Shown: in pieces, positions 1 through 64,000 of the stretch
Numbering within the stretch: the first letter of the stretch is position 1
Layout: every line of letters begins with the position of its first letter
Assembly: GCF_026107645.2 (NCBI RefSeq)
Contig: NZ_JAPCHV010000001.1
Span: 310,001 to 374,000 of the forward strand
DNA length: 64,000 nt
From: Flavobacterium sp. MFBS3-15
GTDB lineage: Bacteria > Bacteroidota > Bacteroidia > Flavobacteriales > Flavobacteriaceae
Reading direction: 5' to 3'
Notes under the pieces: model-generated
The model's input: only the letters and a program-made list of their open reading frames with translations
What the model was told of the DNA's origin: nothing
Databases searched by the model: none
Translations under genes and position numbers: made by a program

Positions 1-550
1 CGCCACCCCGCACATTAAAGCCCGATGCGCCTTCGCCGGCATTGGCAACACCCGGCAGCAATTGTATGGACTTGATCAGGTCAACTTCACCCAAAACTAC
101 TGGTATCTTTTTGATGTCGTTAGCAGAGAGTTTTGTCATACTCATTTGTGGTGTCCTAAGGTCTACTTTCTTTGATTGCTCAGCAGTGATGACAACTTCA
201 TCTAATTCGGCTGCATCTTCTGTGAGCTCAATGTCGATTTTTTGATCAGCGTTAAGGGATATAACCCTTTCAAAAGTGCTAAATCCTAAATAAGAAATAG
301 TTAAGGTGTAATCACCTTCAGGCGCTGTGATCGAATAAAAACCATATTCGTTGGTTGTGCTTCCAATGGAAGTGCCTTTTAAGAGAACAGTCGCCCCTAA
401 GACTGTTTCACCGTTGGCAACATCCTTTACTACACCACTAATTGTGTATTTTGTCTGTGCAAAAAAGAATACCGGATACAACATTGCCATTACAAATAAT
501 GCCTGCCCTTTTCCTGATTTAAAAGGTTTAAATCGCTTTTTTCTTGTCAT
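1..550 (-). CDS. TonB-dependent receptor, N-terminal part (runs off the window)
   Basis: Only the first 183 codons are present; the rest lies left of base 1. The start ATG is at 550-548. Residues about 14-31 form a hydrophobic signal peptide ending near FFFAQ. Residues about 34-110 resemble the carboxypeptidase-regulatory-like (CarboxypepD_reg-like) domain (GVVKD, GATVLLKGT, TTNEYGFYSI, YLGF). After it begins a plug domain (LIKSIQLLPGV, GFNVRGG). The family imports ligands across the outer membrane using TonB. The exact substrate cannot be told. This N-terminal extension is seen in Bacteroidota receptors with and without a SusD partner; no SusD is visible on this side. Confidence 0.9.
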   Translation of the reverse strand, partial: MTRKKRFKPFKSGKGQALFVMAMLYPVFFFAQTKYTISGVVKDVANGETVLGATVLLKGTSIGSTTNEYGFYSITAPEGDYTLTISYLGFSTFERVISLNADQKIDIELTEDAAELDEVVITAEQSKKVDLRTPQMSMTKLSANDIKKIPVVLGEVDLIKSIQLLPGVANAGEGASGFNVRGG

Positions 551-1152
551 ACTTAACAGAAGTTTAGATTAATGTTCTCATTTAACAACGGTAAAAGTAG
601 ACACGTATCCACGGGGGTTAAAATGAAGTAGGTGTTACATCCGCCTTACGTACCTTTTTGTCATGTAGTTGGATTTAATGTTTTGATTAATAGATAATTA
701 AATTTTATTGTTCGTGTGGGGCCAGAGGTTCTAAATGCGCTTTCAACACCGGTAATAAAGTCAAAACTAAAATATGTGCTTCTTTTTTGCCCGTTTAAGT
801 TTTAGATTAGATGCTGTTGTAATGAAAAAACAAGAGTGTTAGATCAGCCATCACAATCGGAGATTAGCCATTCCAAAATTTCCCCTATAGATTCCTTTAC
901 AATATTATTGTTGGGAACATGCATTCACTGAAATATTCCAGATACTTACCAGCGGGGTAATGCAGGATCGATTTTTGAGATTTTGGTTGATTGGGCCATA
1001 AAGGCACTGCAATATAAATAATTAGTAGTTGCGCTTATGGAAATAATCTGGTAGGCAACGGGAACAGGAGACTTATTTATGTGACAACGGGCTATCTTAA
1101 AATGGATTAAGAAGATAATTCTTAGGTGAAGAATTAGGATAGAAGATTATAT
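551..1152. other. Intergenic stretch without a recognised gene
   Basis: About 600 bases between the start of the TonB receptor and the stop of the AraC regulator. AT-rich, with stop codons in all frames and no convincing reading frame, tRNA fold or strong hairpin. It should hold the promoter of the receptor gene, but no clear TAnnTTTG/TTTG pair was pinned down. Confidence 0.5.
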
Positions 1153-2181
1153 TTACACCATTGAAGGTGAAGATAGTGTCTTTTTAAACTCGCTGGGGGT
1201 AACCCCGTAGATTTTTTTAAAGGTCGTGTTGAATGAGGATTTGGATTTGAAGCCAACTTCATTGGCAATGCCCATAATTGAATAATTCGTAAATTTATCA
1301 TCTTTAAGACATTCAACAAATTCTTCAGCCCTGCATTTGTTCATGTAATCCTGAAAATTGGATTTTAAGTACACATTCAGTACTTCAGATAAGTATTGTC
1401 TCGGAATGCCCATCTTTTGCGCAACCTGGTCAACTGTTATATTGCTATTTGTAAAAAGCTTCTGTTCATCCATTAGCTTTAAAAACTCGCTTTTATATAC
1501 CTCCGCTTTGGATTTGCTTAGGCTTGACGTTTTATAAGGCATGGTATCAGATTTGGGCAGTAGAGATTTTGGTGATACCACAAGCCTGAATAAAATTATG
1601 TAGAGAAGAATTGCTGATAAGCTGGTAACTCCATAGCTTTCGAGGAATGAGAAATGATCATAGTTTTCTGTTATAATGAATGAAGCTTCTTCTATTAAAT
1701 GAATTAAAGCATAAGGCAATATAAAGAAGAGCATCCAACTTTTCTTTTTGTTTTTGATGATACTATAAATGGTATAACCCAGATAAACCAGTAGAGTTAC
1801 ACCTGCAAGCACTTCACCTGTCATTAGCCATATATTCTGGCCTAAGCCAAAAACGTCTTCTATGATTTGAAGCGTAATAAAAAACAAGTATGGGGTAAAG
1901 TAAAGAAGATCCCTAAGTTGAAATATTTCATGTTTGGAATTGTGATACTTTATAAGTAAAAAGAAGAGCGTAATGATTAATGGGGACTGAAAAAGATACC
2001 AATCAGCGTCAGTAAAAAAGAGGTTAAAATCATCATCTCCTACAACGTTCAATAGCAATGCGATGATTGAAACCAGAAGCAGTAAAAAATTTACCCGCTT
2101 GTAATTCTCCTGTTTAACAAGCAGGACACTTAAAAGAAAAAGACCTTGGGTAAGGGCGATTATTTGGATTATTTGTAACAT
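1153..2181 (-). CDS. Membrane-anchored AraC-family transcriptional regulator
   Basis: 342 residues. The first about 210 residues contain some six or seven hydrophobic segments (for example ALTQGLFLLSVLLV, VNFLLLLVSIIALLLNVVG, LLYIILFRLVV). The last about 110 are an AraC/XylS DNA-binding domain with two helix-turn-helix units: one around QVAQKMGIPRQYLSEVLN, the second around IANEVGFKSKSSFNTTFKK followed by the usual YGVTPSEFKK. This integral-membrane plus AraC layout is common in Flavobacteriia. Signal and targets are unknown. It lies alone, with the same orientation as the partial TonB receptor 600 bases away. Confidence 0.85.
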   Translation of the reverse strand: MLQIIQIIALTQGLFLLSVLLVKQENYKRVNFLLLLVSIIALLLNVVGDDDFNLFFTDADWYLFQSPLIITLFFLLIKYHNSKHEIFQLRDLLYFTPYLFFITLQIIEDVFGLGQNIWLMTGEVLAGVTLLVYLGYTIYSIIKNKKKSWMLFFILPYALIHLIEEASFIITENYDHFSFLESYGVTSLSAILLYIILFRLVVSPKSLLPKSDTMPYKTSSLSKSKAEVYKSEFLKLMDEQKLFTNSNITVDQVAQKMGIPRQYLSEVLNVYLKSNFQDYMNKCRAEEFVECLKDDKFTNYSIMGIANEVGFKSKSSFNTTFKKIYGVTPSEFKKTLSSPSMV

Positions 2182-2451
2182 ATATAACGGAACGCTTTTC
2201 TCGGAACTGGCTAAAATTGGTAAAAGAAAATATAATCTATTTTAATTTACTATGAATATCGACTATACTAACAGTTTCCCTCAAGCCCAATTACCAATCA
2301 ATCTCCTAAACTGCTATATATATTTCAGAGTCATTTCAGGATCAAATAACGAAAATTTTGACAAAAGATTATTCGTGGCCTGCAATTTTTTTGATAGTTA
2401 TTTTGTATTGGTGGGGCAAAACCTTTATCTTCTATATTATCTCAGCTAACA

Positions 2452-2817
2452 TTATTCCCGCTCCTTCGAGATATTCATCTTGCAGACTTCGATATGTTTT
2501 TTCATGGCTTGCAATTCCTTAACCTTCTCATTAATTTGTATGATCTTAAGGTCAAGTACTTTCAATTTAGCAGCACGGCTCATTTCCTTCCGGTACCATG
2601 CATCAATTACTTCTTTGATTTCCGCAAGGGTAAAGCCAACTGATTTTGCCATCTGTATAAACTGAAGCTTTTCAAGGGCGTCATTTCCGTAATAAACATA
2701 ATTATTAGTTGTGACTCCATCCTTTTTGCTGCCACTTATCAGGCCTGTTTTTTCATAAAAGCGTATTGTGCCAATCGGGATTCCTGACTCTTTGGCTAAC
2801 TGATGAATTAATTTCAT
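2452..2817 (-). CDS. MerR-family transcriptional regulator
   Basis: 121 residues from the ATG at 2817-2815. An in-frame ATG 25 codons upstream (2892) is less likely, because the extra residues are low-complexity translation of the operator region. The N-terminus is a MerR winged helix (LIHQLAKESGIPIGTIRFYEKTGLI), then YVYYGNDALEKLQFIQMAKS and a C-terminal coiled coil (about 75-115). One cysteine near the C-terminus is too little to suggest metal sensing, so an organic or multidrug-type ligand is more plausible. It is divergent from the hydrolase gene at 2898, with a repeat-rich putative operator between them, and probably controls that gene and itself. Confidence 0.88.
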   Translation of the reverse strand: MKLIHQLAKESGIPIGTIRFYEKTGLISGSKKDGVTTNNYVYYGNDALEKLQFIQMAKSVGFTLAEIKEVIDAWYRKEMSRAAKLKVLDLKIIQINEKVKELQAMKKHIEVCKMNISKERE

Positions 2818-2827
2818 AAAAATATAA

Positions 2828-2849
2828 ACTGTATAGTATACTGTATAGT
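2828..2849. promoter_or_regulatory. Putative MerR operator between the divergent MerR and hydrolase genes
   Basis: ACTGTATAG occurs twice (2828-2836 and 2840-2848) around the palindrome AGTATACT (2835-2842). The site lies 10-50 bases from the MerR start and about 50 from the divergent hydrolase start, where MerR proteins normally bind. Inferred from repeat structure and position only. Confidence 0.45.
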
Positions 2850-2897
2850 TGTAGGTTACAAAATTAGTATATAATTTTACATTCAAATACAAATTCT

Positions 2898-3788
2898 ATG
2901 ACATATTCTGATGAAGATTTAGTGAAGCAATTACCTGGTTTTAAGAACAGCTATATGGCCGTAAATGGCACTGAACTGCATTACGTGGAAGGTGGCGAGG
3001 GTGAACCCCTTATTTTGCTTCCGGGATGGCCGCAAACCTGGTGGGCTTATCACAAGGTTATGCCGGCACTCGCCGCGAAATTTAAAGTACTTGCCATTGA
3101 TATACGGGGGATGGGAAGTTCCCATAAACCGATGGAGGGATATGATAAGAAAAATATGGCGCTTGATGTGTACTCGCTTGTAAATAAGCTCGGTTATCGT
3201 TCAGTAGCAATTGCAGGGCATGATATTGGTGCTCATGTTGCTTACAGCTTTGCCGCACAGTTTCAGGAGTTGACCTCAGCTCTTGTAATGCTTGACACTC
3301 CCCATCCGGATCCCAGCATGTACAGCCTTCCTATGCTTCCCATACCCGGCCTCAACTATACTTATCCCTGGTGGGTAGCTTTTAACCAGGTGAGGCATTT
3401 ACCAGAGCAATTGCTGGCCGGAAAGATGGATATTGTAATGGAATGGATTTTTTCACAGATGCTACAAGATAAACAGTGCGTATCTGAATTTGACAAAGAA
3501 GTGTATGTGGGTGCCTACAATAGTGCTGATGCTATCCGTGCATCCAGTGCATGGTATCAGGCATTCGGGCAGGATATTAAGGACAGCGAGAGTTATCCTA
3601 AAATATCTATGCCGGTTTGCGCAATAGGTAGTACAGGATATGATATGCTGAAGGTAGCACTACAGCATCAAGCGGAGGATTTACAACTGTTTAAGCTTGA
3701 TGGGTGCGGCCATTTCATCCTTGATGAACAGCCTGATATAATTGCTCACGATATAATTGACTTTTTACAGAGGCTACGCACACCATAA
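2898..3788 (+). CDS. Alpha/beta hydrolase, epoxide-hydrolase-like
   Basis: 296 residues with the alpha/beta hydrolase fold. LLPGWPQTWWAY (about 40-51) is the oxyanion-hole HGxP-type motif, with Pro replacing His. GHDIGAH carries Asp109 as nucleophile, the arrangement of epoxide hydrolases and haloalkane dehalogenases rather than serine esterases. DGCGHFILDEQP near the end supplies the catalytic His272. No signal peptide, so cytoplasmic. The divergent MerR gene and the repeat between them suggest inducible expression. The substrate is unknown; epoxide, fluoroacetate or haloalkane hydrolysis cannot be separated by eye. Confidence 0.85.
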   Translation: MTYSDEDLVKQLPGFKNSYMAVNGTELHYVEGGEGEPLILLPGWPQTWWAYHKVMPALAAKFKVLAIDIRGMGSSHKPMEGYDKKNMALDVYSLVNKLGYRSVAIAGHDIGAHVAYSFAAQFQELTSALVMLDTPHPDPSMYSLPMLPIPGLNYTYPWWVAFNQVRHLPEQLLAGKMDIVMEWIFSQMLQDKQCVSEFDKEVYVGAYNSADAIRASSAWYQAFGQDIKDSESYPKISMPVCAIGSTGYDMLKVALQHQAEDLQLFKLDGCGHFILDEQPDIIAHDIIDFLQRLRTP

Positions 3789-3892
3789 TATGGGGGTGAG
3801 CGCGATCCGGAAATCTTGACAGAAGCGGAAACTTACATTTTGAATGCTGGATTTGACCTAGTGACTAAAACCCTTGTCATTGCGGCAAAAGC

Positions 3893-3923
3893 AAAATCGT
3901 GGCAATTTAATTGCCACGATTTT
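3893..3923. terminator. Bidirectional terminator hairpin
   Basis: A 15-bp perfect inverted repeat, AAAATCGTGGCAATT and its complement, separated by a single T. Flanking A and T runs allow it to end both the hydrolase transcript (plus strand) and the convergent esterase transcript (minus strand, stop at 4007). Confidence 0.75.
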
Positions 3924-4006
3924 AATATGGATTAATTCGGAACACAATCTAACAATTTCATAGTTAAGAACGCAATCCTATTTACAAGGTTACTAGATAA
4001 CATTAC

Positions 4007-4915
4007 CTATCTACTATTACCCCATATAAAATCCTTCATGTCTTCTATTGCCTCCACTGATTTATTAGAGTCAATATGGGAAAATAGCCAAACATGTTTT
4101 TGCCCATCATATTCCTTCAGCTTTGAATTCTTCTGGATTCGCTTAATAAATGCATAGAAATTTTTGGAATCATCATTTAATACTTCATCTGTACCAACCA
4201 ACAAGAGAACAGGAGGGAATTTTTTGAATTTCAATTCACTCGGATCGGCTTCTTTAATGTTATTTGAAGAATACATCAAGGCATGATTGTACAGAAAATC
4301 CTTGCTTAGAATCGGATCCAATGCCTGTTTTGTTTCATAGGAACCATTAGCACATTTTAAATCTATCCATGGAGAGATTAATGCTAAAGATACGGGCAGA
4401 GATAGACCGGCTTTTTGTGCATCATGTATTAATGATACGGCCAGGCCACCGCCTGCACTGTCTCCCATTACCGTTATTTTATAATCGTTATACTTTTGTT
4501 GCAACTCTGTGTACACTTTAAGTATTTCATTATTGGCCGTCGGATAGGGATGTTCCGGAGACAACGAATATTCTATATATAAAATAGGCGAATTGAATGA
4601 CTTGGCAAAATGAGATAACATCGCCTGGTACGCATTAAAATTACCATAGGTATACACACCACCATGCAAATAAACAATTATTCTTTTTTGATTTAACAAT
4701 TCTTCATTTAACCAGTAACATTTTACTCCCGAAATGGTTGTTTCATTTATAGCGACAGTCGGATCGGGAGGGTATACTTTGCCCAAAGTTTCGTAGAATG
4801 CCCGAAAATTATTGATTTTTTGCATAGTGCTGTCGGCAATGGTTTGTGCCTCTACTTTTAAGCTAGTGAGTTGGAACACCGCCAACATCACTACCATTTT
4901 GAATATGTTTTTCAT
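4007..4915 (-). CDS. Exported alpha/beta hydrolase (HSL-type esterase/lipase)
   Basis: 302 residues with a signal peptide (about 1-23, ending VEAQ). HGGVYTYGN (84-92) is the HGG oxyanion motif of the hormone-sensitive-lipase family, and GDSAGGG (151-157) holds the nucleophilic Ser153. The Asp is probably in GTDEVLNDD and the His in GQKHVW near the C-terminus. It probably hydrolyses short acyl or acetyl esters in the periplasm. Its start is 10 bases past the stop of the old-yellow-enzyme gene, so it is probably the last gene of the 8770-to-4007 operon. Confidence 0.87.
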   Translation of the reverse strand: MKNIFKMVVMLAVFQLTSLKVEAQTIADSTMQKINNFRAFYETLGKVYPPDPTVAINETTISGVKCYWLNEELLNQKRIIVYLHGGVYTYGNFNAYQAMLSHFAKSFNSPILYIEYSLSPEHPYPTANNEILKVYTELQQKYNDYKITVMGDSAGGGLAVSLIHDAQKAGLSLPVSLALISPWIDLKCANGSYETKQALDPILSKDFLYNHALMYSSNNIKEADPSELKFKKFPPVLLLVGTDEVLNDDSKNFYAFIKRIQKNSKLKEYDGQKHVWLFSHIDSNKSVEAIEDMKDFIWGNSR

Positions 4916-4925
4916 TTTATTATTT

Positions 4926-6008
4926 TTATTCGTTTAAAAATGGGTAGTCGATATAACCATGCGCGGCACCACCAAACATAGTAGCCCTGTCCGGCTCATT
5001 AAGCGCCGCATCTTTTTCAAATCGCTCCGGCAGGTCAGGATTGGCTATAAACAATGTCCCAAAAGAGATTAGTTTTGCTATGCCCTTTTCAAGTTCCGCT
5101 TCGGCAGAAGCTTTGTCATAGCCCGAGTTTGCTATTACCTTTTGTTGTATCATCCTTCCGAACAATTCTATTTCATCATCTGCCGGATAGTGTGAGGGGG
5201 AAGGGAAGTACGGGCTGCGCCTCATCAGTTCCACATAAGCAAAATCTGACTTGTTAAGCTCTTCGATCAGGTAGGCGTAGGTTCCGGCAGGATCATCAAG
5301 TATCATGTTACCATAGGGATGAAAAGGAGAAATTTTAATACCCACTTTTTCACCTCCTACTGCATGGATTAATTCCTGCATCACCTCCAACACAAAACGG
5401 GTTTTATTAGGAATGCTTCCGCCGTATTCATCGGTTCTCTGGTTGGCGCTTTCAGCCAGGAACTGGCTTGGCAGGTATCCGTTTGCAGCATGAAGTTCTA
5501 CGCCATCAAATCCGGCTTCCATTGCATTTTTAGCAGCCTGACCGTAATCCTTTATAGTCTGCCTGATTTCTGCAATGCTAATTTCCTGGGGAATTTCGTA
5601 ATCTTTCATGCCCTGTGAAGTAAAATGCTGCATACCCTGTATGGGTAGGGGAGATGGTGCGAGCGGTAACTTACCGTTTCTGTCAATCGAATGCCCTACA
5701 CGGCCCGTATGCCAGAGTTGTGCGATGATTAGGCCTCCCTGATCGTGTACAGATTTGGTAACTCTTTTCCAGGCCTTTATCTGTCCGGGAGTGAATATAC
5801 CCGGGGTCAACGGACTACCTGTAGCTTCCTCGCTTATCCTGATGGCTTCTGTGAACAACAAACCTGCACTTGCTCTCTGGGTGTAATATTCTACTGTCAT
5901 TTCACCAACTATACCGTTTATATCTGCCCGGCTTCTGGTCATGGCAGACATTGCCATTCTGTTGTTTACTGTTAGATTTCCTAACTGTGTTTTCTCTAGT
6001 AATTTCAT
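4926..6008 (-). CDS. Old yellow enzyme family alkene reductase (FMN-dependent)
   Basis: 360 residues, typical length for NemA/XenA-like enzymes. Family marks include MSAMTRSRAD near the N-terminus, QLWHTGR, GFDGVELHAANGYLPSQFL with the substrate-binding His and Asn, and QRTDEYGGSIPNKTRF. It should use NADPH and FMN to reduce activated C=C bonds or nitro compounds. It sits in a run of oxidoreductase genes (MDR, pirin, NmrA-like, this gene, esterase), which suggests a response to electrophiles or redox-active compounds. No truncation is seen. Confidence 0.92.
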   Translation of the reverse strand: MKLLEKTQLGNLTVNNRMAMSAMTRSRADINGIVGEMTVEYYTQRASAGLLFTEAIRISEEATGSPLTPGIFTPGQIKAWKRVTKSVHDQGGLIIAQLWHTGRVGHSIDRNGKLPLAPSPLPIQGMQHFTSQGMKDYEIPQEISIAEIRQTIKDYGQAAKNAMEAGFDGVELHAANGYLPSQFLAESANQRTDEYGGSIPNKTRFVLEVMQELIHAVGGEKVGIKISPFHPYGNMILDDPAGTYAYLIEELNKSDFAYVELMRRSPYFPSPSHYPADDEIELFGRMIQQKVIANSGYDKASAEAELEKGIAKLISFGTLFIANPDLPERFEKDAALNEPDRATMFGGAAHGYIDYPFLNE

Positions 6009-6031
6009 GATGTTCTTTTTTAAGTTATAGT

Positions 6032-6928
6032 TTATTTGATATTATAAAGTGGCACGTAAACCTCACTTACAAAATCTTCCGCTGTAGTAGGCGTAGTAGC
6101 CGAATCGTTTCTTTTTTGGTAATTCATAAAGCCGGTTTGGATTGCCGTCCCCATCTCTATCAGATTATCTGTAAAATCTTCTGAAAAGCCATTATCTAAG
6201 AATACCTGCCTGGCCTGCTCTTCGGAAATTTGCACATAGGGTAGTTTGGGGTTACCGATAGCTTTACCAATAATGGTAGTAAATTCGCGATAGGTATAGT
6301 CCCTCGGCCCCATTACAGCATGGATACTCTTCCCTTTAAAATCAAGATTTGATAAATATGCCGCAGCTACTTTGGCTACATCCCGGGTTGCTACCATGGG
6401 TATGGCATGGTCTCCATCTGCAACTGTACCATTAATTCCTTTGGATTTAACCAATCCGATGGTTCTTAAAAAGTTATCCATAAAATAGGCGGAACGAATA
6501 TGCACTACATTGACATTTTGCAACTGGTTTAGCCTGACTTCCTGCTCACCTGTGCCACCCATGATGCCATTGCCTTCATGCATATGAGATCCCAGGCTAC
6601 TCATGTTCACTATATGCTTAATGCCGGATTTTTCTATAGCTTGTATATAGTTGCTGGTAACCTGCCTTTGGTATGCCCTTGTATTTTCCGCTTTTACATT
6701 ATCCGGCAAAATAAGGAAAGCACTATCTGCATTTGTAAAAGCATCAACAATAGTGTTTACGTCATTAACATCACCCGTAATTACTTCTGCACCCATACTT
6801 TCAAATTGTTTTAACCTATCAGTATGCCGTGCCATTACAGTAACCTGATTTTCTCTTTCCTCTAAGAGGATTTTGACAATTTTACTTCCTACTGTCCCGG
6901 TGGCCCCGAGTACTACTATTTTTTTCAT
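6032..6928 (-). CDS. NmrA-like NAD(P)-binding protein (atypical SDR)
   Basis: 298 residues. GATGTVGSKIV (8-18) is the dinucleotide-binding glycine motif of NmrA/NAD(P)H-binding atypical short-chain dehydrogenases. It continues with VTVMARH and GDVNDVNTIVDAF. The classical YxxxK pair is not obvious. Members act as quinone reductases or redox sensors. A shared upstream motif (6995-7010) and a -7-like element (6966-6973) lie directly before the gene, so it can be transcribed separately from pirin. It precedes the old yellow enzyme gene by 23 bases. Confidence 0.85.
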   Translation of the reverse strand: MKKIVVLGATGTVGSKIVKILLEERENQVTVMARHTDRLKQFESMGAEVITGDVNDVNTIVDAFTNADSAFLILPDNVKAENTRAYQRQVTSNYIQAIEKSGIKHIVNMSSLGSHMHEGNGIMGGTGEQEVRLNQLQNVNVVHIRSAYFMDNFLRTIGLVKSKGINGTVADGDHAIPMVATRDVAKVAAAYLSNLDFKGKSIHAVMGPRDYTYREFTTIIGKAIGNPKLPYVQISEEQARQVFLDNGFSEDFTDNLIEMGTAIQTGFMNYQKRNDSATTPTTAEDFVSEVYVPLYNIK

Positions 6929-6965
6929 TTGTTACTATTTTTATTGTTACTAATTATTTACACTA

Positions 6966-7010
6966 CAAAGGTGCTAAGAACCTTTTCTGAAAAATTGTAT
7001 CATATCACTG
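6966..7010 (-). promoter_or_regulatory. Promoter and shared upstream motif of the NmrA-like gene
   Basis: Minus-strand -7-like element CACCTTTG (6966-6973; one mismatch to TAnnTTTG). After exactly 21 bases comes the motif at 6995-7010 (plus strand TTGTATCATATCACTG). The same arrangement, with the same 21-base spacing, occurs before the MDR gene at 8803-8847. Likely a binding site for one of the neighbouring AraC regulators, probably the one at 8931. Confidence 0.6.
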
Positions 7011-7019
7011 TTATGGTGG

Positions 7020-7769
7020 TTATTGCAGGTTCCCGCTATACATCCCTTCGTCAAAACGAACTGCATCCGTTTTGGTAATGAATAGTATGATATCACTTAC
7101 TTCAAGTGCGCGGAATGTGGGGTTTTCATGCTCAATTAAAGCACTTTCTCCGGTTCTGATCTCCATATCGTCTCCGACATTTATTCTTCCTTCAAAAACA
7201 TAAAACAGGAAGGCGCAATTTTTAAATGGTGCTTCGGGTAGGACAATATCTTTACCCTTTTCCAGTCTCAGGTCCATCAGCCATGTATTGCTCCTTATTT
7301 GTAATGGATAATCACTCCCGTTGCCAGCTATCTTTCGCCAGAGGTTAATACTGAAAATTGCTGACAGGTCGTAAAACTGAACTTGCGGCGGGAGACCACC
7401 GGTTTCCGGCCTGATAAAAATCTGCAGCCCTTCTAAAACACCACCTTCTTCCAGTACCCTCTCCTCATGAAAGTAGCTTGACCCGGCATTCATCATCATT
7501 AATTTCAGGTTTGAGATAATATCAGTATAACCTTCAGAGTCAAGATGCTTTACTTTACCGCTTCGCAGATAGGTGAGAATTTCATCATCTCTATGTGGAT
7601 GCATGGGGATAATTGTGCCTGGCGTGATACGCGCATGGTCAATCCTTCCTATAGTGGAAAAGCCGGTATCGTTTAATTGGGGCCTTATAAGCCCGGGATA
7701 TAAAATTTGTATCCCAAACCCCCCATGCTGCTTTCCATATTTTATGGTGTTATCTATCTTAGTAACCAT
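7020..7769 (-). CDS. Pirin family protein
   Basis: 249 residues, a bicupin. The N-terminal cupin has GRIDHARITPGTIIPMHPHRDDEILTYL, with the histidines and Glu expected to hold a metal, and SYFHEERV, the second half of the metal site. The C-terminal cupin is degenerate (VFEGRINVGDDMEI). Pirins of this YhhW/YhaK type have quercetinase or redox-sensing roles. It lies between the MDR gene (59 bases upstream) and the NmrA-like gene, in the same orientation, so co-regulation with the oxidoreductases is likely. Confidence 0.88.
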   Translation of the reverse strand: MVTKIDNTIKYGKQHGGFGIQILYPGLIRPQLNDTGFSTIGRIDHARITPGTIIPMHPHRDDEILTYLRSGKVKHLDSEGYTDIISNLKLMMMNAGSSYFHEERVLEEGGVLEGLQIFIRPETGGLPPQVQFYDLSAIFSINLWRKIAGNGSDYPLQIRSNTWLMDLRLEKGKDIVLPEAPFKNCAFLFYVFEGRINVGDDMEIRTGESALIEHENPTFRALEVSDIILFITKTDAVRFDEGMYSGNLQ

Positions 7770-7828
7770 TGTTCTTCTTATTAAGTTAGTATTTGTGCAA
7801 TCTCAGGCATTTACTTATAAAAGTTTAG

Positions 7829-8770
7829 TTATATTTCTACCACCACTTTTCCTATATATCCGCCTTTTTCAGCATATTGATAGGCATCTTTGTACTGGCT
7901 AAATGGAAACACTTTATTAACCTCAATATCAAGCCCGTCCTTTAATGCACTTAGTAAAACATCGGTGTGTTGGGTTGAGGGACTGGAAAGTAGTATAATG
8001 TGCTTTTTGGACGTAAAGAGGTTTTTGAAAAGTGATACCGGAATTTCTATTGGCCTTGGTGTAGGGTTTAGGAAAAGGGCGTTGGATTTCATTATCTGCC
8101 TGGCATTTTCGTATCCCATTTTGCCGGATAAGTCAATTACTATATCGTAAGTGGCATCTCTGGAAAGGACATCTTCTTTTTTATAATCTATCACGGAAAT
8201 TGCTCCCCATTTTTTGGCAAATTCTGCTCCCTTTGTGCCGGTTACGGCCGTTACATTCACCCCTCTTTGTTTTAATAATTGAAGCAGGAACATGCCGAAA
8301 CCGCCTGTAGCTCCATTGACTAAAATGTTGGTTTGTGAATTGATGTTACCCATTTTTTGTAATGCCGTAACTGCTGCTGTACCCACTACAGGAATAGAGG
8401 CGGCCTGGGCAAAGCTGATATTGGAAGGCTTTTTCCACACTAAAGAAGCGGGCACAGTTATGTATTCGGCTGATACGCCTTCTTTCATCATGTTTTTAAC
8501 CACACCAAAGACTTCATCACCTAATTTTAAACCGTGTACAGAAGACCCAATATCTTCAATAATCCCCGCGAAATCAGCACCTGTGTATTTTGGGAACTTT
8601 GAGCCCGACATTAATTTCATTTCACCCTTCCTGATTTTCCAGTCCATCGGATTGATTGAAAATGCTTTGACTTTGACTACTACTTCATCTGATTTAACAG
8701 AAGGTTTTGACTGTTCTATAATTTGTAAAACATCCGTGGTTCCGAATTTCTTGTACGCTATTGCTTTCAT
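7829..8770 (-). CDS. NAD(P)-dependent MDR oxidoreductase (quinone-oxidoreductase-like)
   Basis: 313 residues. GroES-like N-terminus (MDWKIRKGEM, GADFAGIIEDIG, LGDEVFG) and a Rossmann domain with NGATGGFGMFLLQLLKQ (about 149-165). It lacks the cysteine cluster and catalytic Zn ligands of alcohol dehydrogenases, as quinone reductase/zeta-crystallin types do. It ends GGYIGKVVVEI, usual for the family. First gene of the probable operon running down to 4007, with its own motif-bearing promoter. Likely reduces quinones or enones using NADPH. Confidence 0.9.
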   Translation of the reverse strand: MKAIAYKKFGTTDVLQIIEQSKPSVKSDEVVVKVKAFSINPMDWKIRKGEMKLMSGSKFPKYTGADFAGIIEDIGSSVHGLKLGDEVFGVVKNMMKEGVSAEYITVPASLVWKKPSNISFAQAASIPVVGTAAVTALQKMGNINSQTNILVNGATGGFGMFLLQLLKQRGVNVTAVTGTKGAEFAKKWGAISVIDYKKEDVLSRDATYDIVIDLSGKMGYENARQIMKSNALFLNPTPRPIEIPVSLFKNLFTSKKHIILLSSPSTQHTDVLLSALKDGLDIEVNKVFPFSQYKDAYQYAEKGGYIGKVVVEI

Positions 8771-8802
8771 GATATTATTTTTAATCGTTTAAAATGATAT
8801 CA

Positions 8803-8847
8803 CAAAGTTGCGAACAAGCCCATCATCAAACTTGTATCAAATCACTA
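8803..8847 (-). promoter_or_regulatory. Promoter and shared upstream motif of the MDR gene
   Basis: -7-like element CAACTTTG on the minus strand (8803-8810), then 21 bases, then TTGTATCAAATCACTA (plus strand, 8832-8847). It differs from the 6995-7010 copy at only two of 16 positions. Confidence 0.6.
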
Positions 8848-8867
8848 TTGTGCTTTTACACAATAAA

Positions 8868-8894
8868 AAAGGCACCTTCTTTACGGGTGCCTTT
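8868..8894 (-). terminator. Terminator of the AraC gene at 8931
   Basis: Inverted repeat AAAGGCACC / GGTGCCTTT with a 9-base loop. On the minus strand it is followed by a T run (the A run at 8863-8870), placed 35 bases after the AraC stop. Confidence 0.75.
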
Positions 8895-8930
8895 AATCGA
8901 TAGGATTATAATGAAAAGTAAAAGTCAGGA

Positions 8931-9653
8931 CTAATAAACCTGTATCAGGTCGCTGCTATATTTCAGCGCTTTGGGTGGCATTCCAAACATTTCGTACATA
9001 TACTTATTGAGCTGCGGGAGGTCATAAAAGCCGGTATCATAAGCAATATCAGTAAGGCTTCTGTCTTTATCGGTAAGCGTAATATAGATTGCCTGTCGTA
9101 AACGTGTCCATAACAAATATTTGGACAAGCTGCTGCCGGTTTGTTCCTTGAAAAGTGATGCTAAACGGGAAGGGGAGAGAAAAACCAGATTGGCAAATGT
9201 TTGCGGTGTGATATCCGATTTAAAATAATTGGCCTTAATGTACTCAACAATCTTGGTAACTCTTTCATCATATGCCACATCGGGTAGCTTAGAAAGCAAA
9301 GTGTCAATTATAGTATTTACATCCAGGCTTTCTTTGGGTGTCTCAAAAAAAATATTGGTTTCGGTTGGCGATTCAAAAACAACAGCATCCATATTTCCTT
9401 TAAACTTGCCTGCCAGCTGTAAGCCAAGGGTTGAGTAGGGCTCAATGTTTAAAACATTTAAAGTCCCCTTTTCCGCAACGCAAAAATGGGGTACATGGGG
9501 CTTTATCAGGAAGCCATGAATGCTGTCGTGTTTTGTACCGCTAAATGTTGAAGTAAAAGGCACATCATTGGACAACACAATCTGGTAGGCTGCATGGTGA
9601 TGAATTTCCACGGTAAGGTTACGGGCCTGCAGGGCTAAAATAAAGGGATTCAT
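8931..9653 (-). CDS. AraC-family transcriptional regulator
   Basis: 240 residues. N-terminal cupin-like sensor (about 1-100; VEIHHHAAYQIVLSNDVPF) and C-terminal AraC domain (about 135-235) with FANLVFLSPSRLASLFKEQTG and SLTDIAYDTGFYDLPQLNKYM, then MFGMPPKALK. It lies just upstream of, and in the same orientation as, the MDR-to-esterase operon but is separated from it by a terminator. It is the nearest candidate for the protein that binds the paired motifs at 6995 and 8832. Confidence 0.88.
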   Translation of the reverse strand: MNPFILALQARNLTVEIHHHAAYQIVLSNDVPFTSTFSGTKHDSIHGFLIKPHVPHFCVAEKGTLNVLNIEPYSTLGLQLAGKFKGNMDAVVFESPTETNIFFETPKESLDVNTIIDTLLSKLPDVAYDERVTKIVEYIKANYFKSDITPQTFANLVFLSPSRLASLFKEQTGSSLSKYLLWTRLRQAIYITLTDKDRSLTDIAYDTGFYDLPQLNKYMYEMFGMPPKALKYSSDLIQVY

Positions 9654-9740
9654 ATATACTGCATTATTGTTACGTATTGTTGTAAAACTACTTAAAAATC
9701 TTTTAGACAGATAATTTTTAATCTTACGTTACAGGCTGCA

Positions 9741-10655
9741 TCAATTAAAAGAGCTTCTAAATGCTAATGGAGATACACTGGTTTTACTTTTAAATAATTT
9801 TGAAAAGCTCTGGCTGTGTTCAAATCCCAGGTCAAAAGCAATTTGGGAAACTGTTAATTCAGTCGTAGACAGTTTTTCTTTTGCTTTTTCGATCAGTTTC
9901 TCGTGGATATGCTGTTGTGTCGTCAGCCCTGTCAGCGATTTTAGCATGCTGCTCAGGTACATAGGCGATATATTGAGTGACTGGGCAACGTACTGCACTG
10001 TAGGCAGCCCGGTAGTGTTTCCATTATCGAAATAAGCATCAATCACCTGTTCTACATTCGCAAGGATTTGATGATTGGCAGCTTTCCGGGTCAGGAACTG
10101 CCTTTGGTAAAAGCGGTCGGAATAATTGAGCAAGGTCTCCAGCTGGGAAATAATAATGCCCTGGCTGAATTTATCCATATTGGCATTATATTCCTGTTCA
10201 ATATTTTGAACGATAGCATTAAGCTTTGCTTCTTCCTTTTCAGAAAGAAACAACGCTTCATTTACGGCGTAATCAAAAAAATCATATTGTCTTATAGTTG
10301 CAGCCAGAGGCTTATTCCATAAGAAATCAGGATGAATCATCAAAACCCAGCCGCTTTTTGCCGTAGCAATTTCTTCAATCTTTTCAATGCCGAAAACCTG
10401 GTTGGGTGCTATAAAGAACATTACCCCATCATCAAAGTCATAATGACTTTGCCCATACTTAAATTTGGCGCCGATGCTGCGCTTAATGGAAATATGGTAG
10501 AAGTCAAATACGAAATTCTTATGATTAATTTCCCTGGAGCATTCAAATGTCCCATAATCAAATAAACTAATTAAGGGATGCTGCGGTGAAGGTAGGCCCT
10601 TCATCTTATGAAATTCAGCAATTGATTTTACCCTATGTACCCGATGTTGGCTCAT
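9741..10655 (-). CDS. AraC-family transcriptional regulator, paralogue 1
   Basis: 304 residues. An N-terminal domain with FHKMKGLPSPQHPLISLFDY and a cupin-like core (FKYGQSHYDFDDGVMFFIAPNQV), and a C-terminal AraC domain with VAQSLNISPMYLSSMLKSLTG and SQIAFDLGFEHSQSFSKLFK. It is closely similar along its length to the regulator at 11633-12550, so the two arose by duplication. It starts 19 bases after the stop of the SDR gene at 10675 and is probably co-transcribed with it. No sensor ligand can be inferred. Confidence 0.9.
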   Translation of the reverse strand: MSQHRVHRVKSIAEFHKMKGLPSPQHPLISLFDYGTFECSREINHKNFVFDFYHISIKRSIGAKFKYGQSHYDFDDGVMFFIAPNQVFGIEKIEEIATAKSGWVLMIHPDFLWNKPLAATIRQYDFFDYAVNEALFLSEKEEAKLNAIVQNIEQEYNANMDKFSQGIIISQLETLLNYSDRFYQRQFLTRKAANHQILANVEQVIDAYFDNGNTTGLPTVQYVAQSLNISPMYLSSMLKSLTGLTTQQHIHEKLIEKAKEKLSTTELTVSQIAFDLGFEHSQSFSKLFKSKTSVSPLAFRSSFN

Positions 10656-10674
10656 GTATCAAAGTTACAAATTA

Positions 10675-11439
10675 TTAGATCATCATTCCCCCTGAAAGCT
10701 CAATTCGCTGGCCGTTGATCCACCCCGCTTCAGGCGTGCAAAGAAAAGCTACCACCCCGCCAATATCTTCAGGTTCACCCACACGTCCTAATGCTGTAAC
10801 GGACGCTATAGCGCTTCTTTTATTTTCATCGGATTTATTTGAACCTCCGCCGAAATCGGTTGCAATCGCACCCGGCGCAACGGTGTTGGCGGTAATTTGC
10901 CTTGAGCCCAGTTCTTTGGCAAGGCATCTGGTGTAGGTTTCTATGGCCCCTTTCATACTGGCATAGGCAGATACATTTGGAAAAGACACCCTTGTTAATC
11001 CCGAAGAGATGTTTATTATCCTGCCGCCATCATTCAATAACGGCAATAGCTTTTGGGTTAAAAAGTACACCCCTTTAAGGTGGATATTCATCATACTGTC
11101 AAAGGCTTCTTCGGTAGTTTCTGTCACAGAACCGTAAACACCGGCCCCGGCATTGTTGATCAGAAAATCGAAGTTAGGAGAGCCTTCATGCTCGTTTAAA
11201 TGCAGGCGTACCTGATCTGCAAAAATATCGAACGTCTTTACATTACTTACGTCCAGTTGGTACGCAATAGCTTTTTGCCCGAGGGATAGTACCTCTGTGA
11301 CAACTTTATCTGCTTCCGCCTTATTACTGTGATAGGTGAAGATAATATTGTTTCCGTTTTTGGCCAGGTTAATGACCATATCCCTGCCAAGGCCCCGGCT
11401 ACCGCCTGTAACGATAGCGATTTTACTTTTAGATGACAT
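10675..11439 (-). CDS. Short-chain dehydrogenase/reductase (FabG-like)
   Basis: 254 residues, classical SDR. TGGSRGLG (10-17) is the cofactor motif, NNAGAG the structural motif, ISSG plus YASMKG supply Ser, Tyr and Lys of the active site, and the end GGVVAFLCTPEAGWINGQRIELSGG is typical of 3-oxoacyl-ACP reductase-like enzymes. Cytoplasmic NAD(P)H-dependent reduction of a carbonyl is expected; the substrate is unknown. The AraC gene follows in the same transcript. A motif-containing promoter lies upstream (11465-11522). Confidence 0.93.
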   Translation of the reverse strand: MSSKSKIAIVTGGSRGLGRDMVINLAKNGNNIIFTYHSNKAEADKVVTEVLSLGQKAIAYQLDVSNVKTFDIFADQVRLHLNEHEGSPNFDFLINNAGAGVYGSVTETTEEAFDSMMNIHLKGVYFLTQKLLPLLNDGGRIINISSGLTRVSFPNVSAYASMKGAIETYTRCLAKELGSRQITANTVAPGAIATDFGGGSNKSDENKRSAIASVTALGRVGEPEDIGGVVAFLCTPEAGWINGQRIELSGGMMI

Positions 11440-11464
11440 ACATTTAGTATTTAATATTATACTA

Positions 11465-11522
11465 CAAAGTTCACTATCTCCTACCTTAGTTATGTAGCCA
11501 GATTATTGATTATTGTAGCCAA
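11465..11522 (-). promoter_or_regulatory. Promoter with two half-sites before the SDR/AraC pair at 10675
   Basis: -7-like element GAACTTTG on the minus strand (11465-11472). Upstream lie two TGTAGCC half-sites (plus strand, 11493-11499 and 11514-11520) exactly 21 bases apart. The distal one is within GATTATTGTAGCCAA (11508-11522). The same layout with the same distances occurs before the SDR at 12690. This fits an AraC dimer bound to direct repeats two helical turns apart. Confidence 0.65.
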
Positions 11523-11632
11523 TTTTAATATTGCATTTGCGTTGGTATCCGGTTTTTTCTTTACTTAGGTCCATCTACAGCAACAAGGGTGGGCAGGTGT
11601 ATCGTGGTGGTTAAGAACAGCAAATTATGTAA

Positions 11633-12550
11633 TTAAAAAGCTGTTCTGAATTGTACAGGGGTTATTCCGGTTTTCATTTTGAATAACCTGCTGAAGCTTT
11701 GTGAATGTTCAAAGCCTAATTCATAGGCTATTTCACTGATTGACAAATTTGTGGTCGAAAGTTTTTCTTTTGCTTTCTCAACCAGTTTCAGATGGATGTA
11801 CTGCTGCGCACTTTGCCCGATAAGGGATCGGAGCAAATCGCTGAGATAGCCGGGAGAAACATTCAATTTATCAGATAGATACTGCACCGTGGGTACTCCT
11901 TCATACACCGATTGCCGGTTATTGAAATACGCATCTATTAAAGCCTCTGTTTTTTGAAGAATATCATTGTTTACGGCCCTGCGGGTGATGAACTGGCGCT
12001 TGTAAAACCTATTGACGTAACTTAGCAGCAGCTCGATGTGGGCAACCATTACTTCCTGGCTAAATTCATCTACACGGCTGTTGAGTTCCTGATCCATACT
12101 GGTGTAAACAGAAAGGATGATCTCCTTTTCCTGATCGGACAGGTGCAGTGCCTCGTTGACCGCATAGGAAAAGTAGTCATATTGCTTAATCTTTTGTGCC
12201 AGTGGGTAGCCCAGGAAGAAATCGGGGTGTATAAGTAGTATGTAGGCGTGGGTATTTCTGTTATATTCCGTTGTCCCTGCCAATTGGTTGGGCGCTAAAA
12301 ACAGCATACTGCCTTCATCAAAGTCATAATACTCCTGGCCATATTTTAATTTTCCGGCATTCTTTGTAATGAAAGTTATTTTATAGAAATCCAGGACATT
12401 ATAGATAGGGGCCATGTCGGTATTGAAAGGGTTACTTTCATTAAAGTGTACCAGGCTTATTAACGGATGTTGCGGCTTGGGCAAACCAAAAGCCGCGTGG
12501 CTCTCCGCTATAGATATAAATCGTATGAGATCGTCCTCTTTTTTTTTCAT
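11633..12550 (-). CDS. AraC-family transcriptional regulator, paralogue 2
   Basis: 305 residues with the same architecture as the regulator at 9741: FGLPKPQHPLISLVHF near the N-terminus, LKYGQEYYDFDEGSMLFLAPNQL in the sensor part, and a C-terminal AraC domain with LSDKLNVSPGYLSDLLRSLIG and SEIAYELGFEHSQSFSRLFK. The ATG at 12550 follows a polylysine-rich start (MKKKEDD). It lies between two SDR genes and 139 bases from the stop of the SDR at 12690, so it is probably read from that transcript or its own promoter. Confidence 0.9.
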   Translation of the reverse strand: MKKKEDDLIRFISIAESHAAFGLPKPQHPLISLVHFNESNPFNTDMAPIYNVLDFYKITFITKNAGKLKYGQEYYDFDEGSMLFLAPNQLAGTTEYNRNTHAYILLIHPDFFLGYPLAQKIKQYDYFSYAVNEALHLSDQEKEIILSVYTSMDQELNSRVDEFSQEVMVAHIELLLSYVNRFYKRQFITRRAVNNDILQKTEALIDAYFNNRQSVYEGVPTVQYLSDKLNVSPGYLSDLLRSLIGQSAQQYIHLKLVEKAKEKLSTTNLSISEIAYELGFEHSQSFSRLFKMKTGITPVQFRTAF

Positions 12551-12689
12551 AGGATTTTTTTCCGGATTGATAAAGGCCCGTACCCAAGTGACATTCCGTC
12601 TCTTTAGGGTTGGTGAAAATACTGTCTAATTTAAATAAAACCCATGACTATAAATAGTGTCACAGGTTTTATTTCAAATATTGGAAATA

Positions 12690-13463
12690 CTACCATGGAA
12701 GGATATTGTCCGCCCCGGTAAAATTATCCGGTCCTGTAAAGCTTCCTGAAGGGATGTCTTCTGCCAGGGCAACGCGTATCGGTTCAAGGGAACCTTCTTC
12801 TACCGTATCAGTTCCCTGAAAATTATTAAGTGCAGTAGCGGTAAAACCAGGGCTTACTAAATGGACTTTGATTCCGGAACCCTCTAATTCTATCGCCAGT
12901 GACAGGAAAATGCCATTGAGCGCGGTCTTGGACGCACCGTAAACAGCGTCAAATGACTTTCGGTAAGGATTTTCAGGGTTAGCGCTTATAGTAAGAGACC
13001 CTAGTGCGCTGGAAACCGTCACTATTCGCGCGGCGGCTGCCTTTCGCAATAACGGTAAAAAGGCCTGCGTTAGGGCAAGGGTACCAAATACGTTAGTGTC
13101 CCAAACAGTACGCATTTCGCTTATGGATGCAACGCTGGGAAACTGCGCCCCAAGGATTTCCTCCATCGTGCGTCCAGGTTCTCCGGCGTGTGAAATGGCG
13201 GCGTTATTAACTAACAATGTAAGGTACCCGAATTCCCTTTCTATTAGCTTTACTGCTGCATGGATCGAATTGGTATCCGTTATATCCAATTGGATAGCTT
13301 TTGCGTTACCACCAATTTTGGCAGCAGCAGTTTCGCCTTTTTTTAGATTGCGGGAACCTACATATACGGTGTAACCGTTATCAGCAAGGGCTTTTGCTAT
13401 TTGGTAGCCTACACCTGTATTTGCCCCAGAAACAAGTGCTGATTTCTTTTTGTTTGTTTGCAT
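12690..13463 (-). CDS. Short-chain dehydrogenase/reductase
   Basis: 257 residues, classical SDR. SGANTGVGYQIAKAL (12-26) is the cofactor site, NNAAIS the structural motif, VSSALG with YGASKTAL the Ser-Tyr-Lys active site, and LVSPGFTATALNN the usual PG motif. The C-terminus is shorter on motifs than FabG, and the closest type is the carbonyl-reductase-like SDRs. Upstream is a promoter region sharing a two-half-site layout with the SDR at 10675, so the two are probably co-regulated. Confidence 0.92.
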   Translation of the reverse strand: MQTNKKKSALVSGANTGVGYQIAKALADNGYTVYVGSRNLKKGETAAAKIGGNAKAIQLDITDTNSIHAAVKLIEREFGYLTLLVNNAAISHAGEPGRTMEEILGAQFPSVASISEMRTVWDTNVFGTLALTQAFLPLLRKAAAARIVTVSSALGSLTISANPENPYRKSFDAVYGASKTALNGIFLSLAIELEGSGIKVHLVSPGFTATALNNFQGTDTVEEGSLEPIRVALAEDIPSGSFTGPDNFTGADNILPW

Positions 13464-13483
13464 AAGTATTGAATTTTATACTG

Positions 13484-13541
13484 CAAAGTTCTGCCACAGT
13501 TAAATGATGCCCGTAACTGAATCGTGGATTATTGTAACCAA
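13484..13541 (-). promoter_or_regulatory. Promoter with two half-sites before the SDR at 12690
   Basis: -7-like element GAACTTTG on the minus strand (13484-13491). Half-sites CGTAACT (13512-13518) and TGTAACC (13533-13539) are 21 bases apart, the distal one in GATTATTGTAACCAA (13527-13541). The gap of 35 bases from the -7 element to the motif equals that at 11472-11508. Confidence 0.65.
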
Positions 13542-14043
13542 ATCAGCGATGGCATTCTTTCAGTGATGGGGAGAACGGTAAACGTTGTAATGAGGATCCG
13601 GATGCCGTACTATCGCTAATAAACAAGTATAATTTGTGAGGCGGATACAGTACTGAAGGTTTTTTGCAATTAACGGCACGTTTTTTACAAGGCCATAGCT
13701 ACCGAAACCACTTACGTTTACCAATTAAATAGGTTTTTTCTTTCATGAACTTGCCCGGACCCTTTCGACGACCTTTATAAAAGATTTGATAGTATTGGCG
13801 CAGCTTTCCGCGTGGTGAAATTCTAAATTGAAGATAGTTTATGGTGCGTTAAAGAAACAATGTTGTCAGCGGCTTTTAAAAGGAACTGTCAAAATTTCAT
13901 TTTCTGTAGTGCCAATTTTTCATTTTTTCATGGTGTAAAATGTCATTTTAGGCAATGGTATATCGTTTGTATAGGTTCGTTCGCAGCGGTTAGCAGCCGC
14001 GCGGTTCTGAAAATTATTGTACAACTATTAAAAAGTAAGTATT
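13542..14043. other. Intergenic region before the hsp20 gene
   Basis: About 500 bases with no convincing gene. The right half (13880-14000) is rich in short TGTCA/TTTCATTTT-like repeats and should hold the heat-shock promoter. No element matches a known consensus well enough to call. A 78-codon frame at 13860 overlaps the hsp20 start and has no recognisable features. Confidence 0.4.
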
Positions 14044-14490
14044 ATGTCACTAATGAAAAGAAATGGGAGTATGCTCCCTGCATTTCCGGGATTTGATGAT
14101 TTGTTCACCCGCGAGCTTTTTAACTGGGGAAACACTAATTTCTCGTCCACCAGCACGACCATTCCGTCCGTAAACATTAAAGAAAACAACGAATCTTTTG
14201 AAGTGGAAGTGGCCGCTCCGGGGATGGAAAAACAAGATTTTAACATCACTCTTGACGGCACCTTGTTAACTATCTCTTCGGCAAGGCAAAACAGTACCGA
14301 AGGCAAGCAAGATAATTACACCCGCCGCGAGTTTAGCTACCAGGCATTTCAGCGTAGCTTTGAGTTGCCTAAACAGGTAGTGGATGAGGATAACATCAAT
14401 GCCCATTATGATAACGGCTTGCTTCATATCACAATTCCGAAAAGGGAGGAAGCTAAACGAAAAGCTCCAAGAATGATTGAAATAGCTTAA
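14044..14490 (+). CDS. Small heat-shock protein, Hsp20/alpha-crystallin family
   Basis: 148 residues, the usual length. The alpha-crystallin domain spans about 40-140: VNIKENNESFEVEVAAPGMEKQDF, LDGTLLTISS, YTRREFSYQAFQRSFELP, and the hallmark YDNGLLHITIPKREE. The C-terminal MIEIA tail is the IxI-type anchoring motif. It is an ATP-independent holdase chaperone that keeps unfolded proteins soluble. It is followed by its own terminator (14533-14566). Monocistronic. Confidence 0.96.
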   Translation: MSLMKRNGSMLPAFPGFDDLFTRELFNWGNTNFSSTSTTIPSVNIKENNESFEVEVAAPGMEKQDFNITLDGTLLTISSARQNSTEGKQDNYTRREFSYQAFQRSFELPKQVVDEDNINAHYDNGLLHITIPKREEAKRKAPRMIEIA

Positions 14491-14532
14491 AGGCTAAATC
14501 TGTTGTTTCAATTATTTCATGTTTAAATGGCG

Positions 14533-14566
14533 AAGGCTATCCCGCAAAAGCGGGAAAGCCTTTTTT
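14533..14566 (+). terminator. Strong rho-independent terminator after hsp20
   Basis: Stem AAGGCTATCCCGC / GCGGGAAAGCCTT with an AAAA loop and one A-A mismatch, followed by T6. It lies over an upstream in-frame ATG (14527) of the antiporter frame, which argues that translation of that gene starts further down. Confidence 0.9.
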
Positions 14567-14577
14567 ATAATGATGGT

Positions 14578-15741
14578 ATGACTTCAAAAATATTTACAGG
14601 TATTGTTGCGCTATCCTTTGTAATACTGATACTCGTTATTCTCCTGCGAAGGCTAAGGCAGCCCTATTTCGTAGCGTATATCTTGTCAGGAATATTGCTT
14701 GGACCAGAGGTATTCGGTATCATAGCAAAAGGCGATTACATCGGGGAATTAGGTGAACTCGGAATCATATTATTAATGTTCTTTATTGGAGCTGAGATCA
14801 ACCTGCCCAGCCTTGCCAGGAATTTCGAGAAGCCTTTACTGGCCGCGCTTACGCAGCTATTACTTAGCCTCGCGCTTATGTGGGGTGTTGGCTATTACCT
14901 GAACTGGTCATATACTACCATCATACTAACGGGATTTATTATCAGCCTTAGCAGTTCTGCCATCATACTCCAGTACCTTTCCCGAAACGGAGAAATTAAT
15001 TCGTCGTTAGGGCTTATCACCTGTGGCGTACTACTGGTACAGGATATTCTTATCGTTCCCATGATGCTGATGCTAAATTTTATGGCGCATGGCTCTGTAG
15101 AACCTTTTGAGCTTGTTAAGGTTACATTAGGAGCTACACTGACCGTTGCCTTTCTAAGAGCTGCCTTTATAAAAAAACTCGTTAAGATTCCGTTTAAGAG
15201 AGATATCCTCGGGGATCATGACCTTCAGGTCTTCATAGGTTTTGCACTTTGCTTCGGTATGGCGTGGGTAACGCATTGGTTTGGGCTCTCAGCAGCCCTT
15301 GGAGCATTTGCTGCCGGCATCGTAATCGGACAGGATAAAGCTACCCGTTGGCTTGACAGGTCGCTTGTACCTTTTAGAGTGTTCTTTCTAACTTTTTTCT
15401 TTATTTCCATAGGGTTGCAGATACAGTTGACCTTTATCAGAGAAAATATCGGAACACTGCTTTTTGTGGCTTTTTCTGTGCTTCTAATCAACAGCCTAAT
15501 CAACGCTCTAGTTTTCAGGGTTACGGGGCACAGTTGGCGAGACAGTATGTATGCCGGCGCGCTTCTTTCTCAGATTGGCGAGTTTAGCTTTCTGCTTATG
15601 ACTATTGCGGCCGAACTGAAACTCGTGGGAAGTTATACCTATCAGATTACACTTGCCGTTATTGCGATGACCATGATCTTTACAACGATATGGATTGCCA
15701 TTATACAAAAGTTCATTTATAAAATGGATAGTACTGTCTAA
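14578..15741 (+). CDS. Cation:proton antiporter, CPA2 (KefB/NapA-like) membrane domain
   Basis: 387 residues from the ATG at 14578; the longer frame from 14527 would run through the hsp20 terminator hairpin. About 11-12 hydrophobic segments cover the whole protein. Family features are YFVAYILSGILLGPEVFG near the N-terminus, ELGIILLMFFIGAEI, the discontinuous-helix region LSLSSSAIILQYLSR, GVLLVQDILIVP and ALGAFAAGIVIGQ. It would exchange K+ or Na+ for H+ across the inner membrane. The cytoplasmic TrkA-N domain of KefB/KefC is absent, so gating must differ or be supplied in trans. Confidence 0.88.
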   Translation: MTSKIFTGIVALSFVILILVILLRRLRQPYFVAYILSGILLGPEVFGIIAKGDYIGELGELGIILLMFFIGAEINLPSLARNFEKPLLAALTQLLLSLALMWGVGYYLNWSYTTIILTGFIISLSSSAIILQYLSRNGEINSSLGLITCGVLLVQDILIVPMMLMLNFMAHGSVEPFELVKVTLGATLTVAFLRAAFIKKLVKIPFKRDILGDHDLQVFIGFALCFGMAWVTHWFGLSAALGAFAAGIVIGQDKATRWLDRSLVPFRVFFLTFFFISIGLQIQLTFIRENIGTLLFVAFSVLLINSLINALVFRVTGHSWRDSMYAGALLSQIGEFSFLLMTIAAELKLVGSYTYQITLAVIAMTMIFTTIWIAIIQKFIYKMDSTV

Positions 15742-15997
15742 ATCAAGTTAGGTATGGCAAATCTTTGGCGCGAATAGAGTTATAGCTATCAATTTGCCGT
15801 TATGCGCTCAAGAAGAACCCGGGTATGCCGCTCACAATGCCCTGCTTTAACAGGGTGATCAACCGTTCGTAATCATATATATGATAATAGTTTAACGTAA
15901 CCTTACCACTTATTAACAAACCGCTATAATTTGCTTGTTTTGTGGATGTTTAACTTTATGCTAACTCAATTTAGTAATAATCAAAAACATTCCAGCT

Positions 15998-16330
15998 ATG
16001 TCAATTATCCAAGAAGACCATTCAGAAGGCCCGGTAGCCAAAGCCATCGAAAACCAAACTTCAAAACTTCCTTCAGATCTATTTTTGTGGGCTGCGGTAG
16101 GCTCTATGGCCGCTTCGGCCACCTTAAAATGCCTGGGCAGGAAACACAGTGCATTGTTCGTAGGGCAATGGGCTGCCCCTTTCTTGCTGCTCGGGATTTA
16201 TAATAAGATCGTCAAGGTGGAAGGCAGCGACAAAAAGTCCAGACATTTTCCCTCATCCCAAACTTCGGCACCTGCAGACCAGCACCCGATAAGTGATTAC
16301 GCAGAGCCCGAAAAAGATATAACAGTCTAA
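15998..16330 (+). CDS. Small hypothetical membrane-associated protein
   Basis: 110 residues, not assigned to a family. A polar N-terminus is followed by two moderately hydrophobic stretches (DLFLWAAVGSMAASATL and GQWAAPFLLLGIYNKIV) joined by a short basic loop (KCLGRKHS), then a hydrophilic tail rich in Ser, Pro and Asp/Glu. It probably spans the membrane twice. It is the first gene of the long plus-strand run up to 24192, ending 9 bases before the PQQ dehydrogenase start. Base composition is GC-richer than the preceding genes. Confidence 0.7.
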   Translation: MSIIQEDHSEGPVAKAIENQTSKLPSDLFLWAAVGSMAASATLKCLGRKHSALFVGQWAAPFLLLGIYNKIVKVEGSDKKSRHFPSSQTSAPADQHPISDYAEPEKDITV

Positions 16331-16339
16331 CGTTTCAGG

Positions 16340-17506
16340 ATGAGAAGCGTCAGATTATTTATAGCCTTTGCCTGCGTGTCAGGTTTTGGTGTAGCGTATG
16401 GGCAAAAGGGAATCCCACGGCCGGAAGATACCAAGCAGGCTGTGGTGACCAACTTTCCCACCCATGTGGAATTTAGTCCCGATAAAGTCAAATCACTTAA
16501 GGCGGCAAGCGGATGGCAGGTAGAAGCCGTTGCCACAGGGCTGGGTAAGCCTAGAATGCTCCATTTTGGCGCCAACGGGCAGCTTTATGTAACCAGGAGG
16601 GATGCCGGCGATGTACTGATGCTGACTGACACAGACAGCGACGGCAAATTCGACGACATGTCCCGCGTAGCTGACTTTCCGGGCGTGCACGGCATTACTA
16701 TTAAAGACGGCCAAATGTACCTGTGCAATAACAATCAGGTGCTTCGATACAAGCTTAACGCGGACGGTACACTTGGCAAGATTGCCGATACCCTGATCAG
16801 CGACCTGCCAAGCGGAGGGCAGCATCCCAACCGGACCATGGACTGGGGGCCTGACGGCATGCTGTACATATCCGTGGGCAGCGTATGCAATGATTGCAAG
16901 GAAAGCGACAAGGAGACGGCAGCACTATTGCAAGTTGATCCCGCAACCTGGAAGCGCAAGGTGTATGCGTCAGGCCTGAGGAACATGATTGGCTTTGACT
17001 GGCATCCTGTCACTAAGCAGTTGTGGGGCGTCGACAATGGCGGCGATTTCCGTGGCGATGAATGGCCGCCCGAAGAGCTTAACCGTATCGTCATGGGCGG
17101 AAACTATGGCTTCCCATTAGTATATGGCAAACGGGAAGTGGATATGACAAGGGAAGACCCCATTGGAAACACCAAGGAAAATTTTGCGAAAGGCACTGAG
17201 CCTTCCGTCATGGAATTTCCGGCGCACAGCGCTCCCATTGCCTTTGCCTTTTTCGACGATGGCGATGCTTTGGTCTGCTGGCACGGGTCATGGAACCGGC
17301 AGACTCCTTCCGGTTATAAAGTGCAGCGCATAAAGTTCGACAAAAGTGGTAATCCTACCGGAGCTGAGGATTTCCTGACTGGGTTCCTCAACGGCAACGA
17401 ACGCTTCGGCAGGCCTGCCGGCGTAGCCATTGCACAGAACGGCACGGTCTATATATCCGATGACGCTAACGGCGTGATTTACGCCCTAAAACCAGCAAAA
17501 AAATGA
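16340..17506 (+). CDS. PQQ-type sugar (glucose/sorbosone) dehydrogenase-like protein, exported
   Basis: 388 residues with a signal peptide (about 1-21, SGFGVAYGQ). It has the six-bladed propeller pattern of the soluble glucose/L-sorbosone dehydrogenase (GSDH) family: GLGKPRMLHFGANGQLYVTRR, HPNRTMDWGPDGMLYISVGS, YASGLRNMIGFDWHP, WGVDNGGDFRGDEWPPEELNRI and NYGFPLVYG. These enzymes oxidise sugars or aldehydes with PQQ in the periplasm. Whether this host makes PQQ is not shown here. Its stop overlaps the next start by four bases (ATGA), indicating translational coupling to the SMP-30-like protein. Confidence 0.88.
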   Translation: MRSVRLFIAFACVSGFGVAYGQKGIPRPEDTKQAVVTNFPTHVEFSPDKVKSLKAASGWQVEAVATGLGKPRMLHFGANGQLYVTRRDAGDVLMLTDTDSDGKFDDMSRVADFPGVHGITIKDGQMYLCNNNQVLRYKLNADGTLGKIADTLISDLPSGGQHPNRTMDWGPDGMLYISVGSVCNDCKESDKETAALLQVDPATWKRKVYASGLRNMIGFDWHPVTKQLWGVDNGGDFRGDEWPPEELNRIVMGGNYGFPLVYGKREVDMTREDPIGNTKENFAKGTEPSVMEFPAHSAPIAFAFFDDGDALVCWHGSWNRQTPSGYKVQRIKFDKSGNPTGAEDFLTGFLNGNERFGRPAGVAIAQNGTVYISDDANGVIYALKPAKK

Positions 17507-18459
17507 AAAGTTTATACCTGTTCCTTATAACCACCATTTTCGTATATGGGCAGCAGCCCACACAGCGTATCGAATTCAATGCACCCGGTTCATATCCGGA
17601 AGGCGTTGCCTACAATAAGGCGACCAATCTTTACTATGTCTCCTCGGCCAGGCTCGGTACCGTAGGAAGCGTCAATCCGGACGGAAAATACTCGGAGGTT
17701 CTTTCCGATAAGAGCCTGAAATCGACCTATGGGCTAAAGGTACATCCCGACGGAAAACGATTGTTTGTATGTGCCGGCGATGCTAACTACAGCATATACA
17801 GTACGCCCACCAGCAAAAAAAAGGAAGCCCGGCTGATCACGATTGATCTTAAATCAGGGAAGAAACTGACAGATGTTGACCTTTCCGGATTAATTCCCGG
17901 AGAACACTTTCCTAATGACCTTGCCTTCGACGATAAGGGCAATGCGTACGTTACTGACAGCTACGCTGGAGCGGTTTATAAAGTTGATGCTTCAGGCAAG
18001 GCCTCAGTATTTGCAAAAGGTAAAGTGCTCGAATCTGCAGGCGTTGGGCCAAACGGCATCGTTTACCATCCGTCAGGTTCGCTTATCGTGGCTAATAACG
18101 GTAAAGGATGCCTGGTGAGAATACCGCTGTCGAATCCATCACAAGCCACCAAGGTCAACATTCACCAATTTTTTCCGGGAGCAGATGGGATGCTCCTCAA
18201 TGACAACAATACCCTCACGCTGGTGCAGAACGGCGGTGTCAACAAGATTTTCAGGATACAATCCGCCGATGGCTGGATAACAGCAAAGGTCATCGCGTCG
18301 ACCCTGACAGAAGACAGGTTTGCCTTTCCGTCAACAGCCACATTTTCGGGCGACGATACCTGGGTAATGAACGCTAATTTCGGAGAGCTTGCAGAAGGCA
18401 ATAACGTCCCGTCTAAGACATTCACGATCCAAAAGGCTATATTCAGGCCGGTAAAATAA
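17503..18459 (+). CDS. SMP-30/gluconolactonase-like exported beta-propeller protein
   Basis: 318 residues with a signal peptide (MKSLYLFLITTIFVYGQQ). Repeated propeller phrases: APGSYPEGVAYNKATNLYYVSS, STYGLKVHPDGKRLFVC, FPNDLAFDDKGNAYVTDSY, GPNGIVYHPSGSLIVANNGKG. This resembles SMP-30/gluconolaconase/LRE proteins that bind a divalent cation and hydrolyse lactones. Coupled by ATGA overlap to the sugar dehydrogenase gene, it could open the lactone that enzyme makes; this is inferred from context. Followed 24 bases later by an SDR. Confidence 0.8.
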   Translation: MKSLYLFLITTIFVYGQQPTQRIEFNAPGSYPEGVAYNKATNLYYVSSARLGTVGSVNPDGKYSEVLSDKSLKSTYGLKVHPDGKRLFVCAGDANYSIYSTPTSKKKEARLITIDLKSGKKLTDVDLSGLIPGEHFPNDLAFDDKGNAYVTDSYAGAVYKVDASGKASVFAKGKVLESAGVGPNGIVYHPSGSLIVANNGKGCLVRIPLSNPSQATKVNIHQFFPGADGMLLNDNNTLTLVQNGGVNKIFRIQSADGWITAKVIASTLTEDRFAFPSTATFSGDDTWVMNANFGELAEGNNVPSKTFTIQKAIFRPVK

Positions 18460-18483
18460 AACAAAAAAATAAAAACACCTAAC

Positions 18484-19365
18484 ATGAAAAATAAGCATGC
18501 ATTGATTACAGGCGCTACCAGCGGTATCGGCTATGAGTTGGCAAAACTTTTTGCAAAAGACGGCTACAACCTCGTACTGGTGGCGCGTAATGAGGATAAC
18601 CTGAAAGCCACGGCCCAGGAGATGGAACAACTGAACAGCGCTATCCATGTGCACGTCATTCCTGCCGACCTCTTTGAACCGGGAGCTGCCGAAAAGATAT
18701 ATGACAAGACCACCGCCCTTGGCATCACGGTAAATGTCCTGGTCAATGACGCAGGGCAGGGTGAGTGGGGGAGGTTCATCAAGACCGACCTGAAGCGCGA
18801 AATGGATATCATCCAGCTAAACATCGTCGCGCTGATCAGCCTTACAAAGCACTACCTGAAGGAAATGGTGGACCGCAATGAGGGCAGGATATTGCAATTG
18901 GCCTCGTCGGTATCCAAAGCGCCATCGCCCTACCTGTCGGTTTATGCGGCGACCAAGGCTTTTGTGCTTTCCTTTACCGAAGCGTTGGTCGAAGAGCTGG
19001 AAGATACAGACGTTTCCGTGACCGCATTACTGCCGGGGGCAACCGATACGGATTTCTTCCATAAGGCGAAGGCAGAAAATACAGTGACCTATAGGGAAAC
19101 CGACCTGTACACCCCTGAGGAAATGGCCAAAGGAGGTTACGATGCGCTGATGTCTGGTGACCGAACTGTAACGCCGGGCTTTATGAATAAGACCCAGAAA
19201 GCCATGAATACGCTGATGCCTGACGGTGCCATAGCAGCCAACATGCACAAGCAGATGGAGTCAAGCATGAAAGAAGACGGGCGAACCGAAGCGACGCATG
19301 CCGCCTCAAAGCGAGAGCGTGAAAGCATCAATTCGCAGAAAGAAGGCGTTAACGGGGATTTCTAA
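18484..19365 (+). CDS. Short-chain dehydrogenase/reductase with C-terminal extension
   Basis: 293 residues. TGATSGIGYELAKLFAKDGY is the cofactor motif near the N-terminus, NDAGQGEWG the structural motif, and LASSVSKAPSPYLSVYAATKAF the Ser-Tyr-Lys active site, with LLPGATDTDFF after it. This is the DltE/YqjQ-like SDR subgroup. The last about 40 residues are hydrophilic and basic (EATHAASKRERESINSQKEG), beyond the usual fold. Co-directional with the genes on both sides and 11 bases before the FAD-Rieske gene. The substrate is unknown. Confidence 0.9.
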   Translation: MKNKHALITGATSGIGYELAKLFAKDGYNLVLVARNEDNLKATAQEMEQLNSAIHVHVIPADLFEPGAAEKIYDKTTALGITVNVLVNDAGQGEWGRFIKTDLKREMDIIQLNIVALISLTKHYLKEMVDRNEGRILQLASSVSKAPSPYLSVYAATKAFVLSFTEALVEELEDTDVSVTALLPGATDTDFFHKAKAENTVTYRETDLYTPEEMAKGGYDALMSGDRTVTPGFMNKTQKAMNTLMPDGAIAANMHKQMESSMKEDGRTEATHAASKRERESINSQKEGVNGDF

Positions 19366-19376
19366 ACAAAGTAACC

Positions 19377-20942
19377 ATGCAAGATCCTATCGACGACAAG
19401 ATTACCAGCGGCAGCCACCATTCCTACTGGAATGATTCTGCCGAGCCACTGCGTTATGAACCACTCAGGACCGACCTCACTACCGACGTTTTGGTTATAG
19501 GGGGCGGAATAGCAGGCCTCACGGCAGCGTATTGTATAGCCAAATCGGGACTACAGGTTGTGCTGGTAGAAGACGGCTGCCTGGGCAGTGGCGAATCAGG
19601 AAGGACGACGGCGCAGATTACGTACGCGCTGGATGACAGGTACTACGACCTTGAGAAATTCTTCGGGAAGGAAAATGCCGCACTGGCCGCCGAAAGCCAT
19701 AAGAAAGCGCTGGAATGGATCAGGGAGACCGTCAACAGCGAAAACATAGACTGCCATTTCATGGATGTGGACGGCTACCTGTTTTGCCACCCAACTGATG
19801 CCGAATCGAACCTTGATAAGGAATTGGAGGCAACGCAACGGGTGGGGCTTCCTACCGAAATGACCGATAAGGTTCCCGGCCTGCCTTCCGGTCTTAAAAG
19901 GCGCGCCCTTCGTTTTCCGGATCAGGGGCAGTTCCACATCATGAAGTACCTAAGGGGCCTTGCTGAGGCTATTGTAAGAATGGGAGGGGAGATTTATACC
20001 GACACCCATGCTGATGCCATCAGCGGGAAAGGCGCTAAGGCGAACGGCCACACAATAACGGCCAGCCACATTGTGGTGGCAACCAACACGCCTGTAAATG
20101 ACCTGGTAACGATGCATACCAAGCAGCACGCGTACCGCTCCTACGTGATAGCAGCCAAAGTTCCGAAAGGTGTCCTTCCGTACGCTATGTGGTGGGATAC
20201 CGGTAATATGGAGTCTAAATGGGTGGCCAAGCCGTACCATTACGTGAGGCTTGAGCCACTGGACGACAACCATGACCTGCTTATCTCGGGAGGGGAAGAC
20301 CACAAGACGGGACAGGCGGATGAAGAGCACATCAGCGAAGCGCAGCGCTATGAAAACCTTACCCGCTGGTCACGGGAGCATTTCCCGTACTTTTCAGAAG
20401 TAAGCTACCGATGGTCGGGACAGGTTATGGAGCCTGTCGACTCGTTGGCCTATATCGGCAAAAACCCGGGAGACAATAACATCTTTATCATAACGGGCGA
20501 TTCCGGTAACGGCATGACCCATGGCACCCTCGGGGGACTCATTATAAATGACCTGATTACAGGCAAGGCCAATCCATACTCGGAGCTGTACGATCCGGCG
20601 AGGATAACCCTCAGAACAGGTGTTGATTACCTGAAGGAAGTCGGCAACATGGGCTATAAGATGATAAAGGATTGGGTAACTTCAGGCGATGTTGATGCTA
20701 TCAGCCAACTGCCTGCAGGCAAGGGCGCCATACTTTCAAAAGGGCTAGAGAAAATTGCCGTTTACAGGGACGGCGAGGGGACAGTACACAGCTGCTCTGC
20801 CGTTTGCCCGCACCTCGGTGGCGTGCTGCAATGGAATGACGATGAAAAATCGTTCGACTGCCCCTTGCACGGTTCACGGTTCACCGCCTATGGTTCGGTA
20901 ATCAATGGCCCCGCCAATTGCGATTTAAATAAGATAGTTTAA
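19377..20942 (+). CDS. FAD-dependent oxidoreductase fused to a Rieske [2Fe-2S] domain
   Basis: 521 residues. Residues about 36-400 form a DAO-type FAD domain (VLVIGGGIAGLTAAYCIAKSGLQVVLVEDG at 39-68; ESGRTTAQITYALDD; ITGDSGNGMTHGTLGGLIINDLI). The C-terminus is a Rieske domain with CPHLGG (Cys477, His479) and CPLHGSRF (Cys495, His498), giving the four cluster ligands. Such fusions probably pass electrons between a flavin-oxidised amine or hydroxy acid and an acceptor. No signal peptide, so cytoplasmic. It recurs in stress clusters beside SDRs and CinA, as here, but the substrate is not known. Confidence 0.92.
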   Translation: MQDPIDDKITSGSHHSYWNDSAEPLRYEPLRTDLTTDVLVIGGGIAGLTAAYCIAKSGLQVVLVEDGCLGSGESGRTTAQITYALDDRYYDLEKFFGKENAALAAESHKKALEWIRETVNSENIDCHFMDVDGYLFCHPTDAESNLDKELEATQRVGLPTEMTDKVPGLPSGLKRRALRFPDQGQFHIMKYLRGLAEAIVRMGGEIYTDTHADAISGKGAKANGHTITASHIVVATNTPVNDLVTMHTKQHAYRSYVIAAKVPKGVLPYAMWWDTGNMESKWVAKPYHYVRLEPLDDNHDLLISGGEDHKTGQADEEHISEAQRYENLTRWSREHFPYFSEVSYRWSGQVMEPVDSLAYIGKNPGDNNIFIITGDSGNGMTHGTLGGLIINDLITGKANPYSELYDPARITLRTGVDYLKEVGNMGYKMIKDWVTSGDVDAISQLPAGKGAILSKGLEKIAVYRDGEGTVHSCSAVCPHLGGVLQWNDDEKSFDCPLHGSRFTAYGSVINGPANCDLNKIV

Positions 20943-20958
20943 TTATAATAAGACAGCC

Positions 20959-21183
20959 ATGAAAAAATTTCTGACACCCCTTATGGCCATAACATTTATG
21001 GCATTGGCCTCCTGCAAGCAGGAGCCTAAAGGAAATAACCCGATGGACAATACCTCCTTGGAGACAGAAGACAGTAAGTCGGCCACTCACACGCAACCTG
21101 AAACGCCGCATGCTCAGGACAGCACCGGGATGTATTCGCCGGACAGCACGCAGGCATCGCCACCAACGGTAACCAAGCCCTAA
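20959..21183 (+). CDS. Small lipoprotein
   Basis: 74 residues. MKKFLTPLMAITFMALASCKQ is a lipoprotein signal with Cys19 as the likely lipidated residue. The remainder is hydrophilic and disordered-looking, rich in Thr, Ser, Pro, Asp and Glu. No family recognised. It lies between the FAD-Rieske gene and an SDR with 16- and 14-base gaps, inside the operon. Confidence 0.75.
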   Translation: MKKFLTPLMAITFMALASCKQEPKGNNPMDNTSLETEDSKSATHTQPETPHAQDSTGMYSPDSTQASPPTVTKP

Positions 21184-21197
21184 CCAAACGCATAATT

Positions 21198-21947
21198 ATG
21201 GAAGCACTGAAAGACTACCTTCCCCATTCGGTGGAGGGTAAAAACATATTGATTACGGGCGGCACCACGGGAATCGGGCGTGCTACCGCATTGCTGCTCG
21301 CCAGGCTGGGGGCAAATGTTATGATCACCGGGCTTGATGAGCAGCATCTTAAGGATGCCCTTAAAGACCTTTACAAGGAGGCCAAGGGCGAAGTGTATGA
21401 TGTCATCGCAGACCTGAGTACCGAGGAAGGCGTCAATGCGACATTTCGCACGGCCGACAGCCATTTTGATAAGCTTGATATCCTCATTAATAATGCGGCT
21501 TTACCGGCAGGCAAGGTCGAGAACGGCTCCTATTCTGAATGGCAGCGTGTGATTAATACCAACCTGCTTGCCTATACAGCGTGCACTGCCCAAGCCCTTG
21601 AACGCATGAAAGGCGATGGCCATATCGTAAATATCGGCTCCATGAGCGCTGACGTACGTGAAGAGACCGGGTCGATCTATGTGGCCACCAAATCCGGCAT
21701 ACAGGGATTTTCCGAAGCACTGCGTAAGGAAGTCAACAAAAGCGGCATTAAGGTCACGCTAATTGAGCCCGGCGCGGTGGATACCGATATGCAGGACCAG
21801 CCAACGCAGGAGAAGAAGGAAAAAGTTGAAAATCTGGAAATGCTGACTGCGGATGATATTGCCATAAGCGTGCTGTATTGCCTGTCACAGCCCAAACGAT
21901 GCGACGTTGTAGAACTTAAGGTCAGGCCGCACCTGCAAATAATTTAA
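21198..21947 (+). CDS. Short-chain dehydrogenase/reductase
   Basis: 249 residues. ITGGTTGIGRATALLLARLGA (about 20-40) is the cofactor motif, NNAALPAG the structural motif, NIGSMSADV and IYVATKSG give Ser, Tyr and Lys, and LIEPGAVDTDM is the PG motif. A roughly 18-residue N-terminal extension precedes the fold. The end (LSQPKRCDVVELKVRPHLQII) resembles the YdfG/serine-dehydrogenase-like clan. Part of the plus-strand operon. Substrate unknown. Confidence 0.9.
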   Translation: MEALKDYLPHSVEGKNILITGGTTGIGRATALLLARLGANVMITGLDEQHLKDALKDLYKEAKGEVYDVIADLSTEEGVNATFRTADSHFDKLDILINNAALPAGKVENGSYSEWQRVINTNLLAYTACTAQALERMKGDGHIVNIGSMSADVREETGSIYVATKSGIQGFSEALRKEVNKSGIKVTLIEPGAVDTDMQDQPTQEKKEKVENLEMLTADDIAISVLYCLSQPKRCDVVELKVRPHLQII

Positions 21948-21969
21948 GGATTAAATAAAACCAAATACC

Positions 21970-24192
21970 ATGAAGCCAGTTTCCGCATGGACAGCTGCCG
22001 CGCAGGCAAATTTGGAAAGCGGCACCCTTATAATTGAAAAAGAACTTGAGGGATATCTTCTAAAAGTTGTCCTCGACCGCTTTAATCTTTGGATTGTTGC
22101 AGAGTGGAAAGGAGGCGGCAGGGTCGCCTTCCGGGCCGCACATGCCGCAGGTGCCGAACTTTCAAAGGCAAATATGAATCAGGAACGCGATACGATCATT
22201 TTTGAACTTGAAAGCAGTACCATGCGCATCCGGGTTGTCCTTTTGTTTCCGGAAAGCGAAAGCCCGATCTTCCGGTACACCACCACCATTACCCCTGCAT
22301 TCGATATGGTGATGCCGTATTGGCCCAGGGATATTTTGCCATTGTTCAGCAAGAGTGGGAAAGCGCAAAACACCACAGGGACTGTCCATGCCTCCCAAAT
22401 AGGCAACAGGTCTGGCCTGCTTTTCTTCAGCCTTGAGAACCCGGACTGCGGGTCGGTATTCTACTTCCAGGATCTTGGTGCTTTATCCAAGTACTGTGAG
22501 CACACCCAAACCCCCGCGGGCGGGCTCGTGGGCGGGCAATGGCCGGAAATCGGCATGACGCTTCCCAAAGCGGAAGAAAATCCGCTGCTGAAGGGCGAAG
22601 CATATACCATTTCCGATGCACATATCATTCTGTCCAATGCAATTATGAAAGACAATTACCAAATGTCGAGGGAATTCCTGAATAATCTTGCAGAAGTCTA
22701 TCTCCACTTGCCAAAACCGGAAACGAAATATCGTGACTGGCCGGACATCCTGCACGCAGGGCTAAAGGGCCTGACCGAACACAAGGGATGCTGGAAGTAT
22801 GCTGATGGGAGGAGTTATCTCAACGCCTATGTAAGCGACTATAAGACGCCGCCGGAGAGCATGGTGCAGCTGGCAGTGCTGCTGCCGCTGAAGGATTTTG
22901 ACGCCTGGAGCGGCGAAGACCATAAGGAGATCATCGAAACGCTGCACAATGGGCTGGAGAATTTTTACGACAAGGAAATCGGTACAGTGATGCGCTGGCT
23001 GCCCGCGATGGAAAAAAACCTCGACTGGAGTGAAGAGCAGAAAAGGCCGGAAGTGATGGACTCGTGGTACCTGCACCATCCCCTGATGAACCTGTCGCGG
23101 CTGGCGCTTGATGGCGACGGGATGGCAAGGAAGCTTTTGCTGGATTCTATTGATTATGTCATAAAGGTAGCCCGCCATTTTGACTACCAATGGCCGGTAT
23201 TCTACAAAATGGCCACACTGGAAGTGCTGAAAGGGGAGACCGAACCGGGCAAAGGCGGTGAAAAGGATGTGCCGGGCGCGTATGCGCACCTCATGATCCA
23301 GGTGTGGCAGCTGACAGGGGAAGAAAAATATTTCAAGGAAGCGGTGAAAGCTGCCAAAAAGCTCGAAGGCCTTAGCTTCGATATCTTCTACCAGGCCAAT
23401 AACACCGCCTTTACCGCGGGAGCCATGCTGAGGCTGTACCGCGAAACCAACGACAAGCTGTTTCTCGATATCAGCTACATGTGCATTGCAGCCTTGCTAA
23501 AAAATGTCCAGCTCTGGGAATGCGATTATGGCTATGCGAAACACTATCCCACTTTTTTCTCCATATACCCGCTCAAGGACGCGCCGTATTCGGCGGCGTA
23601 CGAAGAGCAGGAGGTGTTCGCCGCAATACATTCCTTGCTCAATGAAGCGGACCAGATTGACGACTTACTGCCATCGGTAAAGCTGCTGTTGGCGGAATGC
23701 GTGCGCTACACCATCAACCGCGTAGTGTATTATTACCCGCCCATGCTGCCGACGGAGATGCTTGCGGAGAAGAAGGACGTGAAAACCGGAGAGATCGATG
23801 CCAACCTTTGGGTTGCGGTAGAGGACCTTCAGGATGGATGGGAAAAGTCCGGCCAGGTTGGACAGGAGGTTTACGGAGCAGGGATAGCCTTCGGTATTGT
23901 TCCCCGGCAATACTACAAAGTCGAAAAGGCCGGTTTCATGATATTTACCGAATATCCGTGTACAGGCCACCGTATGCAAAAAGATACTGTCAGCTTCAGG
24001 GTGAGGGGAAGCGCCCGTCTGACATTCAGGATGGTACTGCTACCCATTGAAAAGGGCGCCCGGCTACCGTCGATGACCGTTAGTTTTGGAGAAGGGCGTA
24101 AATTCAAGGAAATACAGCCGGTGCACACCTTGAAAGATAGCGTAGAATACAGGCTTCCAGGCGACTGCAAGGCTAAGGTGAAGTGGCGGTAG
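21970..24192 (+). CDS. Large protein of unknown function, probably an alpha/alpha-barrel (sugar-active type)
   Basis: 740 residues, family not recognised. No signal peptide. About 1-240 is beta-rich (YLLKVVLDRFNLWIVAEWKGGGRVAFR, MRIRVVLLFPESESPIFRYTTTI). About 250-620 has repeated helical segments with Trp- and Tyr-rich loops (HAGLKGLTEHKGCWKYADG, DSWYLHHPLMNLSRLALDG, HLMIQVWQLTGEEKYFKEAVKAAKKLEG, NNTAFTAGAMLRLYRETND), a pattern of (alpha/alpha)6 barrels of glycoside hydrolases and isomerases. The last about 100 residues return to beta structure. It ends the plus-strand run and faces the FAD/NAD gene. Catalytic residues cannot be named. Confidence 0.8.
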   Translation: MKPVSAWTAAAQANLESGTLIIEKELEGYLLKVVLDRFNLWIVAEWKGGGRVAFRAAHAAGAELSKANMNQERDTIIFELESSTMRIRVVLLFPESESPIFRYTTTITPAFDMVMPYWPRDILPLFSKSGKAQNTTGTVHASQIGNRSGLLFFSLENPDCGSVFYFQDLGALSKYCEHTQTPAGGLVGGQWPEIGMTLPKAEENPLLKGEAYTISDAHIILSNAIMKDNYQMSREFLNNLAEVYLHLPKPETKYRDWPDILHAGLKGLTEHKGCWKYADGRSYLNAYVSDYKTPPESMVQLAVLLPLKDFDAWSGEDHKEIIETLHNGLENFYDKEIGTVMRWLPAMEKNLDWSEEQKRPEVMDSWYLHHPLMNLSRLALDGDGMARKLLLDSIDYVIKVARHFDYQWPVFYKMATLEVLKGETEPGKGGEKDVPGAYAHLMIQVWQLTGEEKYFKEAVKAAKKLEGLSFDIFYQANNTAFTAGAMLRLYRETNDKLFLDISYMCIAALLKNVQLWECDYGYAKHYPTFFSIYPLKDAPYSAAYEEQEVFAAIHSLLNEADQIDDLLPSVKLLLAECVRYTINRVVYYYPPMLPTEMLAEKKDVKTGEIDANLWVAVEDLQDGWEKSGQVGQEVYGAGIAFGIVPRQYYKVEKAGFMIFTEYPCTGHRMQKDTVSFRVRGSARLTFRMVLLPIEKGARLPSMTVSFGEGRKFKEIQPVHTLKDSVEYRLPGDCKAKVKWR

Positions 24193-24206
24193 TTTTAACG
24201 TAACGT

Positions 24207-25946
24207 TTACAGTCTGAATGTCTCACTCTGGCTTCCCGCAATATCGAGATTCAGGATGCCTTTCACAATACGTCCCGATGCCTCTTCTGCAAAGTCAAGC
24301 CCGGAATAGTCAGGATTGAATCCGCCCATATAAGGGACGGCCATCATGTAGACACGCTCATTATAGGCCCCAAACCGGTCCAAAACCTGAAAATAGTCAT
24401 TAATCCCTATTCCTGGCACCTTCAGGTAGTAATTTCCGGAAGAATCCTGCTCAATATTTTCAATGCCATCTTTCAGCATAAGCCCAGCCGCAGCGTTATC
24501 CTTGAAAGATAGCCGGGCGGGATTGATGGTACCCGCATCGGCAAGGCCGGGGAAAGGAAATTTTTCGATTGAAATCTGGGGTTGGCCGGTACAATCTATA
24601 AATACGGGATAGTCGATACATTCAGGGTCAGCAGAAGGACCGTAATGGTAACGAACCCCGCCGTCCGGCATCGGCTCTTCATAAGTGTCACTTTCTACAC
24701 TGAACAATTCCAGGCAGCCTGCTTGGTGCAGCGCGAGTATTTCCCGGCATGAGGACTGTGGCAGGAATGCTATGACGAGCGATATTAGCGGCTTAAGGTT
24801 TTTATTAAGCCTCAGCATGTCTTCAGCGGAAAAGTATTTGGCTGGATAATTCATTGCGAAGCTCAGCATTGCCAATAGCTCTTTCCAGTGAACGGATTCG
24901 TGCCGGCGTATTGATTTTTCGGCTTCTGCGTACTCGCCCCGCATCAGGTCAAACGGGTCCACAGTTTCCCTGAGCGACATTGCATCGGCAATAAAAGCTT
25001 CCATATCCATGTTCCTTATCCATTCATAATGTTCAGGATCTTTTTCGAGCAACAGCCTTTTGAAATCCCTTTCAAAAATATAGTCCAGTGAAACAAACCC
25101 GCCATTTTGCTCGCGGTGAGCCATCAGTTCGTCCCAGGTAAGCAGCGATGTATTTTTAAGCCTCGAATCATCCAGGTGGAAGCGTACCGATGGCAAATGG
25201 CCACCCCGGGAATGCAGGACGAGCTTAAACTTTGCACTTTCTTTTAGGGGGTTATAAGTTAAAAATCCATCGCTTCGTTCAGTAAAGGTGCCGTTGACCC
25301 GCGCCAAAGTGCGTATGGCATCAACTGCGGTAAGCGAAGCGCCTTTGATGGCGACACTGCAATTAACCCGTAATTTCAGCTTAGACGGGGGATATGGCGA
25401 CTGGAAGTATCCTGCCTGGGCATTTTCTTTATCACTTGGCCAATTGTGCCCTGTGCATATCACAACATGATCGAAATTGAAATTTCCCAAATTTCCTGTT
25501 ACGATCCGTACTGACGCCTTCTCGTCTGTAATGTCCGTTACAGTGGTGTTATAATGCACTTTAACCGAAACATTATTCTTTTCTGCTTTTTTGAGCAATA
25601 AATTGAAACTGTTTTCAAGATATTCCCCAAATATCAGGCGGGGCAGTACCCTGTAAGCTGAAAATCCTCTGCGCTCAATGCCGTAAGCTTTGAGGTGGCC
25701 GTCCGGTTGCAGTGCAATCCAGTTTTCAAGCGATATGCCTAACGCCGGGATTTCATTGGCCGAAACATTGGTTACATGTTCGGCTTCAGCGCCAAACTTG
25801 CCATAAGGCATACCTACACCAAGCCGGTCATGCTGTTCAAATATATCTATATCAAATTTGGCATCGGTCTCCAACAACCGCTTGAGCATAAACAGTGCTG
25901 AAGGGCCGCCGCCAATAATGGCGATAGTTTTATGTTTTTTATCCAT
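24207..25946 (-). CDS. FAD/NAD(P)-binding protein
   Basis: 579 residues. IAIIGGGPSALFMLKRLLE (about 8-26) is the FAD-binding motif, followed by IDIFEQHDRLGVGMPYG and HVTNVSANEIP, typical of the FAD-NAD(P)-binding family (PF13454-like). VVICTGHNWPSD is the second flavin motif, and VAIKGASLTAVDAIRTLARV looks like an NAD(P) site. The C-terminus has DRFGAYNERVYMMAVPYMGGFNPDYSGLDFAEEASGRIV. A flavin-dependent monooxygenase or oxidoreductase of the cytoplasm is likely. It starts just before the membrane-protein gene at 26005, which is also on the minus strand. Confidence 0.82.
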   Translation of the reverse strand: MDKKHKTIAIIGGGPSALFMLKRLLETDAKFDIDIFEQHDRLGVGMPYGKFGAEAEHVTNVSANEIPALGISLENWIALQPDGHLKAYGIERRGFSAYRVLPRLIFGEYLENSFNLLLKKAEKNNVSVKVHYNTTVTDITDEKASVRIVTGNLGNFNFDHVVICTGHNWPSDKENAQAGYFQSPYPPSKLKLRVNCSVAIKGASLTAVDAIRTLARVNGTFTERSDGFLTYNPLKESAKFKLVLHSRGGHLPSVRFHLDDSRLKNTSLLTWDELMAHREQNGGFVSLDYIFERDFKRLLLEKDPEHYEWIRNMDMEAFIADAMSLRETVDPFDLMRGEYAEAEKSIRRHESVHWKELLAMLSFAMNYPAKYFSAEDMLRLNKNLKPLISLVIAFLPQSSCREILALHQAGCLELFSVESDTYEEPMPDGGVRYHYGPSADPECIDYPVFIDCTGQPQISIEKFPFPGLADAGTINPARLSFKDNAAAGLMLKDGIENIEQDSSGNYYLKVPGIGINDYFQVLDRFGAYNERVYMMAVPYMGGFNPDYSGLDFAEEASGRIVKGILNLDIAGSQSETFRL

Positions 25947-26004
25947 TATGTAAAAGGGAGAACTATTTCGTATTTAAAAGATGGTTTATAAGATTCCTGA
26001 TCTT

Positions 26005-26499
26005 TCAGGCAAGGCGAATGGATCTTCTGTTTTTTAGTTGTAAGTTGCTGGCCATGGAATAAGCCCCCGCAGCAGCCAGGGTGAAAATGATATGTGCAAT
26101 AAAGAGTTGGCGATAATAGCCATAGCGGTAATTGTGCGGCGGGTTGTCGTGGTTGGCAAACATCATTTTCCAGATAAGTATCCCTACAATACCGCTGGCG
26201 GCACCGGTTATAATAATACCTAACGGGGAGGGATTTTTTAGTGCCCTGCGCCAAATGAGCCAGTACGCCGCAACGAACGCAACTCCGGCCACGTAATGCA
26301 ATCCCCAGCCCGCGGGGTGGCTTTCCTCGTCTTCAATTGCAGGAAGCGCGTCGGACCTTTGTATCAGCTTGTTGAGCATCACCGGCTCAAGGTACTGCTC
26401 ATTCTCCTTTTTTGACCGCCAATAGCTGTACAGCGTCATAAAAGTCGTTCCGATTATTCCGGCCACAATTATTTTCTCAGCAGTTTTCATAATATTCAA
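26005..26499 (-). CDS. Hypothetical membrane protein with four predicted helices
   Basis: 164 residues with four hydrophobic segments: IIVAGIIGTTFMTLYSYW, YVAGVAFVAAYWLIW, LGIIITGAASGIVGILIW and LFIAHIIFTLAAAGAYSMA. Between the first two lies an acidic loop (ALPAIEDEESH). His, Asn and Tyr cluster in HDNPPHNYRYGYY. No family assigned. An alternative ATG three codons in (26490) is possible. It is flanked by the FAD/NAD gene and, across a terminator, by the alcohol dehydrogenase gene. Confidence 0.72.
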   Translation of the reverse strand: MNIMKTAEKIIVAGIIGTTFMTLYSYWRSKKENEQYLEPVMLNKLIQRSDALPAIEDEESHPAGWGLHYVAGVAFVAAYWLIWRRALKNPSPLGIIITGAASGIVGILIWKMMFANHDNPPHNYRYGYYRQLFIAHIIFTLAAAGAYSMASNLQLKNRRSIRLA

Positions 26500-26507
26500 T
26501 AATAAAG

Positions 26508-26532
26508 CCCGCAGCAGGATTCCTGCTGCGGG
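26508..26532 (-). terminator. Terminator-like hairpin after the alcohol dehydrogenase gene
   Basis: Stem CCCGCAGCAGGA / TCCTGCTGCGGG with a single-base gap. The minus-strand exit side has only a weak T tract (CTTTATT). It lies between the dehydrogenase stop and the start of the membrane protein. Confidence 0.6.
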
Positions 26533-26543
26533 TTGGTTTTATC

Positions 26544-27713
26544 TTATGCCCACGGGTCTAAAACGACCTTTACGCAACCATCTTCCTTGTTCTTGAAGAT
26601 ATCATAGGCGTGCGCAATGTCGGTCAGCGGCAGCCTGTGGGTAATGATGTCATCGAGCGTCACTTTTCCTTCCTTGACATATCCCAGCAGCTTATCGATG
26701 TGCTTATGGGCGGGCGCCTGGCCGCCCTTGAGGATGATGCCCTTGTCGAAGAACTGCCCGATAGGGAAGTTGTCGTACGTGGTGGGGTAGACACCCAACA
26801 CCGATACGATGCCGCCCCTTCGCACCGCACTCATGCAGGCTTCCAGGACCTTTACAGAGCCTTTCTCAAAATTGACGACAGCTTTAGCCCTGTCCAAAAA
26901 GCTCCTGTCCGGCTCGAAGCCTACTGCCTCCACGCATACATCGGCACCACGGCCCTGCGTTATCGCCCGTATCTGCTCCACCACGCCTTTAGGGCCATCT
27001 TCCCACAAAACAGTCTCGCAGCCCGCTGTGGCTTTTGCCTTATCCAGCCTGTACTGCAGGGTATCGACTATTACCACGCGCGCTGCACCCCTGAGCCAGG
27101 CGCTCTTGGCAGCCATGATGCCTACCGGCCCGGCACCGAATATGGCGACTGTCTCGCCGCCCTTCACCTCACCCCAATCAATGCCGGTATAGCCTGTCGG
27201 GAAGATGTCGGTAAGGAACAGCACCTGCTCGTCGGTAAGGTTTTCGGGCACATGGCGCGGCCCGTAATTGGCGTAGGGGACCCTTACATATTGGGCCTGG
27301 CCGCCGTCATAGCCGCCGTACAGGTCGGTATACCCAAACAGTGCTCCTCCTTTTTCTGTCAACAGCCCGCCCTCAGGGCCGTAATGCTCAGGGTTGCTGT
27401 TTTCGCAATGCCCCGGAAGGTCGTGGTTGCAGAAAAAACAGCCTCCGCACGCAATAGGGAAGGGCACCACCACCCGGTCGCCTTTCTTCACATGGGTTAC
27501 GCCTTTGCCGACCTCTTCGACAATACCCATGAACTCGTGGCCGAGCACCATTGGCCTCGGCTGGGGAATCCCCCCGGAGAAAATGTGCAGGTCGGACCCG
27601 CAGATGGCTGTTGCGGTGACCTTGAGTATGATGTCATCCTGGTTTTCGAGTTTTGGGTCATCAATGTTATCGCAGGTGATTTTGCCCGGCGCATGGATTA
27701 CTGCTGCTTTCAT
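26544..27713 (-). CDS. Zinc-dependent alcohol dehydrogenase, formaldehyde-dehydrogenase-like
   Basis: 389 residues, MDR family with zinc. TAICGSDLHIFSGG holds the first catalytic ligand (Cys near 38), GHEFMGIVEEVG the second, and CGGCFFCNHDLPGHCEN the four structural-zinc cysteines. VAIFGAGPVGIMAAKSAWLRGAARVVIVD is the NAD-binding fold. The overall length and the GADVCVEAVGFEPD stretch match glutathione-independent formaldehyde dehydrogenase-like enzymes seen in stress clusters. A long antisense frame over this gene is a GC-driven shadow. It may detoxify aldehydes. Confidence 0.93.
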   Translation of the reverse strand: MKAAVIHAPGKITCDNIDDPKLENQDDIILKVTATAICGSDLHIFSGGIPQPRPMVLGHEFMGIVEEVGKGVTHVKKGDRVVVPFPIACGGCFFCNHDLPGHCENSNPEHYGPEGGLLTEKGGALFGYTDLYGGYDGGQAQYVRVPYANYGPRHVPENLTDEQVLFLTDIFPTGYTGIDWGEVKGGETVAIFGAGPVGIMAAKSAWLRGAARVVIVDTLQYRLDKAKATAGCETVLWEDGPKGVVEQIRAITQGRGADVCVEAVGFEPDRSFLDRAKAVVNFEKGSVKVLEACMSAVRRGGIVSVLGVYPTTYDNFPIGQFFDKGIILKGGQAPAHKHIDKLLGYVKEGKVTLDDIITHRLPLTDIAHAYDIFKNKEDGCVKVVLDPWA

Positions 27714-27947
27714 AGTTATAGCTTTTAGATGTTCTTAGTTAACAAATTGCCGGCCTCTCATAAAATTACTTCCTATTGGACAACACATGGGCAGCGCCGG
27801 ACAATATGGGAATTCAGTAAAGACCACGTCCCTCTATCTTGCTGCCGGCATCTCCCTTTATTGCCCCGGCTTGCGGTAGGGTCTCCTATGCCGTCCCCGG
27901 GGTTTCGCTCCGGTGGGGAGTTTGGCATCCTCGTCAGAAGGTGTTTT

Positions 27948-28478
27948 TTATAATAAGTTAGGATTCGAAGTCTCGGATAAGTTGCCTGTTGGCCGTTTGG
28001 CAGGAGGCTGCCGCAATAATTCCGCGGCAGCGGCATTGCCCTGCTGGAGGGCAAGGTCCAGGGCCGTCAGCCCACGTGCGTCAGTGATGTCTGCGCGAGC
28101 GCCATGCTCGAGCAACAGCTCTACGACATTATTGCGCCCGAACATCGCTGCAAACATCAGCGCCGTGCCGCCATTGCCGTGCTGGATATCCAGTCCTGCC
28201 CCGCGGCTGACCAGGATACAGGCGACTCCAGCATGCCCCTTGAAGCTCGCACCCATCAGGGCTGTATTTCCCCCGTTGTCTGCGAGGTCGGGATCGGCGC
28301 CCGCGTCAAGCAGTGCTGCCACGGCACCGGGCTGGTTGTTATAGGCTGCAATGATCAGTGGCGTAAAGCCCTTTTCATCGCGTACATTGACGTCGTCCAG
28401 CACGGAAAATATTTCCTCCAGCACCGGCACATTGCCCTGCCGTGCTGCCGCGAATAATGCCTGGGTAATTTCATCCAT
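27948..28478 (-). CDS. Ankyrin-repeat protein
   Basis: 176 residues with about four to five ankyrin units: DEKGFTPLIIAAYNNQPGAVAALLDAGADPD, DNGGNTALMGASFKGHAGVACILVSRGAGLD, HGNGGTALMFAAMFGRNNVVELLLEHGARAD, and ARGLTALDLALQQGN. No signal peptide. Ankyrin repeats mediate protein binding. In bacteria such short ankyrin genes often sit by catalases and stress genes, and here they sit by the alcohol dehydrogenase and the ferritin-like gene. The last about 25 residues are unstructured. Confidence 0.9.
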   Translation of the reverse strand: MDEITQALFAAARQGNVPVLEEIFSVLDDVNVRDEKGFTPLIIAAYNNQPGAVAALLDAGADPDLADNGGNTALMGASFKGHAGVACILVSRGAGLDIQHGNGGTALMFAAMFGRNNVVELLLEHGARADITDARGLTALDLALQQGNAAAAELLRQPPAKRPTGNLSETSNPNLL

Positions 28479-28543
28479 GGTAAGTTATTTTTAAAGCCAT
28501 TACAAGGTACAAAATGCTGCTGTTGAGCCTCCTTAATGTTTTC

Positions 28544-29119
28544 CTAAATCTTCAATTCATCATCGGGAGCATCAAAGCTGATAGGGTAAGGCCTGTTAAA
28601 GCCAAGATGCTTTTCCGACATCAGCTTGCCCAGCACCACGATGCCGCTGCACGTCCAGGCCGCCCGGTAATCCATCCCGTCAAGAAACGGCAGCAGCTTT
28701 TGGAAGGTATCGTGCGATATCTTCTTAGCCAGGGCGATGTGCGGGGATTTCGCATTCGACCTCAGCAGCCCGGCCATTTCGGTGATGGGTTCCGGATCAG
28801 CAACCGTAAGGTAGACTGTCACGCTATGCCCGTGGTCAAAATGTCCCCATCCGTCAATAGTGACCGGGAACGGATGGCATTTCCCCAAAAGGTGACTTAC
28901 TGCCTGCGGAAATGCCTCATCATCGGTAAGCTTTTCAGTGAGGGTGATGTGCGCAATGGAGTGCAGGTTGCGCTCACCGATACCCGCAACCTGGTCAAGT
29001 TCTTTTTTCAGCCGGGCAACATCCGCCTTTACCTCGTCGGGAGGCGAGATCACCACCAGGTACGCATACAGCGGTCCGAATAGCGATTCCTGGTTATATA
29101 TCCTTTTCTTTGCGCACAT
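28544..29119 (-). CDS. 2'-5' RNA ligase-like 2H phosphoesterase
   Basis: 191 residues. Two HxT/S-type motifs mark the 2H phosphoesterase superfamily: HITLTEKL about residue 57 and HIALAKKI about residue 133, the second with Ala instead of Thr or Ser at the third position. The rest fits the LigT/YjcG fold (YLVVISPPDEVKADVARLKKEL; FPVTIDGWGHFDHGHSVTVYLTV). It could act on 2',3'-cyclic or 2'-5' phosphodiesters. It sits upstream of and on the same strand as the ankyrin gene. Confidence 0.82.
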   Translation of the reverse strand: MCAKKRIYNQESLFGPLYAYLVVISPPDEVKADVARLKKELDQVAGIGERNLHSIAHITLTEKLTDDEAFPQAVSHLLGKCHPFPVTIDGWGHFDHGHSVTVYLTVADPEPITEMAGLLRSNAKSPHIALAKKISHDTFQKLLPFLDGMDYRAAWTCSGIVVLGKLMSEKHLGFNRPYPISFDAPDDELKI

Positions 29120-29139
29120 GTGGCAGGGTTTAATAAAAA

Positions 29140-29169
29140 AAAGGTAAGCATCCCATGACGCCTACCTTT
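29140..29169 (-). terminator. Terminator after the YdaT-like gene
   Basis: Inverted repeat AAAGGTAAGC / GCCTACCTTT (one G-U pair) with a 10-base loop. On the minus strand it is followed by a run of T (A run at 29134-29141). Confidence 0.75.
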
Positions 29170-29189
29170 TGATCATGCCGGGATCCCGG

Positions 29190-29360
29190 CTATTGTTTTT
29201 CCTCAAAGAATTGGCGCGCCCGCTTCAGCCCCGTGGCTATTGCCTCCCCTTCCTCAATCCCTTCTTTGAGCAGGGCGTTGGCGATCTCAACCGCCTTTTC
29301 CCGGATATCCTCGGGCTGGTTCTTATAAGAAGGGGGGTAATCCCCATTATACCACGGCAT
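29190..29360 (-). CDS. Small YdaT-like stress protein
   Basis: 56 residues, ATG at 29360-29358, stop at 29192-29190. MPWYNGDYPPSYKN at the start and EDIREKAVEIANALLKEG then ATGLKRARQFF resemble the short YdaT-type proteins known from the Bacillus general stress regulon and widespread in soil bacteria. The function is unknown. The stop of the ferritin-like gene is at 29363, two bases upstream of this start, so the two are co-transcribed, and a terminator follows. It is too short for the usual frame threshold but is convincing by sequence. Confidence 0.8.
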   Translation of the reverse strand: MPWYNGDYPPSYKNQPEDIREKAVEIANALLKEGIEEGEAIATGLKRARQFFEEKQ

Positions 29361-29362
29361 GG

Positions 29363-29929
29363 CTAAAGCGTTTCGGGCTGATCTTCGTCAGCAGCTTCCA
29401 GGTTAATGCTGTTGTAAGCGGCTTCGGTAAGGGCCTCATCCGCCTGCTTTTCCTCGGCCAGGGTTTCCTCCAGGAGCGCAGCGATATCGTCATGCCCCAA
29501 TATTTTTGCAAACGCGGCAAGGGTGCCGTATGACGCGATTTCGTAATGCTCGATCTTCTGCGAGGCCGAAATGATCCCGGCATCCCTCACAGGCCCGGCT
29601 TCTGTTTCCTCCAGTATCCCTTCGCCTTCCTTGATAAGGCCTTCCATAGCATCACATTTTTTGCCCCGGTCGGATTCGCCGAGAATTTCGAAGACCTGCT
29701 GCAGGCGTGAAACCTGGCCCTCGGTGACCGCGATGTGGTCTTCGATAGCCATCTTCAGGCTGGCATCGGTCGCATTGTTTGCCATCTTGGGAAGCGCTTT
29801 GAGCAAGGCGCGCTCGGCGTAGATGATATCTTTCAGCTCATCCACAAAAAGTTCCCTGAGCCCTTCCGCAGCCGAAGGCTTCGCTGCAACTTTTCTCCCG
29901 CTGTCGTTCTGGTTGGTAGAATCTGCCAT
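29363..29929 (-). CDS. Ferritin-like domain protein (YciE/YciF type, DUF892)
   Basis: 188 residues. After a polar N-terminus (1-22) the ferritin-like four-helix bundle starts with GLRELFVDELKDIIYAERALLKALPKMANNA. It contains Glu and His residues suited to a di-metal site: DHIAVTEGQVSRLQQVFEILGE, SQKIEHYEIASYGTLAAFAKILG, and LLEETLAEEKQADEALTEAA. This is the YciE/YciF family, linked to osmotic and oxidative stress. Co-transcribed with the YdaT-like gene. Likely cytoplasmic. Confidence 0.92.
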   Translation of the reverse strand: MADSTNQNDSGRKVAAKPSAAEGLRELFVDELKDIIYAERALLKALPKMANNATDASLKMAIEDHIAVTEGQVSRLQQVFEILGESDRGKKCDAMEGLIKEGEGILEETEAGPVRDAGIISASQKIEHYEIASYGTLAAFAKILGHDDIAALLEETLAEEKQADEALTEAAYNSINLEAADEDQPETL

Positions 29930-30020
29930 GATATAGGTGTTTTAAGATTATGCCTTAAAATTACGGCACAGGATGTACCGGCTATGGTAAGCTTTTCTTA
30001 ATTTGCTAATTTTTAACATC

Positions 30021-30503
30021 TTACTCTTTTTCAAGTTCCCTGATAATCAGTTCCGCCGTCCGGTCGATCGCCTGCATTATAATCGCTTCGGCACTGCCCC
30101 TGTACACTTCGGCATGCGCTACGAAACCCTTGGGGTACAGGATATGGATGAACATCGTACCGACAGGCTTGTCAGGTGTTTCGCTGCCTCCGGGGGACAC
30201 CAGGCCGGTGACGGCGACAGTGATGTCGGACCTGAACAGCTTTGATGAATGCTCCGCCAGCGACTGGGTCACCTGTGCTGATTCGGGTGTGTGTTCCGCG
30301 ATAAGCTGCGGTGGCACCTTTATCAGCTTTTCCTTGACAAAAACCTTGTAGCAGGATATACCGCCAAGCAGTATCTCTCCCGATTTAGGGGTAAGTGAAA
30401 ATTCGGAGCACATCCTTCCGGCGGTGGCGCTCTCGATGAATGCGATGCTATAGCCTTTTGCGGCTATGGCCTTGCTGCAGTCCGATACTAATTTAGATGG
30501 CAT
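30021..30503 (-). CDS. CinA C-terminal domain protein (nicotinamide-nucleotide amidase, PncC-like)
   Basis: 160 residues, the stand-alone CinA-C domain. ESATAGRMCSEF (about 24-35) is the conserved active-site segment with Ser, then GGISCYKVFVKEKL and AVTGLVSPGGSETPDKPVGTMFIHI, the usual nucleotide-binding glycine stretch. The enzyme would deamidate nicotinamide mononucleotide to nicotinate mononucleotide in NAD recycling. The N-terminal MoCF-like domain of full CinA is absent, as in PncC. It sits immediately downstream of the DUF6766 gene on the same strand. Confidence 0.92.
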   Translation of the reverse strand: MPSKLVSDCSKAIAAKGYSIAFIESATAGRMCSEFSLTPKSGEILLGGISCYKVFVKEKLIKVPPQLIAEHTPESAQVTQSLAEHSSKLFRSDITVAVTGLVSPGGSETPDKPVGTMFIHILYPKGFVAHAEVYRGSAEAIIMQAIDRTAELIIRELEKE

Positions 30504-30515
30504 AATTGGCAGGTT

Positions 30516-31172
30516 TTATTCACCGGTTTCATTATTAGGGGCGTCGACGGGTTTCGATTGGGGCGAACCGATTTGGCGAAGATAGACCGACAGGATGACT
30601 ATGGCAAAGACCGACAGGAACTCGCTCTGCCAGTTCTGGAAAGATTCGAACCAGAACCGCGGCTCCAAGAGGTATCCCGAAGCATCAAGTGCGGGTTTGC
30701 CTTTGCTTACGCGCTGGACGTTCTCATCGCGCAGGCTCCCGCTGAAATGAAGGCAGCAGCTCACGGCGAATAAGCCAAGGAGGGCTATGGTAAGGGAATG
30801 CTTGTAGAGAACCAGCACCCATCCCCCGCGGCGGACCGGCCACGGGGCGCCGGTGCGTTTTGGGTCGGGCTTCCGGTCAACTTCCTCCTTCTTATCCGGG
30901 TCCTTGCTTTCCGAGGAGCCCTTCTGGATAAGGAAGATCGTAAGCACAACGAACAGTGCCATCTGGAGAAACTCGGACTCCCAGTTTTCGAAGGTCGCCT
31001 GCAGGAAATGGCCCGAGGAAAGGTAGTTTCCCAGGTTTGCGGGAAGCATGCCGTTATCCGCCAGTTCCTGGTTGTATTCCTTAAGCCCAAAGTATACCTG
31101 GCCCGCAACAGCCAGCAGGAAGAGCAGGAAAAATGCAAGTGACAGGGCGTTATTGCGCGCGAAGGCCTTCAT
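30516..31172 (-). CDS. DUF6766 family membrane protein with an internal duplication
   Basis: 218 residues, a family of membrane proteins of unknown function. Four hydrophobic segments fall in two halves. Each half ends with a similar phrase: FENWESEFLQMALFVVLTIFL then GSSESKD in the first, and FQNWQSEFLSVFAIVILSVYL then GSPQSKP in the second. The linker is charged (DPDKKEEVDRKPDPKR). The repeat suggests two tandem hairpins derived from one ancestor. It starts just past 31172 and faces the divergent small gene at 31362, with CinA-C following 12 bases downstream. Confidence 0.88.
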   Translation of the reverse strand: MKAFARNNALSLAFFLLFLLAVAGQVYFGLKEYNQELADNGMLPANLGNYLSSGHFLQATFENWESEFLQMALFVVLTIFLIQKGSSESKDPDKKEEVDRKPDPKRTGAPWPVRRGGWVLVLYKHSLTIALLGLFAVSCCLHFSGSLRDENVQRVSKGKPALDASGYLLEPRFWFESFQNWQSEFLSVFAIVILSVYLRQIGSPQSKPVDAPNNETGE

Positions 31173-31283
31173 ATTTTTTTTACCATAAAGTTAGCCTCTG
31201 TACCTGAAGTTTCCATAGGATTTAGAAAAAAATTAGCTATCATGTACATCAGGTTCTTATAGCCGTACGTCTTTTGCGTGTTT

Positions 31284-31315
31284 TTTGCAACTTTTTGAAC
31301 GAAATTGTAAATTTT
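31284..31315 (+). promoter_or_regulatory. Bacteroidota-type promoter before the small gene at 31362
   Basis: -33 TTTG at 31284-31287, 20-base spacer, then TAAATTTT at 31308-31315 (one mismatch to TAnnTTTG). Confidence 0.5.
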
Positions 31316-31361
31316 CAGTTAGGCCCAATAATGTAACTTCACAGCCATAACACCTATAGCC

Positions 31362-31640
31362 ATGAAAAAGTATTCGCTCGATCCTGACGGTATTTCAGCG
31401 TTCCACGACATGATAGGCGCCCTGGGGGACGAAGGGCTCGTCCGGCACGCACAGGCTGCCTCCACCGACTTCCTCAGCTGGGCCGCCGGCAACTTTGAAC
31501 TGGACGTGAGTCTCTTGGAGGAACTTCGCGCGCTACCGGGGCGTTTCCTGCTGCAGGCGGGCTGGTGGGCCGGCGCATGCCTTGTAGGAAGGATGCCGCT
31601 GCATTTCCTGTTCAGCTGCCTGGTACGCAGGGCGTTTTAA
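31362..31640 (+). CDS. Small hypothetical protein
   Basis: 92 residues, no family recognised. A soluble N-terminal part (SLDPDGISAFHDMIGALGDEGLVRHAQAA) precedes a moderately hydrophobic C-terminal half (RFLLQAGWWAGACLVGRMPLHFLFSCLV), perhaps one membrane segment. A promoter-like pair lies 47-78 bases upstream. GC-rich like the stress block. Reading frame and promoter support a real gene, but no function can be suggested. Confidence 0.55.
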   Translation: MKKYSLDPDGISAFHDMIGALGDEGLVRHAQAASTDFLSWAAGNFELDVSLLEELRALPGRFLLQAGWWAGACLVGRMPLHFLFSCLVRRAF

Positions 31641-31711
31641 TAAAACTATAACAGTCAAACGCTGCCGTTATCGGGTGAAAAGCCCTATCTTTATCGCCAA
31701 AGACCAACGCT

Positions 31712-32140
31712 ATGAGTAAAAGAGGGCCGATAATTGTCATTGATGACGATGAGGATGACAGGGAGATAATGAGGGAGATCTTAGAGAGCCTGGGCCAGGA
31801 GAATGCCGTAGTGACATTGCCTGACGGTGATACGGCGCTCGATTACCTCAGAAATACTGCCGTCAAGCCCTTTATGGTCATTTCCGATATCAATATGCCA
31901 AAGATGAACGGATATGAGCTTCGCGACCGCATATTGCGCGACGAGCTGCTGAGCCGGAAATGCGTACCCTATATCTTCTTTACGACGTCTGCGGCCGAAG
32001 AGACGGTCGAGAAAGCATACCAGCTTTCCGTGCAGGGGTTCTTTCATAAGGTCAATGATTATAACCATTACCGCTCGCTTTTGGAAAAAGTCCTTTCGTA
32101 TTGGAAAGAGGCAGATATACCAAAATTAGGCATCGCATAA
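31712..32140 (+). CDS. Single-domain response regulator (CheY-like)
   Basis: 142 residues, a lone receiver domain. IVIDDDEDD (about 8-16) carries the acidic pair, SDINMPKMNG contains the phosphoacceptor Asp (about residue 60), FFTTSAAEE holds the switch Thr, and VQGFFHKV the conserved Lys. No output domain follows. This is the Rcp1-like type common in Bacteroidota, where it works with hybrid kinases. No kinase is adjacent. It ends the stress block and is followed by about 200 bases without a gene before the PRTRC cluster. Confidence 0.93.
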   Translation: MSKRGPIIVIDDDEDDREIMREILESLGQENAVVTLPDGDTALDYLRNTAVKPFMVISDINMPKMNGYELRDRILRDELLSRKCVPYIFFTTSAAEETVEKAYQLSVQGFFHKVNDYNHYRSLLEKVLSYWKEADIPKLGIA

Positions 32141-32358
32141 AAAAGAATTTAAAAATCCCTATTCATTTATCGTTGGTAAGGTGTTCAACGACACATGCCA
32201 GAGTGCCTGATTCCGTCAGATAACAGTATCCGTTGTCTGCCGGGGCTGAACAGGATAGCTTATGGATTGGAGACCTTGCTGGTTTTGTCGGAGGTAGGAG
32301 CAGTCCCGCGCCGCACAGAAACCCGCAAGACAGGGTTCTATGCGGTGTGGCGCGATTT

Positions 32359-33132
32359 TCAGACGGGCAGGGACGATGCCTTGAACTCCCCAAGGTTCAG
32401 GAAGCAGCCCCTATTGGCTGTATAGCCGTTCCGGAATAGCTGCCATAACAGCGAGCAGCCTGCCTGTGCAAGGGTGCTGTTGATGAATAAGTCCTGCCTC
32501 TCAAGGGCTTCGGCGAGGGAGCAGCTTGGCGCATTATCCGTGTCGGATTGTCGCAGCAACTCCCCAAATTCTTCCGTAATGAACGGCAGGCATTCCACCG
32601 TTTCAAACTTGTCCGAATTCGGCTGCTTTACCTTGCCGATAGTGGACAGGATAACCTGCCCCGTGTCCCTGCTGTTCCCGAAATCCATCCAGTACCTTGG
32701 GATATTGGCATAGTGCTTCCTGCCATCGTCCCGCAGCAATGCCTCGGCGATGGCAAAGCGTGCAGCTGCGCTGTCCACGCAGGATATATAAAGGGCAGCC
32801 CTTACGTTGGTATCTGCATCAAATCGCCTGTTCACGGCTTTCCACATCGTGCCGAAAAATCGGTTGCAGCGCGTTATCAATGCAGCAGATTTTGAAAGCC
32901 CGACCTCACACTCGGCGAACAGCTGCCTGCCACGGTTGGCTTCGGTCACTACATCATCGTCCCACAGGCTCACCTGAAACCCTGCATGCCCGAGGGCTTG
33001 CAGGCTATGGCTCATCCGTGCGAGGGCGGTCAGTACCTGTGAGCCTGTGCCGCCCGCCCCGATGAGGCAGACTTCGATGGCGTTGGTCGGGTTGAGCAGT
33101 TCGGGGGCTATAAAATGGGCTTTTGGTTTCAT
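32359..33132 (-). CDS. PRTRC system ThiF-family protein
   Basis: 257 residues. VCLIGAGGTGSQVLTALARM (about 22-41) is the ATP-binding Rossmann motif of ThiF/E1-like enzymes, followed by VSLWDDDVVTEANRGRQLF with the acidic and Arg residues of the adenylation site, and YISCVDSAAARFAIAEAL. This matches the PRTRC ThiF protein that accompanies ParB-related PRTRC clusters on Bacteroidota and proteobacterial mobile elements. Its start shares one base with the stop of the protein B gene. The role in the cluster is unproven. Confidence 0.9.
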   Translation of the reverse strand: MKPKAHFIAPELLNPTNAIEVCLIGAGGTGSQVLTALARMSHSLQALGHAGFQVSLWDDDVVTEANRGRQLFAECEVGLSKSAALITRCNRFFGTMWKAVNRRFDADTNVRAALYISCVDSAAARFAIAEALLRDDGRKHYANIPRYWMDFGNSRDTGQVILSTIGKVKQPNSDKFETVECLPFITEEFGELLRQSDTDNAPSCSLAEALERQDLFINSTLAQAGCSLLWQLFRNGYTANRGCFLNLGEFKASSLPV

Positions 33133-33842
33133 CAGAACAGGTCTTTAAGGGTTTTACCATTGGGCAGCGATACATCGACAGGGAAGGGGCTTCCCGTTTC
33201 CATAAGTTGTTTATACAGGCTTACGAGGTTGCCGTGGACGGGGGAGTTCCCGCCGATGAAGTGGCTGAAATAACTATCAAAGAAATATCCTTCCCATGCG
33301 GCGATGAATTCCTCAAGCGAGGCGGTCTTTGAAATTTTTACACTTACGTTTCCCATACACACGTTCCCGTTTTCATACAGGTTCATAAACGGGGCGTAGC
33401 AGAGCGGTGTATTTAGGCTTAACTTTCTCTTGCCTTTGCCTTTCAGGGCATAGAGGAACAGCCTGTTCCTGTCCGCTGCCCACACCAAGGCAGGCAGATG
33501 AAGCCGTCCTGACGGCAGCCCGAGGCTATCGGCAAAATGCAGGGTTTTCGCCTGCGGCTTGGTGTACCATACCACGCTCCCTTTTTCGCAGGGGTTGAGA
33601 TGCAGCACACAGGGAGGCAGTAAACCCTCCGGTCGCAGGAAAGCTTTTTCAGCTTCCTTCCTGACATCGAGTGCCTTGGCAAGCCCACGCGCTTCCCGCA
33701 GGGTAAGCGGCCGCGGATTTAGAGGGCATCCGTTGTCGTCCATATCGTAATGCTCAATGTACAGTCTCTGCTCATTGCCGTCGGGCTTGAACAGCACGAG
33801 GGCGGCGGCGGGGTGGTACAGCGTTGGGCTATCGGTTTCCAT
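33132..33842 (-). CDS. PRTRC system protein B
   Basis: 236 residues, matching the pattern of PRTRC protein B: YHPAAALVLFK at the start, FLRPEGLLPPCVLHLNPCEKGSVVWYTKPQ, then LPALVWAADRNRLFLYALKGK and PLCYAPFMNLYENGNVCMGNV (a YxPFxN-type phrase typical of the family). A single cysteine-rich zone is not obvious. The stop overlaps the ThiF start by a base and its start overlaps the preceding gene by 14 bases, so the genes are translationally coupled. Function unknown. Confidence 0.88.
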   Translation of the reverse strand: METDSPTLYHPAAALVLFKPDGNEQRLYIEHYDMDDNGCPLNPRPLTLREARGLAKALDVRKEAEKAFLRPEGLLPPCVLHLNPCEKGSVVWYTKPQAKTLHFADSLGLPSGRLHLPALVWAADRNRLFLYALKGKGKRKLSLNTPLCYAPFMNLYENGNVCMGNVSVKISKTASLEEFIAAWEGYFFDSYFSHFIGGNSPVHGNLVSLYKQLMETGSPFPVDVSLPNGKTLKDLF

Positions 33843-34998
33843 ACTCTTTGTTGTTTAGTATATCGCATAAGTCATCCATCAGGCGGAAGAGCCTGCATTC
33901 AAAATCAAGGCTATCGTTCTCGTGCGCCCGACCGTCAAAGATGCGGCGCAGTACAGGCTCTTGTATCTGCGTGTATTCGCCGAACTCGGCGTTCACGCAT
34001 TCGGACAGGGTTTGGTACAGCCACCCTTTCGTATTGGCGCAGAAGCTGATGTATTTGTCCATCGTGATGCAATCCTCATCGCCATAGTCGTCGGGGTCGG
34101 GCAGTACGCTCCCGTCTGCATTGCGGTACAGGCTCTCCTGCGGGTAGTCCCGTATCAGTTGCAGGCAGTCGTGCGCCAAGGATAAGCAGTCCCAATCATA
34201 GGCATCGCGCGGGACAAGTTTTTCGGCATTGGCTTGCAGGTGCTCAAGGCTGTAGGTGTTCCACAGCCTGCGCTGCATCACCGCGCCGATATGCTGCGCC
34301 TCGTGCAGCTGCGAGCGTTGCTGCCAGTAGTGTTCCTGCTCCCATCCCTCGGGGTCGGCTTCGACCCACTCGGCTATCATATCATATTGCCAACAGAGGT
34401 AACTGCCCTCATCACGGTAATGCGGCATCCCTGCCCTGTGGAACAGGTAGCCGCACACCCCGAGCAGCAGGGCTGCCCCTTTGCGCCGACTGCGGTCTTT
34501 CATCAGGTAATGCAGGGGTACGAGCGGGATGTAATAGAGCGTATTGCCCGTGCAGTACGTTTCTGTGGCGGCAAGGCAGGCCGTATTATCCTGCTGCTGC
34601 ACTTCAAGGGAGATACTTTCCTCCTTTACCTTTCGCAGCAGCTTATCCGCTTCCCACAGGACTAATGCCCTGCTGTAGGGATAGCCGAGGTGGTGGGTCG
34701 GTGTGAGGGAAATGCCGTAATGCGTTGTGAGCAGCCCGAGGGAGCGGAAGAAGGCTTCTTCTTCCTGTGGGGCTGCCACAGTTCCCTGCCCTGCAAGGTG
34801 GGGCAGGAAGCGGCATTTCAGAAAACCATAGGCAGCAGCCCCTGTGGGGCGGATTGCAGCCTGTCGCGCTGCACCTCCGCGGCATCCCTTCGGCGGGAGA
34901 GTTGCAGGATGAATTCCCCTGCGCCTTGGTGCAGCTGCTTTTGGCTTCTGTCTTGGGGCAGGCGAAGCTGCCCCGCTATAGTGTGTTGCATCGTCCAT
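33829..34998 (-). CDS. PRTRC cluster protein (position of protein F)
   Basis: 389 residues, high in Ala, Arg and Pro at the N-terminus (1-50, low complexity), then a globular part with YPYSRALVLWEADKLLRKV, LVPLHYLMKDRSRRKGAALLLGVCGYLF, and several Trp/Gln-rich helices (EGWEQEHYWQQRSQLHEAQHIGAVMQRRLW). Its place between proteins C and B matches the F slot, but sequence similarity to F was not established by eye. The N-terminal start is uncertain because of low complexity. It is separated from protein C by 10 bases. Confidence 0.6.
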   Translation of the reverse strand: MDDATHYSGAASPAPRQKPKAAAPRRRGIHPATLPPKGCRGGAARQAAIRPTGAAAYGFLKCRFLPHLAGQGTVAAPQEEEAFFRSLGLLTTHYGISLTPTHHLGYPYSRALVLWEADKLLRKVKEESISLEVQQQDNTACLAATETYCTGNTLYYIPLVPLHYLMKDRSRRKGAALLLGVCGYLFHRAGMPHYRDEGSYLCWQYDMIAEWVEADPEGWEQEHYWQQRSQLHEAQHIGAVMQRRLWNTYSLEHLQANAEKLVPRDAYDWDCLSLAHDCLQLIRDYPQESLYRNADGSVLPDPDDYGDEDCITMDKYISFCANTKGWLYQTLSECVNAEFGEYTQIQEPVLRRIFDGRAHENDSLDFECRLFRLMDDLCDILNNKEYGNR

Positions 34999-35008
34999 AA
35001 TATATAGT

Positions 35009-35227
35009 TTATCCTTTAGTCCCCATCAGGCTCTCAAAGCGGTATTGCACCGCATCGTTATCAATCACGGGGCCGCTGACTTTAGCGGTCGTGAGCAGGG
35101 GGTAGGTGTTGGCATAGAAGTGCAAGACCGCATCCACGCTCCACGCGGGGTCGGGGTCAGCCAAGGTAATCTCTGCCTGCTGTTCCTTCATCGTGAACAG
35201 CCTCGGCATCAGGTGTGTTGTCATCAT
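35009..35227 (-). CDS. PRTRC system protein C
   Basis: 72 residues. LADPDPAWSVDAVLHFYANTYPLLTTAKVSGP followed by YRFESLMGTKG is the PRTRC protein C signature (DPxPxWSVexV...FYA...YP, ending GTKG). The 5' end overlaps the 3' end of the protein E frame (stop at 35157) by 71 bases, an unusual but known tight packing. An internal ATG at 35191 is an alternative start. Small soluble protein, function unknown. Confidence 0.85.
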   Translation of the reverse strand: MMTTHLMPRLFTMKEQQAEITLADPDPAWSVDAVLHFYANTYPLLTTAKVSGPVIDNDAVQYRFESLMGTKG

Positions 35228-35585
35228 AATCTTGGGTATTAGATTCTACAAGTGTCTCGGGGGCGGCAGCCACGAACAGGTCGGGAGCGAACTGCTTCGA
35301 CAGGCTTGCCCTGCGCGCGCGCAGCGTATCGGCTCGGTCAGGATAGTCGGAAGGCTGCGGCACTTTGCTCCACGCGTCCTTAAATTTTCCTTCTGCCTCG
35401 AGGGCATCCACCTGCGCTATCGCCTCAAGGTATTTCTTCTCCTTAGGATCTTGCGGTACAGCCTTTTCGGCTTTGTCCGCTTTATCGCTTTTCTCCGCCT
35501 TTTTCTTTCCCATTGCGGATTGCTTCTTCGCTTCTTCCTGCCCTTTGAGGAACTGCTCCATATTGAGAAGCAGCTGGGGTCCAGT
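35157..35585 (-). pseudogene. PRTRC system protein E, C-terminal fragment (5' truncated)
   Basis: The frame reads from about 35585 into the first ATG at 35561-35559: GPQLLLN then MEQFLKGQEEAKKQSAMGK, a Lys/Ala-rich stretch (AEKSDKADKAEKA), and DPKEKKYLEAIAQVDALEAEGKFKDAWSKVP, which is the C-terminal half of PRTRC protein E. The N-terminal domain (about half of the usual protein) is missing: at about 35571-35585 the sequence changes to the other gene's coding strand, and an in-frame TGA follows at 35594-35592. Cut by a rearrangement, so almost certainly not functional. Confidence 0.85.
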
Positions 35586-36004
35586 TAGACTTCAAAGACG
35601 CAGACGACAAAGGCAACTTTGCGGTGAAGCAGTACCATGAGAATTATGGCTACGACCTTGAGGCCACTTTGGCAAAGCATCCCATTAAGGAACTGGAGAA
35701 CAACTCCCACAGGGATGATCTTATTAATTCGCTAAAAAAAGGCAACCTGCAATCTGCTACTTTCATAAAGGACGGGCAGGAAGTGAAGCAGTACATCGAG
35801 GCTAACCCGCAGTTCAAAAGCCTGAACATTTATGATGACGCCCATAAGCGTGTCGATGTCAATCAGGCCAAAGCCCAAGGTGAATCACAGCATGAAGGCC
35901 AGCGCCAGAAGGAATCTCAGAAATCCAAAGCGGAAGAGGGCGACGAGGATGGCCCCGGTGAGCAAAAAGAGAAAAAGCAGCGTCGTAAATCCAGAAGCAT
36001 ATAA
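35567..36004 (+). pseudogene. DUF3945-type mobile-element protein, C-terminal fragment (5' truncated)
   Basis: The frame opens at 35567 right after a TGA and reads GVQLDFKDADDKGNF, KQYHENYGYDLEATLAKHPIKELE, SLKKGNLQSATFIKDGQEVKQYIEANPQFKSLNIYD, then a basic, Gln/Lys-rich tail (KKQRRKSRSI). This is the C-terminal repeat unit and tail of the DUF3945/DUF4099-type protein found next to topoisomerase genes in Bacteroidota integrative elements. The only candidate start is a GTG at 35624, well inside the conserved block, so the 5' part was lost at the junction with PRTRC protein E. Confidence 0.82.
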
Positions 36005-36006
36005 TC

Positions 36007-36291
36007 ATGAACTTACTTGAGCCCCTTACCGCCTTCTTTGAGCGAACGCGCAGCGACCAGCGTATAGGCAATACGCATATCGGCATTTACGCGGCACTCT
36101 TGCAGTACCGGCTGGAAAGGGGCTTTTGTAATCCTGTGGATGCCATCAGCACCGAAATTATGGACATTGCCAAAATTTCCGCGCATAAGACCTACTATCG
36201 CTGCCTTAAAGAAATGAATGAATATGGTTATCTGCGTTATGTGCCCTCCAAAAAAAAGAACAGGGCCAGCAAAATTTATTTTCAGGTTTGA
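36007..36291 (+). CDS. Small mobile-element protein, winged-helix-like
   Basis: 94 residues. Starts two bases after the DUF3945 stop, so they formed one transcript. LEPLTAFFERTRSDQRIGNTHIGIYAALLQYR looks like a first helical unit, and TEIMDIAKISAHKTYYRCLKEMNEYGYLRYVP is a helix-turn-helix followed by a wing, as in replication-initiator or transcription-regulator winged helices. It resembles, at lower identity, the protein at 36578-36883. Likely DNA-binding; role in the element unknown. Confidence 0.7.
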   Translation: MNLLEPLTAFFERTRSDQRIGNTHIGIYAALLQYRLERGFCNPVDAISTEIMDIAKISAHKTYYRCLKEMNEYGYLRYVPSKKKNRASKIYFQV

Positions 36292-36306
36292 CGGTAAAAC
36301 TTTAAA

Positions 36307-36603
36307 ATGGACGAAATGGAAGATGGTGTTACCAAAGAAGATCTACGCCAGTTCGGGATGCTCCTGATCGGCACAATCCGAAAAATGATAGAAGGGTCGA
36401 AGCAGGCAGAAACTGGAGAAGTTGAGGTAGAATGGCTAAAAGCACGGGTTGTCAGGAAAATGCTGGATATTTCAGCTGCTTCACTCCAAAATTTAAGGAT
36501 AACCGGTAAAGTAAGGTTTAAAAAAGTTTTAGGGTCGTACTACTATAATAAAAATGATCTACTACAATTATTCAACAATGAAAGCAAACCGGATCAACAT
36601 TGA
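36307..36603 (+). CDS. Helix-turn-helix protein of mobile-element type
   Basis: 98 residues. The N-terminal half is helical and charged (KEDLRQFGMLLIGTIRKMIEGSKQ). The C-terminal half, VEWLKARVVRKMLDISAASLQNLRITGKVRFKKVLGSYYYNKNDLLQLF, is the excisionase/MerR-like helix-turn-helix found in small regulators of Bacteroidota integrative elements (the last phrase, tyrosine-rich then NDLLQLF, is typical). Probably excision or transfer control. It overlaps the next gene by 26 bases. Confidence 0.8.
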   Translation: MDEMEDGVTKEDLRQFGMLLIGTIRKMIEGSKQAETGEVEVEWLKARVVRKMLDISAASLQNLRITGKVRFKKVLGSYYYNKNDLLQLFNNESKPDQH

Positions 36604-36883
36604 AAAGTTCTATACCAATTTGAAAATATTCGAACTGGATAAACGCTTAAATACATGGCATTTTTCATTGCTTGTAGCTCTTCTCATAATTGCGATAAAG
36701 CAGGGAAGGATTGTGAAGCTAAAGGTAAGCAGGCGCAAAATTATGTCCCTCTCTCATATAAAGACTCTACCAACCTATCATAAATACTTGAAAGACTTAC
36801 AAGATTTTGGGTATTGTAGTTACAGGCCATCATACCATCCCGGGGTGAGGAGTGAAATTGATCTAAACAACCTGTACTTTTAG
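36578..36883 (+). CDS. Small protein related to the 36007 gene
   Basis: 101 residues from the ATG at 36578; an ATG at 36554 lies deeper in the upstream gene. FYTNLKIFELDKRLNTWHFSLLVALLIIAIKQ resembles the first unit of the 36007 protein, and PTYHKYLKDLQDFGYCSYRPSYHPGVRSEI the helix-turn-helix and wing. The pair probably arose by duplication. AT-rich, ends 16 bases into a strong terminator at 36865-36896. Function unknown. Confidence 0.65.
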   Translation: MKANRINIEKFYTNLKIFELDKRLNTWHFSLLVALLIIAIKQGRIVKLKVSRRKIMSLSHIKTLPTYHKYLKDLQDFGYCSYRPSYHPGVRSEIDLNNLYF

Positions 36884-36896
36884 GTTGTTTTTTTTT
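36865..36896 (+). terminator. Rho-independent terminator
   Basis: Stem AAACAACCT / AGGTTGTTT with an 8-base loop, then a long T run. It includes the stop region of the 36578 gene and separates it from the DUF4062 operon. Confidence 0.9.
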
Positions 36897-36942
36897 ATGA
36901 TCTCATTGTTTGAGACCAGTTTTTAAGTTCGTATTTTCTTTG

Positions 36943-36950
36943 TAAATTTG
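36943..36950 (+). promoter_or_regulatory. Perfect Bacteroidota -7 element before the DUF4062 gene
   Basis: TAAATTTG, an exact TAnnTTTG, 16 bases before the start codon. No good -33 TTTG is found at the right distance. With a terminator just upstream, it marks an independent transcription unit. Confidence 0.55.
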
Positions 36951-36966
36951 TTAAAATCGATTTGGT

Positions 36967-37575
36967 ATGACGCAAAACAAATCAGGGTCTCCTCTTAAAG
37001 TTATGGTGGCATCAACCATCTATGGTTTTGAGTATCCAATCAGTCAGGTTTGCACAATTCTTAAGGAATATGGTTACGATGTGCTTAACTCCCATATGAA
37101 AACCATTCCGGTTGACCCTCGTCTCTCTAATACAGATAATTGTTTAGCAGCAGTACGTAGTGCTGATATTGTGTTTGGAATTCTGAGGCCCCGCTATGGC
37201 GCGGCGCCGGGAGATGAATATTCTATTACCCATCTTGAAATGCTCGAAGCTATCGCTCTGAATAAACCAAAATGGTTTATAGCGCATCGGGACATATCTG
37301 TTGCCAGACAATTACTTAAACAGTATATGTATTTAGAAGATGGAAAAACTGCAAACCCCCATTTTAAATTTAATGGTATTCCTATACTTGATGATATTCG
37401 GCTCATCCATCAATATAATGATACTATCCGGAATGAAGTGAAACCTGCTGATCGCGTAGGTCATTGGGTGGACGAATTTTATGATGTTCCGGACATCATA
37501 CAGTGTGTAAAGACTCAGTTCCATGATTTAGAGCGTGTAAGAAATATTGTTGAACAAATGAATCCCCAACCATGA
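36967..37575 (+). CDS. DUF4062-domain protein, first gene of a candidate defence operon
   Basis: 202 residues. The N-terminus (KVMVASTIYGFEYPISQVCTILKEYGYDV) and SADIVFGILRPRYG, then YSITHLEMLEAIALNKPKWFIAHRD, follow the DUF4062 pattern: a Rossmann-like domain related to TIR and nucleoside-deoxyribosyltransferase folds, usually N-terminal in signalling or defence proteins. Here it stands alone with a C-terminal extension. Catalytic Glu may be Glu in ITHLEMLEA, by analogy to those folds (inference). Its stop overlaps the start of the ATPase gene by four bases (ATGA). Low GC unlike the neighbours. Confidence 0.85.
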   Translation: MTQNKSGSPLKVMVASTIYGFEYPISQVCTILKEYGYDVLNSHMKTIPVDPRLSNTDNCLAAVRSADIVFGILRPRYGAAPGDEYSITHLEMLEAIALNKPKWFIAHRDISVARQLLKQYMYLEDGKTANPHFKFNGIPILDDIRLIHQYNDTIRNEVKPADRVGHWVDEFYDVPDIIQCVKTQFHDLERVRNIVEQMNPQP

Positions 37576-39119
37576 GAGAAGAAGAACTTATTCGCGATTT
37601 AATAAATTCAGGTGAAGGGGAGCAGCTTGAATTTAAGCAGTCTGTACATCAGGAATCCATAGGCATGACTCTATGCAGTTTCCTAAATACAAATGGGGGG
37701 CGGATTATAATAGGTGTTAATGATGAGGGTGCTATAAAGGATATTCCTGATATTGATGCAGTGGTAGAGAGGCTCAAAAGATACTTGGTAGCTTCTATTG
37801 TTCCAGAGGTACCCATCACTATAAGTAAAGATTATTTTGAAGGGCACAGTCTAATCATGGTCAAAGTGTATAAGGGTTCAAATCCCCCCTACATATTTGA
37901 TGGCAGTATTTATTACCGTAGAAAAGATTTAAGTGTAAAAGCAACTTCGCAAGAGATATCAGAATTAATACACGGAAGGAGACAATCAGATGTTCATTGG
38001 GAGAGAAAGCCTTCGTTGCCTGTTGAATTTGAGGATTTGGATGAAAAACTGATTAAGAAGACGATTGAAGAATCGAGAATTAACCATCGGAGTAATTTTA
38101 ATTCAGAAAGTATTATTGATTTTCTATCTCACTTTGGATTATATCAAAATGGCTATTTTACTAATGCTTGTGTAGTTTTGTTTGCCAAATACCCGGCAAA
38201 ATTTTTACCACAGGTTAGAGTGAGACTTACAGAATATGGAGACAGTAAAATTGGAGATTCGTTGATTAGGGATGAGGTATTTGAAGGCAATTTATTCGAT
38301 ACCAGGGATAAACTTGAAAATTATATCAACAATCTTGGTATACGTAGTGCCTTTTCAAATAACCAATGGAAGCGCATTGACTTTAAGTTTCCAACCAAAG
38401 CCTTGCAAGAAGGAATAATTAATGCCCTCATGCATAGAGATTACAGCAATGTGTCTAGTGGAGTAGCCATAAGTGTTTACCCAGATAAATTAATTATATC
38501 AAATAGTGGCCATTTGCCAAATAATATTAAAGTCAGTGAATTGCGAAAGAGCCATATCTCACATCCAGTGAATCCGGATATCGCTCATATTGTTTTCTTA
38601 AGAGGTTTAATTGATAAGTTAGGTCGAGGTACACTTAAAGTTATTGACGAATGTCAGAAGGAAGGTCTTAAAGATCCAATCTGGAAAGATGGTAGAGATG
38701 GAATCACCCTCACTTTTAATGGTCCTAAACTTGTAACTAAGCGTCCAATAATTAAAAACATTCATTTTAAAGATTCACTTCGTGATTTAAATGATGGTAA
38801 TAATGATGGTAATAAGGTTATAGATAGTAAGGTATATAAAATTGTTGAAACAATAATTAATGATGCTGTAGATGATGGAGCTATCAGTCAAGTAGGACCG
38901 GTAATTATTGAGGAGCTATCTAACATTATACAATTGCTAATAGCACAAGGAGAAGTAACAACGACTGATATAACTAACTATATAGATAAGTCAAAGCCAA
39001 CGGTCGAGCGTTATATAAGTTTAGCAAAGAAAGTAGGTCTGCTAAATTATAGGGGTACACGTAGACAAGGAATATATTATCTGACTGATAACGTTAAATC
39101 TAAATTAGATCAACTTTGA
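37572..39119 (+). CDS. AlbA_2 (Schlafen-like) and GHKL-type ATP-binding protein, second gene of the operon
   Basis: 515 residues. Residues about 8-130 are the AlbA_2/Schlafen-like domain (GEQLEFKQSV, MTLCSFLNTNGGRIIIGVNDEG, PPYIFDGSIYYRR). About 160-400 is the HATPase_c_4 type domain (FPTKALQEGIINALMHRDYSN, LIISNSGHLPNN, FLRGLIDKLGRGTLKVIDEC). After a linker with Asn-Asp-Gly repeats (407-414) comes a C-terminal winged helix (about 450-510; TDITNYIDKSKPTVERYISLAKKVGLLNYRG). Such proteins act as DNA- or RNA-binding regulators or, in defence islands, as effectors. Start overlaps the DUF4062 stop. Confidence 0.9.
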   Translation: MREEELIRDLINSGEGEQLEFKQSVHQESIGMTLCSFLNTNGGRIIIGVNDEGAIKDIPDIDAVVERLKRYLVASIVPEVPITISKDYFEGHSLIMVKVYKGSNPPYIFDGSIYYRRKDLSVKATSQEISELIHGRRQSDVHWERKPSLPVEFEDLDEKLIKKTIEESRINHRSNFNSESIIDFLSHFGLYQNGYFTNACVVLFAKYPAKFLPQVRVRLTEYGDSKIGDSLIRDEVFEGNLFDTRDKLENYINNLGIRSAFSNNQWKRIDFKFPTKALQEGIINALMHRDYSNVSSGVAISVYPDKLIISNSGHLPNNIKVSELRKSHISHPVNPDIAHIVFLRGLIDKLGRGTLKVIDECQKEGLKDPIWKDGRDGITLTFNGPKLVTKRPIIKNIHFKDSLRDLNDGNNDGNKVIDSKVYKIVETIINDAVDDGAISQVGPVIIEELSNIIQLLIAQGEVTTTDITNYIDKSKPTVERYISLAKKVGLLNYRGTRRQGIYYLTDNVKSKLDQL

Positions 39120-39657
39120 TGAAATGATAACTGTGATATCCATCATGATAGTGTAGTACTAGTATAATGATGGTACTAATGACGGTAATGATGATGGTAA
39201 TGATGAGGGTAATAATGATGGTAATGAAGATGGTAATGAAGATGGAATAATAATGTAAAATGATATATACAATTTGATGGAGTATCGCAACATCATAAAT
39301 GACAATAGAATTTTTATGATATAAATTAAGTTTGCCTGTTCCTACGAATATGAAATCAATTATTGACAAGCATTTCAACGATGGAGCCCGATTACTATCT
39401 TCAAGATTTTAAGTCACATTACTTTACCTTCAGATTTACAAGATCTAATAATAAACTTGTAGCAAATCATGGCAACACTGACAACATTTTTATAAGCAGA
39501 AAACATTTGGTAGGTTATATTAAGGGTTCACTCTAAAACCCCTGTCGCACTACCTTTATATATGTTATTGCAAGTCTTGAATAGTTTGTAATTTTCGTAT
39601 GGTGACAATTATAGTAAATTGCGATTGCGTATTTGTAAATTTTTATACTTTTACATT
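39120..39657. other. Intergenic region with an Asn-Asp-Gly codon repeat and no intact gene
   Basis: About 540 AT-rich bases. 39166-39258 is an open stretch of near-tandem 12-base units that reads NDG/NDDG/NEDG repeats ending ATG TAA, matching the linker coding sequence of the gene upstream; there is no start codon or upstream frame. Further right no frame or fold stands out. 39460-39474 resembles the 16-bp motif flanking the integrase gene, with one base missing. Confidence 0.6.
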
Positions 39658-39984
39658 ATGAACAAAGTAAGGCACATCTTAACCATTTTATTCTCAGTTT
39701 ATCTGCTGAGCATGATGGTACTGCCATGCAGCGAGTCACATGCGCAGGAGGCTTCCTTACATAGGACCGCCTCACAAGAGCATGACGACCATGATCATGG
39801 TATGGAGATCTGCACGCCTTTTTGCGTGTGCGGGAGTTGTGTGGCTGCAATAGTGTTACATTCCCCTGTTGATTATGATTTTCTTGATATTGAAAATACA
39901 ATCTTCAGGGAAATATCGAATTTCTACCAATCTGTAGATTCGCAATTTTTTGGTTCGATCTGGCAACCACCCCAATTAGTATAA
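39658..39984 (+). CDS. Small exported His-rich protein of the metal-efflux cluster (DUF6660-like)
   Basis: 108 residues from the ATG at 39658; an upstream frame start (39619) would break the signal peptide. MNKVRHILTILFSVYLLSMMVLPCSESHAQ is a signal sequence (the cysteine may be lipidated). HDDHDHGMEICTPFCVCGSC is a metal-binding looking stretch with His, Asp and four Cys. The C-terminus (FLDIENTIFREISNFYQSVDSQFFGSIWQPPQ) is typical of small proteins preceding Czc/Cus pumps in Bacteroidota. Probably periplasmic metal binding or sensing. Confidence 0.8.
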   Translation: MNKVRHILTILFSVYLLSMMVLPCSESHAQEASLHRTASQEHDDHDHGMEICTPFCVCGSCVAAIVLHSPVDYDFLDIENTIFREISNFYQSVDSQFFGSIWQPPQLV

Positions 39985-40066
39985 TGATGACCGGCGATGA
40001 GCCGGATTATGCCGCTTGCTTATAGGTGGCTTATAATACCTAAATCATTATACTAATGCATTATCA

Positions 40067-43000
40067 ATGTTAGATAAAATTATTCATTTTAGCATCAACA
40101 ATAAATTCATTGTTGGCTTGCTCACCTTCGCACTGGTTGTTGTAGGATCATACTCGTTGTACAACCTACCTATCGATGCGCTGCCTGACATTACTAATAA
40201 TCAGGTACAAATAATCACAAGTTCTCCAACGCTGGCAACCCAGGAGGTTGAGCAGTTGATTTCATATCCAATAGAACAATCTGTAAAATCAATACCAAGG
40301 GTGGTAGAACTTCGGTCTATAAGCCGTTTCGGCCTTAGTGTGGTGACAGTTGTCTTTGAGGAAGATGTCGATATTTACTGGGCCAGGGCCCAGATATCGG
40401 AACGTATAAAAGAGGCCGAGGAAATAATTCCAAAAAGTTTGGGTACTCCTGAAATGTCGCCAATCAGCACAGGATTGGGAGAAATTTACCAGTATGTTGT
40501 TTTTCCCAAAAAAGGATATGAGGACAAGTATGATGCAACAGAGCTTCGGACCATACAGGACTGGATCATCAAGCCGCAGCTTACCGGCACTAAAGGCGTA
40601 GCGGAAGTCAATACCCTTGGAGGGATGCTAAAGCAATATGAAATTGCAGTACAGCCGGACCGCCTGAAGAGTATGAACACTACCGTTTCTGAAATTTTCG
40701 AGGCGCTTGAAGCCAATAATGAAAATACCGGGGGCGCTTACATAGATAAAAAGCCATACGCTTATTTTATCCGCGGGATTGGCATGGTCAGCAGTATTGA
40801 CGATATCAACAAGATTGTAATTAAAAACGTCAATGGCATTCCTATCCTGATCAGGGACGTTGCAAAAGTACAGATCGGATCTAGTATCCGGTATGGCGCT
40901 GTTACAAAAGACGGCAAAGGCGAAGAGGTAAGCGGTTTTGTCATGATGCTAAAGGGCGAAAACAGCGGCCAGGTTGTGGAGCGTGTCAAGGAAAAGATGG
41001 AGCAGATCAAAAAGTCCCTTCCTGAAGGGGTTGCAATCGAACCGTTTATCGACAGGACCAAGATGGTAGATAACGCCATTGGTACTGTACAGACCAACCT
41101 TATTGAGGGTGCACTTATCGTTGTTTTCATATTGGTGCTGCTCCTAGGGAACTGGCGCGCAGGCCTGGTAGTGGCATCGGTTATCCCACTGGCACTTTTG
41201 TTCGCAATTACCATGATGAAACTTTTTGGCGTAAGCGGTAACCTGATGAGCCTTGGGGCAATTGACTTCGGTATTATTGTAGATGGAGCGGTAATTATCG
41301 TGGAAGCAATTATCCACAGGCTTGAAGTCAGGAAGAAAGAAAAGCTCTCCGCTGCGCAAATGAACGAAGAGGTGTATACTGCTGCATCTAAAATCCGCAG
41401 CAGTGCCGCATTCGGCGAAATTATTATCCTAATCGTATACCTTCCAATCCTGGCACTGGTAGGTGTTGAAGGTAAAATGTTCGGGCCAATGGCACAGACC
41501 GTATCCTTTGCTATTCTGGGTGCCTTCATACTTTCACTGACCTACGTGCCGATGATGAGCGCGCTCGTGCTTAAAAAGCAGACGGGGCATACCCCTAATT
41601 ATAGTGATAAGATCATTTCATCCATCTACAAGGTATACCATCCACTGCTGGAGAAAGCTTTGCATGCAAAAGGGATAATAATTGGCGCATCGGTAGCCTT
41701 ATTTGCCATGGCGCTGCTGGTGTTTAACTCGCTAGGAGGTGAATTTATCCCGACACTGGATGAAGGTGATGTAGCGACGCACCTCATTATAGCCTCAGGA
41801 AGTTCGCTTTCGCAGGAAATTGAGGCAACAACCAAGGCAGAAAAAATTCTGATGTCAAAGTTTCCGGAAATCAAGATGATTGTAACCAAGATAGGAAGTG
41901 CTGAAATTCCTACTGACCCGATGCCTATTGAAGCGGGGGACATGATCATTATACTTAAAGATAAAGACGAATGGACTTCAGCTGAAAGTAAAGAGGAGCT
42001 GATGGAAAAGATGGAGGAAGCCCTTGAGGAAATTCCCGGCGCAATTACAGAGTTTTCCCAGCCGGTACAAATGCGGATGAACGAGCTGATGACAGGTGTC
42101 AGGAGCGATGTTGCCATTAAAATTTTCGGGGAGGATATTGATATGCTGGTCAGCAAAGGGGACGAAGTTACGGAGTTGATTAAGGGTATATCTGGTGTTG
42201 CAGATGCGAAGGCTGAACGCGTTGCAGGGCTGCCGCAGATCACCATTCGTTACAACAAGGATAAGCTGGCATTGTACGGGCTTAATGTAGGTGACCTGAA
42301 CAGGGTCATACGCATGGGTTTTGCAGGCGAAGCTGCCGGGATAGTGTATGAAGGCGAAAAGCGTTTCGATATGGTAGTCAGGTTGGAAGAAGAGAGCCGG
42401 CAGGACATCAATAACCTTAAGTCGCTTTATGTGACATTGCCATCAGGCAGCCAAATCCCTTTGGAACAGGTAGCTGATATTAAGTACGAAGACGGGCCGA
42501 TGCAAATCAGCAGGGAGGACGGCAGGAGAAGAATTGTGGTGGGCTTTAACGTGCGGGGTGCGGATGTGGAATCTGTTGTCAATAAAATCCAGGATAAGCT
42601 TGGCGCTGAGCTGAAGTTGCCTTCAGGTTACTACGTAACCTATGGGGGGCAATTTGAAAATCTGGTGGAAGCCAATAAAAGGCTTATGATCGCAGTGCCT
42701 GCTGCGCTAGCGCTGATTTTTGTATTGCTTTATTTTACGTTTAAATCTGTTAAGCAGTCCCTACTAATCTTTACAGCAATTCCTCTTTCCGCCATTGGGG
42801 GCGTTTTTGCGCTTTGGATGCGTGATATGCCGTTCAGCATTTCCGCAGGTGTCGGCTTTATAGCACTCTTCGGGGTAGCGGTACTTAACGGCATTGTACT
42901 GATCGCTCATTTTAACCAACTTAAATCTGAAGGTATGCATGACATTTATAAACGCATCCATGAGGGTACTAGAGCCAGGCTGAGGCCGGTAATACTAACG

Positions 43001-44407
43001 GCAGCTGTAGCTTCACTCGGTTTCCTTCCAATGGCACTAAGCTCTGGAGCAGGTGCTGAAGTGCAGAAGCCGCTGGCAACTGTAGTTATCGGCGGTTTAA
43101 TTACAGCAACACTATTGACGCTTGTAGTCCTGCCAATACTATACTACTATTTTGAAAAAGGATTTGGATATAAGCCAAAGCTTCATGAGGCAGTAATCGT
43201 TGCATTTCTATTTACAATTGCAGGAAATGCCCAGACTGCAAAAACATTGGACATAAATACCGCTATTAACACGGCGGTACAGAATAACAGGGGCGTACAG
43301 GCCTCAGTGCTTGAGAGCCGCATGCAGTCCCAGCTCAAAGGGACTGCTTTCGACCTGCCAAAAACAGAAGTTACAGGGACTTTCGGCCAGGTTAATACCG
43401 CGGCGCAGGATAAATATTTCAGCATTTCACAAACCTTCAGCCCTTTCGAGATAGGTGCCCGGCGGAAGTTACTGACCGAGAGCGCCACCGCAGCTGAGCT
43501 GCAGTTGGCAGTCACCAAACAGGAGATTGCCTTCAGGGTACGCCAGTCGTGGAACGCGATGCTATATTACTCTGAACTGAATAAGGTATTACAGGAACAG
43601 AACAGCTATATGCAAAAATTTGTCCGGGCTGCCGACCTGAAATTCAGGACAGGTGAGACCGGGTCGCTGGAGAATATTACAGCAGTGTCCAAGCAGCAGG
43701 AGCTTTTGCAGCAGATTAAGCAAAATGAAGCAATGATACGGGTTGAACGTTCAAAGATGAAAATCTTGCTGAACCTTGATAGCGATTTTGCTGTCTCCGA
43801 TACAACCTTTACCCCTTTGTCTGCCATAGCGGCAAGGGATTCGGCACAGGTAAAACAGAATGCCAACGTAAAACTGGCCCAGCAGGAACTGGAAGTAGCT
43901 AAAGCAAGCATAAGGGTTGAACGTTCGGCACTTATGCCCGATGTTACTGCGGGATACTTTATTCAGTCAATGAGGGGAATGCAGGATGTTAATGGTACTC
44001 CGGTCAATTATGACAGCTCTTTGCAGTTCCAGGGATTCTCAGTAGGAATCGGTATTCCAATCTTTGCCGGGAGCGGGTCAGCGAGGATCAGGGCTGCCAA
44101 GACAAATGTAGAAGTGCAGCAGATGAATGCCGAATATTTGCAGGCGCAGCTGCAAAGCGAGTTCAAGCAGCAGTTGGAGCAGCTTACTACGTACGAATCG
44201 TTGGTGGCTTACTATCATGACACTGCGCTACCCAATGCCAAGATTATTGTAAACAACTCTACGAAAGCATATATGAATGGCGATATTTCCTATATTGAAT
44301 ATATGCAGGGACTTGAGACGGCATTAGATATCCGGACTAACTATATTAACGCCGTTAACAATCATAACCAGGCAGTGATCTACCTACAATACCTTTTGAA
44401 CCAATAA
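40067..44407 (+). CDS. CzcA/CusA-type RND metal efflux pump fused to a TolC/CzcC-like outer-membrane domain
   Basis: 1446 residues. About 1-1045 is a heavy-metal RND pump: NKFIVGLLTFALVVVGSYSLYNLPIDALPDITNNQVQ at the start, TSSPTLATQEVEQLISYPIE, FGIIVDGAVIIVE in the fourth helix (conserved Asp and Glu for proton relay), GGEFIPTLDEGD, and the second set of six helices up to VLPILYYYFEKGFGYKPK. About 1050-1065 (VIVAFLFTIAGNAQ) looks like a signal peptide now internal. About 1070-1446 is TolC/CzcC-like, with two coiled-coil repeats. Expels Co/Zn/Cd or Cu/Ag; metal not decided. Confidence 0.93.
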   Translation: MLDKIIHFSINNKFIVGLLTFALVVVGSYSLYNLPIDALPDITNNQVQIITSSPTLATQEVEQLISYPIEQSVKSIPRVVELRSISRFGLSVVTVVFEEDVDIYWARAQISERIKEAEEIIPKSLGTPEMSPISTGLGEIYQYVVFPKKGYEDKYDATELRTIQDWIIKPQLTGTKGVAEVNTLGGMLKQYEIAVQPDRLKSMNTTVSEIFEALEANNENTGGAYIDKKPYAYFIRGIGMVSSIDDINKIVIKNVNGIPILIRDVAKVQIGSSIRYGAVTKDGKGEEVSGFVMMLKGENSGQVVERVKEKMEQIKKSLPEGVAIEPFIDRTKMVDNAIGTVQTNLIEGALIVVFILVLLLGNWRAGLVVASVIPLALLFAITMMKLFGVSGNLMSLGAIDFGIIVDGAVIIVEAIIHRLEVRKKEKLSAAQMNEEVYTAASKIRSSAAFGEIIILIVYLPILALVGVEGKMFGPMAQTVSFAILGAFILSLTYVPMMSALVLKKQTGHTPNYSDKIISSIYKVYHPLLEKALHAKGIIIGASVALFAMALLVFNSLGGEFIPTLDEGDVATHLIIASGSSLSQEIEATTKAEKILMSKFPEIKMIVTKIGSAEIPTDPMPIEAGDMIIILKDKDEWTSAESKEELMEKMEEALEEIPGAITEFSQPVQMRMNELMTGVRSDVAIKIFGEDIDMLVSKGDEVTELIKGISGVADAKAERVAGLPQITIRYNKDKLALYGLNVGDLNRVIRMGFAGEAAGIVYEGEKRFDMVVRLEEESRQDINNLKSLYVTLPSGSQIPLEQVADIKYEDGPMQISREDGRRRIVVGFNVRGADVESVVNKIQDKLGAELKLPSGYYVTYGGQFENLVEANKRLMIAVPAALALIFVLLYFTFKSVKQSLLIFTAIPLSAIGGVFALWMRDMPFSISAGVGFIALFGVAVLNGIVLIAHFNQLKSEGMHDIYKRIHEGTRARLRPVILTAAVASLGFLPMALSSGAGAEVQKPLATVVIGGLITATLLTLVVLPILYYYFEKGFGYKPKLHEAVIVAFLFTIAGNAQTAKTLDINTAINTAVQNNRGVQASVLESRMQSQLKGTAFDLPKTEVTGTFGQVNTAAQDKYFSISQTFSPFEIGARRKLLTESATAAELQLAVTKQEIAFRVRQSWNAMLYYSELNKVLQEQNSYMQKFVRAADLKFRTGETGSLENITAVSKQQELLQQIKQNEAMIRVERSKMKILLNLDSDFAVSDTTFTPLSAIAARDSAQVKQNANVKLAQQELEVAKASIRVERSALMPDVTAGYFIQSMRGMQDVNGTPVNYDSSLQFQGFSVGIGIPIFAGSGSARIRAAKTNVEVQQMNAEYLQAQLQSEFKQQLEQLTTYESLVAYYHDTALPNAKIIVNNSTKAYMNGDISYIEYMQGLETALDIRTNYINAVNNHNQAVIYLQYLLNQ

Positions 44408-44415
44408 TTAATGAC

Positions 44416-45753
44416 ATGAAAAATATAAAGCTTAAACATGTATTATATATCATACTCGGGCTCGCCACAGTATTTGCCTTTGATTACTTCCTGCTCCGCA
44501 ATACAGTCGAGGGCGATGCCCATGACCATGACCATGAGCAGGCAGAAGGTCTAAAAGCCGACGAACATAAAGAGACCGGCGCAATTAAGGAAGTTGAACT
44601 TAATGAAGCACAGTTTAACGCCTCATCAATAGAATTGGGCAGCTTCTCAATGAAAAATCTAAGTGAGGTTGTGAGCGCAAATGGCTACACTAAATTGCCC
44701 CCTCAGAACCAGGCTGACGTTTCCGTGCACATGACAGGCATTGTAAAGTCTATTAATGTCATTGAAGGGCAGTTTGTCAAAAAGGGACAGGTGCTTGCAA
44801 CATTAGAAAGCCCTGAATTTGCCCAATTGCAGGAGGCTTACCTGACGTCCAAAAGCAACCTTGAGTTTCTGAGGCTGGAATTTGAGCGGCAGAAGATACT
44901 GAGTGAGGAAAATGTCAATTCAAAGAAGGTTTTCCAGCGCACCAAATCGGATTACGAAATTGAGAAATCCAGGCTTGCTTCACTCGACAGGCAGCTGACG
45001 GTGCTTAACCTGAGCAAGAAATCTGCCACTTCTGTTATGGCACTAACAAGCCCGCTGACAGGTTATATTACCGAAGTTAACGTCAAACTTGCCAGCAATG
45101 CGGAAGTAGGTAAGCCGTTGTTTACAGTTGTAGACAATTCTAAGTTGCACGTAGACCTTTTGGTCTATGAAAAAGATCTACAAAAAGTAAAGGAAGGCCA
45201 AAATATCCGTTTTGTGCTGACCAATCAGGACAATACTGAAATTGTAGGTAAAGTGTTTAATGTGAGTAAATCTTTTGAAAACGATACCAAGTCGGTAGCC
45301 GTCCATGCAGAGATACTAAACCCTACAAAATCACTAATTCCCGGAATGTATGTAAATGCGCTGATTGATGTTGGGACGCGACAGGTCCAGGCTTTGCCAA
45401 CAGACGCAATTATCAGGGCAGACGGCAGAGAATATATTTTTGTTCTTGAAGAAGGACATGAAGAAACGTCGCATGATGAGCAGGAAGGTCACAGCCATGA
45501 TGATGGGCACGACCATGGTCACGACCATGATGCTGAAGAGGGGCATTCACATGATGACGGACATGCTCATGAAGAAGGGAAGACCTATCATTTCCGCAGA
45601 ATTGAGGTTAAGAGCGGTACCGCCCAACTTGGGTATGCGCAGGTAACAGTGCTCAAGGAAATTGATAAAGATGCCAAGATAGTACTTAAGGGGGCTTATT
45701 ATATCCAAAGCCATTTAATCAAGAGTGAAGGCGGCGGAGGTCATGAACATTAA
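44416..45753 (+). CDS. RND periplasmic adaptor subunit (CzcB/CusB-like), His-rich
   Basis: 445 residues. An N-terminal membrane anchor (VLYIILGLATVFAFDYFLL) then HDHDHEQ, a barrel-sandwich/lipoyl pattern (VHMTGIVKSINVIEGQFVKKGQVLATLESPEF), a long coiled-coil (LQEAYLTSKSNLEFLRLEFERQKIL), and the second lipoyl half with LTSPLTGYITEVNVK. A strongly His/Asp-rich loop (about 355-390, many H-D repeats) probably binds metal. Spans the periplasm between the pump and the outer membrane. Eight bases after the CzcA fusion gene. Confidence 0.94.
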   Translation: MKNIKLKHVLYIILGLATVFAFDYFLLRNTVEGDAHDHDHEQAEGLKADEHKETGAIKEVELNEAQFNASSIELGSFSMKNLSEVVSANGYTKLPPQNQADVSVHMTGIVKSINVIEGQFVKKGQVLATLESPEFAQLQEAYLTSKSNLEFLRLEFERQKILSEENVNSKKVFQRTKSDYEIEKSRLASLDRQLTVLNLSKKSATSVMALTSPLTGYITEVNVKLASNAEVGKPLFTVVDNSKLHVDLLVYEKDLQKVKEGQNIRFVLTNQDNTEIVGKVFNVSKSFENDTKSVAVHAEILNPTKSLIPGMYVNALIDVGTRQVQALPTDAIIRADGREYIFVLEEGHEETSHDEQEGHSHDDGHDHGHDHDAEEGHSHDDGHAHEEGKTYHFRRIEVKSGTAQLGYAQVTVLKEIDKDAKIVLKGAYYIQSHLIKSEGGGGHEH

Positions 45754-45762
45754 AAGTAAACT

Positions 45763-46128
45763 ATGAAACTGCATACTTCCATGCCTACAGGCCTTACACA
45801 ATACTATCAGCATGAGCTTTCGAGAGCAAGGTTTTTCAGCAGCAATGACATCGCAAATTGCTGGCACCATCTGGAACGGGCACATATAATCGGCCAAAAA
45901 TATCCTTTCCCGCACACTGCCGTGCATTGGGAGATGCTGAAGTTCGGCTTTAGAATAAAAAGCCCTAAAGAAATTATAGGACAGCTGCCCCGCCTGCTGT
46001 TTGGTGGCGTAAAATCTTTTGTCGGGACAATACCGGTAGGAAATACGGGAGGAGCAAATGTACATCCCTTAAAGCCGATGCCGATTCCGGGTGATATACA
46101 GGAATTATTTAACAAATACGAGAAGTGA
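45763..46128 (+). CDS. DUF3703 family protein
   Basis: 121 residues. The family core is seen in YYQHELSRARFFSSNDIANCWHHLERAHIIGQKYPFPHTAVHWEMLKFGFR: a His-rich helical stretch with Trp, then GQLPRLLFGG and VGTIPVGNTGGANV. DUF3703 genes commonly lie by metal-efflux genes, but the function is unknown. No signal peptide; probably cytoplasmic. Ten bases after CzcB and just before the P-type ATPase. Confidence 0.88.
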   Translation: MKLHTSMPTGLTQYYQHELSRARFFSSNDIANCWHHLERAHIIGQKYPFPHTAVHWEMLKFGFRIKSPKEIIGQLPRLLFGGVKSFVGTIPVGNTGGANVHPLKPMPIPGDIQELFNKYEK

Positions 46129-46129
46129 T

Positions 46130-48019
46130 ATGGAAGCATCAACAACAATAGAAGAAAGTAGCAATGGTTGGAAAAGCCATTGGGAACTGCTACTGGCAAT
46201 AGCGATATTATTTGCCATGTTAACGCTGGAATATGGATTTGACTATGTCCCTGCGTTTCCGTTCAGCCTTATCATTTATGGTTCAGCCTATCTTTTGGCC
46301 GGATATAATGTATTGTACCTCGCTTGGCGAAAAGCTATTCGGGCAGACTTTTTCAATGAGTTCTTCCTGATGAGCGTTGCTACTATAGGTGCTTTTGCGA
46401 TTGGGTCTTATAGCGAAGGCGTAGCGGTAATGGCTTTCTATTCCATAGGGGAGTGGTTTCAGGATGCTGCAGTGGATAAGGCAAAGCGAAGCATAAAAGC
46501 GTTGCTTGATATACGGCCTGACCAGGTTACAGTGCTTCGTGCCGATGGGGCGCAGACTGTTAATCCCAAAGAAGTTAAAACTGGCGAAACCATACAGGTA
46601 AAACCCGGGGAAAAGGTGGCACTTGATGGCGAATTGCTCAGCGAGAAAGCTTCTTTTAATACGGCCGCCTTAACTGGTGAGAGTAAACCGGATACCAAGG
46701 GTAAAGGCGAATCAATATACGCAGGTATGATAAATCTTAACACAGTAGCAGTAGTGCGGGTAACGAGCCTGTACCAAGACAGTAAACTAAGCAAAATTCT
46801 GGAAATGGTACAGGATGCCACAGCCCGAAAATCACAAACGCAGCTTTTTATAAGCCGTTTCGCAAAAGTTTACACGCCCATTGTGTTTGCCCTAGCCCTT
46901 TTAGTTTGTTTTGTTCCTTACTTCTTTGTGGAAACCTACGTATTTACGACATGGTTTTACCGTGCGTTAGTATTTCTTGTCATCAGCTGCCCGTGCGCCT
47001 TAGTTGTTTCAATACCGCTGGGCTACTTCGGAGGAATAGGCCTGGCCTCACGTAATGGCATACTATTCAAGGGGTCGAATTTCCTTGATGTTATGACCAA
47101 TGTCAATGCCATCGTAATGGATAAAACAGGAACGCTTACCGAAGGCATCTTTAAGGTGGGGGAAGTAGTTGCTGAAGGTATAGATAAGCAAGAGTTACTC
47201 AGCCTTACAGCCGCACTTGAGAGCCAGTCAACGCACCCCATTGGTATTGCGGTCGTTGAACATGTGGGTAAGGATACTATAAAGGATGTGTCCGCTACTA
47301 ATGTAGAGGAAATAACTGGCCACGGCCTTAAAGGGACTGTGCTGGGCAAACAGGTGCTGGCGGGCAATACCAAACTGATGAAAAAATTCAGTATCAGTTA
47401 CCCACACGAAATCGATGCTATCGTATATTCTATTGTGGTGATAGCTGTAGATAAAAAATATGCAGGCCATATCATCGTAGCGGACAAAATTAAGGAAGAT
47501 GCTGCACAAGCTATTGCCCAAATGCATACTATGGGTATTAAAACGGTTATGCTGTCCGGTGACAAGACAGCTGTCGTGAAAGAGGTTGCATCAACGTTAA
47601 GTATAGATGAAGCCTACGGCGACCTTCTCCCGGAAGGCAAAGTGGAAAAAGTGCAGGCACTTAAAGATAGCGGCATGAGAATTGCCTTTGTTGGCGACGG
47701 TGTCAATGATGCGCCGGTCGTAGCATTGGCTGATGCCGGAATTGCCATGGGAGGGCTTGGTAGCGATGCTACTATAGAGACTGCTGATATTGTCATCCAA
47801 AATGACCAGCCATCTAAAATTGTCACGGCAATAAAGGTTGGCAAACTAACAAAGAAAATAGTCTGGCAAAATATCATATTGGCCATGACCGTAAAAATAC
47901 TTGTTTTGGGATTAGGTGCAGGAGGAATAGCCAACCTTTGGGAAGCTGTAATTGCCGACGTTGGCGTTGCACTCCTTGCCATCCTAAATGCGGTACGTAT
48001 TCAGAGGATTAAATTGTAA
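46130..48019 (+). CDS. Heavy-metal translocating P1B-type ATPase (Zn/Cd/Co/Pb class)
   Basis: 629 residues from the ATG at 46130; an upstream frame start (46091) lies within the DUF3703 gene. All P1B marks: VISCPCALVVSIPLGYFGG (CPC metal site, about 295-315), DKTGTLTEG with the phosphorylated Asp, THPIGIAVVEH (HP motif), GDKTAVVKEVASTL and GDGVNDAPVVALADAGIAMG. No N-terminal heavy-metal-associated domain, only a hydrophilic stub, which is less common. Six to eight membrane helices. Exports divalent metal from the cytoplasm to the periplasm, complementing the RND pump. Confidence 0.95.
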   Translation: MEASTTIEESSNGWKSHWELLLAIAILFAMLTLEYGFDYVPAFPFSLIIYGSAYLLAGYNVLYLAWRKAIRADFFNEFFLMSVATIGAFAIGSYSEGVAVMAFYSIGEWFQDAAVDKAKRSIKALLDIRPDQVTVLRADGAQTVNPKEVKTGETIQVKPGEKVALDGELLSEKASFNTAALTGESKPDTKGKGESIYAGMINLNTVAVVRVTSLYQDSKLSKILEMVQDATARKSQTQLFISRFAKVYTPIVFALALLVCFVPYFFVETYVFTTWFYRALVFLVISCPCALVVSIPLGYFGGIGLASRNGILFKGSNFLDVMTNVNAIVMDKTGTLTEGIFKVGEVVAEGIDKQELLSLTAALESQSTHPIGIAVVEHVGKDTIKDVSATNVEEITGHGLKGTVLGKQVLAGNTKLMKKFSISYPHEIDAIVYSIVVIAVDKKYAGHIIVADKIKEDAAQAIAQMHTMGIKTVMLSGDKTAVVKEVASTLSIDEAYGDLLPEGKVEKVQALKDSGMRIAFVGDGVNDAPVVALADAGIAMGGLGSDATIETADIVIQNDQPSKIVTAIKVGKLTKKIVWQNIILAMTVKILVLGLGAGGIANLWEAVIADVGVALLAILNAVRIQRIKL

Positions 48020-48042
48020 TACCTATATTTGAAAAATTAAAA

Positions 48043-48411
48043 ATGACAAAAATGAAATCAATAGTAAAATTAATGCTGATAGTATCAGCTTTCTTCTTCG
48101 CAACGGGCGTAAATGCGCAGGAGAAAAAAACCATCCAGACAGCAACTATTAAGACTATTATTTATTGCAACCACTGCAAAGCCTGTGAGACATGCGGCCC
48201 TAAATTTAATCAGGCTCTTTTGAAAGAAAAAGGTGTTCAGATGGTTGTACTTGATGATAAAGCAATGACTATAAAAGTGACTTATAATACAAAGAAAACC
48301 GACCTTGCAAAAATTAAACAGGCGATAAGCAAGCTTGGTTATGACGCTGATGAGGTCAAGGCTGATGCCGCTGCCTATGAAGGTCTTGACGGCTGTTGTA
48401 AAAAGGCCTAG
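48043..48411 (+). CDS. Secreted heavy-metal-associated (HMA/MerP-like) protein
   Basis: 122 residues, start at 48043 or in-frame ATG at 48052. Signal peptide (MLIVSAFFFATGVNAQ). Body YCNHCKACETCGPKF holds a Cys-x2-Cys-x2-Cys-x2-Cys series, an expanded version of the CxxC metal site, and ITVTYNTKKTDLAKIKQAISKLGYDAD-like C-terminus fits the HMA fold. It probably binds the metal in the periplasm for the pump. Last gene of the efflux cluster. Confidence 0.9.
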   Translation: MTKMKSIVKLMLIVSAFFFATGVNAQEKKTIQTATIKTIIYCNHCKACETCGPKFNQALLKEKGVQMVVLDDKAMTIKVTYNTKKTDLAKIKQAISKLGYDADEVKADAAAYEGLDGCCKKA

Positions 48412-48513
48412 TTACTAGAATGACCGGTATTTTTTACTGCGCAGCAAAAAATTTATATTTTTTCACCGAAATTATATCGTTCTATAAATCACTTAGTATC
48501 ATTGGAGAAGTTG

Positions 48514-48529
48514 TGGCAAAATCGTGGCA
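48514..48529 (+). repeat. 16-bp repeat (copy 1) downstream of the integrase gene
   Basis: TGGCAAAATCGTGGCA: two TGGCA units 11 bases apart. Related copies at 50058-50073 and, inverted, 50094-50109 flank the other side of the integrase gene. Possible integrase arm-type sites. Confidence 0.55.
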
Positions 48530-48620
48530 CAACGGCCATAAGATTTGAAGCTCAGCAATAATACGGGTTTTACGGATGGGGTAGGACACCCATCTTCTCT
48601 TCCATAATGTACTTATTATA

Positions 48621-48646
48621 AAAACACAACCCTAGGGTTGTGTTTT
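48621..48646. terminator. Bidirectional palindromic terminator at the integrase 3' end
   Basis: A perfect palindrome AAAACACAACCCT / AGGGTTGTGTTTT flanked by A and T runs, three bases from the integrase stop. Confidence 0.85.
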
Positions 48647-48649
48647 TAT

Positions 48650-49954
48650 TTAAGATATTCCAAATCGCTCCTTTAATTCTTGCAACTCCTTTTCCAATTT
48701 AGAAATTATCTCCATTCCTTCTGTAGGTATGGAAGTTTTACCGCCGCTAAGCTTACTTCCGAGTTCTTTCATCTCCCTGCCAATTGTTTGCTCAGCGGTA
48801 ATAGCATATGATTCCGTTTGGCGTATAGACTGGTGGCCAAGCATTTCTTTAACCACATGTATGGGAATATCATTATTAAGAGTAACGGTACTGCCAAAAG
48901 TTCTCCGTGCCTTATGGGTGTTCAGTTCGCTATTAAAGCCACAAAGGTCAGCAATTTCCTTAAGGTAAGCATTCATCTTCTGATTGGATGCAACCGGCAG
49001 TACCGCATTCCTGGAAATGCAAAGAGGGTGGTCCTTATATTTTTCAACAATCTCCAAAGCTTTAGGTAGGAGTGGTACGTTCGTTACGGTACCGGTCTTC
49101 TGCCTTTCGGACATAATCCACTGTGCTCCATCAATACCTGTCCTAATATCTGTTTTTCTCAATTGGTAGGCGTCGATATATGCCAGGCCTGTATAGCACT
49201 GAAAAACGAAGATGTCGCGGACCGTCTCAAGCCTTGGGGTTGTAATAATTATATTTTCGAGGGTACGCAACTCGCTCGCTGTAAGTGGCCTTTTGACGGT
49301 TTTCGTCATTTTTCTTTTAAATGCCTTGAAAGGATCCTGAGCAATAATATTCTTATCAATCGCTCGGTTTATCACCTTTTTCATACAGGCAATATATTTT
49401 AATGTTGAATTGTTTACACAGTTCTTTATCGTTTTTAGATATAGCTCATAACTGATCACAAAATCGTAGTCGAGTTCACGAAATTCTATATCTTCGGCTG
49501 CATATTTATATTTTACAAATGCCATTGCATGAAATCTTGCCGTCTCATAGCGCTTGTGCGTCGCCAGTGCGTAGTCTTGAGGTACTAGTGCAAGCATCTC
49601 ATCATTATGCTTCTTGAATTCTTCTAAAAGCATCGCCTTCGAAGTAACCCGTCCTAACACGAAATCAATAATACGCTGCGCGGAAATAGTTTTTTCGGTA
49701 TACATCAGGTCGGTCTTGAAGTTATTAATTTTCATCACCATGGTGTCAAGAAAATGATTTAACGACCGTGCATCTTCCTTATTTCCAATAGCTCTCTCCG
49801 TTTTCGTATCCCACCTGCTACTATCCCACTTTCTTTTTGTTGAGGTTTCTTTTGGCACCCCGTCAACAATTACACGCAAATAAATAAACCGCGTAACTGA
49901 CTTTTTTTGTGATGACTTCAAAAAGAAGCTTAATCCGAAACTTGATTCTAACAT
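48650..49954 (-). CDS. Tyrosine recombinase (phage/ICE-type integrase), IntDOT-like
   Basis: 434 residues. The N-terminal arm-binding domain (FFLKSSQKKSVTRFIYLRVIVDG) and SAM-like core-binding domain (about 110-210) precede the catalytic domain (about 225-405). HKARRTFGST supplies the His-x-x-Arg box, LGHQSIRQTESYA the second His and the catalytic Tyr. The Arg normally in the first box is Ala here (CYTGLAYIDAYQL), as in Bacteroides IntDOT-class integrases. It lies next to the 3' end of tmRNA, the probable attachment site, facing away from it. Confidence 0.92.
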   Translation of the reverse strand: MLESSFGLSFFLKSSQKKSVTRFIYLRVIVDGVPKETSTKRKWDSSRWDTKTERAIGNKEDARSLNHFLDTMVMKINNFKTDLMYTEKTISAQRIIDFVLGRVTSKAMLLEEFKKHNDEMLALVPQDYALATHKRYETARFHAMAFVKYKYAAEDIEFRELDYDFVISYELYLKTIKNCVNNSTLKYIACMKKVINRAIDKNIIAQDPFKAFKRKMTKTVKRPLTASELRTLENIIITTPRLETVRDIFVFQCYTGLAYIDAYQLRKTDIRTGIDGAQWIMSERQKTGTVTNVPLLPKALEIVEKYKDHPLCISRNAVLPVASNQKMNAYLKEIADLCGFNSELNTHKARRTFGSTVTLNNDIPIHVVKEMLGHQSIRQTESYAITAEQTIGREMKELGSKLSGGKTSIPTEGMEIISKLEKELQELKERFGIS

Positions 49955-50057
49955 AATTCATTGTTTTTAAAATTAATAAATTTAGAATTATGACGTTCTC
50001 GTGTCAAGATGTAAATTAAATTTACATGTTAAACCTCAGCACATTAGCTCTTTACTA

Positions 50058-50109
50058 TGGCAAATTCATGGCAATTTTTTCAGTTTTATAAACTGCCATG
50101 AAATTGCCA
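50058..50109. repeat. Inverted pair of 16-bp repeats (copies 2 and 3)
   Basis: Copy 2, TGGCAAATTCATGGCA (50058-50073), and copy 3, TGCCATGAAATTGCCA (50094-50109; complement TGGCAATTTCATGGCA). Together with 48514-48529 they give the consensus TGGCAAWWTCRTGGCA. Confidence 0.6.
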
Positions 50110-50160
50110 CAGCAACTTTGGGCACTTTTGAAAAATTTGAAGGTAGCGGGCGGAAATAAA

Positions 50161-50192
50161 AAAGCCTGCAAATCAATAAATTTGCAGGCTTT
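50161..50192 (-). terminator. tmRNA terminator
   Basis: Stem AAAGCCTGCAAAT / ATTTGCAGGCTTT with a short loop. On the minus strand it ends in a T run (50155-50163). It lies 66 bases after the tmRNA 3' end. Confidence 0.85.
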
Positions 50193-50258
50193 AAAGGCTT
50201 TTCGAGACGTTTTGTGCGTTTTTGGCAACTTTGAAAAGTGTGCCGTAAACCGTCTTCG

Positions 50259-50651
50259 TGGAATCGCCGGGAATCGAACCCGGGTCCAAACAGGGGATAG
50301 AAGAGCTTTCTACACGCTTAGTTTCCGCTTGGATTTTCGTTAGTGTGCAAGGCCGGAAACTGCCACACACCACTTAGCTTCTGTTTTCTCAGAGCCTCCG
50401 CGAAGCGAAGCGGCCCCCAGGTCTATTTTTACGGTTCTCCTAATCGAAACGCCATAAACCAGGGCTTTTCAGGAGAATCCCGCCTCCCTGCCTTGCAGGG
50501 ACGTGGCTTTATCTTACTTTATTCGGATTAAGCAGCAAGAGCGTAGTTATTTTCGCCGTTTAAATGTTTAAGGCAATGATGTACGGGAACAGCCTCATTT
50601 CCCGGCGTGCTTACTGTCCGGTCCGTCCTGCTGTCAAAACCAGTCGACCCC
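50259..50651 (-). ncRNA. ssrA: Transfer-messenger RNA (tmRNA)
   Basis: 393 nucleotides, read on the minus strand. The 5' end GGGGTCGAC pairs with CGATTCC near the 3' end to form the acceptor stem (with two G-U pairs); CCA is not encoded. The T-arm CCGGGTTCGATTCCCGG lies at 50268-50284 (complement). The resume codon GGC at 50557-50555 begins a tag reading GENNYALAA followed by TAA (50530-50528), which ends in the hydrophobic ALAA degron expected for ClpXP proteolysis. It rescues stalled ribosomes. Its 3' end faces the integrase gene, so it is the likely integration target. Confidence 0.97.
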
Positions 50652-50850
50652 AGTAATCTATAGGTTTAGTATACAAATAATGTACCAAACAATATACTGC
50701 AAAGATAGGGAATTATTTTATATATAAAAGTTGCCTGAAAGCTTATTATCTGTTATATTTGGAGCATATTTTAGTCTGATAGTTATATTTTTATTGCATA
50801 CGCGCCTAAAATTTGAATACTTAACAAACAAATTGCTTAAAATACACAAC

Positions 50851-52068
50851 ATGAAATTTGGGATTATAAGGGAAGGGAAAGTACCGCCGGATAAGAGGGC
50901 TGTTTTTTCTCCGAAAATGCTAAGGGCTTTTGCGGACAAATATCCCCAGGCGGAAATTGTAGTACAGCCATCTGATATTCGAATCTTTAAAGATGAAGAA
51001 TATGTAGCGATGGGATTTGAGCTATGTGAGGATATGAGTACGTGTGATGTTCTCATTGGTGTAAAAGAAGTGCCTGTAAAGATGTTGATACCCGAAAAGA
51101 AATATTTCTTTTTTTCGCATACAATAAAAAAGCAGCCGCATAACCAAAAATTGCTACAGGCTATTATTGACAAGGATATTGAGATGTTTGATCACGAAAC
51201 CATTGTAGATGCCGACAATAAGAGGCTTATCGGTTTTGGCAGGTATGCAGGTAATGTTGGGGCGTATAACGGCTTCAGGGCATTTGGACAAAAATTTGAC
51301 CTTTTCAGCCTTCCAAAAGCAGAATCGCTGGCTGATAAAGATGCACTTGTAGCCAAATTGAAAAGGCTTACCCTTCCTCCAATAAAAATTGTGCTGACCG
51401 GCAAAGGTAAAGTGGGTATGGGGGCTAAAGAAATTCTTGATGATGTTAAGATAAAACAAGTAACTACAGAAGATTTCCTTAATAAGTCATATGATGTACC
51501 TGTATATGTACAGATAGATGTTTTGGACTATAACAAGCGAAAGGATGGGCGTCAGCTTGGAAATAAAGATTTTTATGATAATCCGTCAGAATATGTTTCC
51601 GATTTTGAACGCTTTACCAAAGTAGCCGATATCTTCATGGCCGGACATTTTTATGGAAACAGTGCACCGGTAATCCTGACACAGGAAATGCTGAAATCAA
51701 AAAATAATAAGGTAAAGGTTGTAGCTGATATTTCTTGCGATGTTGAAGGTCCAATAGCCTGTACGTTGAGGGCATCTACAATTGCTGAGCCTTTTTATGG
51801 CTATCATCCTTCTGAAAATAAAGAAGTAGACTTGCACCACCCGGCTGCTATCGTGGTGATGGCTGTAGACAATCTGCCATGTGAACTGCCTAAGGACGCT
51901 ACCGAGGGATTTGGCGAAATGTTCCTTAATCATGTAATACCGGCATTCTACGACGGTGATAAAGATGGTATTTTGGAAAGGGCCAGGATAACCGAAAAAG
52001 GACAGCTTACAGACAGGTTCAGTTACCTCGAAGGATATGTCGAACAAAAAGAATCAGTGCCCCATTAA
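50851..52068 (+). CDS. Saccharopine dehydrogenase-like NAD(P)-dependent oxidoreductase
   Basis: 405 residues from the ATG at 50851; an upstream in-frame ATG (50731) runs through the tmRNA promoter region and is less likely. The N-terminus (FGIIREGKVPPDKRAVFSPKML) resembles the alanine dehydrogenase/transhydrogenase N-terminal domain of LYS1-like enzymes. VLTGKGKVGMGAKEILDD is a dinucleotide-binding glycine stretch, and MAVDNLPCELPKDATEGFGEMFLNHVIP the conserved C-terminus. It may be NAD-dependent saccharopine dehydrogenase (lysine-forming) or a related enzyme. Terminator at 52058-52075. Confidence 0.85.
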   Translation: MKFGIIREGKVPPDKRAVFSPKMLRAFADKYPQAEIVVQPSDIRIFKDEEYVAMGFELCEDMSTCDVLIGVKEVPVKMLIPEKKYFFFSHTIKKQPHNQKLLQAIIDKDIEMFDHETIVDADNKRLIGFGRYAGNVGAYNGFRAFGQKFDLFSLPKAESLADKDALVAKLKRLTLPPIKIVLTGKGKVGMGAKEILDDVKIKQVTTEDFLNKSYDVPVYVQIDVLDYNKRKDGRQLGNKDFYDNPSEYVSDFERFTKVADIFMAGHFYGNSAPVILTQEMLKSKNNKVKVVADISCDVEGPIACTLRASTIAEPFYGYHPSENKEVDLHHPAAIVVMAVDNLPCELPKDATEGFGEMFLNHVIPAFYDGDKDGILERARITEKGQLTDRFSYLEGYVEQKESVPH

Positions 52069-52075
52069 TGGGGCA
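52058..52075 (+). terminator. Terminator overlapping the stop codon
   Basis: TGCCCCAT / ATGGGGCA hairpin followed by TTTCATTTAT; the stop codon TAA forms the loop. Confidence 0.75.
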
Positions 52076-52106
52076 TTTCATTTATCGTTTTTTTGATTTA
52101 GTTTGC

Positions 52107-52114
52107 TACATTTG
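52107..52114 (+). promoter_or_regulatory. -7 element before the sensor/regulator gene
   Basis: TACATTTG, an exact TAnnTTTG match, 17 bases before the start codon. A TTTG at 52092 is too near to serve as -33, so the -33 side is unresolved. Confidence 0.5.
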
Positions 52115-52131
52115 AAAGTAAATTATTTCAA

Positions 52132-54876
52132 ATGCCTTTTAAAAGATACTTTTTCATCGCGTTTTTACTGCTTCCCACTTTCATATACGCACAGGGACTG
52201 CTTCCCTTTGTAGAAAACTTTACCAAGTCGGAATATGCCGGTGATAATCAGGTGTGGAATGTTGCTCAGGGTACTGACAATGCCATGTATTTTGCAAACA
52301 ACCATTTTTTTCTGAGGTATAATGGCGTTAAATGGGAAAAGTATGCATTACCAAACAAAACAATTATTCGATCGGTATTTGTAGATGGAGACAAGGTTTA
52401 CTGTGGATCCTACAAGGAATTTGGTTATTGGCAGCGCAGGAGAGGGACTATGCAGTATACATCCCTATCAAAAGATAAAAATCTTTTTCTGGGTAATGCT
52501 GACAATGAGGAAATATGGAAAGTATTTAAGCATGATGGGAAAATTTATTTCCAATCGTTCAATGAAATCTACATCCATGACGGCAAGTCGGTTGACAAGA
52601 TAAAATTTCCTTACCAAATATCATATTGCTATCTCATAGATAATCTGATATATGTGGCTTCTGTTCGCAATGGAATGTACATTATGGAGGGCCGAAAATT
52701 CCGCCCGGTTGATAGTTGGCCTGAATTAAAAGGGAATGTCATCCATGGTATGGAGAAAAACCGCGGTGATATCTACATATTTTCCAAGAACAATGGCGTA
52801 TATATTGCTTCGGGCCAAAGGCTGATACCCTGGAAAAGCACAGTAAATAACCTGCTTAAGGATGATGTAATACTTGCAGCAAAATTCATCGATGAGAATA
52901 CACTTGCCATCGGTACAGGGTTGAAGGGACTCTATATTATCAACCTTAATACAGGTGAATACCAAAATATTAACCGTGAAAATGCACTAAAAAATAATGC
53001 AGTCTTATCGATAACCCTCGACAGGGAAAAAGATATTTGGCTTGGATTAGATAATGGGATATCACATGTAGAGGTCAATTCCCCGGTCTCAGTTTTTTCT
53101 GATGGAGCCGGGATACTGGGCTCAGTATATTCACTTGCAACAACTGAAAAAGGTTACCTTTTTGTCACTAATCATGGTATTTTTACTTACGATAACAGAA
53201 AGCTTGTGGCTGTCCCGAACTCGCAAGGCCAGGTATGGGATATTTATAAAAATGGCAGCGAGTTCGTCATTGGGCACAATGACGGAACTTTCATTTACAA
53301 TGGAAACGCCCTCAAATGGGTCAACCCTGTAAATGGCGGCTGGAAATTTCTGAAGAGCAGGTATGATAATGTATGGTTTCAGGCTAATTATTCTGGAATC
53401 GCTATATATAAAGACATTAATGACCTTACAAAATGGAAAGTCCTGGATAGCATTACCAAGCCAATACGGAATATCGAACAAAATAAGCCCGGCGAACTTT
53501 GGGCTGCTGATAATTATCGAAGTCTGTACCGTATTACTTACGATTCGGACTTTAATGTTGAAAAAGTTGAGAACATATCAGCTCTGAACGATATTAAAAG
53601 CGATTTTGGAGTTCGGATATTCAATTTCAGGAACCAAATATTATTCCTGATTAATAATACATGGTATTCTTATAACTCTATTTCGGCTAAACTTGAAAAA
53701 CATAATTCATTTAATGAGAACTTCCGGAATATTTCTGATATTATCCCTATAGATGACAATAACTTTATGGTTATTAGGGAGGGACGCTTATATACTATTT
53801 CACAGGTAGATAATGATTTCATATGGAAGCTTTTGCCTGAGAAGTATTATGCAGGAAGACTTATAATGGGCAATACATTAGTAAATAAAGATAATAATCG
53901 ACTTTTAGTCAACCTTGATGATGGATTTCTTTCCTTTGAGCCGGGAAGGGATAAGCCAAAAAAACATCACATAACTATTGAGGGCTTTTATCAGGGAGCT
54001 CCTATTTTTCATGATACAGAGATTAAATACAATCAACCTGTACTTATAAATGTTATATCAGGATATTTCGGATATAATCATCCTGATCTCTTTTATAGTT
54101 TGAATGGCGAAGATTTTATTCCTGTTGAAAAAGGCAGTATAATGCTCAATAATCTCAGCAGTGGGAAACAGGAATTAGAAGTTTTTTATAATAATGGCAT
54201 TAAATATGTAAAACTTGCAGACTACGAATTTCGGGTTAGCAGGCCATGGTATTTTTCTTTAATGATGATATTCGTCTATGTTTTCGTTATTTCGGGTATT
54301 TTCTTCCTATACTATCGTTGGAATAAAGTACGATACAATCAGAAAATACGCCTTAATGAAGAAGAGCTTAAGCATCGAAGGGAAATCCTTGAGCTTGAAA
54401 TGGAGGCCGAAAATAAGCAACGACAGCAAGAGTATGAAAAGCATATGTTGGAAATAGAAGTGCAAAGCAAGGCTTCCGAAGTAGCAGGTAAATCGTTATC
54501 TATCGCCAAGCATAGCGAGATGATAGAAAGCATTCAGGAAATATTAGAATCCGAGAATGAAGGAAGTCAAATTAAATCCCGCATAAAGAAAATATTAAAA
54601 ACTAATGCCATTAACAAGAATGAATGGCTCAACTTTGAAAAAAACCTACTCAAAAGTCACGAAGAATTTGTGGAAAGACTGTCAAAAAAATATCCTGACC
54701 TTACTCCTAAAGATATCAAATTGTCAATATATCTTAAAATGAATTTATCTTCGAAAGAAATAGCGCCTATGATGAATATTTCTTTCAGAGGTGTGGAACT
54801 TCATCGTTACAGGCTTCGGAAAAAGCTCGGTATTTCCACAGAAGAGAGCCTCTATAAATTTATGATTAATGTATAA
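52132..54876 (+). CDS. Beta-propeller sensor with LuxR-type HTH (SusR-like PUL regulator)
   Basis: 914 residues. Signal peptide (about 1-20), then repeated propeller phrases (WNVAQGTDNAMYFANNHF, IWLGLDNGISHV, about 30-620), a Y_Y_Y-like domain (about 630-715; YSLNGEDFIPVEKG), one membrane helix (SLMMIFVYVFVISGIFFLYY, about 715-735), a coiled coil (about 750-800), and a C-terminal LuxR-type HTH (DLTPKDIKLSIYLKMNLSSKEIAPMMNISFRGVELHRYRLRKKLG). No kinase or receiver domain, so it signals without phosphorelay. It probably senses a glycan fragment and controls the adjacent susC operon. Confidence 0.88.
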   Translation: MPFKRYFFIAFLLLPTFIYAQGLLPFVENFTKSEYAGDNQVWNVAQGTDNAMYFANNHFFLRYNGVKWEKYALPNKTIIRSVFVDGDKVYCGSYKEFGYWQRRRGTMQYTSLSKDKNLFLGNADNEEIWKVFKHDGKIYFQSFNEIYIHDGKSVDKIKFPYQISYCYLIDNLIYVASVRNGMYIMEGRKFRPVDSWPELKGNVIHGMEKNRGDIYIFSKNNGVYIASGQRLIPWKSTVNNLLKDDVILAAKFIDENTLAIGTGLKGLYIINLNTGEYQNINRENALKNNAVLSITLDREKDIWLGLDNGISHVEVNSPVSVFSDGAGILGSVYSLATTEKGYLFVTNHGIFTYDNRKLVAVPNSQGQVWDIYKNGSEFVIGHNDGTFIYNGNALKWVNPVNGGWKFLKSRYDNVWFQANYSGIAIYKDINDLTKWKVLDSITKPIRNIEQNKPGELWAADNYRSLYRITYDSDFNVEKVENISALNDIKSDFGVRIFNFRNQILFLINNTWYSYNSISAKLEKHNSFNENFRNISDIIPIDDNNFMVIREGRLYTISQVDNDFIWKLLPEKYYAGRLIMGNTLVNKDNNRLLVNLDDGFLSFEPGRDKPKKHHITIEGFYQGAPIFHDTEIKYNQPVLINVISGYFGYNHPDLFYSLNGEDFIPVEKGSIMLNNLSSGKQELEVFYNNGIKYVKLADYEFRVSRPWYFSLMMIFVYVFVISGIFFLYYRWNKVRYNQKIRLNEEELKHRREILELEMEAENKQRQQEYEKHMLEIEVQSKASEVAGKSLSIAKHSEMIESIQEILESENEGSQIKSRIKKILKTNAINKNEWLNFEKNLLKSHEEFVERLSKKYPDLTPKDIKLSIYLKMNLSSKEIAPMMNISFRGVELHRYRLRKKLGISTEESLYKFMINV

Positions 54877-54922
54877 ATTTCAACATATATATTTCTTTTT
54901 AGTATAAATGTTGCCTATAAAT

Positions 54923-55076
54923 TAAAACGTTATAATACATCAACACTACATCATTAACATTTTTAATGATGTATTTAAAACTATTATAATATTTTGATAA
55001 TTAATATTTTAATTGCTTTTTTTGTTAAAATGATGTAGTGTAGATAGGTAATTTGGTGTGCAACTATAACGTTTTA
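54923..55076. promoter_or_regulatory. Long interrupted inverted repeat upstream of susC
   Basis: Left arm: TAAAACGTTATA (54923-54934) and ACACTACATCATT (54943-54955). Right arm: AATGATGTAGTGT (55029-55041) and TATAACGTTTTA (55065-55076), each exact complements. A further AATGATGTA lies at 54965-54973. The sites probably bind the LuxR-type regulator encoded next door. Position 40-190 bases before the susC start. Confidence 0.6.
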
Positions 55077-55081
55077 GTGCT

Positions 55082-55089
55082 TAAATTTG
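55082..55089 (+). promoter_or_regulatory. -7 element before susC
   Basis: TAAATTTG, a perfect TAnnTTTG, 27 bases before the start codon. No exact -33 TTTG at 19-20 bases; TTTG occurs at 55052-55055. Confidence 0.5.
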
Positions 55090-55115
55090 GGTACAATAAA
55101 AATTTCTAATTACCC

Positions 55116-57944
55116 ATGAGGAAAGCATTACTCAATATTAGTTTCTTATTAACGGGGTATGCCGCATTTTCGCAAGTACCCCCTCCACCTGCCGCACCGG
55201 TATTGAATGACTCCGTATTTAATGATTCAATTTTCTTTGAAAATGAAATGGCCGAAGTCGTGGTTATCGGTTACGGTACCCGTAAGGCAGGTGCAATTAC
55301 AGGATCTGTTGCACAGATAAAGGCTTCAGACATCGTGAGGACACCCGCCCAATCGGCTATCCAGGCCATTCAGGGAAAGGCTGCAGGTGTAAATATCGTA
55401 ACTAATGATGAGCCCGGAGGATCACCCTCAATACGCATAAGGGGGCTTGGGACTGTTACCGGAGCACGCGATCCGCTGTATGTAATTGACGGGATTGAAA
55501 CGTCGAATCTCAACGGTATTAATCCAAATGACATTGCCACCATTGATATACTAAAAGATGCATCTTCCCTGGCAATTTATGGCCAAAAAGGGTCAAATGG
55601 GGTGATCATCATAACGACAAAAAAGGGTAAGCAAGGTGAAATAAAGGTATCCTATGACGGATTTTATGGTCAAAAATTTATCCAGCGGGAAGTTGATATG
55701 GCCGACTCCTACCGTTTTGCCTATTATAATAATACCGCCCAGGGAAATCCGTCGCATTTCAGCTTCGACCAACCCTACAATACCAACTGGCTCGACGAGA
55801 TTACCGACACCGGCGAAATGATGAGTAACTCCATCTCGATCTCCGGTGCATCGGAGCAGGCCACCTACTATTTTGGAGCCTCCAACTATAAAGAGAAGGG
55901 CATCCTTAACGGTACCCAGTTTGAAAGGACCAACGTTATCAGCAACAATACGTACAAACTTTTTGACGAAAGGCTCAAAATCAGCTCGTTTTTCAACTTG
56001 TCCACCACAAAGTCTACCCCTAAGCCTGTGAGCGCCTTTACCAATGCCTACAAGCAATCGCCCATAGTGCCGGTACGCTTTGAAAATGGCCGCTGGGGGG
56101 TGCCGCTTCGTAACCCGGCTACCGGCCTGATAGACATTGCCGGCAGCGACCGTTTTAATAACGTGGCCAATCCGGTGGCACAATTAGCCAATTTCCAAGA
56201 GGAAAACAGGGGCACCACGCTCATTGGGGCCATCAATGCCGAACTGAAAATAATGGACTGGCTCAAATTCAATTCCAATTTCGGGGCAACGGCATTTTGG
56301 GGTAAAGGCTACACATTCACACCCACACGTGAGTTGTATCTCACTGCAAACCCGACAAGGACCGTACAGGACTACATTAACCAGAATCCCGATAACCCCA
56401 TTATCAATACCCTCCAGCAGCGAAGGGATAGCAACTACAGGTGGAACTGGGATAACTTCTTTACTTATACCAATACCTTTTCCGATGCCCATAATGTAAC
56501 CGTGGTTGCCGGTATGTCGCGTTCGACAACTAATATTTCGGAATTCCTCAGGGCAACCAGGAACGACGTGCCTGAGCAATCAAATTACTGGAACCTTGAC
56601 CTTTCCTCCAACAATATCGAGGTAGCTCCGGGTTCTGTAGCCCAAAATAACAGCAGTACACCTATTGTTTCTGTAGCCTACTTTGGAAGGGGAGAGTATG
56701 ACTATAAAGGCAAATACCTGTTTTCTGCTTCCGTAAGGAGGGAGGGCATCAGCGCCTTTACCGAGGATAAGCGCTTCGAGGTATTCCCTTCGGTTTCGGC
56801 CGGATGGGTGCTTACAAGCGAGGAGTTCATGAGCGATGTAAAGTTCCTTAACAGCTTCAAGATACGCGGAGGCTATGGTGAGGTGGGTAATGCCAACGCG
56901 AGTACCATCAACACAATATTGTTCAATACAGGCACTAACTATGCCTTTGGCGCAGATCAGGTGATTTATCCCGGTAATAACGTACCCTTTCAGATAGATC
57001 CTAACCTTACGTGGGAAACCATGAAGGAAATCGACCTGGGCTTCGACTTTGCCGTGCTCGACGCGAGACTTACCGGAACGTTTGACTATTATAACCGCAA
57101 GACTGAAAATGTAATCCTTCCCGTTGCAGTGCCAACGGTGCTTTCGCCCGAGCCGGTGCTGCTGAACAGCGGTACGGTTAGCAACAAAGGGGTCGAATTT
57201 ACTGCAAAATGGCAGGATTACATAGGCGAGGATTTCAGTTATTGGGTGGGTGGTAACGTATCACATAACAAAAATGAGCTGGAAGAAGTGACCAGCCCGT
57301 TCTTCGGGGATTACATTGGTGGCGGCCTTAGCAATGGGCAATATACCAAGCAGGTGCTTGAAGGCCAGCCCCTGGGCAGTTTTTATGTGTACGAAACACA
57401 GGGCTATAACTCTGATGGCGGCTTTAATCTGAGCGAAGACAGGGTAGTGGCGGGTAGCTATATACCCACCCTTACCTACGGTTTTAACTTTGGTGCAAGC
57501 TATAAAGGGTTCGACCTTTCGGTAGATGCGTATGGTGTAGGCGGCAACAAATTGTATAATGGCAAGAAAGCCCAGCGTACGGGTGGTGAAAATATTGAAA
57601 ACGCCCTTTTGGAAAACTTCTGGCTGCCTTCCAACCCCAATGCCGCGAATCCCCGCCCTTCAAACGATGTTCCCCGCGCGTCCACGTATTATATTGAAAA
57701 TGGCGACTTCCTGAGGATAAACAACATCACCCTGGGCTATACGCTGCCTCAGTTTTTTGATGGTATCGACAAGGTGCGGATGTATGTAACGGCCATTAAC
57801 CCGTTCCTGTTTACCAACTACAGCGGCTTCTCGCCCGAGGTGGTAGGGAACGATAATGCCAACCCACTGGGAACTGCCGGTATAGAGCTGGATGCCTACC
57901 CTACGAACAAGACATTTTTATTCGGACTAAACATTGGTTTTTAA
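55116..57944 (+). CDS. SusC-family TonB-linked outer-membrane receptor
   Basis: 942 residues. Signal peptide (about 1-20), then a short Pro/Asp-rich stretch and a TonB-box-like VVIGYGT, the SusC plug with RIRGLGTVTGARDPLYVIDGI and DILKDASSLAIYGQKGSNGVIIITTKKGK, and a C-terminal beta-barrel ending in GLNIGF. The carboxypeptidase-regulatory-like N-terminal domain of many SusC proteins is missing, explaining the short length. It imports the oligosaccharide across the outer membrane with SusD as lid. Confidence 0.95.
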   Translation: MRKALLNISFLLTGYAAFSQVPPPPAAPVLNDSVFNDSIFFENEMAEVVVIGYGTRKAGAITGSVAQIKASDIVRTPAQSAIQAIQGKAAGVNIVTNDEPGGSPSIRIRGLGTVTGARDPLYVIDGIETSNLNGINPNDIATIDILKDASSLAIYGQKGSNGVIIITTKKGKQGEIKVSYDGFYGQKFIQREVDMADSYRFAYYNNTAQGNPSHFSFDQPYNTNWLDEITDTGEMMSNSISISGASEQATYYFGASNYKEKGILNGTQFERTNVISNNTYKLFDERLKISSFFNLSTTKSTPKPVSAFTNAYKQSPIVPVRFENGRWGVPLRNPATGLIDIAGSDRFNNVANPVAQLANFQEENRGTTLIGAINAELKIMDWLKFNSNFGATAFWGKGYTFTPTRELYLTANPTRTVQDYINQNPDNPIINTLQQRRDSNYRWNWDNFFTYTNTFSDAHNVTVVAGMSRSTTNISEFLRATRNDVPEQSNYWNLDLSSNNIEVAPGSVAQNNSSTPIVSVAYFGRGEYDYKGKYLFSASVRREGISAFTEDKRFEVFPSVSAGWVLTSEEFMSDVKFLNSFKIRGGYGEVGNANASTINTILFNTGTNYAFGADQVIYPGNNVPFQIDPNLTWETMKEIDLGFDFAVLDARLTGTFDYYNRKTENVILPVAVPTVLSPEPVLLNSGTVSNKGVEFTAKWQDYIGEDFSYWVGGNVSHNKNELEEVTSPFFGDYIGGGLSNGQYTKQVLEGQPLGSFYVYETQGYNSDGGFNLSEDRVVAGSYIPTLTYGFNFGASYKGFDLSVDAYGVGGNKLYNGKKAQRTGGENIENALLENFWLPSNPNAANPRPSNDVPRASTYYIENGDFLRINNITLGYTLPQFFDGIDKVRMYVTAINPFLFTNYSGFSPEVVGNDNANPLGTAGIELDAYPTNKTFLFGLNIGF

Positions 57945-57953
57945 ACAGCAGCT

Positions 57954-59432
57954 ATGAAAAAAAATATATTTAAAATGAAAATGGGGCTACACGGTAAAAT
58001 AGTATTGGGGGCATTCGTACTGTCAATTGCGGCATCTTCCTGCGATGGCGACCTCGATGTGGATCCGCAAAATGCCATTAACGAAAATGACTTCCTCAAC
58101 AATCCTGACAATGCTGTACAGCTCGTTAATGGTGTGTACAACAAAATGCTGGATTTCGACATGTACTCTTTCTCATGGATTGGCATAACCAGCATTACAT
58201 CCGATGATGCTGACAAAGGCTCGTCACCGGGCGATACGGGTACCGATAAGCATAAAATGGACGCATTAACATTTGATGCTTCCGACCTTTCATTTAATGA
58301 AGTGTGGAAAGGCCGCTATGCCGGAATATACAGGGCAAACAATGCGCTGTTTTACCTGGAGCAGCTTCAGGTAGATGAAGCCTTGAAAAACAGGCTCATA
58401 GGTGAAGTTAAATTTTTAAGGGCGTTGTTTTACTTTGATCTTGTACGGTGCTTTGGCGATGTGCCGCTGGTTGTTGGAAAAATTGACCTTAACGACACGG
58501 AGCTTATCAACCAGACAGTTTTTGTGAGAAGGCCAAAGGCCGAAGTGTACGACCAGATTGAAGCCGACCTTGCCGATGCCATTGTAAAGCTGCCTTTAAA
58601 GTCACAATATGCCGCAAGGGACCTGGGCAGGGCGAGCAAAGGCGCGGCACAGGCGCTGTTGGCAAAAGCACACCTGTACCAGCAGGAATGGGATGCGGCG
58701 TTTAACATGGCCGGCGAAGTAATAGGGTCTGGGCAGTATGGCCTGATGGACAACTACGCGGAAGTGTGGCGCGAAACGGGAGAAAACGGGGAGGAGTCAA
58801 TATTTGAAGTGCAGGCAACCCTAACCAAAGGCCTGATACAGTATACCGGCGTACAGGGGCCAAGGGGCACACCTGATCTGGGATGGGGCTTTAATACACC
58901 CTCACTGAATCTTTCCAATTCGTACGAAACGGGCGACCCGCGTCGTGCGGCGACCATTATGGATGTGCCGGGTGTGCTTTGGGATGGTTTTGTTGCCCCG
59001 GCTACATGGGCCAACCCACGGTACAACTACAAAGCTTATCAAAGCAGCATCGCTGAATCGTGGAATAATAATAAGGATGAAACAGCGAAAAACCTCAGGA
59101 TTTTAAAATACAGCGATATCCTGCTGATAAGGGCAGAAGCAGCATTCCGGATGGGCAATACTACCGAAGCCAGAGACAGGGTTAACGAGATACGCGGGAG
59201 GGTAGGGCTTGGAGAGCTTGCATCGGTAACACTGCAGCAGATCTATAACGAAAGGCGTTGGGAAATGGCCATGGAGCACGACAGGTGGTTCGACCTGGTG
59301 CGTACCGGGCAGGCACAGGCAGCCATGGCGGCAGACGGCAAAACGTTTATTGTGGGCAAGCATGAGGTATTTCCCATACCGGAAGCCCAGATAGCGTTGA
59401 GTGGTGGGATATTGACACAGAACAATTATTAA
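57954..59432 (+). CDS. SusD/RagB family lipoprotein
   Basis: 492 residues. Lipoprotein signal with AASSCDGDLDVDPQNAI (Cys at about 30). The SusD fold is shown by FLNNPDNAVQLVNGVYNKML, GEVKFLRALFYFDLVRCFGDVPLV, GAAQALLAKAHLYQQEWD (TPR-like helices), and the C-terminal ILLIRAEAAFRMGNTTEARDRVNEIRGRVGLG and RRWEMAMEHDRWFDLVRTG. Surface glycan-binding partner of SusC; nine bases downstream of its stop. Confidence 0.96.
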   Translation: MKKNIFKMKMGLHGKIVLGAFVLSIAASSCDGDLDVDPQNAINENDFLNNPDNAVQLVNGVYNKMLDFDMYSFSWIGITSITSDDADKGSSPGDTGTDKHKMDALTFDASDLSFNEVWKGRYAGIYRANNALFYLEQLQVDEALKNRLIGEVKFLRALFYFDLVRCFGDVPLVVGKIDLNDTELINQTVFVRRPKAEVYDQIEADLADAIVKLPLKSQYAARDLGRASKGAAQALLAKAHLYQQEWDAAFNMAGEVIGSGQYGLMDNYAEVWRETGENGEESIFEVQATLTKGLIQYTGVQGPRGTPDLGWGFNTPSLNLSNSYETGDPRRAATIMDVPGVLWDGFVAPATWANPRYNYKAYQSSIAESWNNNKDETAKNLRILKYSDILLIRAEAAFRMGNTTEARDRVNEIRGRVGLGELASVTLQQIYNERRWEMAMEHDRWFDLVRTGQAQAAMAADGKTFIVGKHEVFPIPEAQIALSGGILTQNNY

Positions 59433-59478
59433 TTAAACAACAATGCTAATACTAACTTAATTTTTTAATTTATTTACT

Positions 59479-60369
59479 ATGAAAACAATCAAAATTTTTG
59501 CGTACGCCCTGGCGATCACTTCAGGGTTTGTATTCACTTCATGCGGCAGCGACGATTCAGGAGGAAATGACCTTCCGCCAATTGGTGGTTACAATAGCGC
59601 TGACGAAGTTGGACAGGCCAATCTTGTTGCCTACTGGTCTTTTGACGGGAATGGCAAGGAAGAGCTTTCCGGAACAAATCCAAGCACATCGGCAAACGTT
59701 ACTTTCTCTGATGCGGATGCGGTAAAAGGAGATGCTGCATCGTTTAACCTGGGTTATCTTAATTATCCAACTATTGCTTCATTGTCAAACACTTTGGGAA
59801 GCTTTACTGTAAGTACTTGGGTTAAAGTAGCAAATAACGGAAGCAACGCTTCAGTATTTTTCTCTTTGGCCAGGGAAACCGACTGGTCGGGAAATATAAA
59901 CTTTATGGCGGAAACAGGGTGGCAGCCTGCGACGTCGGATTCACTTACAGTTAAAGGCTGGATCAATTCAACAAGTGATTTGGGTGGTCAGGATACCCGA
60001 AACACAATCAAAGTTAGTGCAGAAGATGCAGCAACAGGTCATGTAGCGTTTCCAAACAAAGTTGGCGGGCAATGGGCTCATGCTGTACTTACATATGACG
60101 GAACTACAAGGATGTTCAGGGTGTATGTTAACGGTGTAAAAATTTCGAACCCGAAATGGGAAGAAAGAGGCGCTGCCGGTCAGATGCTTACCTTTAACAA
60201 CCCGGTACACCCTGTGATTGGTGCTTTTGGATCCACTGCCAGCGGAAGCCCTATCGATACATGGGATAAAGGCCTTATTGGCAAACTGGATGAAATGAGG
60301 GTATGGAAAGTAGCCCTTAGTCAGGCTGACATAGGTTTCCTTTACCAGCTTGAGTCTGCAGGTAGGTAG
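59479..60369 (+). CDS. LamG-domain lipoprotein (surface glycan-binding candidate)
   Basis: 296 residues. Lipoprotein signal FVFTSCGSDDSGG (Cys about 22). A concanavalin-like LamG domain covers about 45-290: NLVAYWSFDGNGKEELSG, GSFTVSTWVKVANNG, AHAVLTYDGTTRMFRVYVNGVKIS, and GKLDEMRVWKVALSQADIGFLYQ. It probably acts as the third, surface-exposed glycan-binding protein of the locus. It sits between susD and the glycoside hydrolase and is followed by a terminator (60393-60422). Confidence 0.9.
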   Translation: MKTIKIFAYALAITSGFVFTSCGSDDSGGNDLPPIGGYNSADEVGQANLVAYWSFDGNGKEELSGTNPSTSANVTFSDADAVKGDAASFNLGYLNYPTIASLSNTLGSFTVSTWVKVANNGSNASVFFSLARETDWSGNINFMAETGWQPATSDSLTVKGWINSTSDLGGQDTRNTIKVSAEDAATGHVAFPNKVGGQWAHAVLTYDGTTRMFRVYVNGVKISNPKWEERGAAGQMLTFNNPVHPVIGAFGSTASGSPIDTWDKGLIGKLDEMRVWKVALSQADIGFLYQLESAGR

Positions 60370-60392
60370 TTTTTAATGCTATAATTTCTTTC

Positions 60393-60422
60393 CCCGGCAG
60401 GTTAGCCTGCCGGGTATTTTTT
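60393..60422 (+). terminator. Terminator after the LamG gene
   Basis: Stem CCCGGCAGG / CCTGCCGGG with loop TTAG, then a T run. Confidence 0.9.
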
Positions 60423-60495
60423 CCCGCAGTATGTCCCCAACTATACTGTAATTTCCAAAAATATGTATCCAAAAAATCATCATCAAAATTCAACA

Positions 60496-61878
60496 ATGAA
60501 AATATTCCAGCTGTTCATTATCCTCACCTTTTGCATTTCATGCTCATCATGCGACAAGAGCGATGGGGATACGGGAGAGGACGATAACCCACCGGTAGTG
60601 GTGGACCCCATGACCGACGAGGAGATACTGAACCGTGTGCAAAAAGATGCCCTTAAATATTTTTGGGACTATGCGCACCCGGCTTCAAAACTCGCCCGCG
60701 AAAGGTACCATACCGATGATCCGGGCAACGATGCCAACATTGTAACCACGGGCGGCTCGGGTTTTGGCCTTATGACCATCGTGGCAGGCGTAGAACGTGG
60801 CTTCGTGCCGCGTAGCGAGGCGGTGGCCCGTCTTCAGACCGCACTTGACTTTTTAGAGAATGCCGACCGTTTTCATGGCGCATGGCCGCACTGGATGGAT
60901 GGCAACACAGGTAATGTAATACCCTTTGGCACCGTAGACAACGGTGGCGATCTTGTAGAGACCGCCTTCCTGTGCCAGGGATTGATTTGCATACGTGAAT
61001 ATTTTAAAACAGGCAACGATGCCGAGCAGGCGCTCGCGCAGCAGGCCGATGAGCTTTGGAAGGGCGTAGAGTGGGACTGGTACACCCGCGGCGAGAATGC
61101 CCTGTACTGGCACTGGTCGCCGGAGTACGAGTGGCAGCTCAACTTTAAGCTGGAAGGCTATAACGAGTGCCTCATTACTTATGTGATGGCTGCTGCATCG
61201 CCAACGCACCCAATCAGTGCCGAGGCCTATCACCAGGCATGGGCGAGGAACGGCAACATTGTACATCCCGGCCAGCGCTACAACATACCTGTTGTATTTA
61301 ATTACAACGGGGCAACCGGCAATGTAGGGCCTTTATTTTGGGCACATTATTCTTATTTAGGAATGGACCCCCGCGGCCTTACCGACCAGTATGCCAACTA
61401 CTGGACGCTGGTGCAGAACCATGCCAGGATTCACCATGCCTATAGCGTAGCCAATCCGTACCAGTACACAGGCTACAGCGACAAGGTGTGGGGCCTGACG
61501 GCGAGCTACACCCGCAATGCCAACGGCTCAACGGGCTACAGTGCACATTCCCCGGTAAACGACAGGGGCGTGATTTCGCCTACGGCAGCGCTTTCGTCGT
61601 TCCCGTATACGCCTGAAGAATCAATGAAATTGCTTCGCTTTGTATATGAGGATGCCGACTGGAAGAGCAGGCTGACAGGTGTTGCCGGGCCATATGATGC
61701 CTTTAGTATACACCACAATTGGGTTACGCCGCGCTACCTGGCCATCGACCAGGGTACGATAGTGCCCATGATAGAAAACCACCGCACAGGTTTGCTGTGG
61801 AACCTGTTCATGCAGGCGCCGGAAGTGAGGCAGGGATTGCTTGATCTTGGCTTCCACTCCACCCAGCATGGATTTTAA
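60496..61878 (+). CDS. Glycoamylase-like (GH144-type) exported glycoside hydrolase
   Basis: 460 residues from the ATG at 60496; an in-frame ATG at 60463 lacks a good leader. Lipoprotein signal LTFCISCSSCDKSDGD. The (alpha/alpha)6 glycoamylase-like core has QKDALKYFWDYAHPASKLARERY, GGSGFGLMTIVAGVERGF, HGAWPHWMDGNTG, DLVETAFLCQGLICIREYF, DWYTRGENALYWHWSPEYEW and LLWNLFMQAPEVRQGLLDLGFHS. Related proteins include endo-beta-1,2-glucanases of GH144. Together with GH3 it suggests beta-1,2-glucan use. Family membership is recognised by motif; GH144 is an inference. Confidence 0.85.
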   Translation: MKIFQLFIILTFCISCSSCDKSDGDTGEDDNPPVVVDPMTDEEILNRVQKDALKYFWDYAHPASKLARERYHTDDPGNDANIVTTGGSGFGLMTIVAGVERGFVPRSEAVARLQTALDFLENADRFHGAWPHWMDGNTGNVIPFGTVDNGGDLVETAFLCQGLICIREYFKTGNDAEQALAQQADELWKGVEWDWYTRGENALYWHWSPEYEWQLNFKLEGYNECLITYVMAAASPTHPISAEAYHQAWARNGNIVHPGQRYNIPVVFNYNGATGNVGPLFWAHYSYLGMDPRGLTDQYANYWTLVQNHARIHHAYSVANPYQYTGYSDKVWGLTASYTRNANGSTGYSAHSPVNDRGVISPTAALSSFPYTPEESMKLLRFVYEDADWKSRLTGVAGPYDAFSIHHNWVTPRYLAIDQGTIVPMIENHRTGLLWNLFMQAPEVRQGLLDLGFHSTQHGF

Positions 61879-61922
61879 TAAACAGAATGATTAGGATTTT
61901 TTCATAGCAATTCTTTTTCAGT

Positions 61923-61958
61923 ACCGTCTTTTGCCCTGGCGGAAGACGGTATTTTTTT
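61923..61958 (+). terminator. Terminator-like hairpin before the GH3 gene
   Basis: ACCGTCTT / AAGACGGT with a 12-base loop and T7. Confidence 0.75.
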
Positions 61959-61987
61959 AAAACATCTAAAATTCGAATTACATTACA

Positions 61988-64000
61988 ATGAGATTTACAA
62001 CAACCCTTTTCCTTTTAATGGCCTGTACTTTATCCCTGCACGCGCAGAAAAAGAAAGGCGATAACAAGATAAAGCCCCGCGATGAGTTTGTGGCAGAGCT
62101 TATGGTAAAAATGACAATTGATGAAAAAATTGCGCAAACCGTGCAATTTACTGCCGACGGTACCGTAACCGGGCCAAAGGGGGGCGATAATTTTATTGAG
62201 GAGATAAAAAAAGGAAATGTTGGGTCGATACTGAATGCAACGGGCGTGAAATATACCCGTGAGCTTCAGGAGCTCAACCTGAAGCACTCAAGGCTAAAGA
62301 TACCGTTGCTGTTTGGTTATGATGTTATCCACGGTTACAGGACTATTTTTCCCATTACGCTGGGTGAAACCGCCAGCTGGGACCTTGAGGCCGCGGAACT
62401 TTCATCAAAAATAGCCGCTGACGAAGCCGCGGCATCCGGCGTGCACTGGACGTTTGCCCCAATGGTAGATATTGCCCGCGACCCGCGTTGGGGCCGTGTT
62501 TCCGAAGGTTCGGGTGAAGATACTTACCTGGGGTCTAAAATGGCATACGCCCGTGTGAAAGGCTTCCAGGGCACCGACCTGAAATCACTCAACACCATAC
62601 TGGCCTGTGCCAAGCACTTTGCCGCTTATGGCGCTGCCGAGGCCGGGCGTGATTATAATACAGTGGATATGAGCGAGCGTACGCTGCGCGAAATTTACCT
62701 GCCGCCATTTAAGGCTACGGTAGATGCGGGCGTAGGGACATTCATGGCGTCGTTCAATGAGATTTCGGGGGTGCCTGCCACGGGAAGCAAATTCCTGATG
62801 CGGGACATCCTGAAAGGGGAGTGGGACTTTAAAGGCTTTGTAGTGACCGACTATACCGGGATGAACGAAATGATACCGCATGGCTATGCGAAAGATTCCC
62901 TGCAGGCAGGCGAGCTATCGATGAATGCCGGTATCGACATGGACATGGTGGGCGGCATCTACATGAAAAACCTGAAAAAGCTCCTTAACGATGGCCGTGT
63001 GACCGAAGCACAGATAAATGATGCCTGCCGCAGGATACTGGAAGCCAAATACGACCTTGGCCTTTTCGAAGACCCATTCCGTTACAATGATGCCAAAAGG
63101 GAAGCCGCCACGATTACCAAAAAAGAATATCTTGATGCTGCAACACGCATCGCCAACAAATCGATGGTATTGCTGAAGAACAGCAACAATGTGCTGCCGC
63201 TTCGCAAAGAGCAGAAGGTGGCCTATGTAGGGCCATTGGTGAGCGACGACTGGAACATCATCGGCTCGTGGGCAGCTACGGGCGACCGCCAGGGATTTGC
63301 CGTGAGCGTACAGGAAGGCGTAAACAAGATCATTACGGATAAGAGTAAAGTTACATTCGATAAGGGTGTTGAGATCGTAGACCAGCGCCGCGACATGATG
63401 CAAAAAGCTCTTGACAATGCCCGCAAAGCTGACGTAATTGTAGCTGTAATGGGTGAGTTTGAAAACATGACGGGTGAGGCAGCTTCGCGCACCAACATCG
63501 ACCTGCCTGGCATCCAGAAGGACTTCCTCGCAGAGCTGAAAAAACTGGGCAAGCCAATCATTTTGGTATTGATGAATGGCAGGCCGCTTACGCTTAGCTG
63601 GGAAAATGACAACATGGACGCTATATTGGAGGCCTGGTATCCGGGTACCATGGGCGGCGATGCCATTGCGCAAACGCTGTACGGCTTAAACAACCCAAGC
63701 GGTAAGTTGCCGATAACGTTCCCAAGGAGCGTAGGCCAGGTGCCCATTTATTACAACCACAAGAACACAGGAAGGCCGTACCTTGGCACTTCTGACAAAG
63801 AACAGAAATACAAGTCCCGTTATATCGATTCGGATAACAGTCCCCTTTATCCCTTTGGTTACGGGCTTAGTTATACTAAGTTTGAATATTCCAACCTGAA
63901 GCTGTCGTCAAAAAGCATCAGCATGGGCGGAAAGATCAGGGTTAGCGTTGATGTCGCCAACACCGGCAATTATGACGGTGAAGAAGTGGTACAGCTTTAC
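61988..64000 (+). CDS. GH3 beta-glucosidase (BglX-like), C-terminus beyond the window
   Basis: 671 residues are visible; the frame is open at base 64000. Signal peptide MRFTTTLFLLMACTLSLHAQ. Domain 1 TIM barrel: LLFGYDVIHGYRTIFPI, WTFAPMVDIARDPRWGRVSEGSGEDTYL, LACAKHFAAYGAAEAGRDYNTVD, and GFVVTDYTGM with the nucleophile Asp288. The alpha/beta sandwich has GEFENMTGEAASRTNIDLP, probably carrying the acid/base Glu. The fibronectin-III-like end starts before the edge (PLYPFGYGLSYTKFEYSNL). It should release glucose from beta-linked oligosaccharides in the periplasm. The last gene of the locus seen. Confidence 0.95.
   Translation, partial: MRFTTTLFLLMACTLSLHAQKKKGDNKIKPRDEFVAELMVKMTIDEKIAQTVQFTADGTVTGPKGGDNFIEEIKKGNVGSILNATGVKYTRELQELNLKHSRLKIPLLFGYDVIHGYRTIFPITLGETASWDLEAAELSSKIAADEAAASGVHWTFAPMVDIARDPRWGRVSEGSGEDTYLGSKMAYARVKGFQGTDLKSLNTILACAKHFAAYGAAEAGRDYNTVDMSERTLREIYLPPFKATVDAGVGTFMASFNEISGVPATGSKFLMRDILKGEWDFKGFVVTDYTGMNEMIPHGYAKDSLQAGELSMNAGIDMDMVGGIYMKNLKKLLNDGRVTEAQINDACRRILEAKYDLGLFEDPFRYNDAKREAATITKKEYLDAATRIANKSMVLLKNSNNVLPLRKEQKVAYVGPLVSDDWNIIGSWAATGDRQGFAVSVQEGVNKIITDKSKVTFDKGVEIVDQRRDMMQKALDNARKADVIVAVMGEFENMTGEAASRTNIDLPGIQKDFLAELKKLGKPIILVLMNGRPLTLSWENDNMDAILEAWYPGTMGGDAIAQTLYGLNNPSGKLPITFPRSVGQVPIYYNHKNTGRPYLGTSDKEQKYKSRYIDSDNSPLYPFGYGLSYTKFEYSNLKLSSKSISMGGKIRVSVDVANTGNYDGEEVVQLY

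Follow-up and report, generated by a model that had tools for sequence, protein, structure and literature searches.

The window, the whole 64,000-nucleotide stretch of DNA analysed here, contains a junction at 35574-35577 at which the 3' part of the gene for PRTRC protein E (minus strand) meets the 3' part of a gene on the opposite strand (hereafter the plus gene), the 5' parts of both being absent. At least 15 further scars, two from this same genome, have their plus-side endpoint at the identical base and are joined to other partners. Conjugative elements are usually assumed to decay at random. Base-coincident scars in three transfer genes imply specific, repeated cutting of these elements in one genus. 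Such fixed breakpoints offer a direct route to the responsible enzyme and make conjugative-element decay testable.

A deletion scar in a decayed conjugative element

Homology to protein E runs to 35573, and homology to the plus gene is found from 35576/35577 on. The minus-strand open reading frame at 35157-35561, the reading of which extends to the junction (3' part at 35157-35575), matches the Pfam family PRTRC_E (PF19556) at profile positions 83-173 of 175 only, and about 80 additional N-terminal residues of protein E are present in intact relatives. On the plus strand, the remaining 3' part (35577-36004) comprises 142 residues, with full-length relatives having at least about 123 residues upstream of the junction point; in intact elements this gene comes next after traN. 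The joint (35574-35577) lies between the E tail and the GG of a plus-gene Trp codon, the first letter of which is here G. The head of the plus-gene tail is devoid of ATG, GTG or TTG codons, the earliest GTG occurring at 35624. An initial annotation had described both genes as truncated at the 5' end and abutting on opposite strands, which the profile match and these limits confirm. Its label of the plus gene as DUF3945-type is unsupported: neither the tail nor a full-length relative gave such a match, or any other, in Pfam and NCBIfam, with just a far sub-cutoff Pfam match for the tail. The plus-gene fold found no match in the PDB at E 0.001.

The junction was mapped on a complete relative, contig C37 of genome G087, where both genes are whole, as had been claimed for intact elements. 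Protein E lies far left on the minus strand and the plus gene far right, the two sites being divergent and 57.3 kb apart; the tra operon, mobilisation genes and cargo fill the interval. The left half of the element reads small left-end ORF, ThiF-B-F-E (minus), cargo, MobC, and relaxase plus MobA (minus); the right half reads cargo, TraG-J-K-M-N (plus), the plus gene, a 94-aa protein, an HTH_17 protein and an integrase-like ORF. In this layout a deletion from E to the plus gene gives head-to-head tails from geometry alone. A deletion left this junction as a scar: a PRTRC-bearing conjugative element has decayed and lost the segment between E and the GG of the Trp codon. Of the deletion or inversion suggested at first, the deletion stands, and inversion is disfavoured: searches did not locate the lost N-terminal halves at other broken places of the genome, and the lost 5' halves are not seen joined elsewhere in this genome or among the genus matches listed. 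In this genome the N-terminus of protein E was detected only in the intact copy on contig C17, and the search turned up three plus-gene tails and no N-terminal half. That the junction dates a deletion, as the annotation also had it, goes too far.

The window holds a remnant of approximately 19 kb, probably integrated at ssrA, because a tyrosine integrase gene (48650-49954, minus strand; PF00589, PF13102, PF17293) adjoins the tmRNA gene (ssrA, 50258-50651, minus; ARAGORN) and imperfect 15-nt repeats begin at 31280 and 50218. The integrase would be that of the remnant and ssrA its putative integration target. The left attachment-like repeat, GTTTTTTGCAACTTT (31280-31294, plus), a candidate end of the remnant, matches the right one, GTTTTTGGCAACTTT (50218-50232, plus, beside the tmRNA), over 15 nt with one mismatch. 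A small plus-strand ORF (31362-31640) has relatives in contig C13 of this genome and near the left end of G087:C37 (blast, 34-36% identity). The ThiF, B, C and E genes of a PRTRC system lie together in the window, with E truncated: a full-length ThiF-family protein (32359-33132; TIGR03736, 248 bits), protein B, a prokaryotic E2 (33132-33842; PF14460, 5e-31; TIGR03737, 102 bits, under the cutoff of 131), and protein C, a prokaryotic ubiquitin (35009-35227; TIGR03738 and PF14454), all on the minus strand. Between B and C, a 389-aa protein (33829-34998, minus), which gave no family match in Pfam or NCBIfam searches, occupies a constant place in PRTRC clusters (46-49% identity in L006, L007, L008 and L014). 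To the right of the junction follow, on the plus strand, the 94-aa protein (36007-36291; tblastn), an HTH_17-like protein (36307-36603; PF12728, 23.6 bits, under the cutoff of 27) with homologues at the same place in L048, L053 and L012, and a 109-aa protein next in the right arm (36554-36883; tblastn, no Pfam match). By tblastn, the 94-aa protein stands directly after the plus gene in three of three intact loci and in seven of eight other scars examined; it was not found next to the tail on contig C7 of this genome. Matches to TraG, TraJ and MobC in this genome are confined to C17 and are gone from the window copy.

At 36967-39119, the right arm of the remnant encodes a DUF4062 protein and, after it, a protein of the AlbA_2/Schlafen type that ends in an HTH-like part; the latter has weak defence-type PADLOC matches and the former none, and the two genes are possibly a defence pair. 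G+C content is 0.50-0.59 in 18 of the 20 one-kb bins of 16000-36000 (0.44 and 0.496 in the remaining two) and 0.34-0.46 in the first 16 kb of the window. The remnant accounts for just 31.3-36 kb of the high-G+C stretch, and 16-31 kb may be another island. A different 389-aa protein within it (26544-27713), by eye presumably a zinc-type dehydrogenase, is 91% identical to one near the second scar of this genome on C13 (L012:12314-13480). An ORF near that scar (L012:8962-9411) resembles what we take to be a LigD polymerase-domain fragment.

The intact G087 element resembles the Bacteroidetes conjugative transposons or ICEs characterised by a TraG-TraN operon and MobC (NCBIfam Bac_Flav_CT, Bacteroid_MobC): TraG, TraJ, TraK, TraM, TraN and MobC all score over curated cutoffs, and a relaxase, MobA/VirD2-like, and an integrase-like ORF are encoded besides. 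In contrast to such ICEs, the window copy holds PRTRC, right-arm genes, integrase and attachment-like repeats and is devoid of TraG, TraJ and MobC. ICE remnants known as cis-mobilisable elements (CIMEs) retain attachment sites and have lost conjugation genes, and the window remnant is like them in its attachment-like repeats and lost conjugation genes. To our knowledge, CIME endpoints have been treated as arbitrary, whereas the endpoints described here fall repeatedly on the same bases in each of three transfer genes.

A recurrent, base-exact breakpoint in the plus gene

A set of 398 genomes of the genus, one per species, was searched with the full-length plus-gene protein, and matches were found in at least 88. 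The genus is probably Flavobacterium, to judge from the named contigs coding for the closest relatives of protein E. Among the matches listed, the first query residue is 122-125 in at least 16 truncated copies, with one more such copy lying at a contig edge. Left out of the 16 were the contig-edge copy (G031:C486), a frameshifted match on G066:C31 with a row starting at 61, two copies that are not truncated (L114 and a second tandem copy in L091), and L131, which we read as a MobC/Trp-codon scar with a later internal deletion. Full-length genes read Tyr-Asn-(Ala/Ser/other)-Trp, with Trp in 50 of 50 aligned intact genes, and the GG of its codon (T^GG) is kept in all 16 listed scars, more often than chance would give. 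The base preceding GG is T in six, G in four, A in four and C in two; the scars with T may have retained as much as a few native bases. The plus-side endpoint is thus a recurrent, base-exact breakpoint, common to at least 16 scars with 11 different left partner sites.

This genome alone has three plus-gene tails with the same start and differing left neighbours: protein E in the window, ThiF on C13, and on C7 the DNA just past a gene we assume to be multicopper-oxidase-like. Elsewhere, ThiF is the partner in L012 (the C13 scar) and L053, cut at the same base, and MobC in L048, L049, L050, L103 and L109. HsdS (PF01420) is joined in L051, a DUF3761-like ORF (sub-cutoff) in L052 and an unnamed ORF in L107. 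The partner is a DnaE-like protein in L104, and two AraC-like proteins cut at different points in L106 and L108, these names being our presumptive ones from sequence. The L105 scar is joined to the 5' part of TraK, which has the same orientation, and is hence not head to head.

The 16 listed tails stay open in reading for 137-144 codons, as would be expected were a functional C-terminal domain selected and deletions observed at its boundary. This is highly improbable: the endpoint falls on one exact base, the window tail begins without a start codon, and an AlphaFold model (mean pLDDT 78) places Trp124 inside a beta strand (120-132) rather than at a domain edge. Cassette or domain shuffling is disfavoured by the same exactness and model. 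In the 50 intact genes, codon choice around the Trp codon shows no special (synonymous) conservation.

An assembly error at the window junction is unlikely because the same endpoint occurs in other species, including single-contig genomes (G130, G136). In G031, a contig begins at the hot site and overlaps an intact contig by 72 nt, with no third contig bearing that stretch; this assembly break is a hint of ongoing events. Across 397 genomes of the family, four had a match and no further scar was found. Six records of a plasmid collection hold distant full-length relatives of the plus gene or most of one. Intact loci, L020 and L021 among them, often carry the plus gene twice in tandem; the second copy has diverged and has the same Trp codon, and no scar was found in it among the matches listed.

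The truncated tails could in principle descend from an ordinary single deletion with random endpoints, the common endpoint going back to one old truncation that descent and homologous recombination had spread. Homologous exchange could indeed swap tails as far as the junction, and the tails of the window, L012 and L104 group as a truncated clade without a close intact sister. These three are weaker as evidence of independence because of that missing sister, and some shared history among them is possible. We consider a single old truncation improbable for the set as a whole, given that 11 different left partner sites meet at the same GG. On a quick tree of 68 tails, in which 24 forks among 64 inner branches are open, the truncated state needs 13 changes, at least five of which are forced by well-supported branches, and a single truncated clade is rejected (AU p 4.4e-35). 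The state is scattered approximately as shuffled labels would be (13 changes against a mean of 14.5), which fits many origins. Furthermore, in 9 of the 16 listed scars the first 60 nt past the junction match an intact gene at 85-98% identity, and L050 and L106, both 0.97-0.98 identical to the same intact gene after the cut, have different partners.

Breakpoints in other transfer genes

Truncation recurs at one codon in MobC (684 aa) as well. In 43 genomes, nine truncated copies start at residues 391-398, all nine junctions lying at Asn397/Ala398. Four kinds of right partner are joined there: the Trp codon of the plus gene (five scars, and one with a presumed later internal deletion), TraJ, an HTH gene, and the N-terminal part of a second, diverged MobC. 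The remaining matches start elsewhere (residues 508 and 531, and 218, 216, 235 and 350 in more distant relatives) or are weak fragments, contig-end pieces and one frameshift near 390. In L134 (G052:C81), a small frame-shifting change splits MobC near residue 390, just upstream of the hot codon; it resembles a short duplication and may be a footprint left by an excised element. A motif near-identical to the Trp site also lies inside MobC on the minus strand (G087 28063, G379 8995), a position at which the MobC matches from the 43 genomes show no hot spot.

The recurrence of both ends in the MobC/Trp-codon scars is what a site-specific recombinase of loose specificity would produce by deleting between two sites, with MobC or others on the left and the Trp codon on the right, and the native MobC and Trp-codon sites do have a short common core (ATGCAT in G087). 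Most of the other left partners, by contrast, have no common core by eye, fillers and one-base losses occur, and the reciprocal product is absent among the matches listed. A recombinase explains the MobC/Trp-codon scars and not the others, and as an overall account we regard it as quite unlikely.

For TraG, nine matches in 59 genomes start far inside the protein, eight of them at one codon (Met-Ala) and the remaining one at 760. The base before the hot codon is G in all eight, like the native ATG, and two of the eight are internal deletions with the N-terminal part just before. Three TraG scars from different genomes (L162, L164, L166) have a common left partner, by eye presumably an alpha/beta-hydrolase-like gene, cut just before the same Gly-His-Ser motif. 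TraJ, taken as a control in the same 59 genomes, has two N-truncated rows at different residues, one of which is again at the GG of a Trp codon. A rule that right ends fall at GG at every site is suggestive only; among the three MobC scars with other right partners, TraJ fits with its Trp codon and the HTH gene probably does not. ThiF was rejected as a further hot spot: of 398 genomes, 82 gave a match, and no copy apart from the two already known is cut at that codon.

Cleavage and joining of ends

Both the precision and the recurrence of the breakpoints are observed directly, and the cutting enzyme is putative. The reading we favour, with confidence evenly balanced, is that conjugation genes are broken repeatedly at specific sites and the ends then joined. 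A sequence-specific cut of the element that tolerates synonymous changes, whether a double-strand break or a nick, would leave an end at T^GG that is retained untrimmed. The partner end would come from a second hot cut, as in MobC, or be resected or random. End joining, plausibly of the Ku type, would then connect the two with 0-2 filler bases. The resulting element would keep integrase and attachment ends, lose the transfer genes, and become fixed as a non-conjugative remnant. The precise ends and the 0-2 filler bases fit cleavage followed by end joining. A Ku gene was found in 13 of 20 genomes searched and in 12 of 17 scar-bearing ones; Ku as the sole joiner is disfavoured because it was not found in the other five. 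The lack of special codon conservation around the Trp codon speaks against strict DNA recognition. The near-identical motif inside MobC, not itself a hot spot, also counts against the favoured reading, and no common motif was seen between hot left ends and hot right ends.

A nick to which later deletion is anchored could also account for the pattern. A relaxase or other HUH nickase would use T^GG on the plus strand as a secondary cutting site and remain on the 5' end, and aborted transfer or rolling-circle replication, closed early at a variable 3' end, would make the right end precise and the left end variable. This pattern of ends is known for VirD2 and T-DNA and for the M13 and pC194 origins; at the T-DNA right border, cut by VirD2, one end is precise and the other variable. 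The scars are alike in having one precise and one variable end, and differ in that the cut is without clear oriT resemblance. The polarity is as such a nick would have it, the retained DNA running from GG through the right arm and the left partner being mostly a minus-strand gene, and GG is untrimmed in 16 of 16 listed scars. The intact element encodes a MobA/VirD2-like relaxase. Upstream of mobA, 15 of the 19 loci with a mobA match (22 examined) have an oriT-like motif of the CTCGGAACTCG type next to a hairpin, and three of 19 such regions contain AACTCGTGG, which resembles the site's AAY-KCN-TGG. Against this, when 49 intact loci are scored with a matrix built from 15 oriT-region sequences, with the nic position assumed, the Trp site has a median rank of 22% if compared with TGG sites and of 7% if compared with all positions. 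Relative to TGG sites, the site in TraG does better in some genomes (3-29%) and that in TraJ does worse (39-63%). By the map, moreover, the oriT motif would be on the opposite strand of the element. Left ends recur too (MobC), and the partner in L105 is a plus-strand tra gene. A nickase-capped end thus also accounts for the one-sided precision, with little support from the sequence, and we judge it unlikely, albeit deserving of some weight. An oriT inside the plus gene was considered and rejected, the Trp site having no clear likeness to the motif upstream of mobA.

Under the favoured reading of cleavage and end joining, the cutting enzyme might be a nuclease, encoded by the host or a rival, that targets conserved codons in conjugation genes and disarms conjugative elements; the scars would then be the signature of an anti-conjugation system. 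This extension is rather unlikely as a whole. Its targets would be the plus-gene Trp codon, Met-Ala in TraG and Asn-Ala in MobC; it would tolerate synonymous changes in the manner of homing endonucleases and leave end-joined, non-transferable remnants.

No report of these breakpoints was found in the open-licence literature, judged mostly from listings. Integrative elements that use the oriT of ICEs as their insertion site are reported to recognise conserved transfer-region sites (PMC7563843). The present case differs in that no inserted element is seen at the junctions examined and the 5' half is lost, not displaced. RecHS of IncA/C plasmids is reported to be a short, highly recombinogenic backbone sequence initially taken for oriT, which forms and resolves plasmid cointegrates (PMC5587640). 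Unlike RecHS, the hot sites described here bound deletions inside coding genes.
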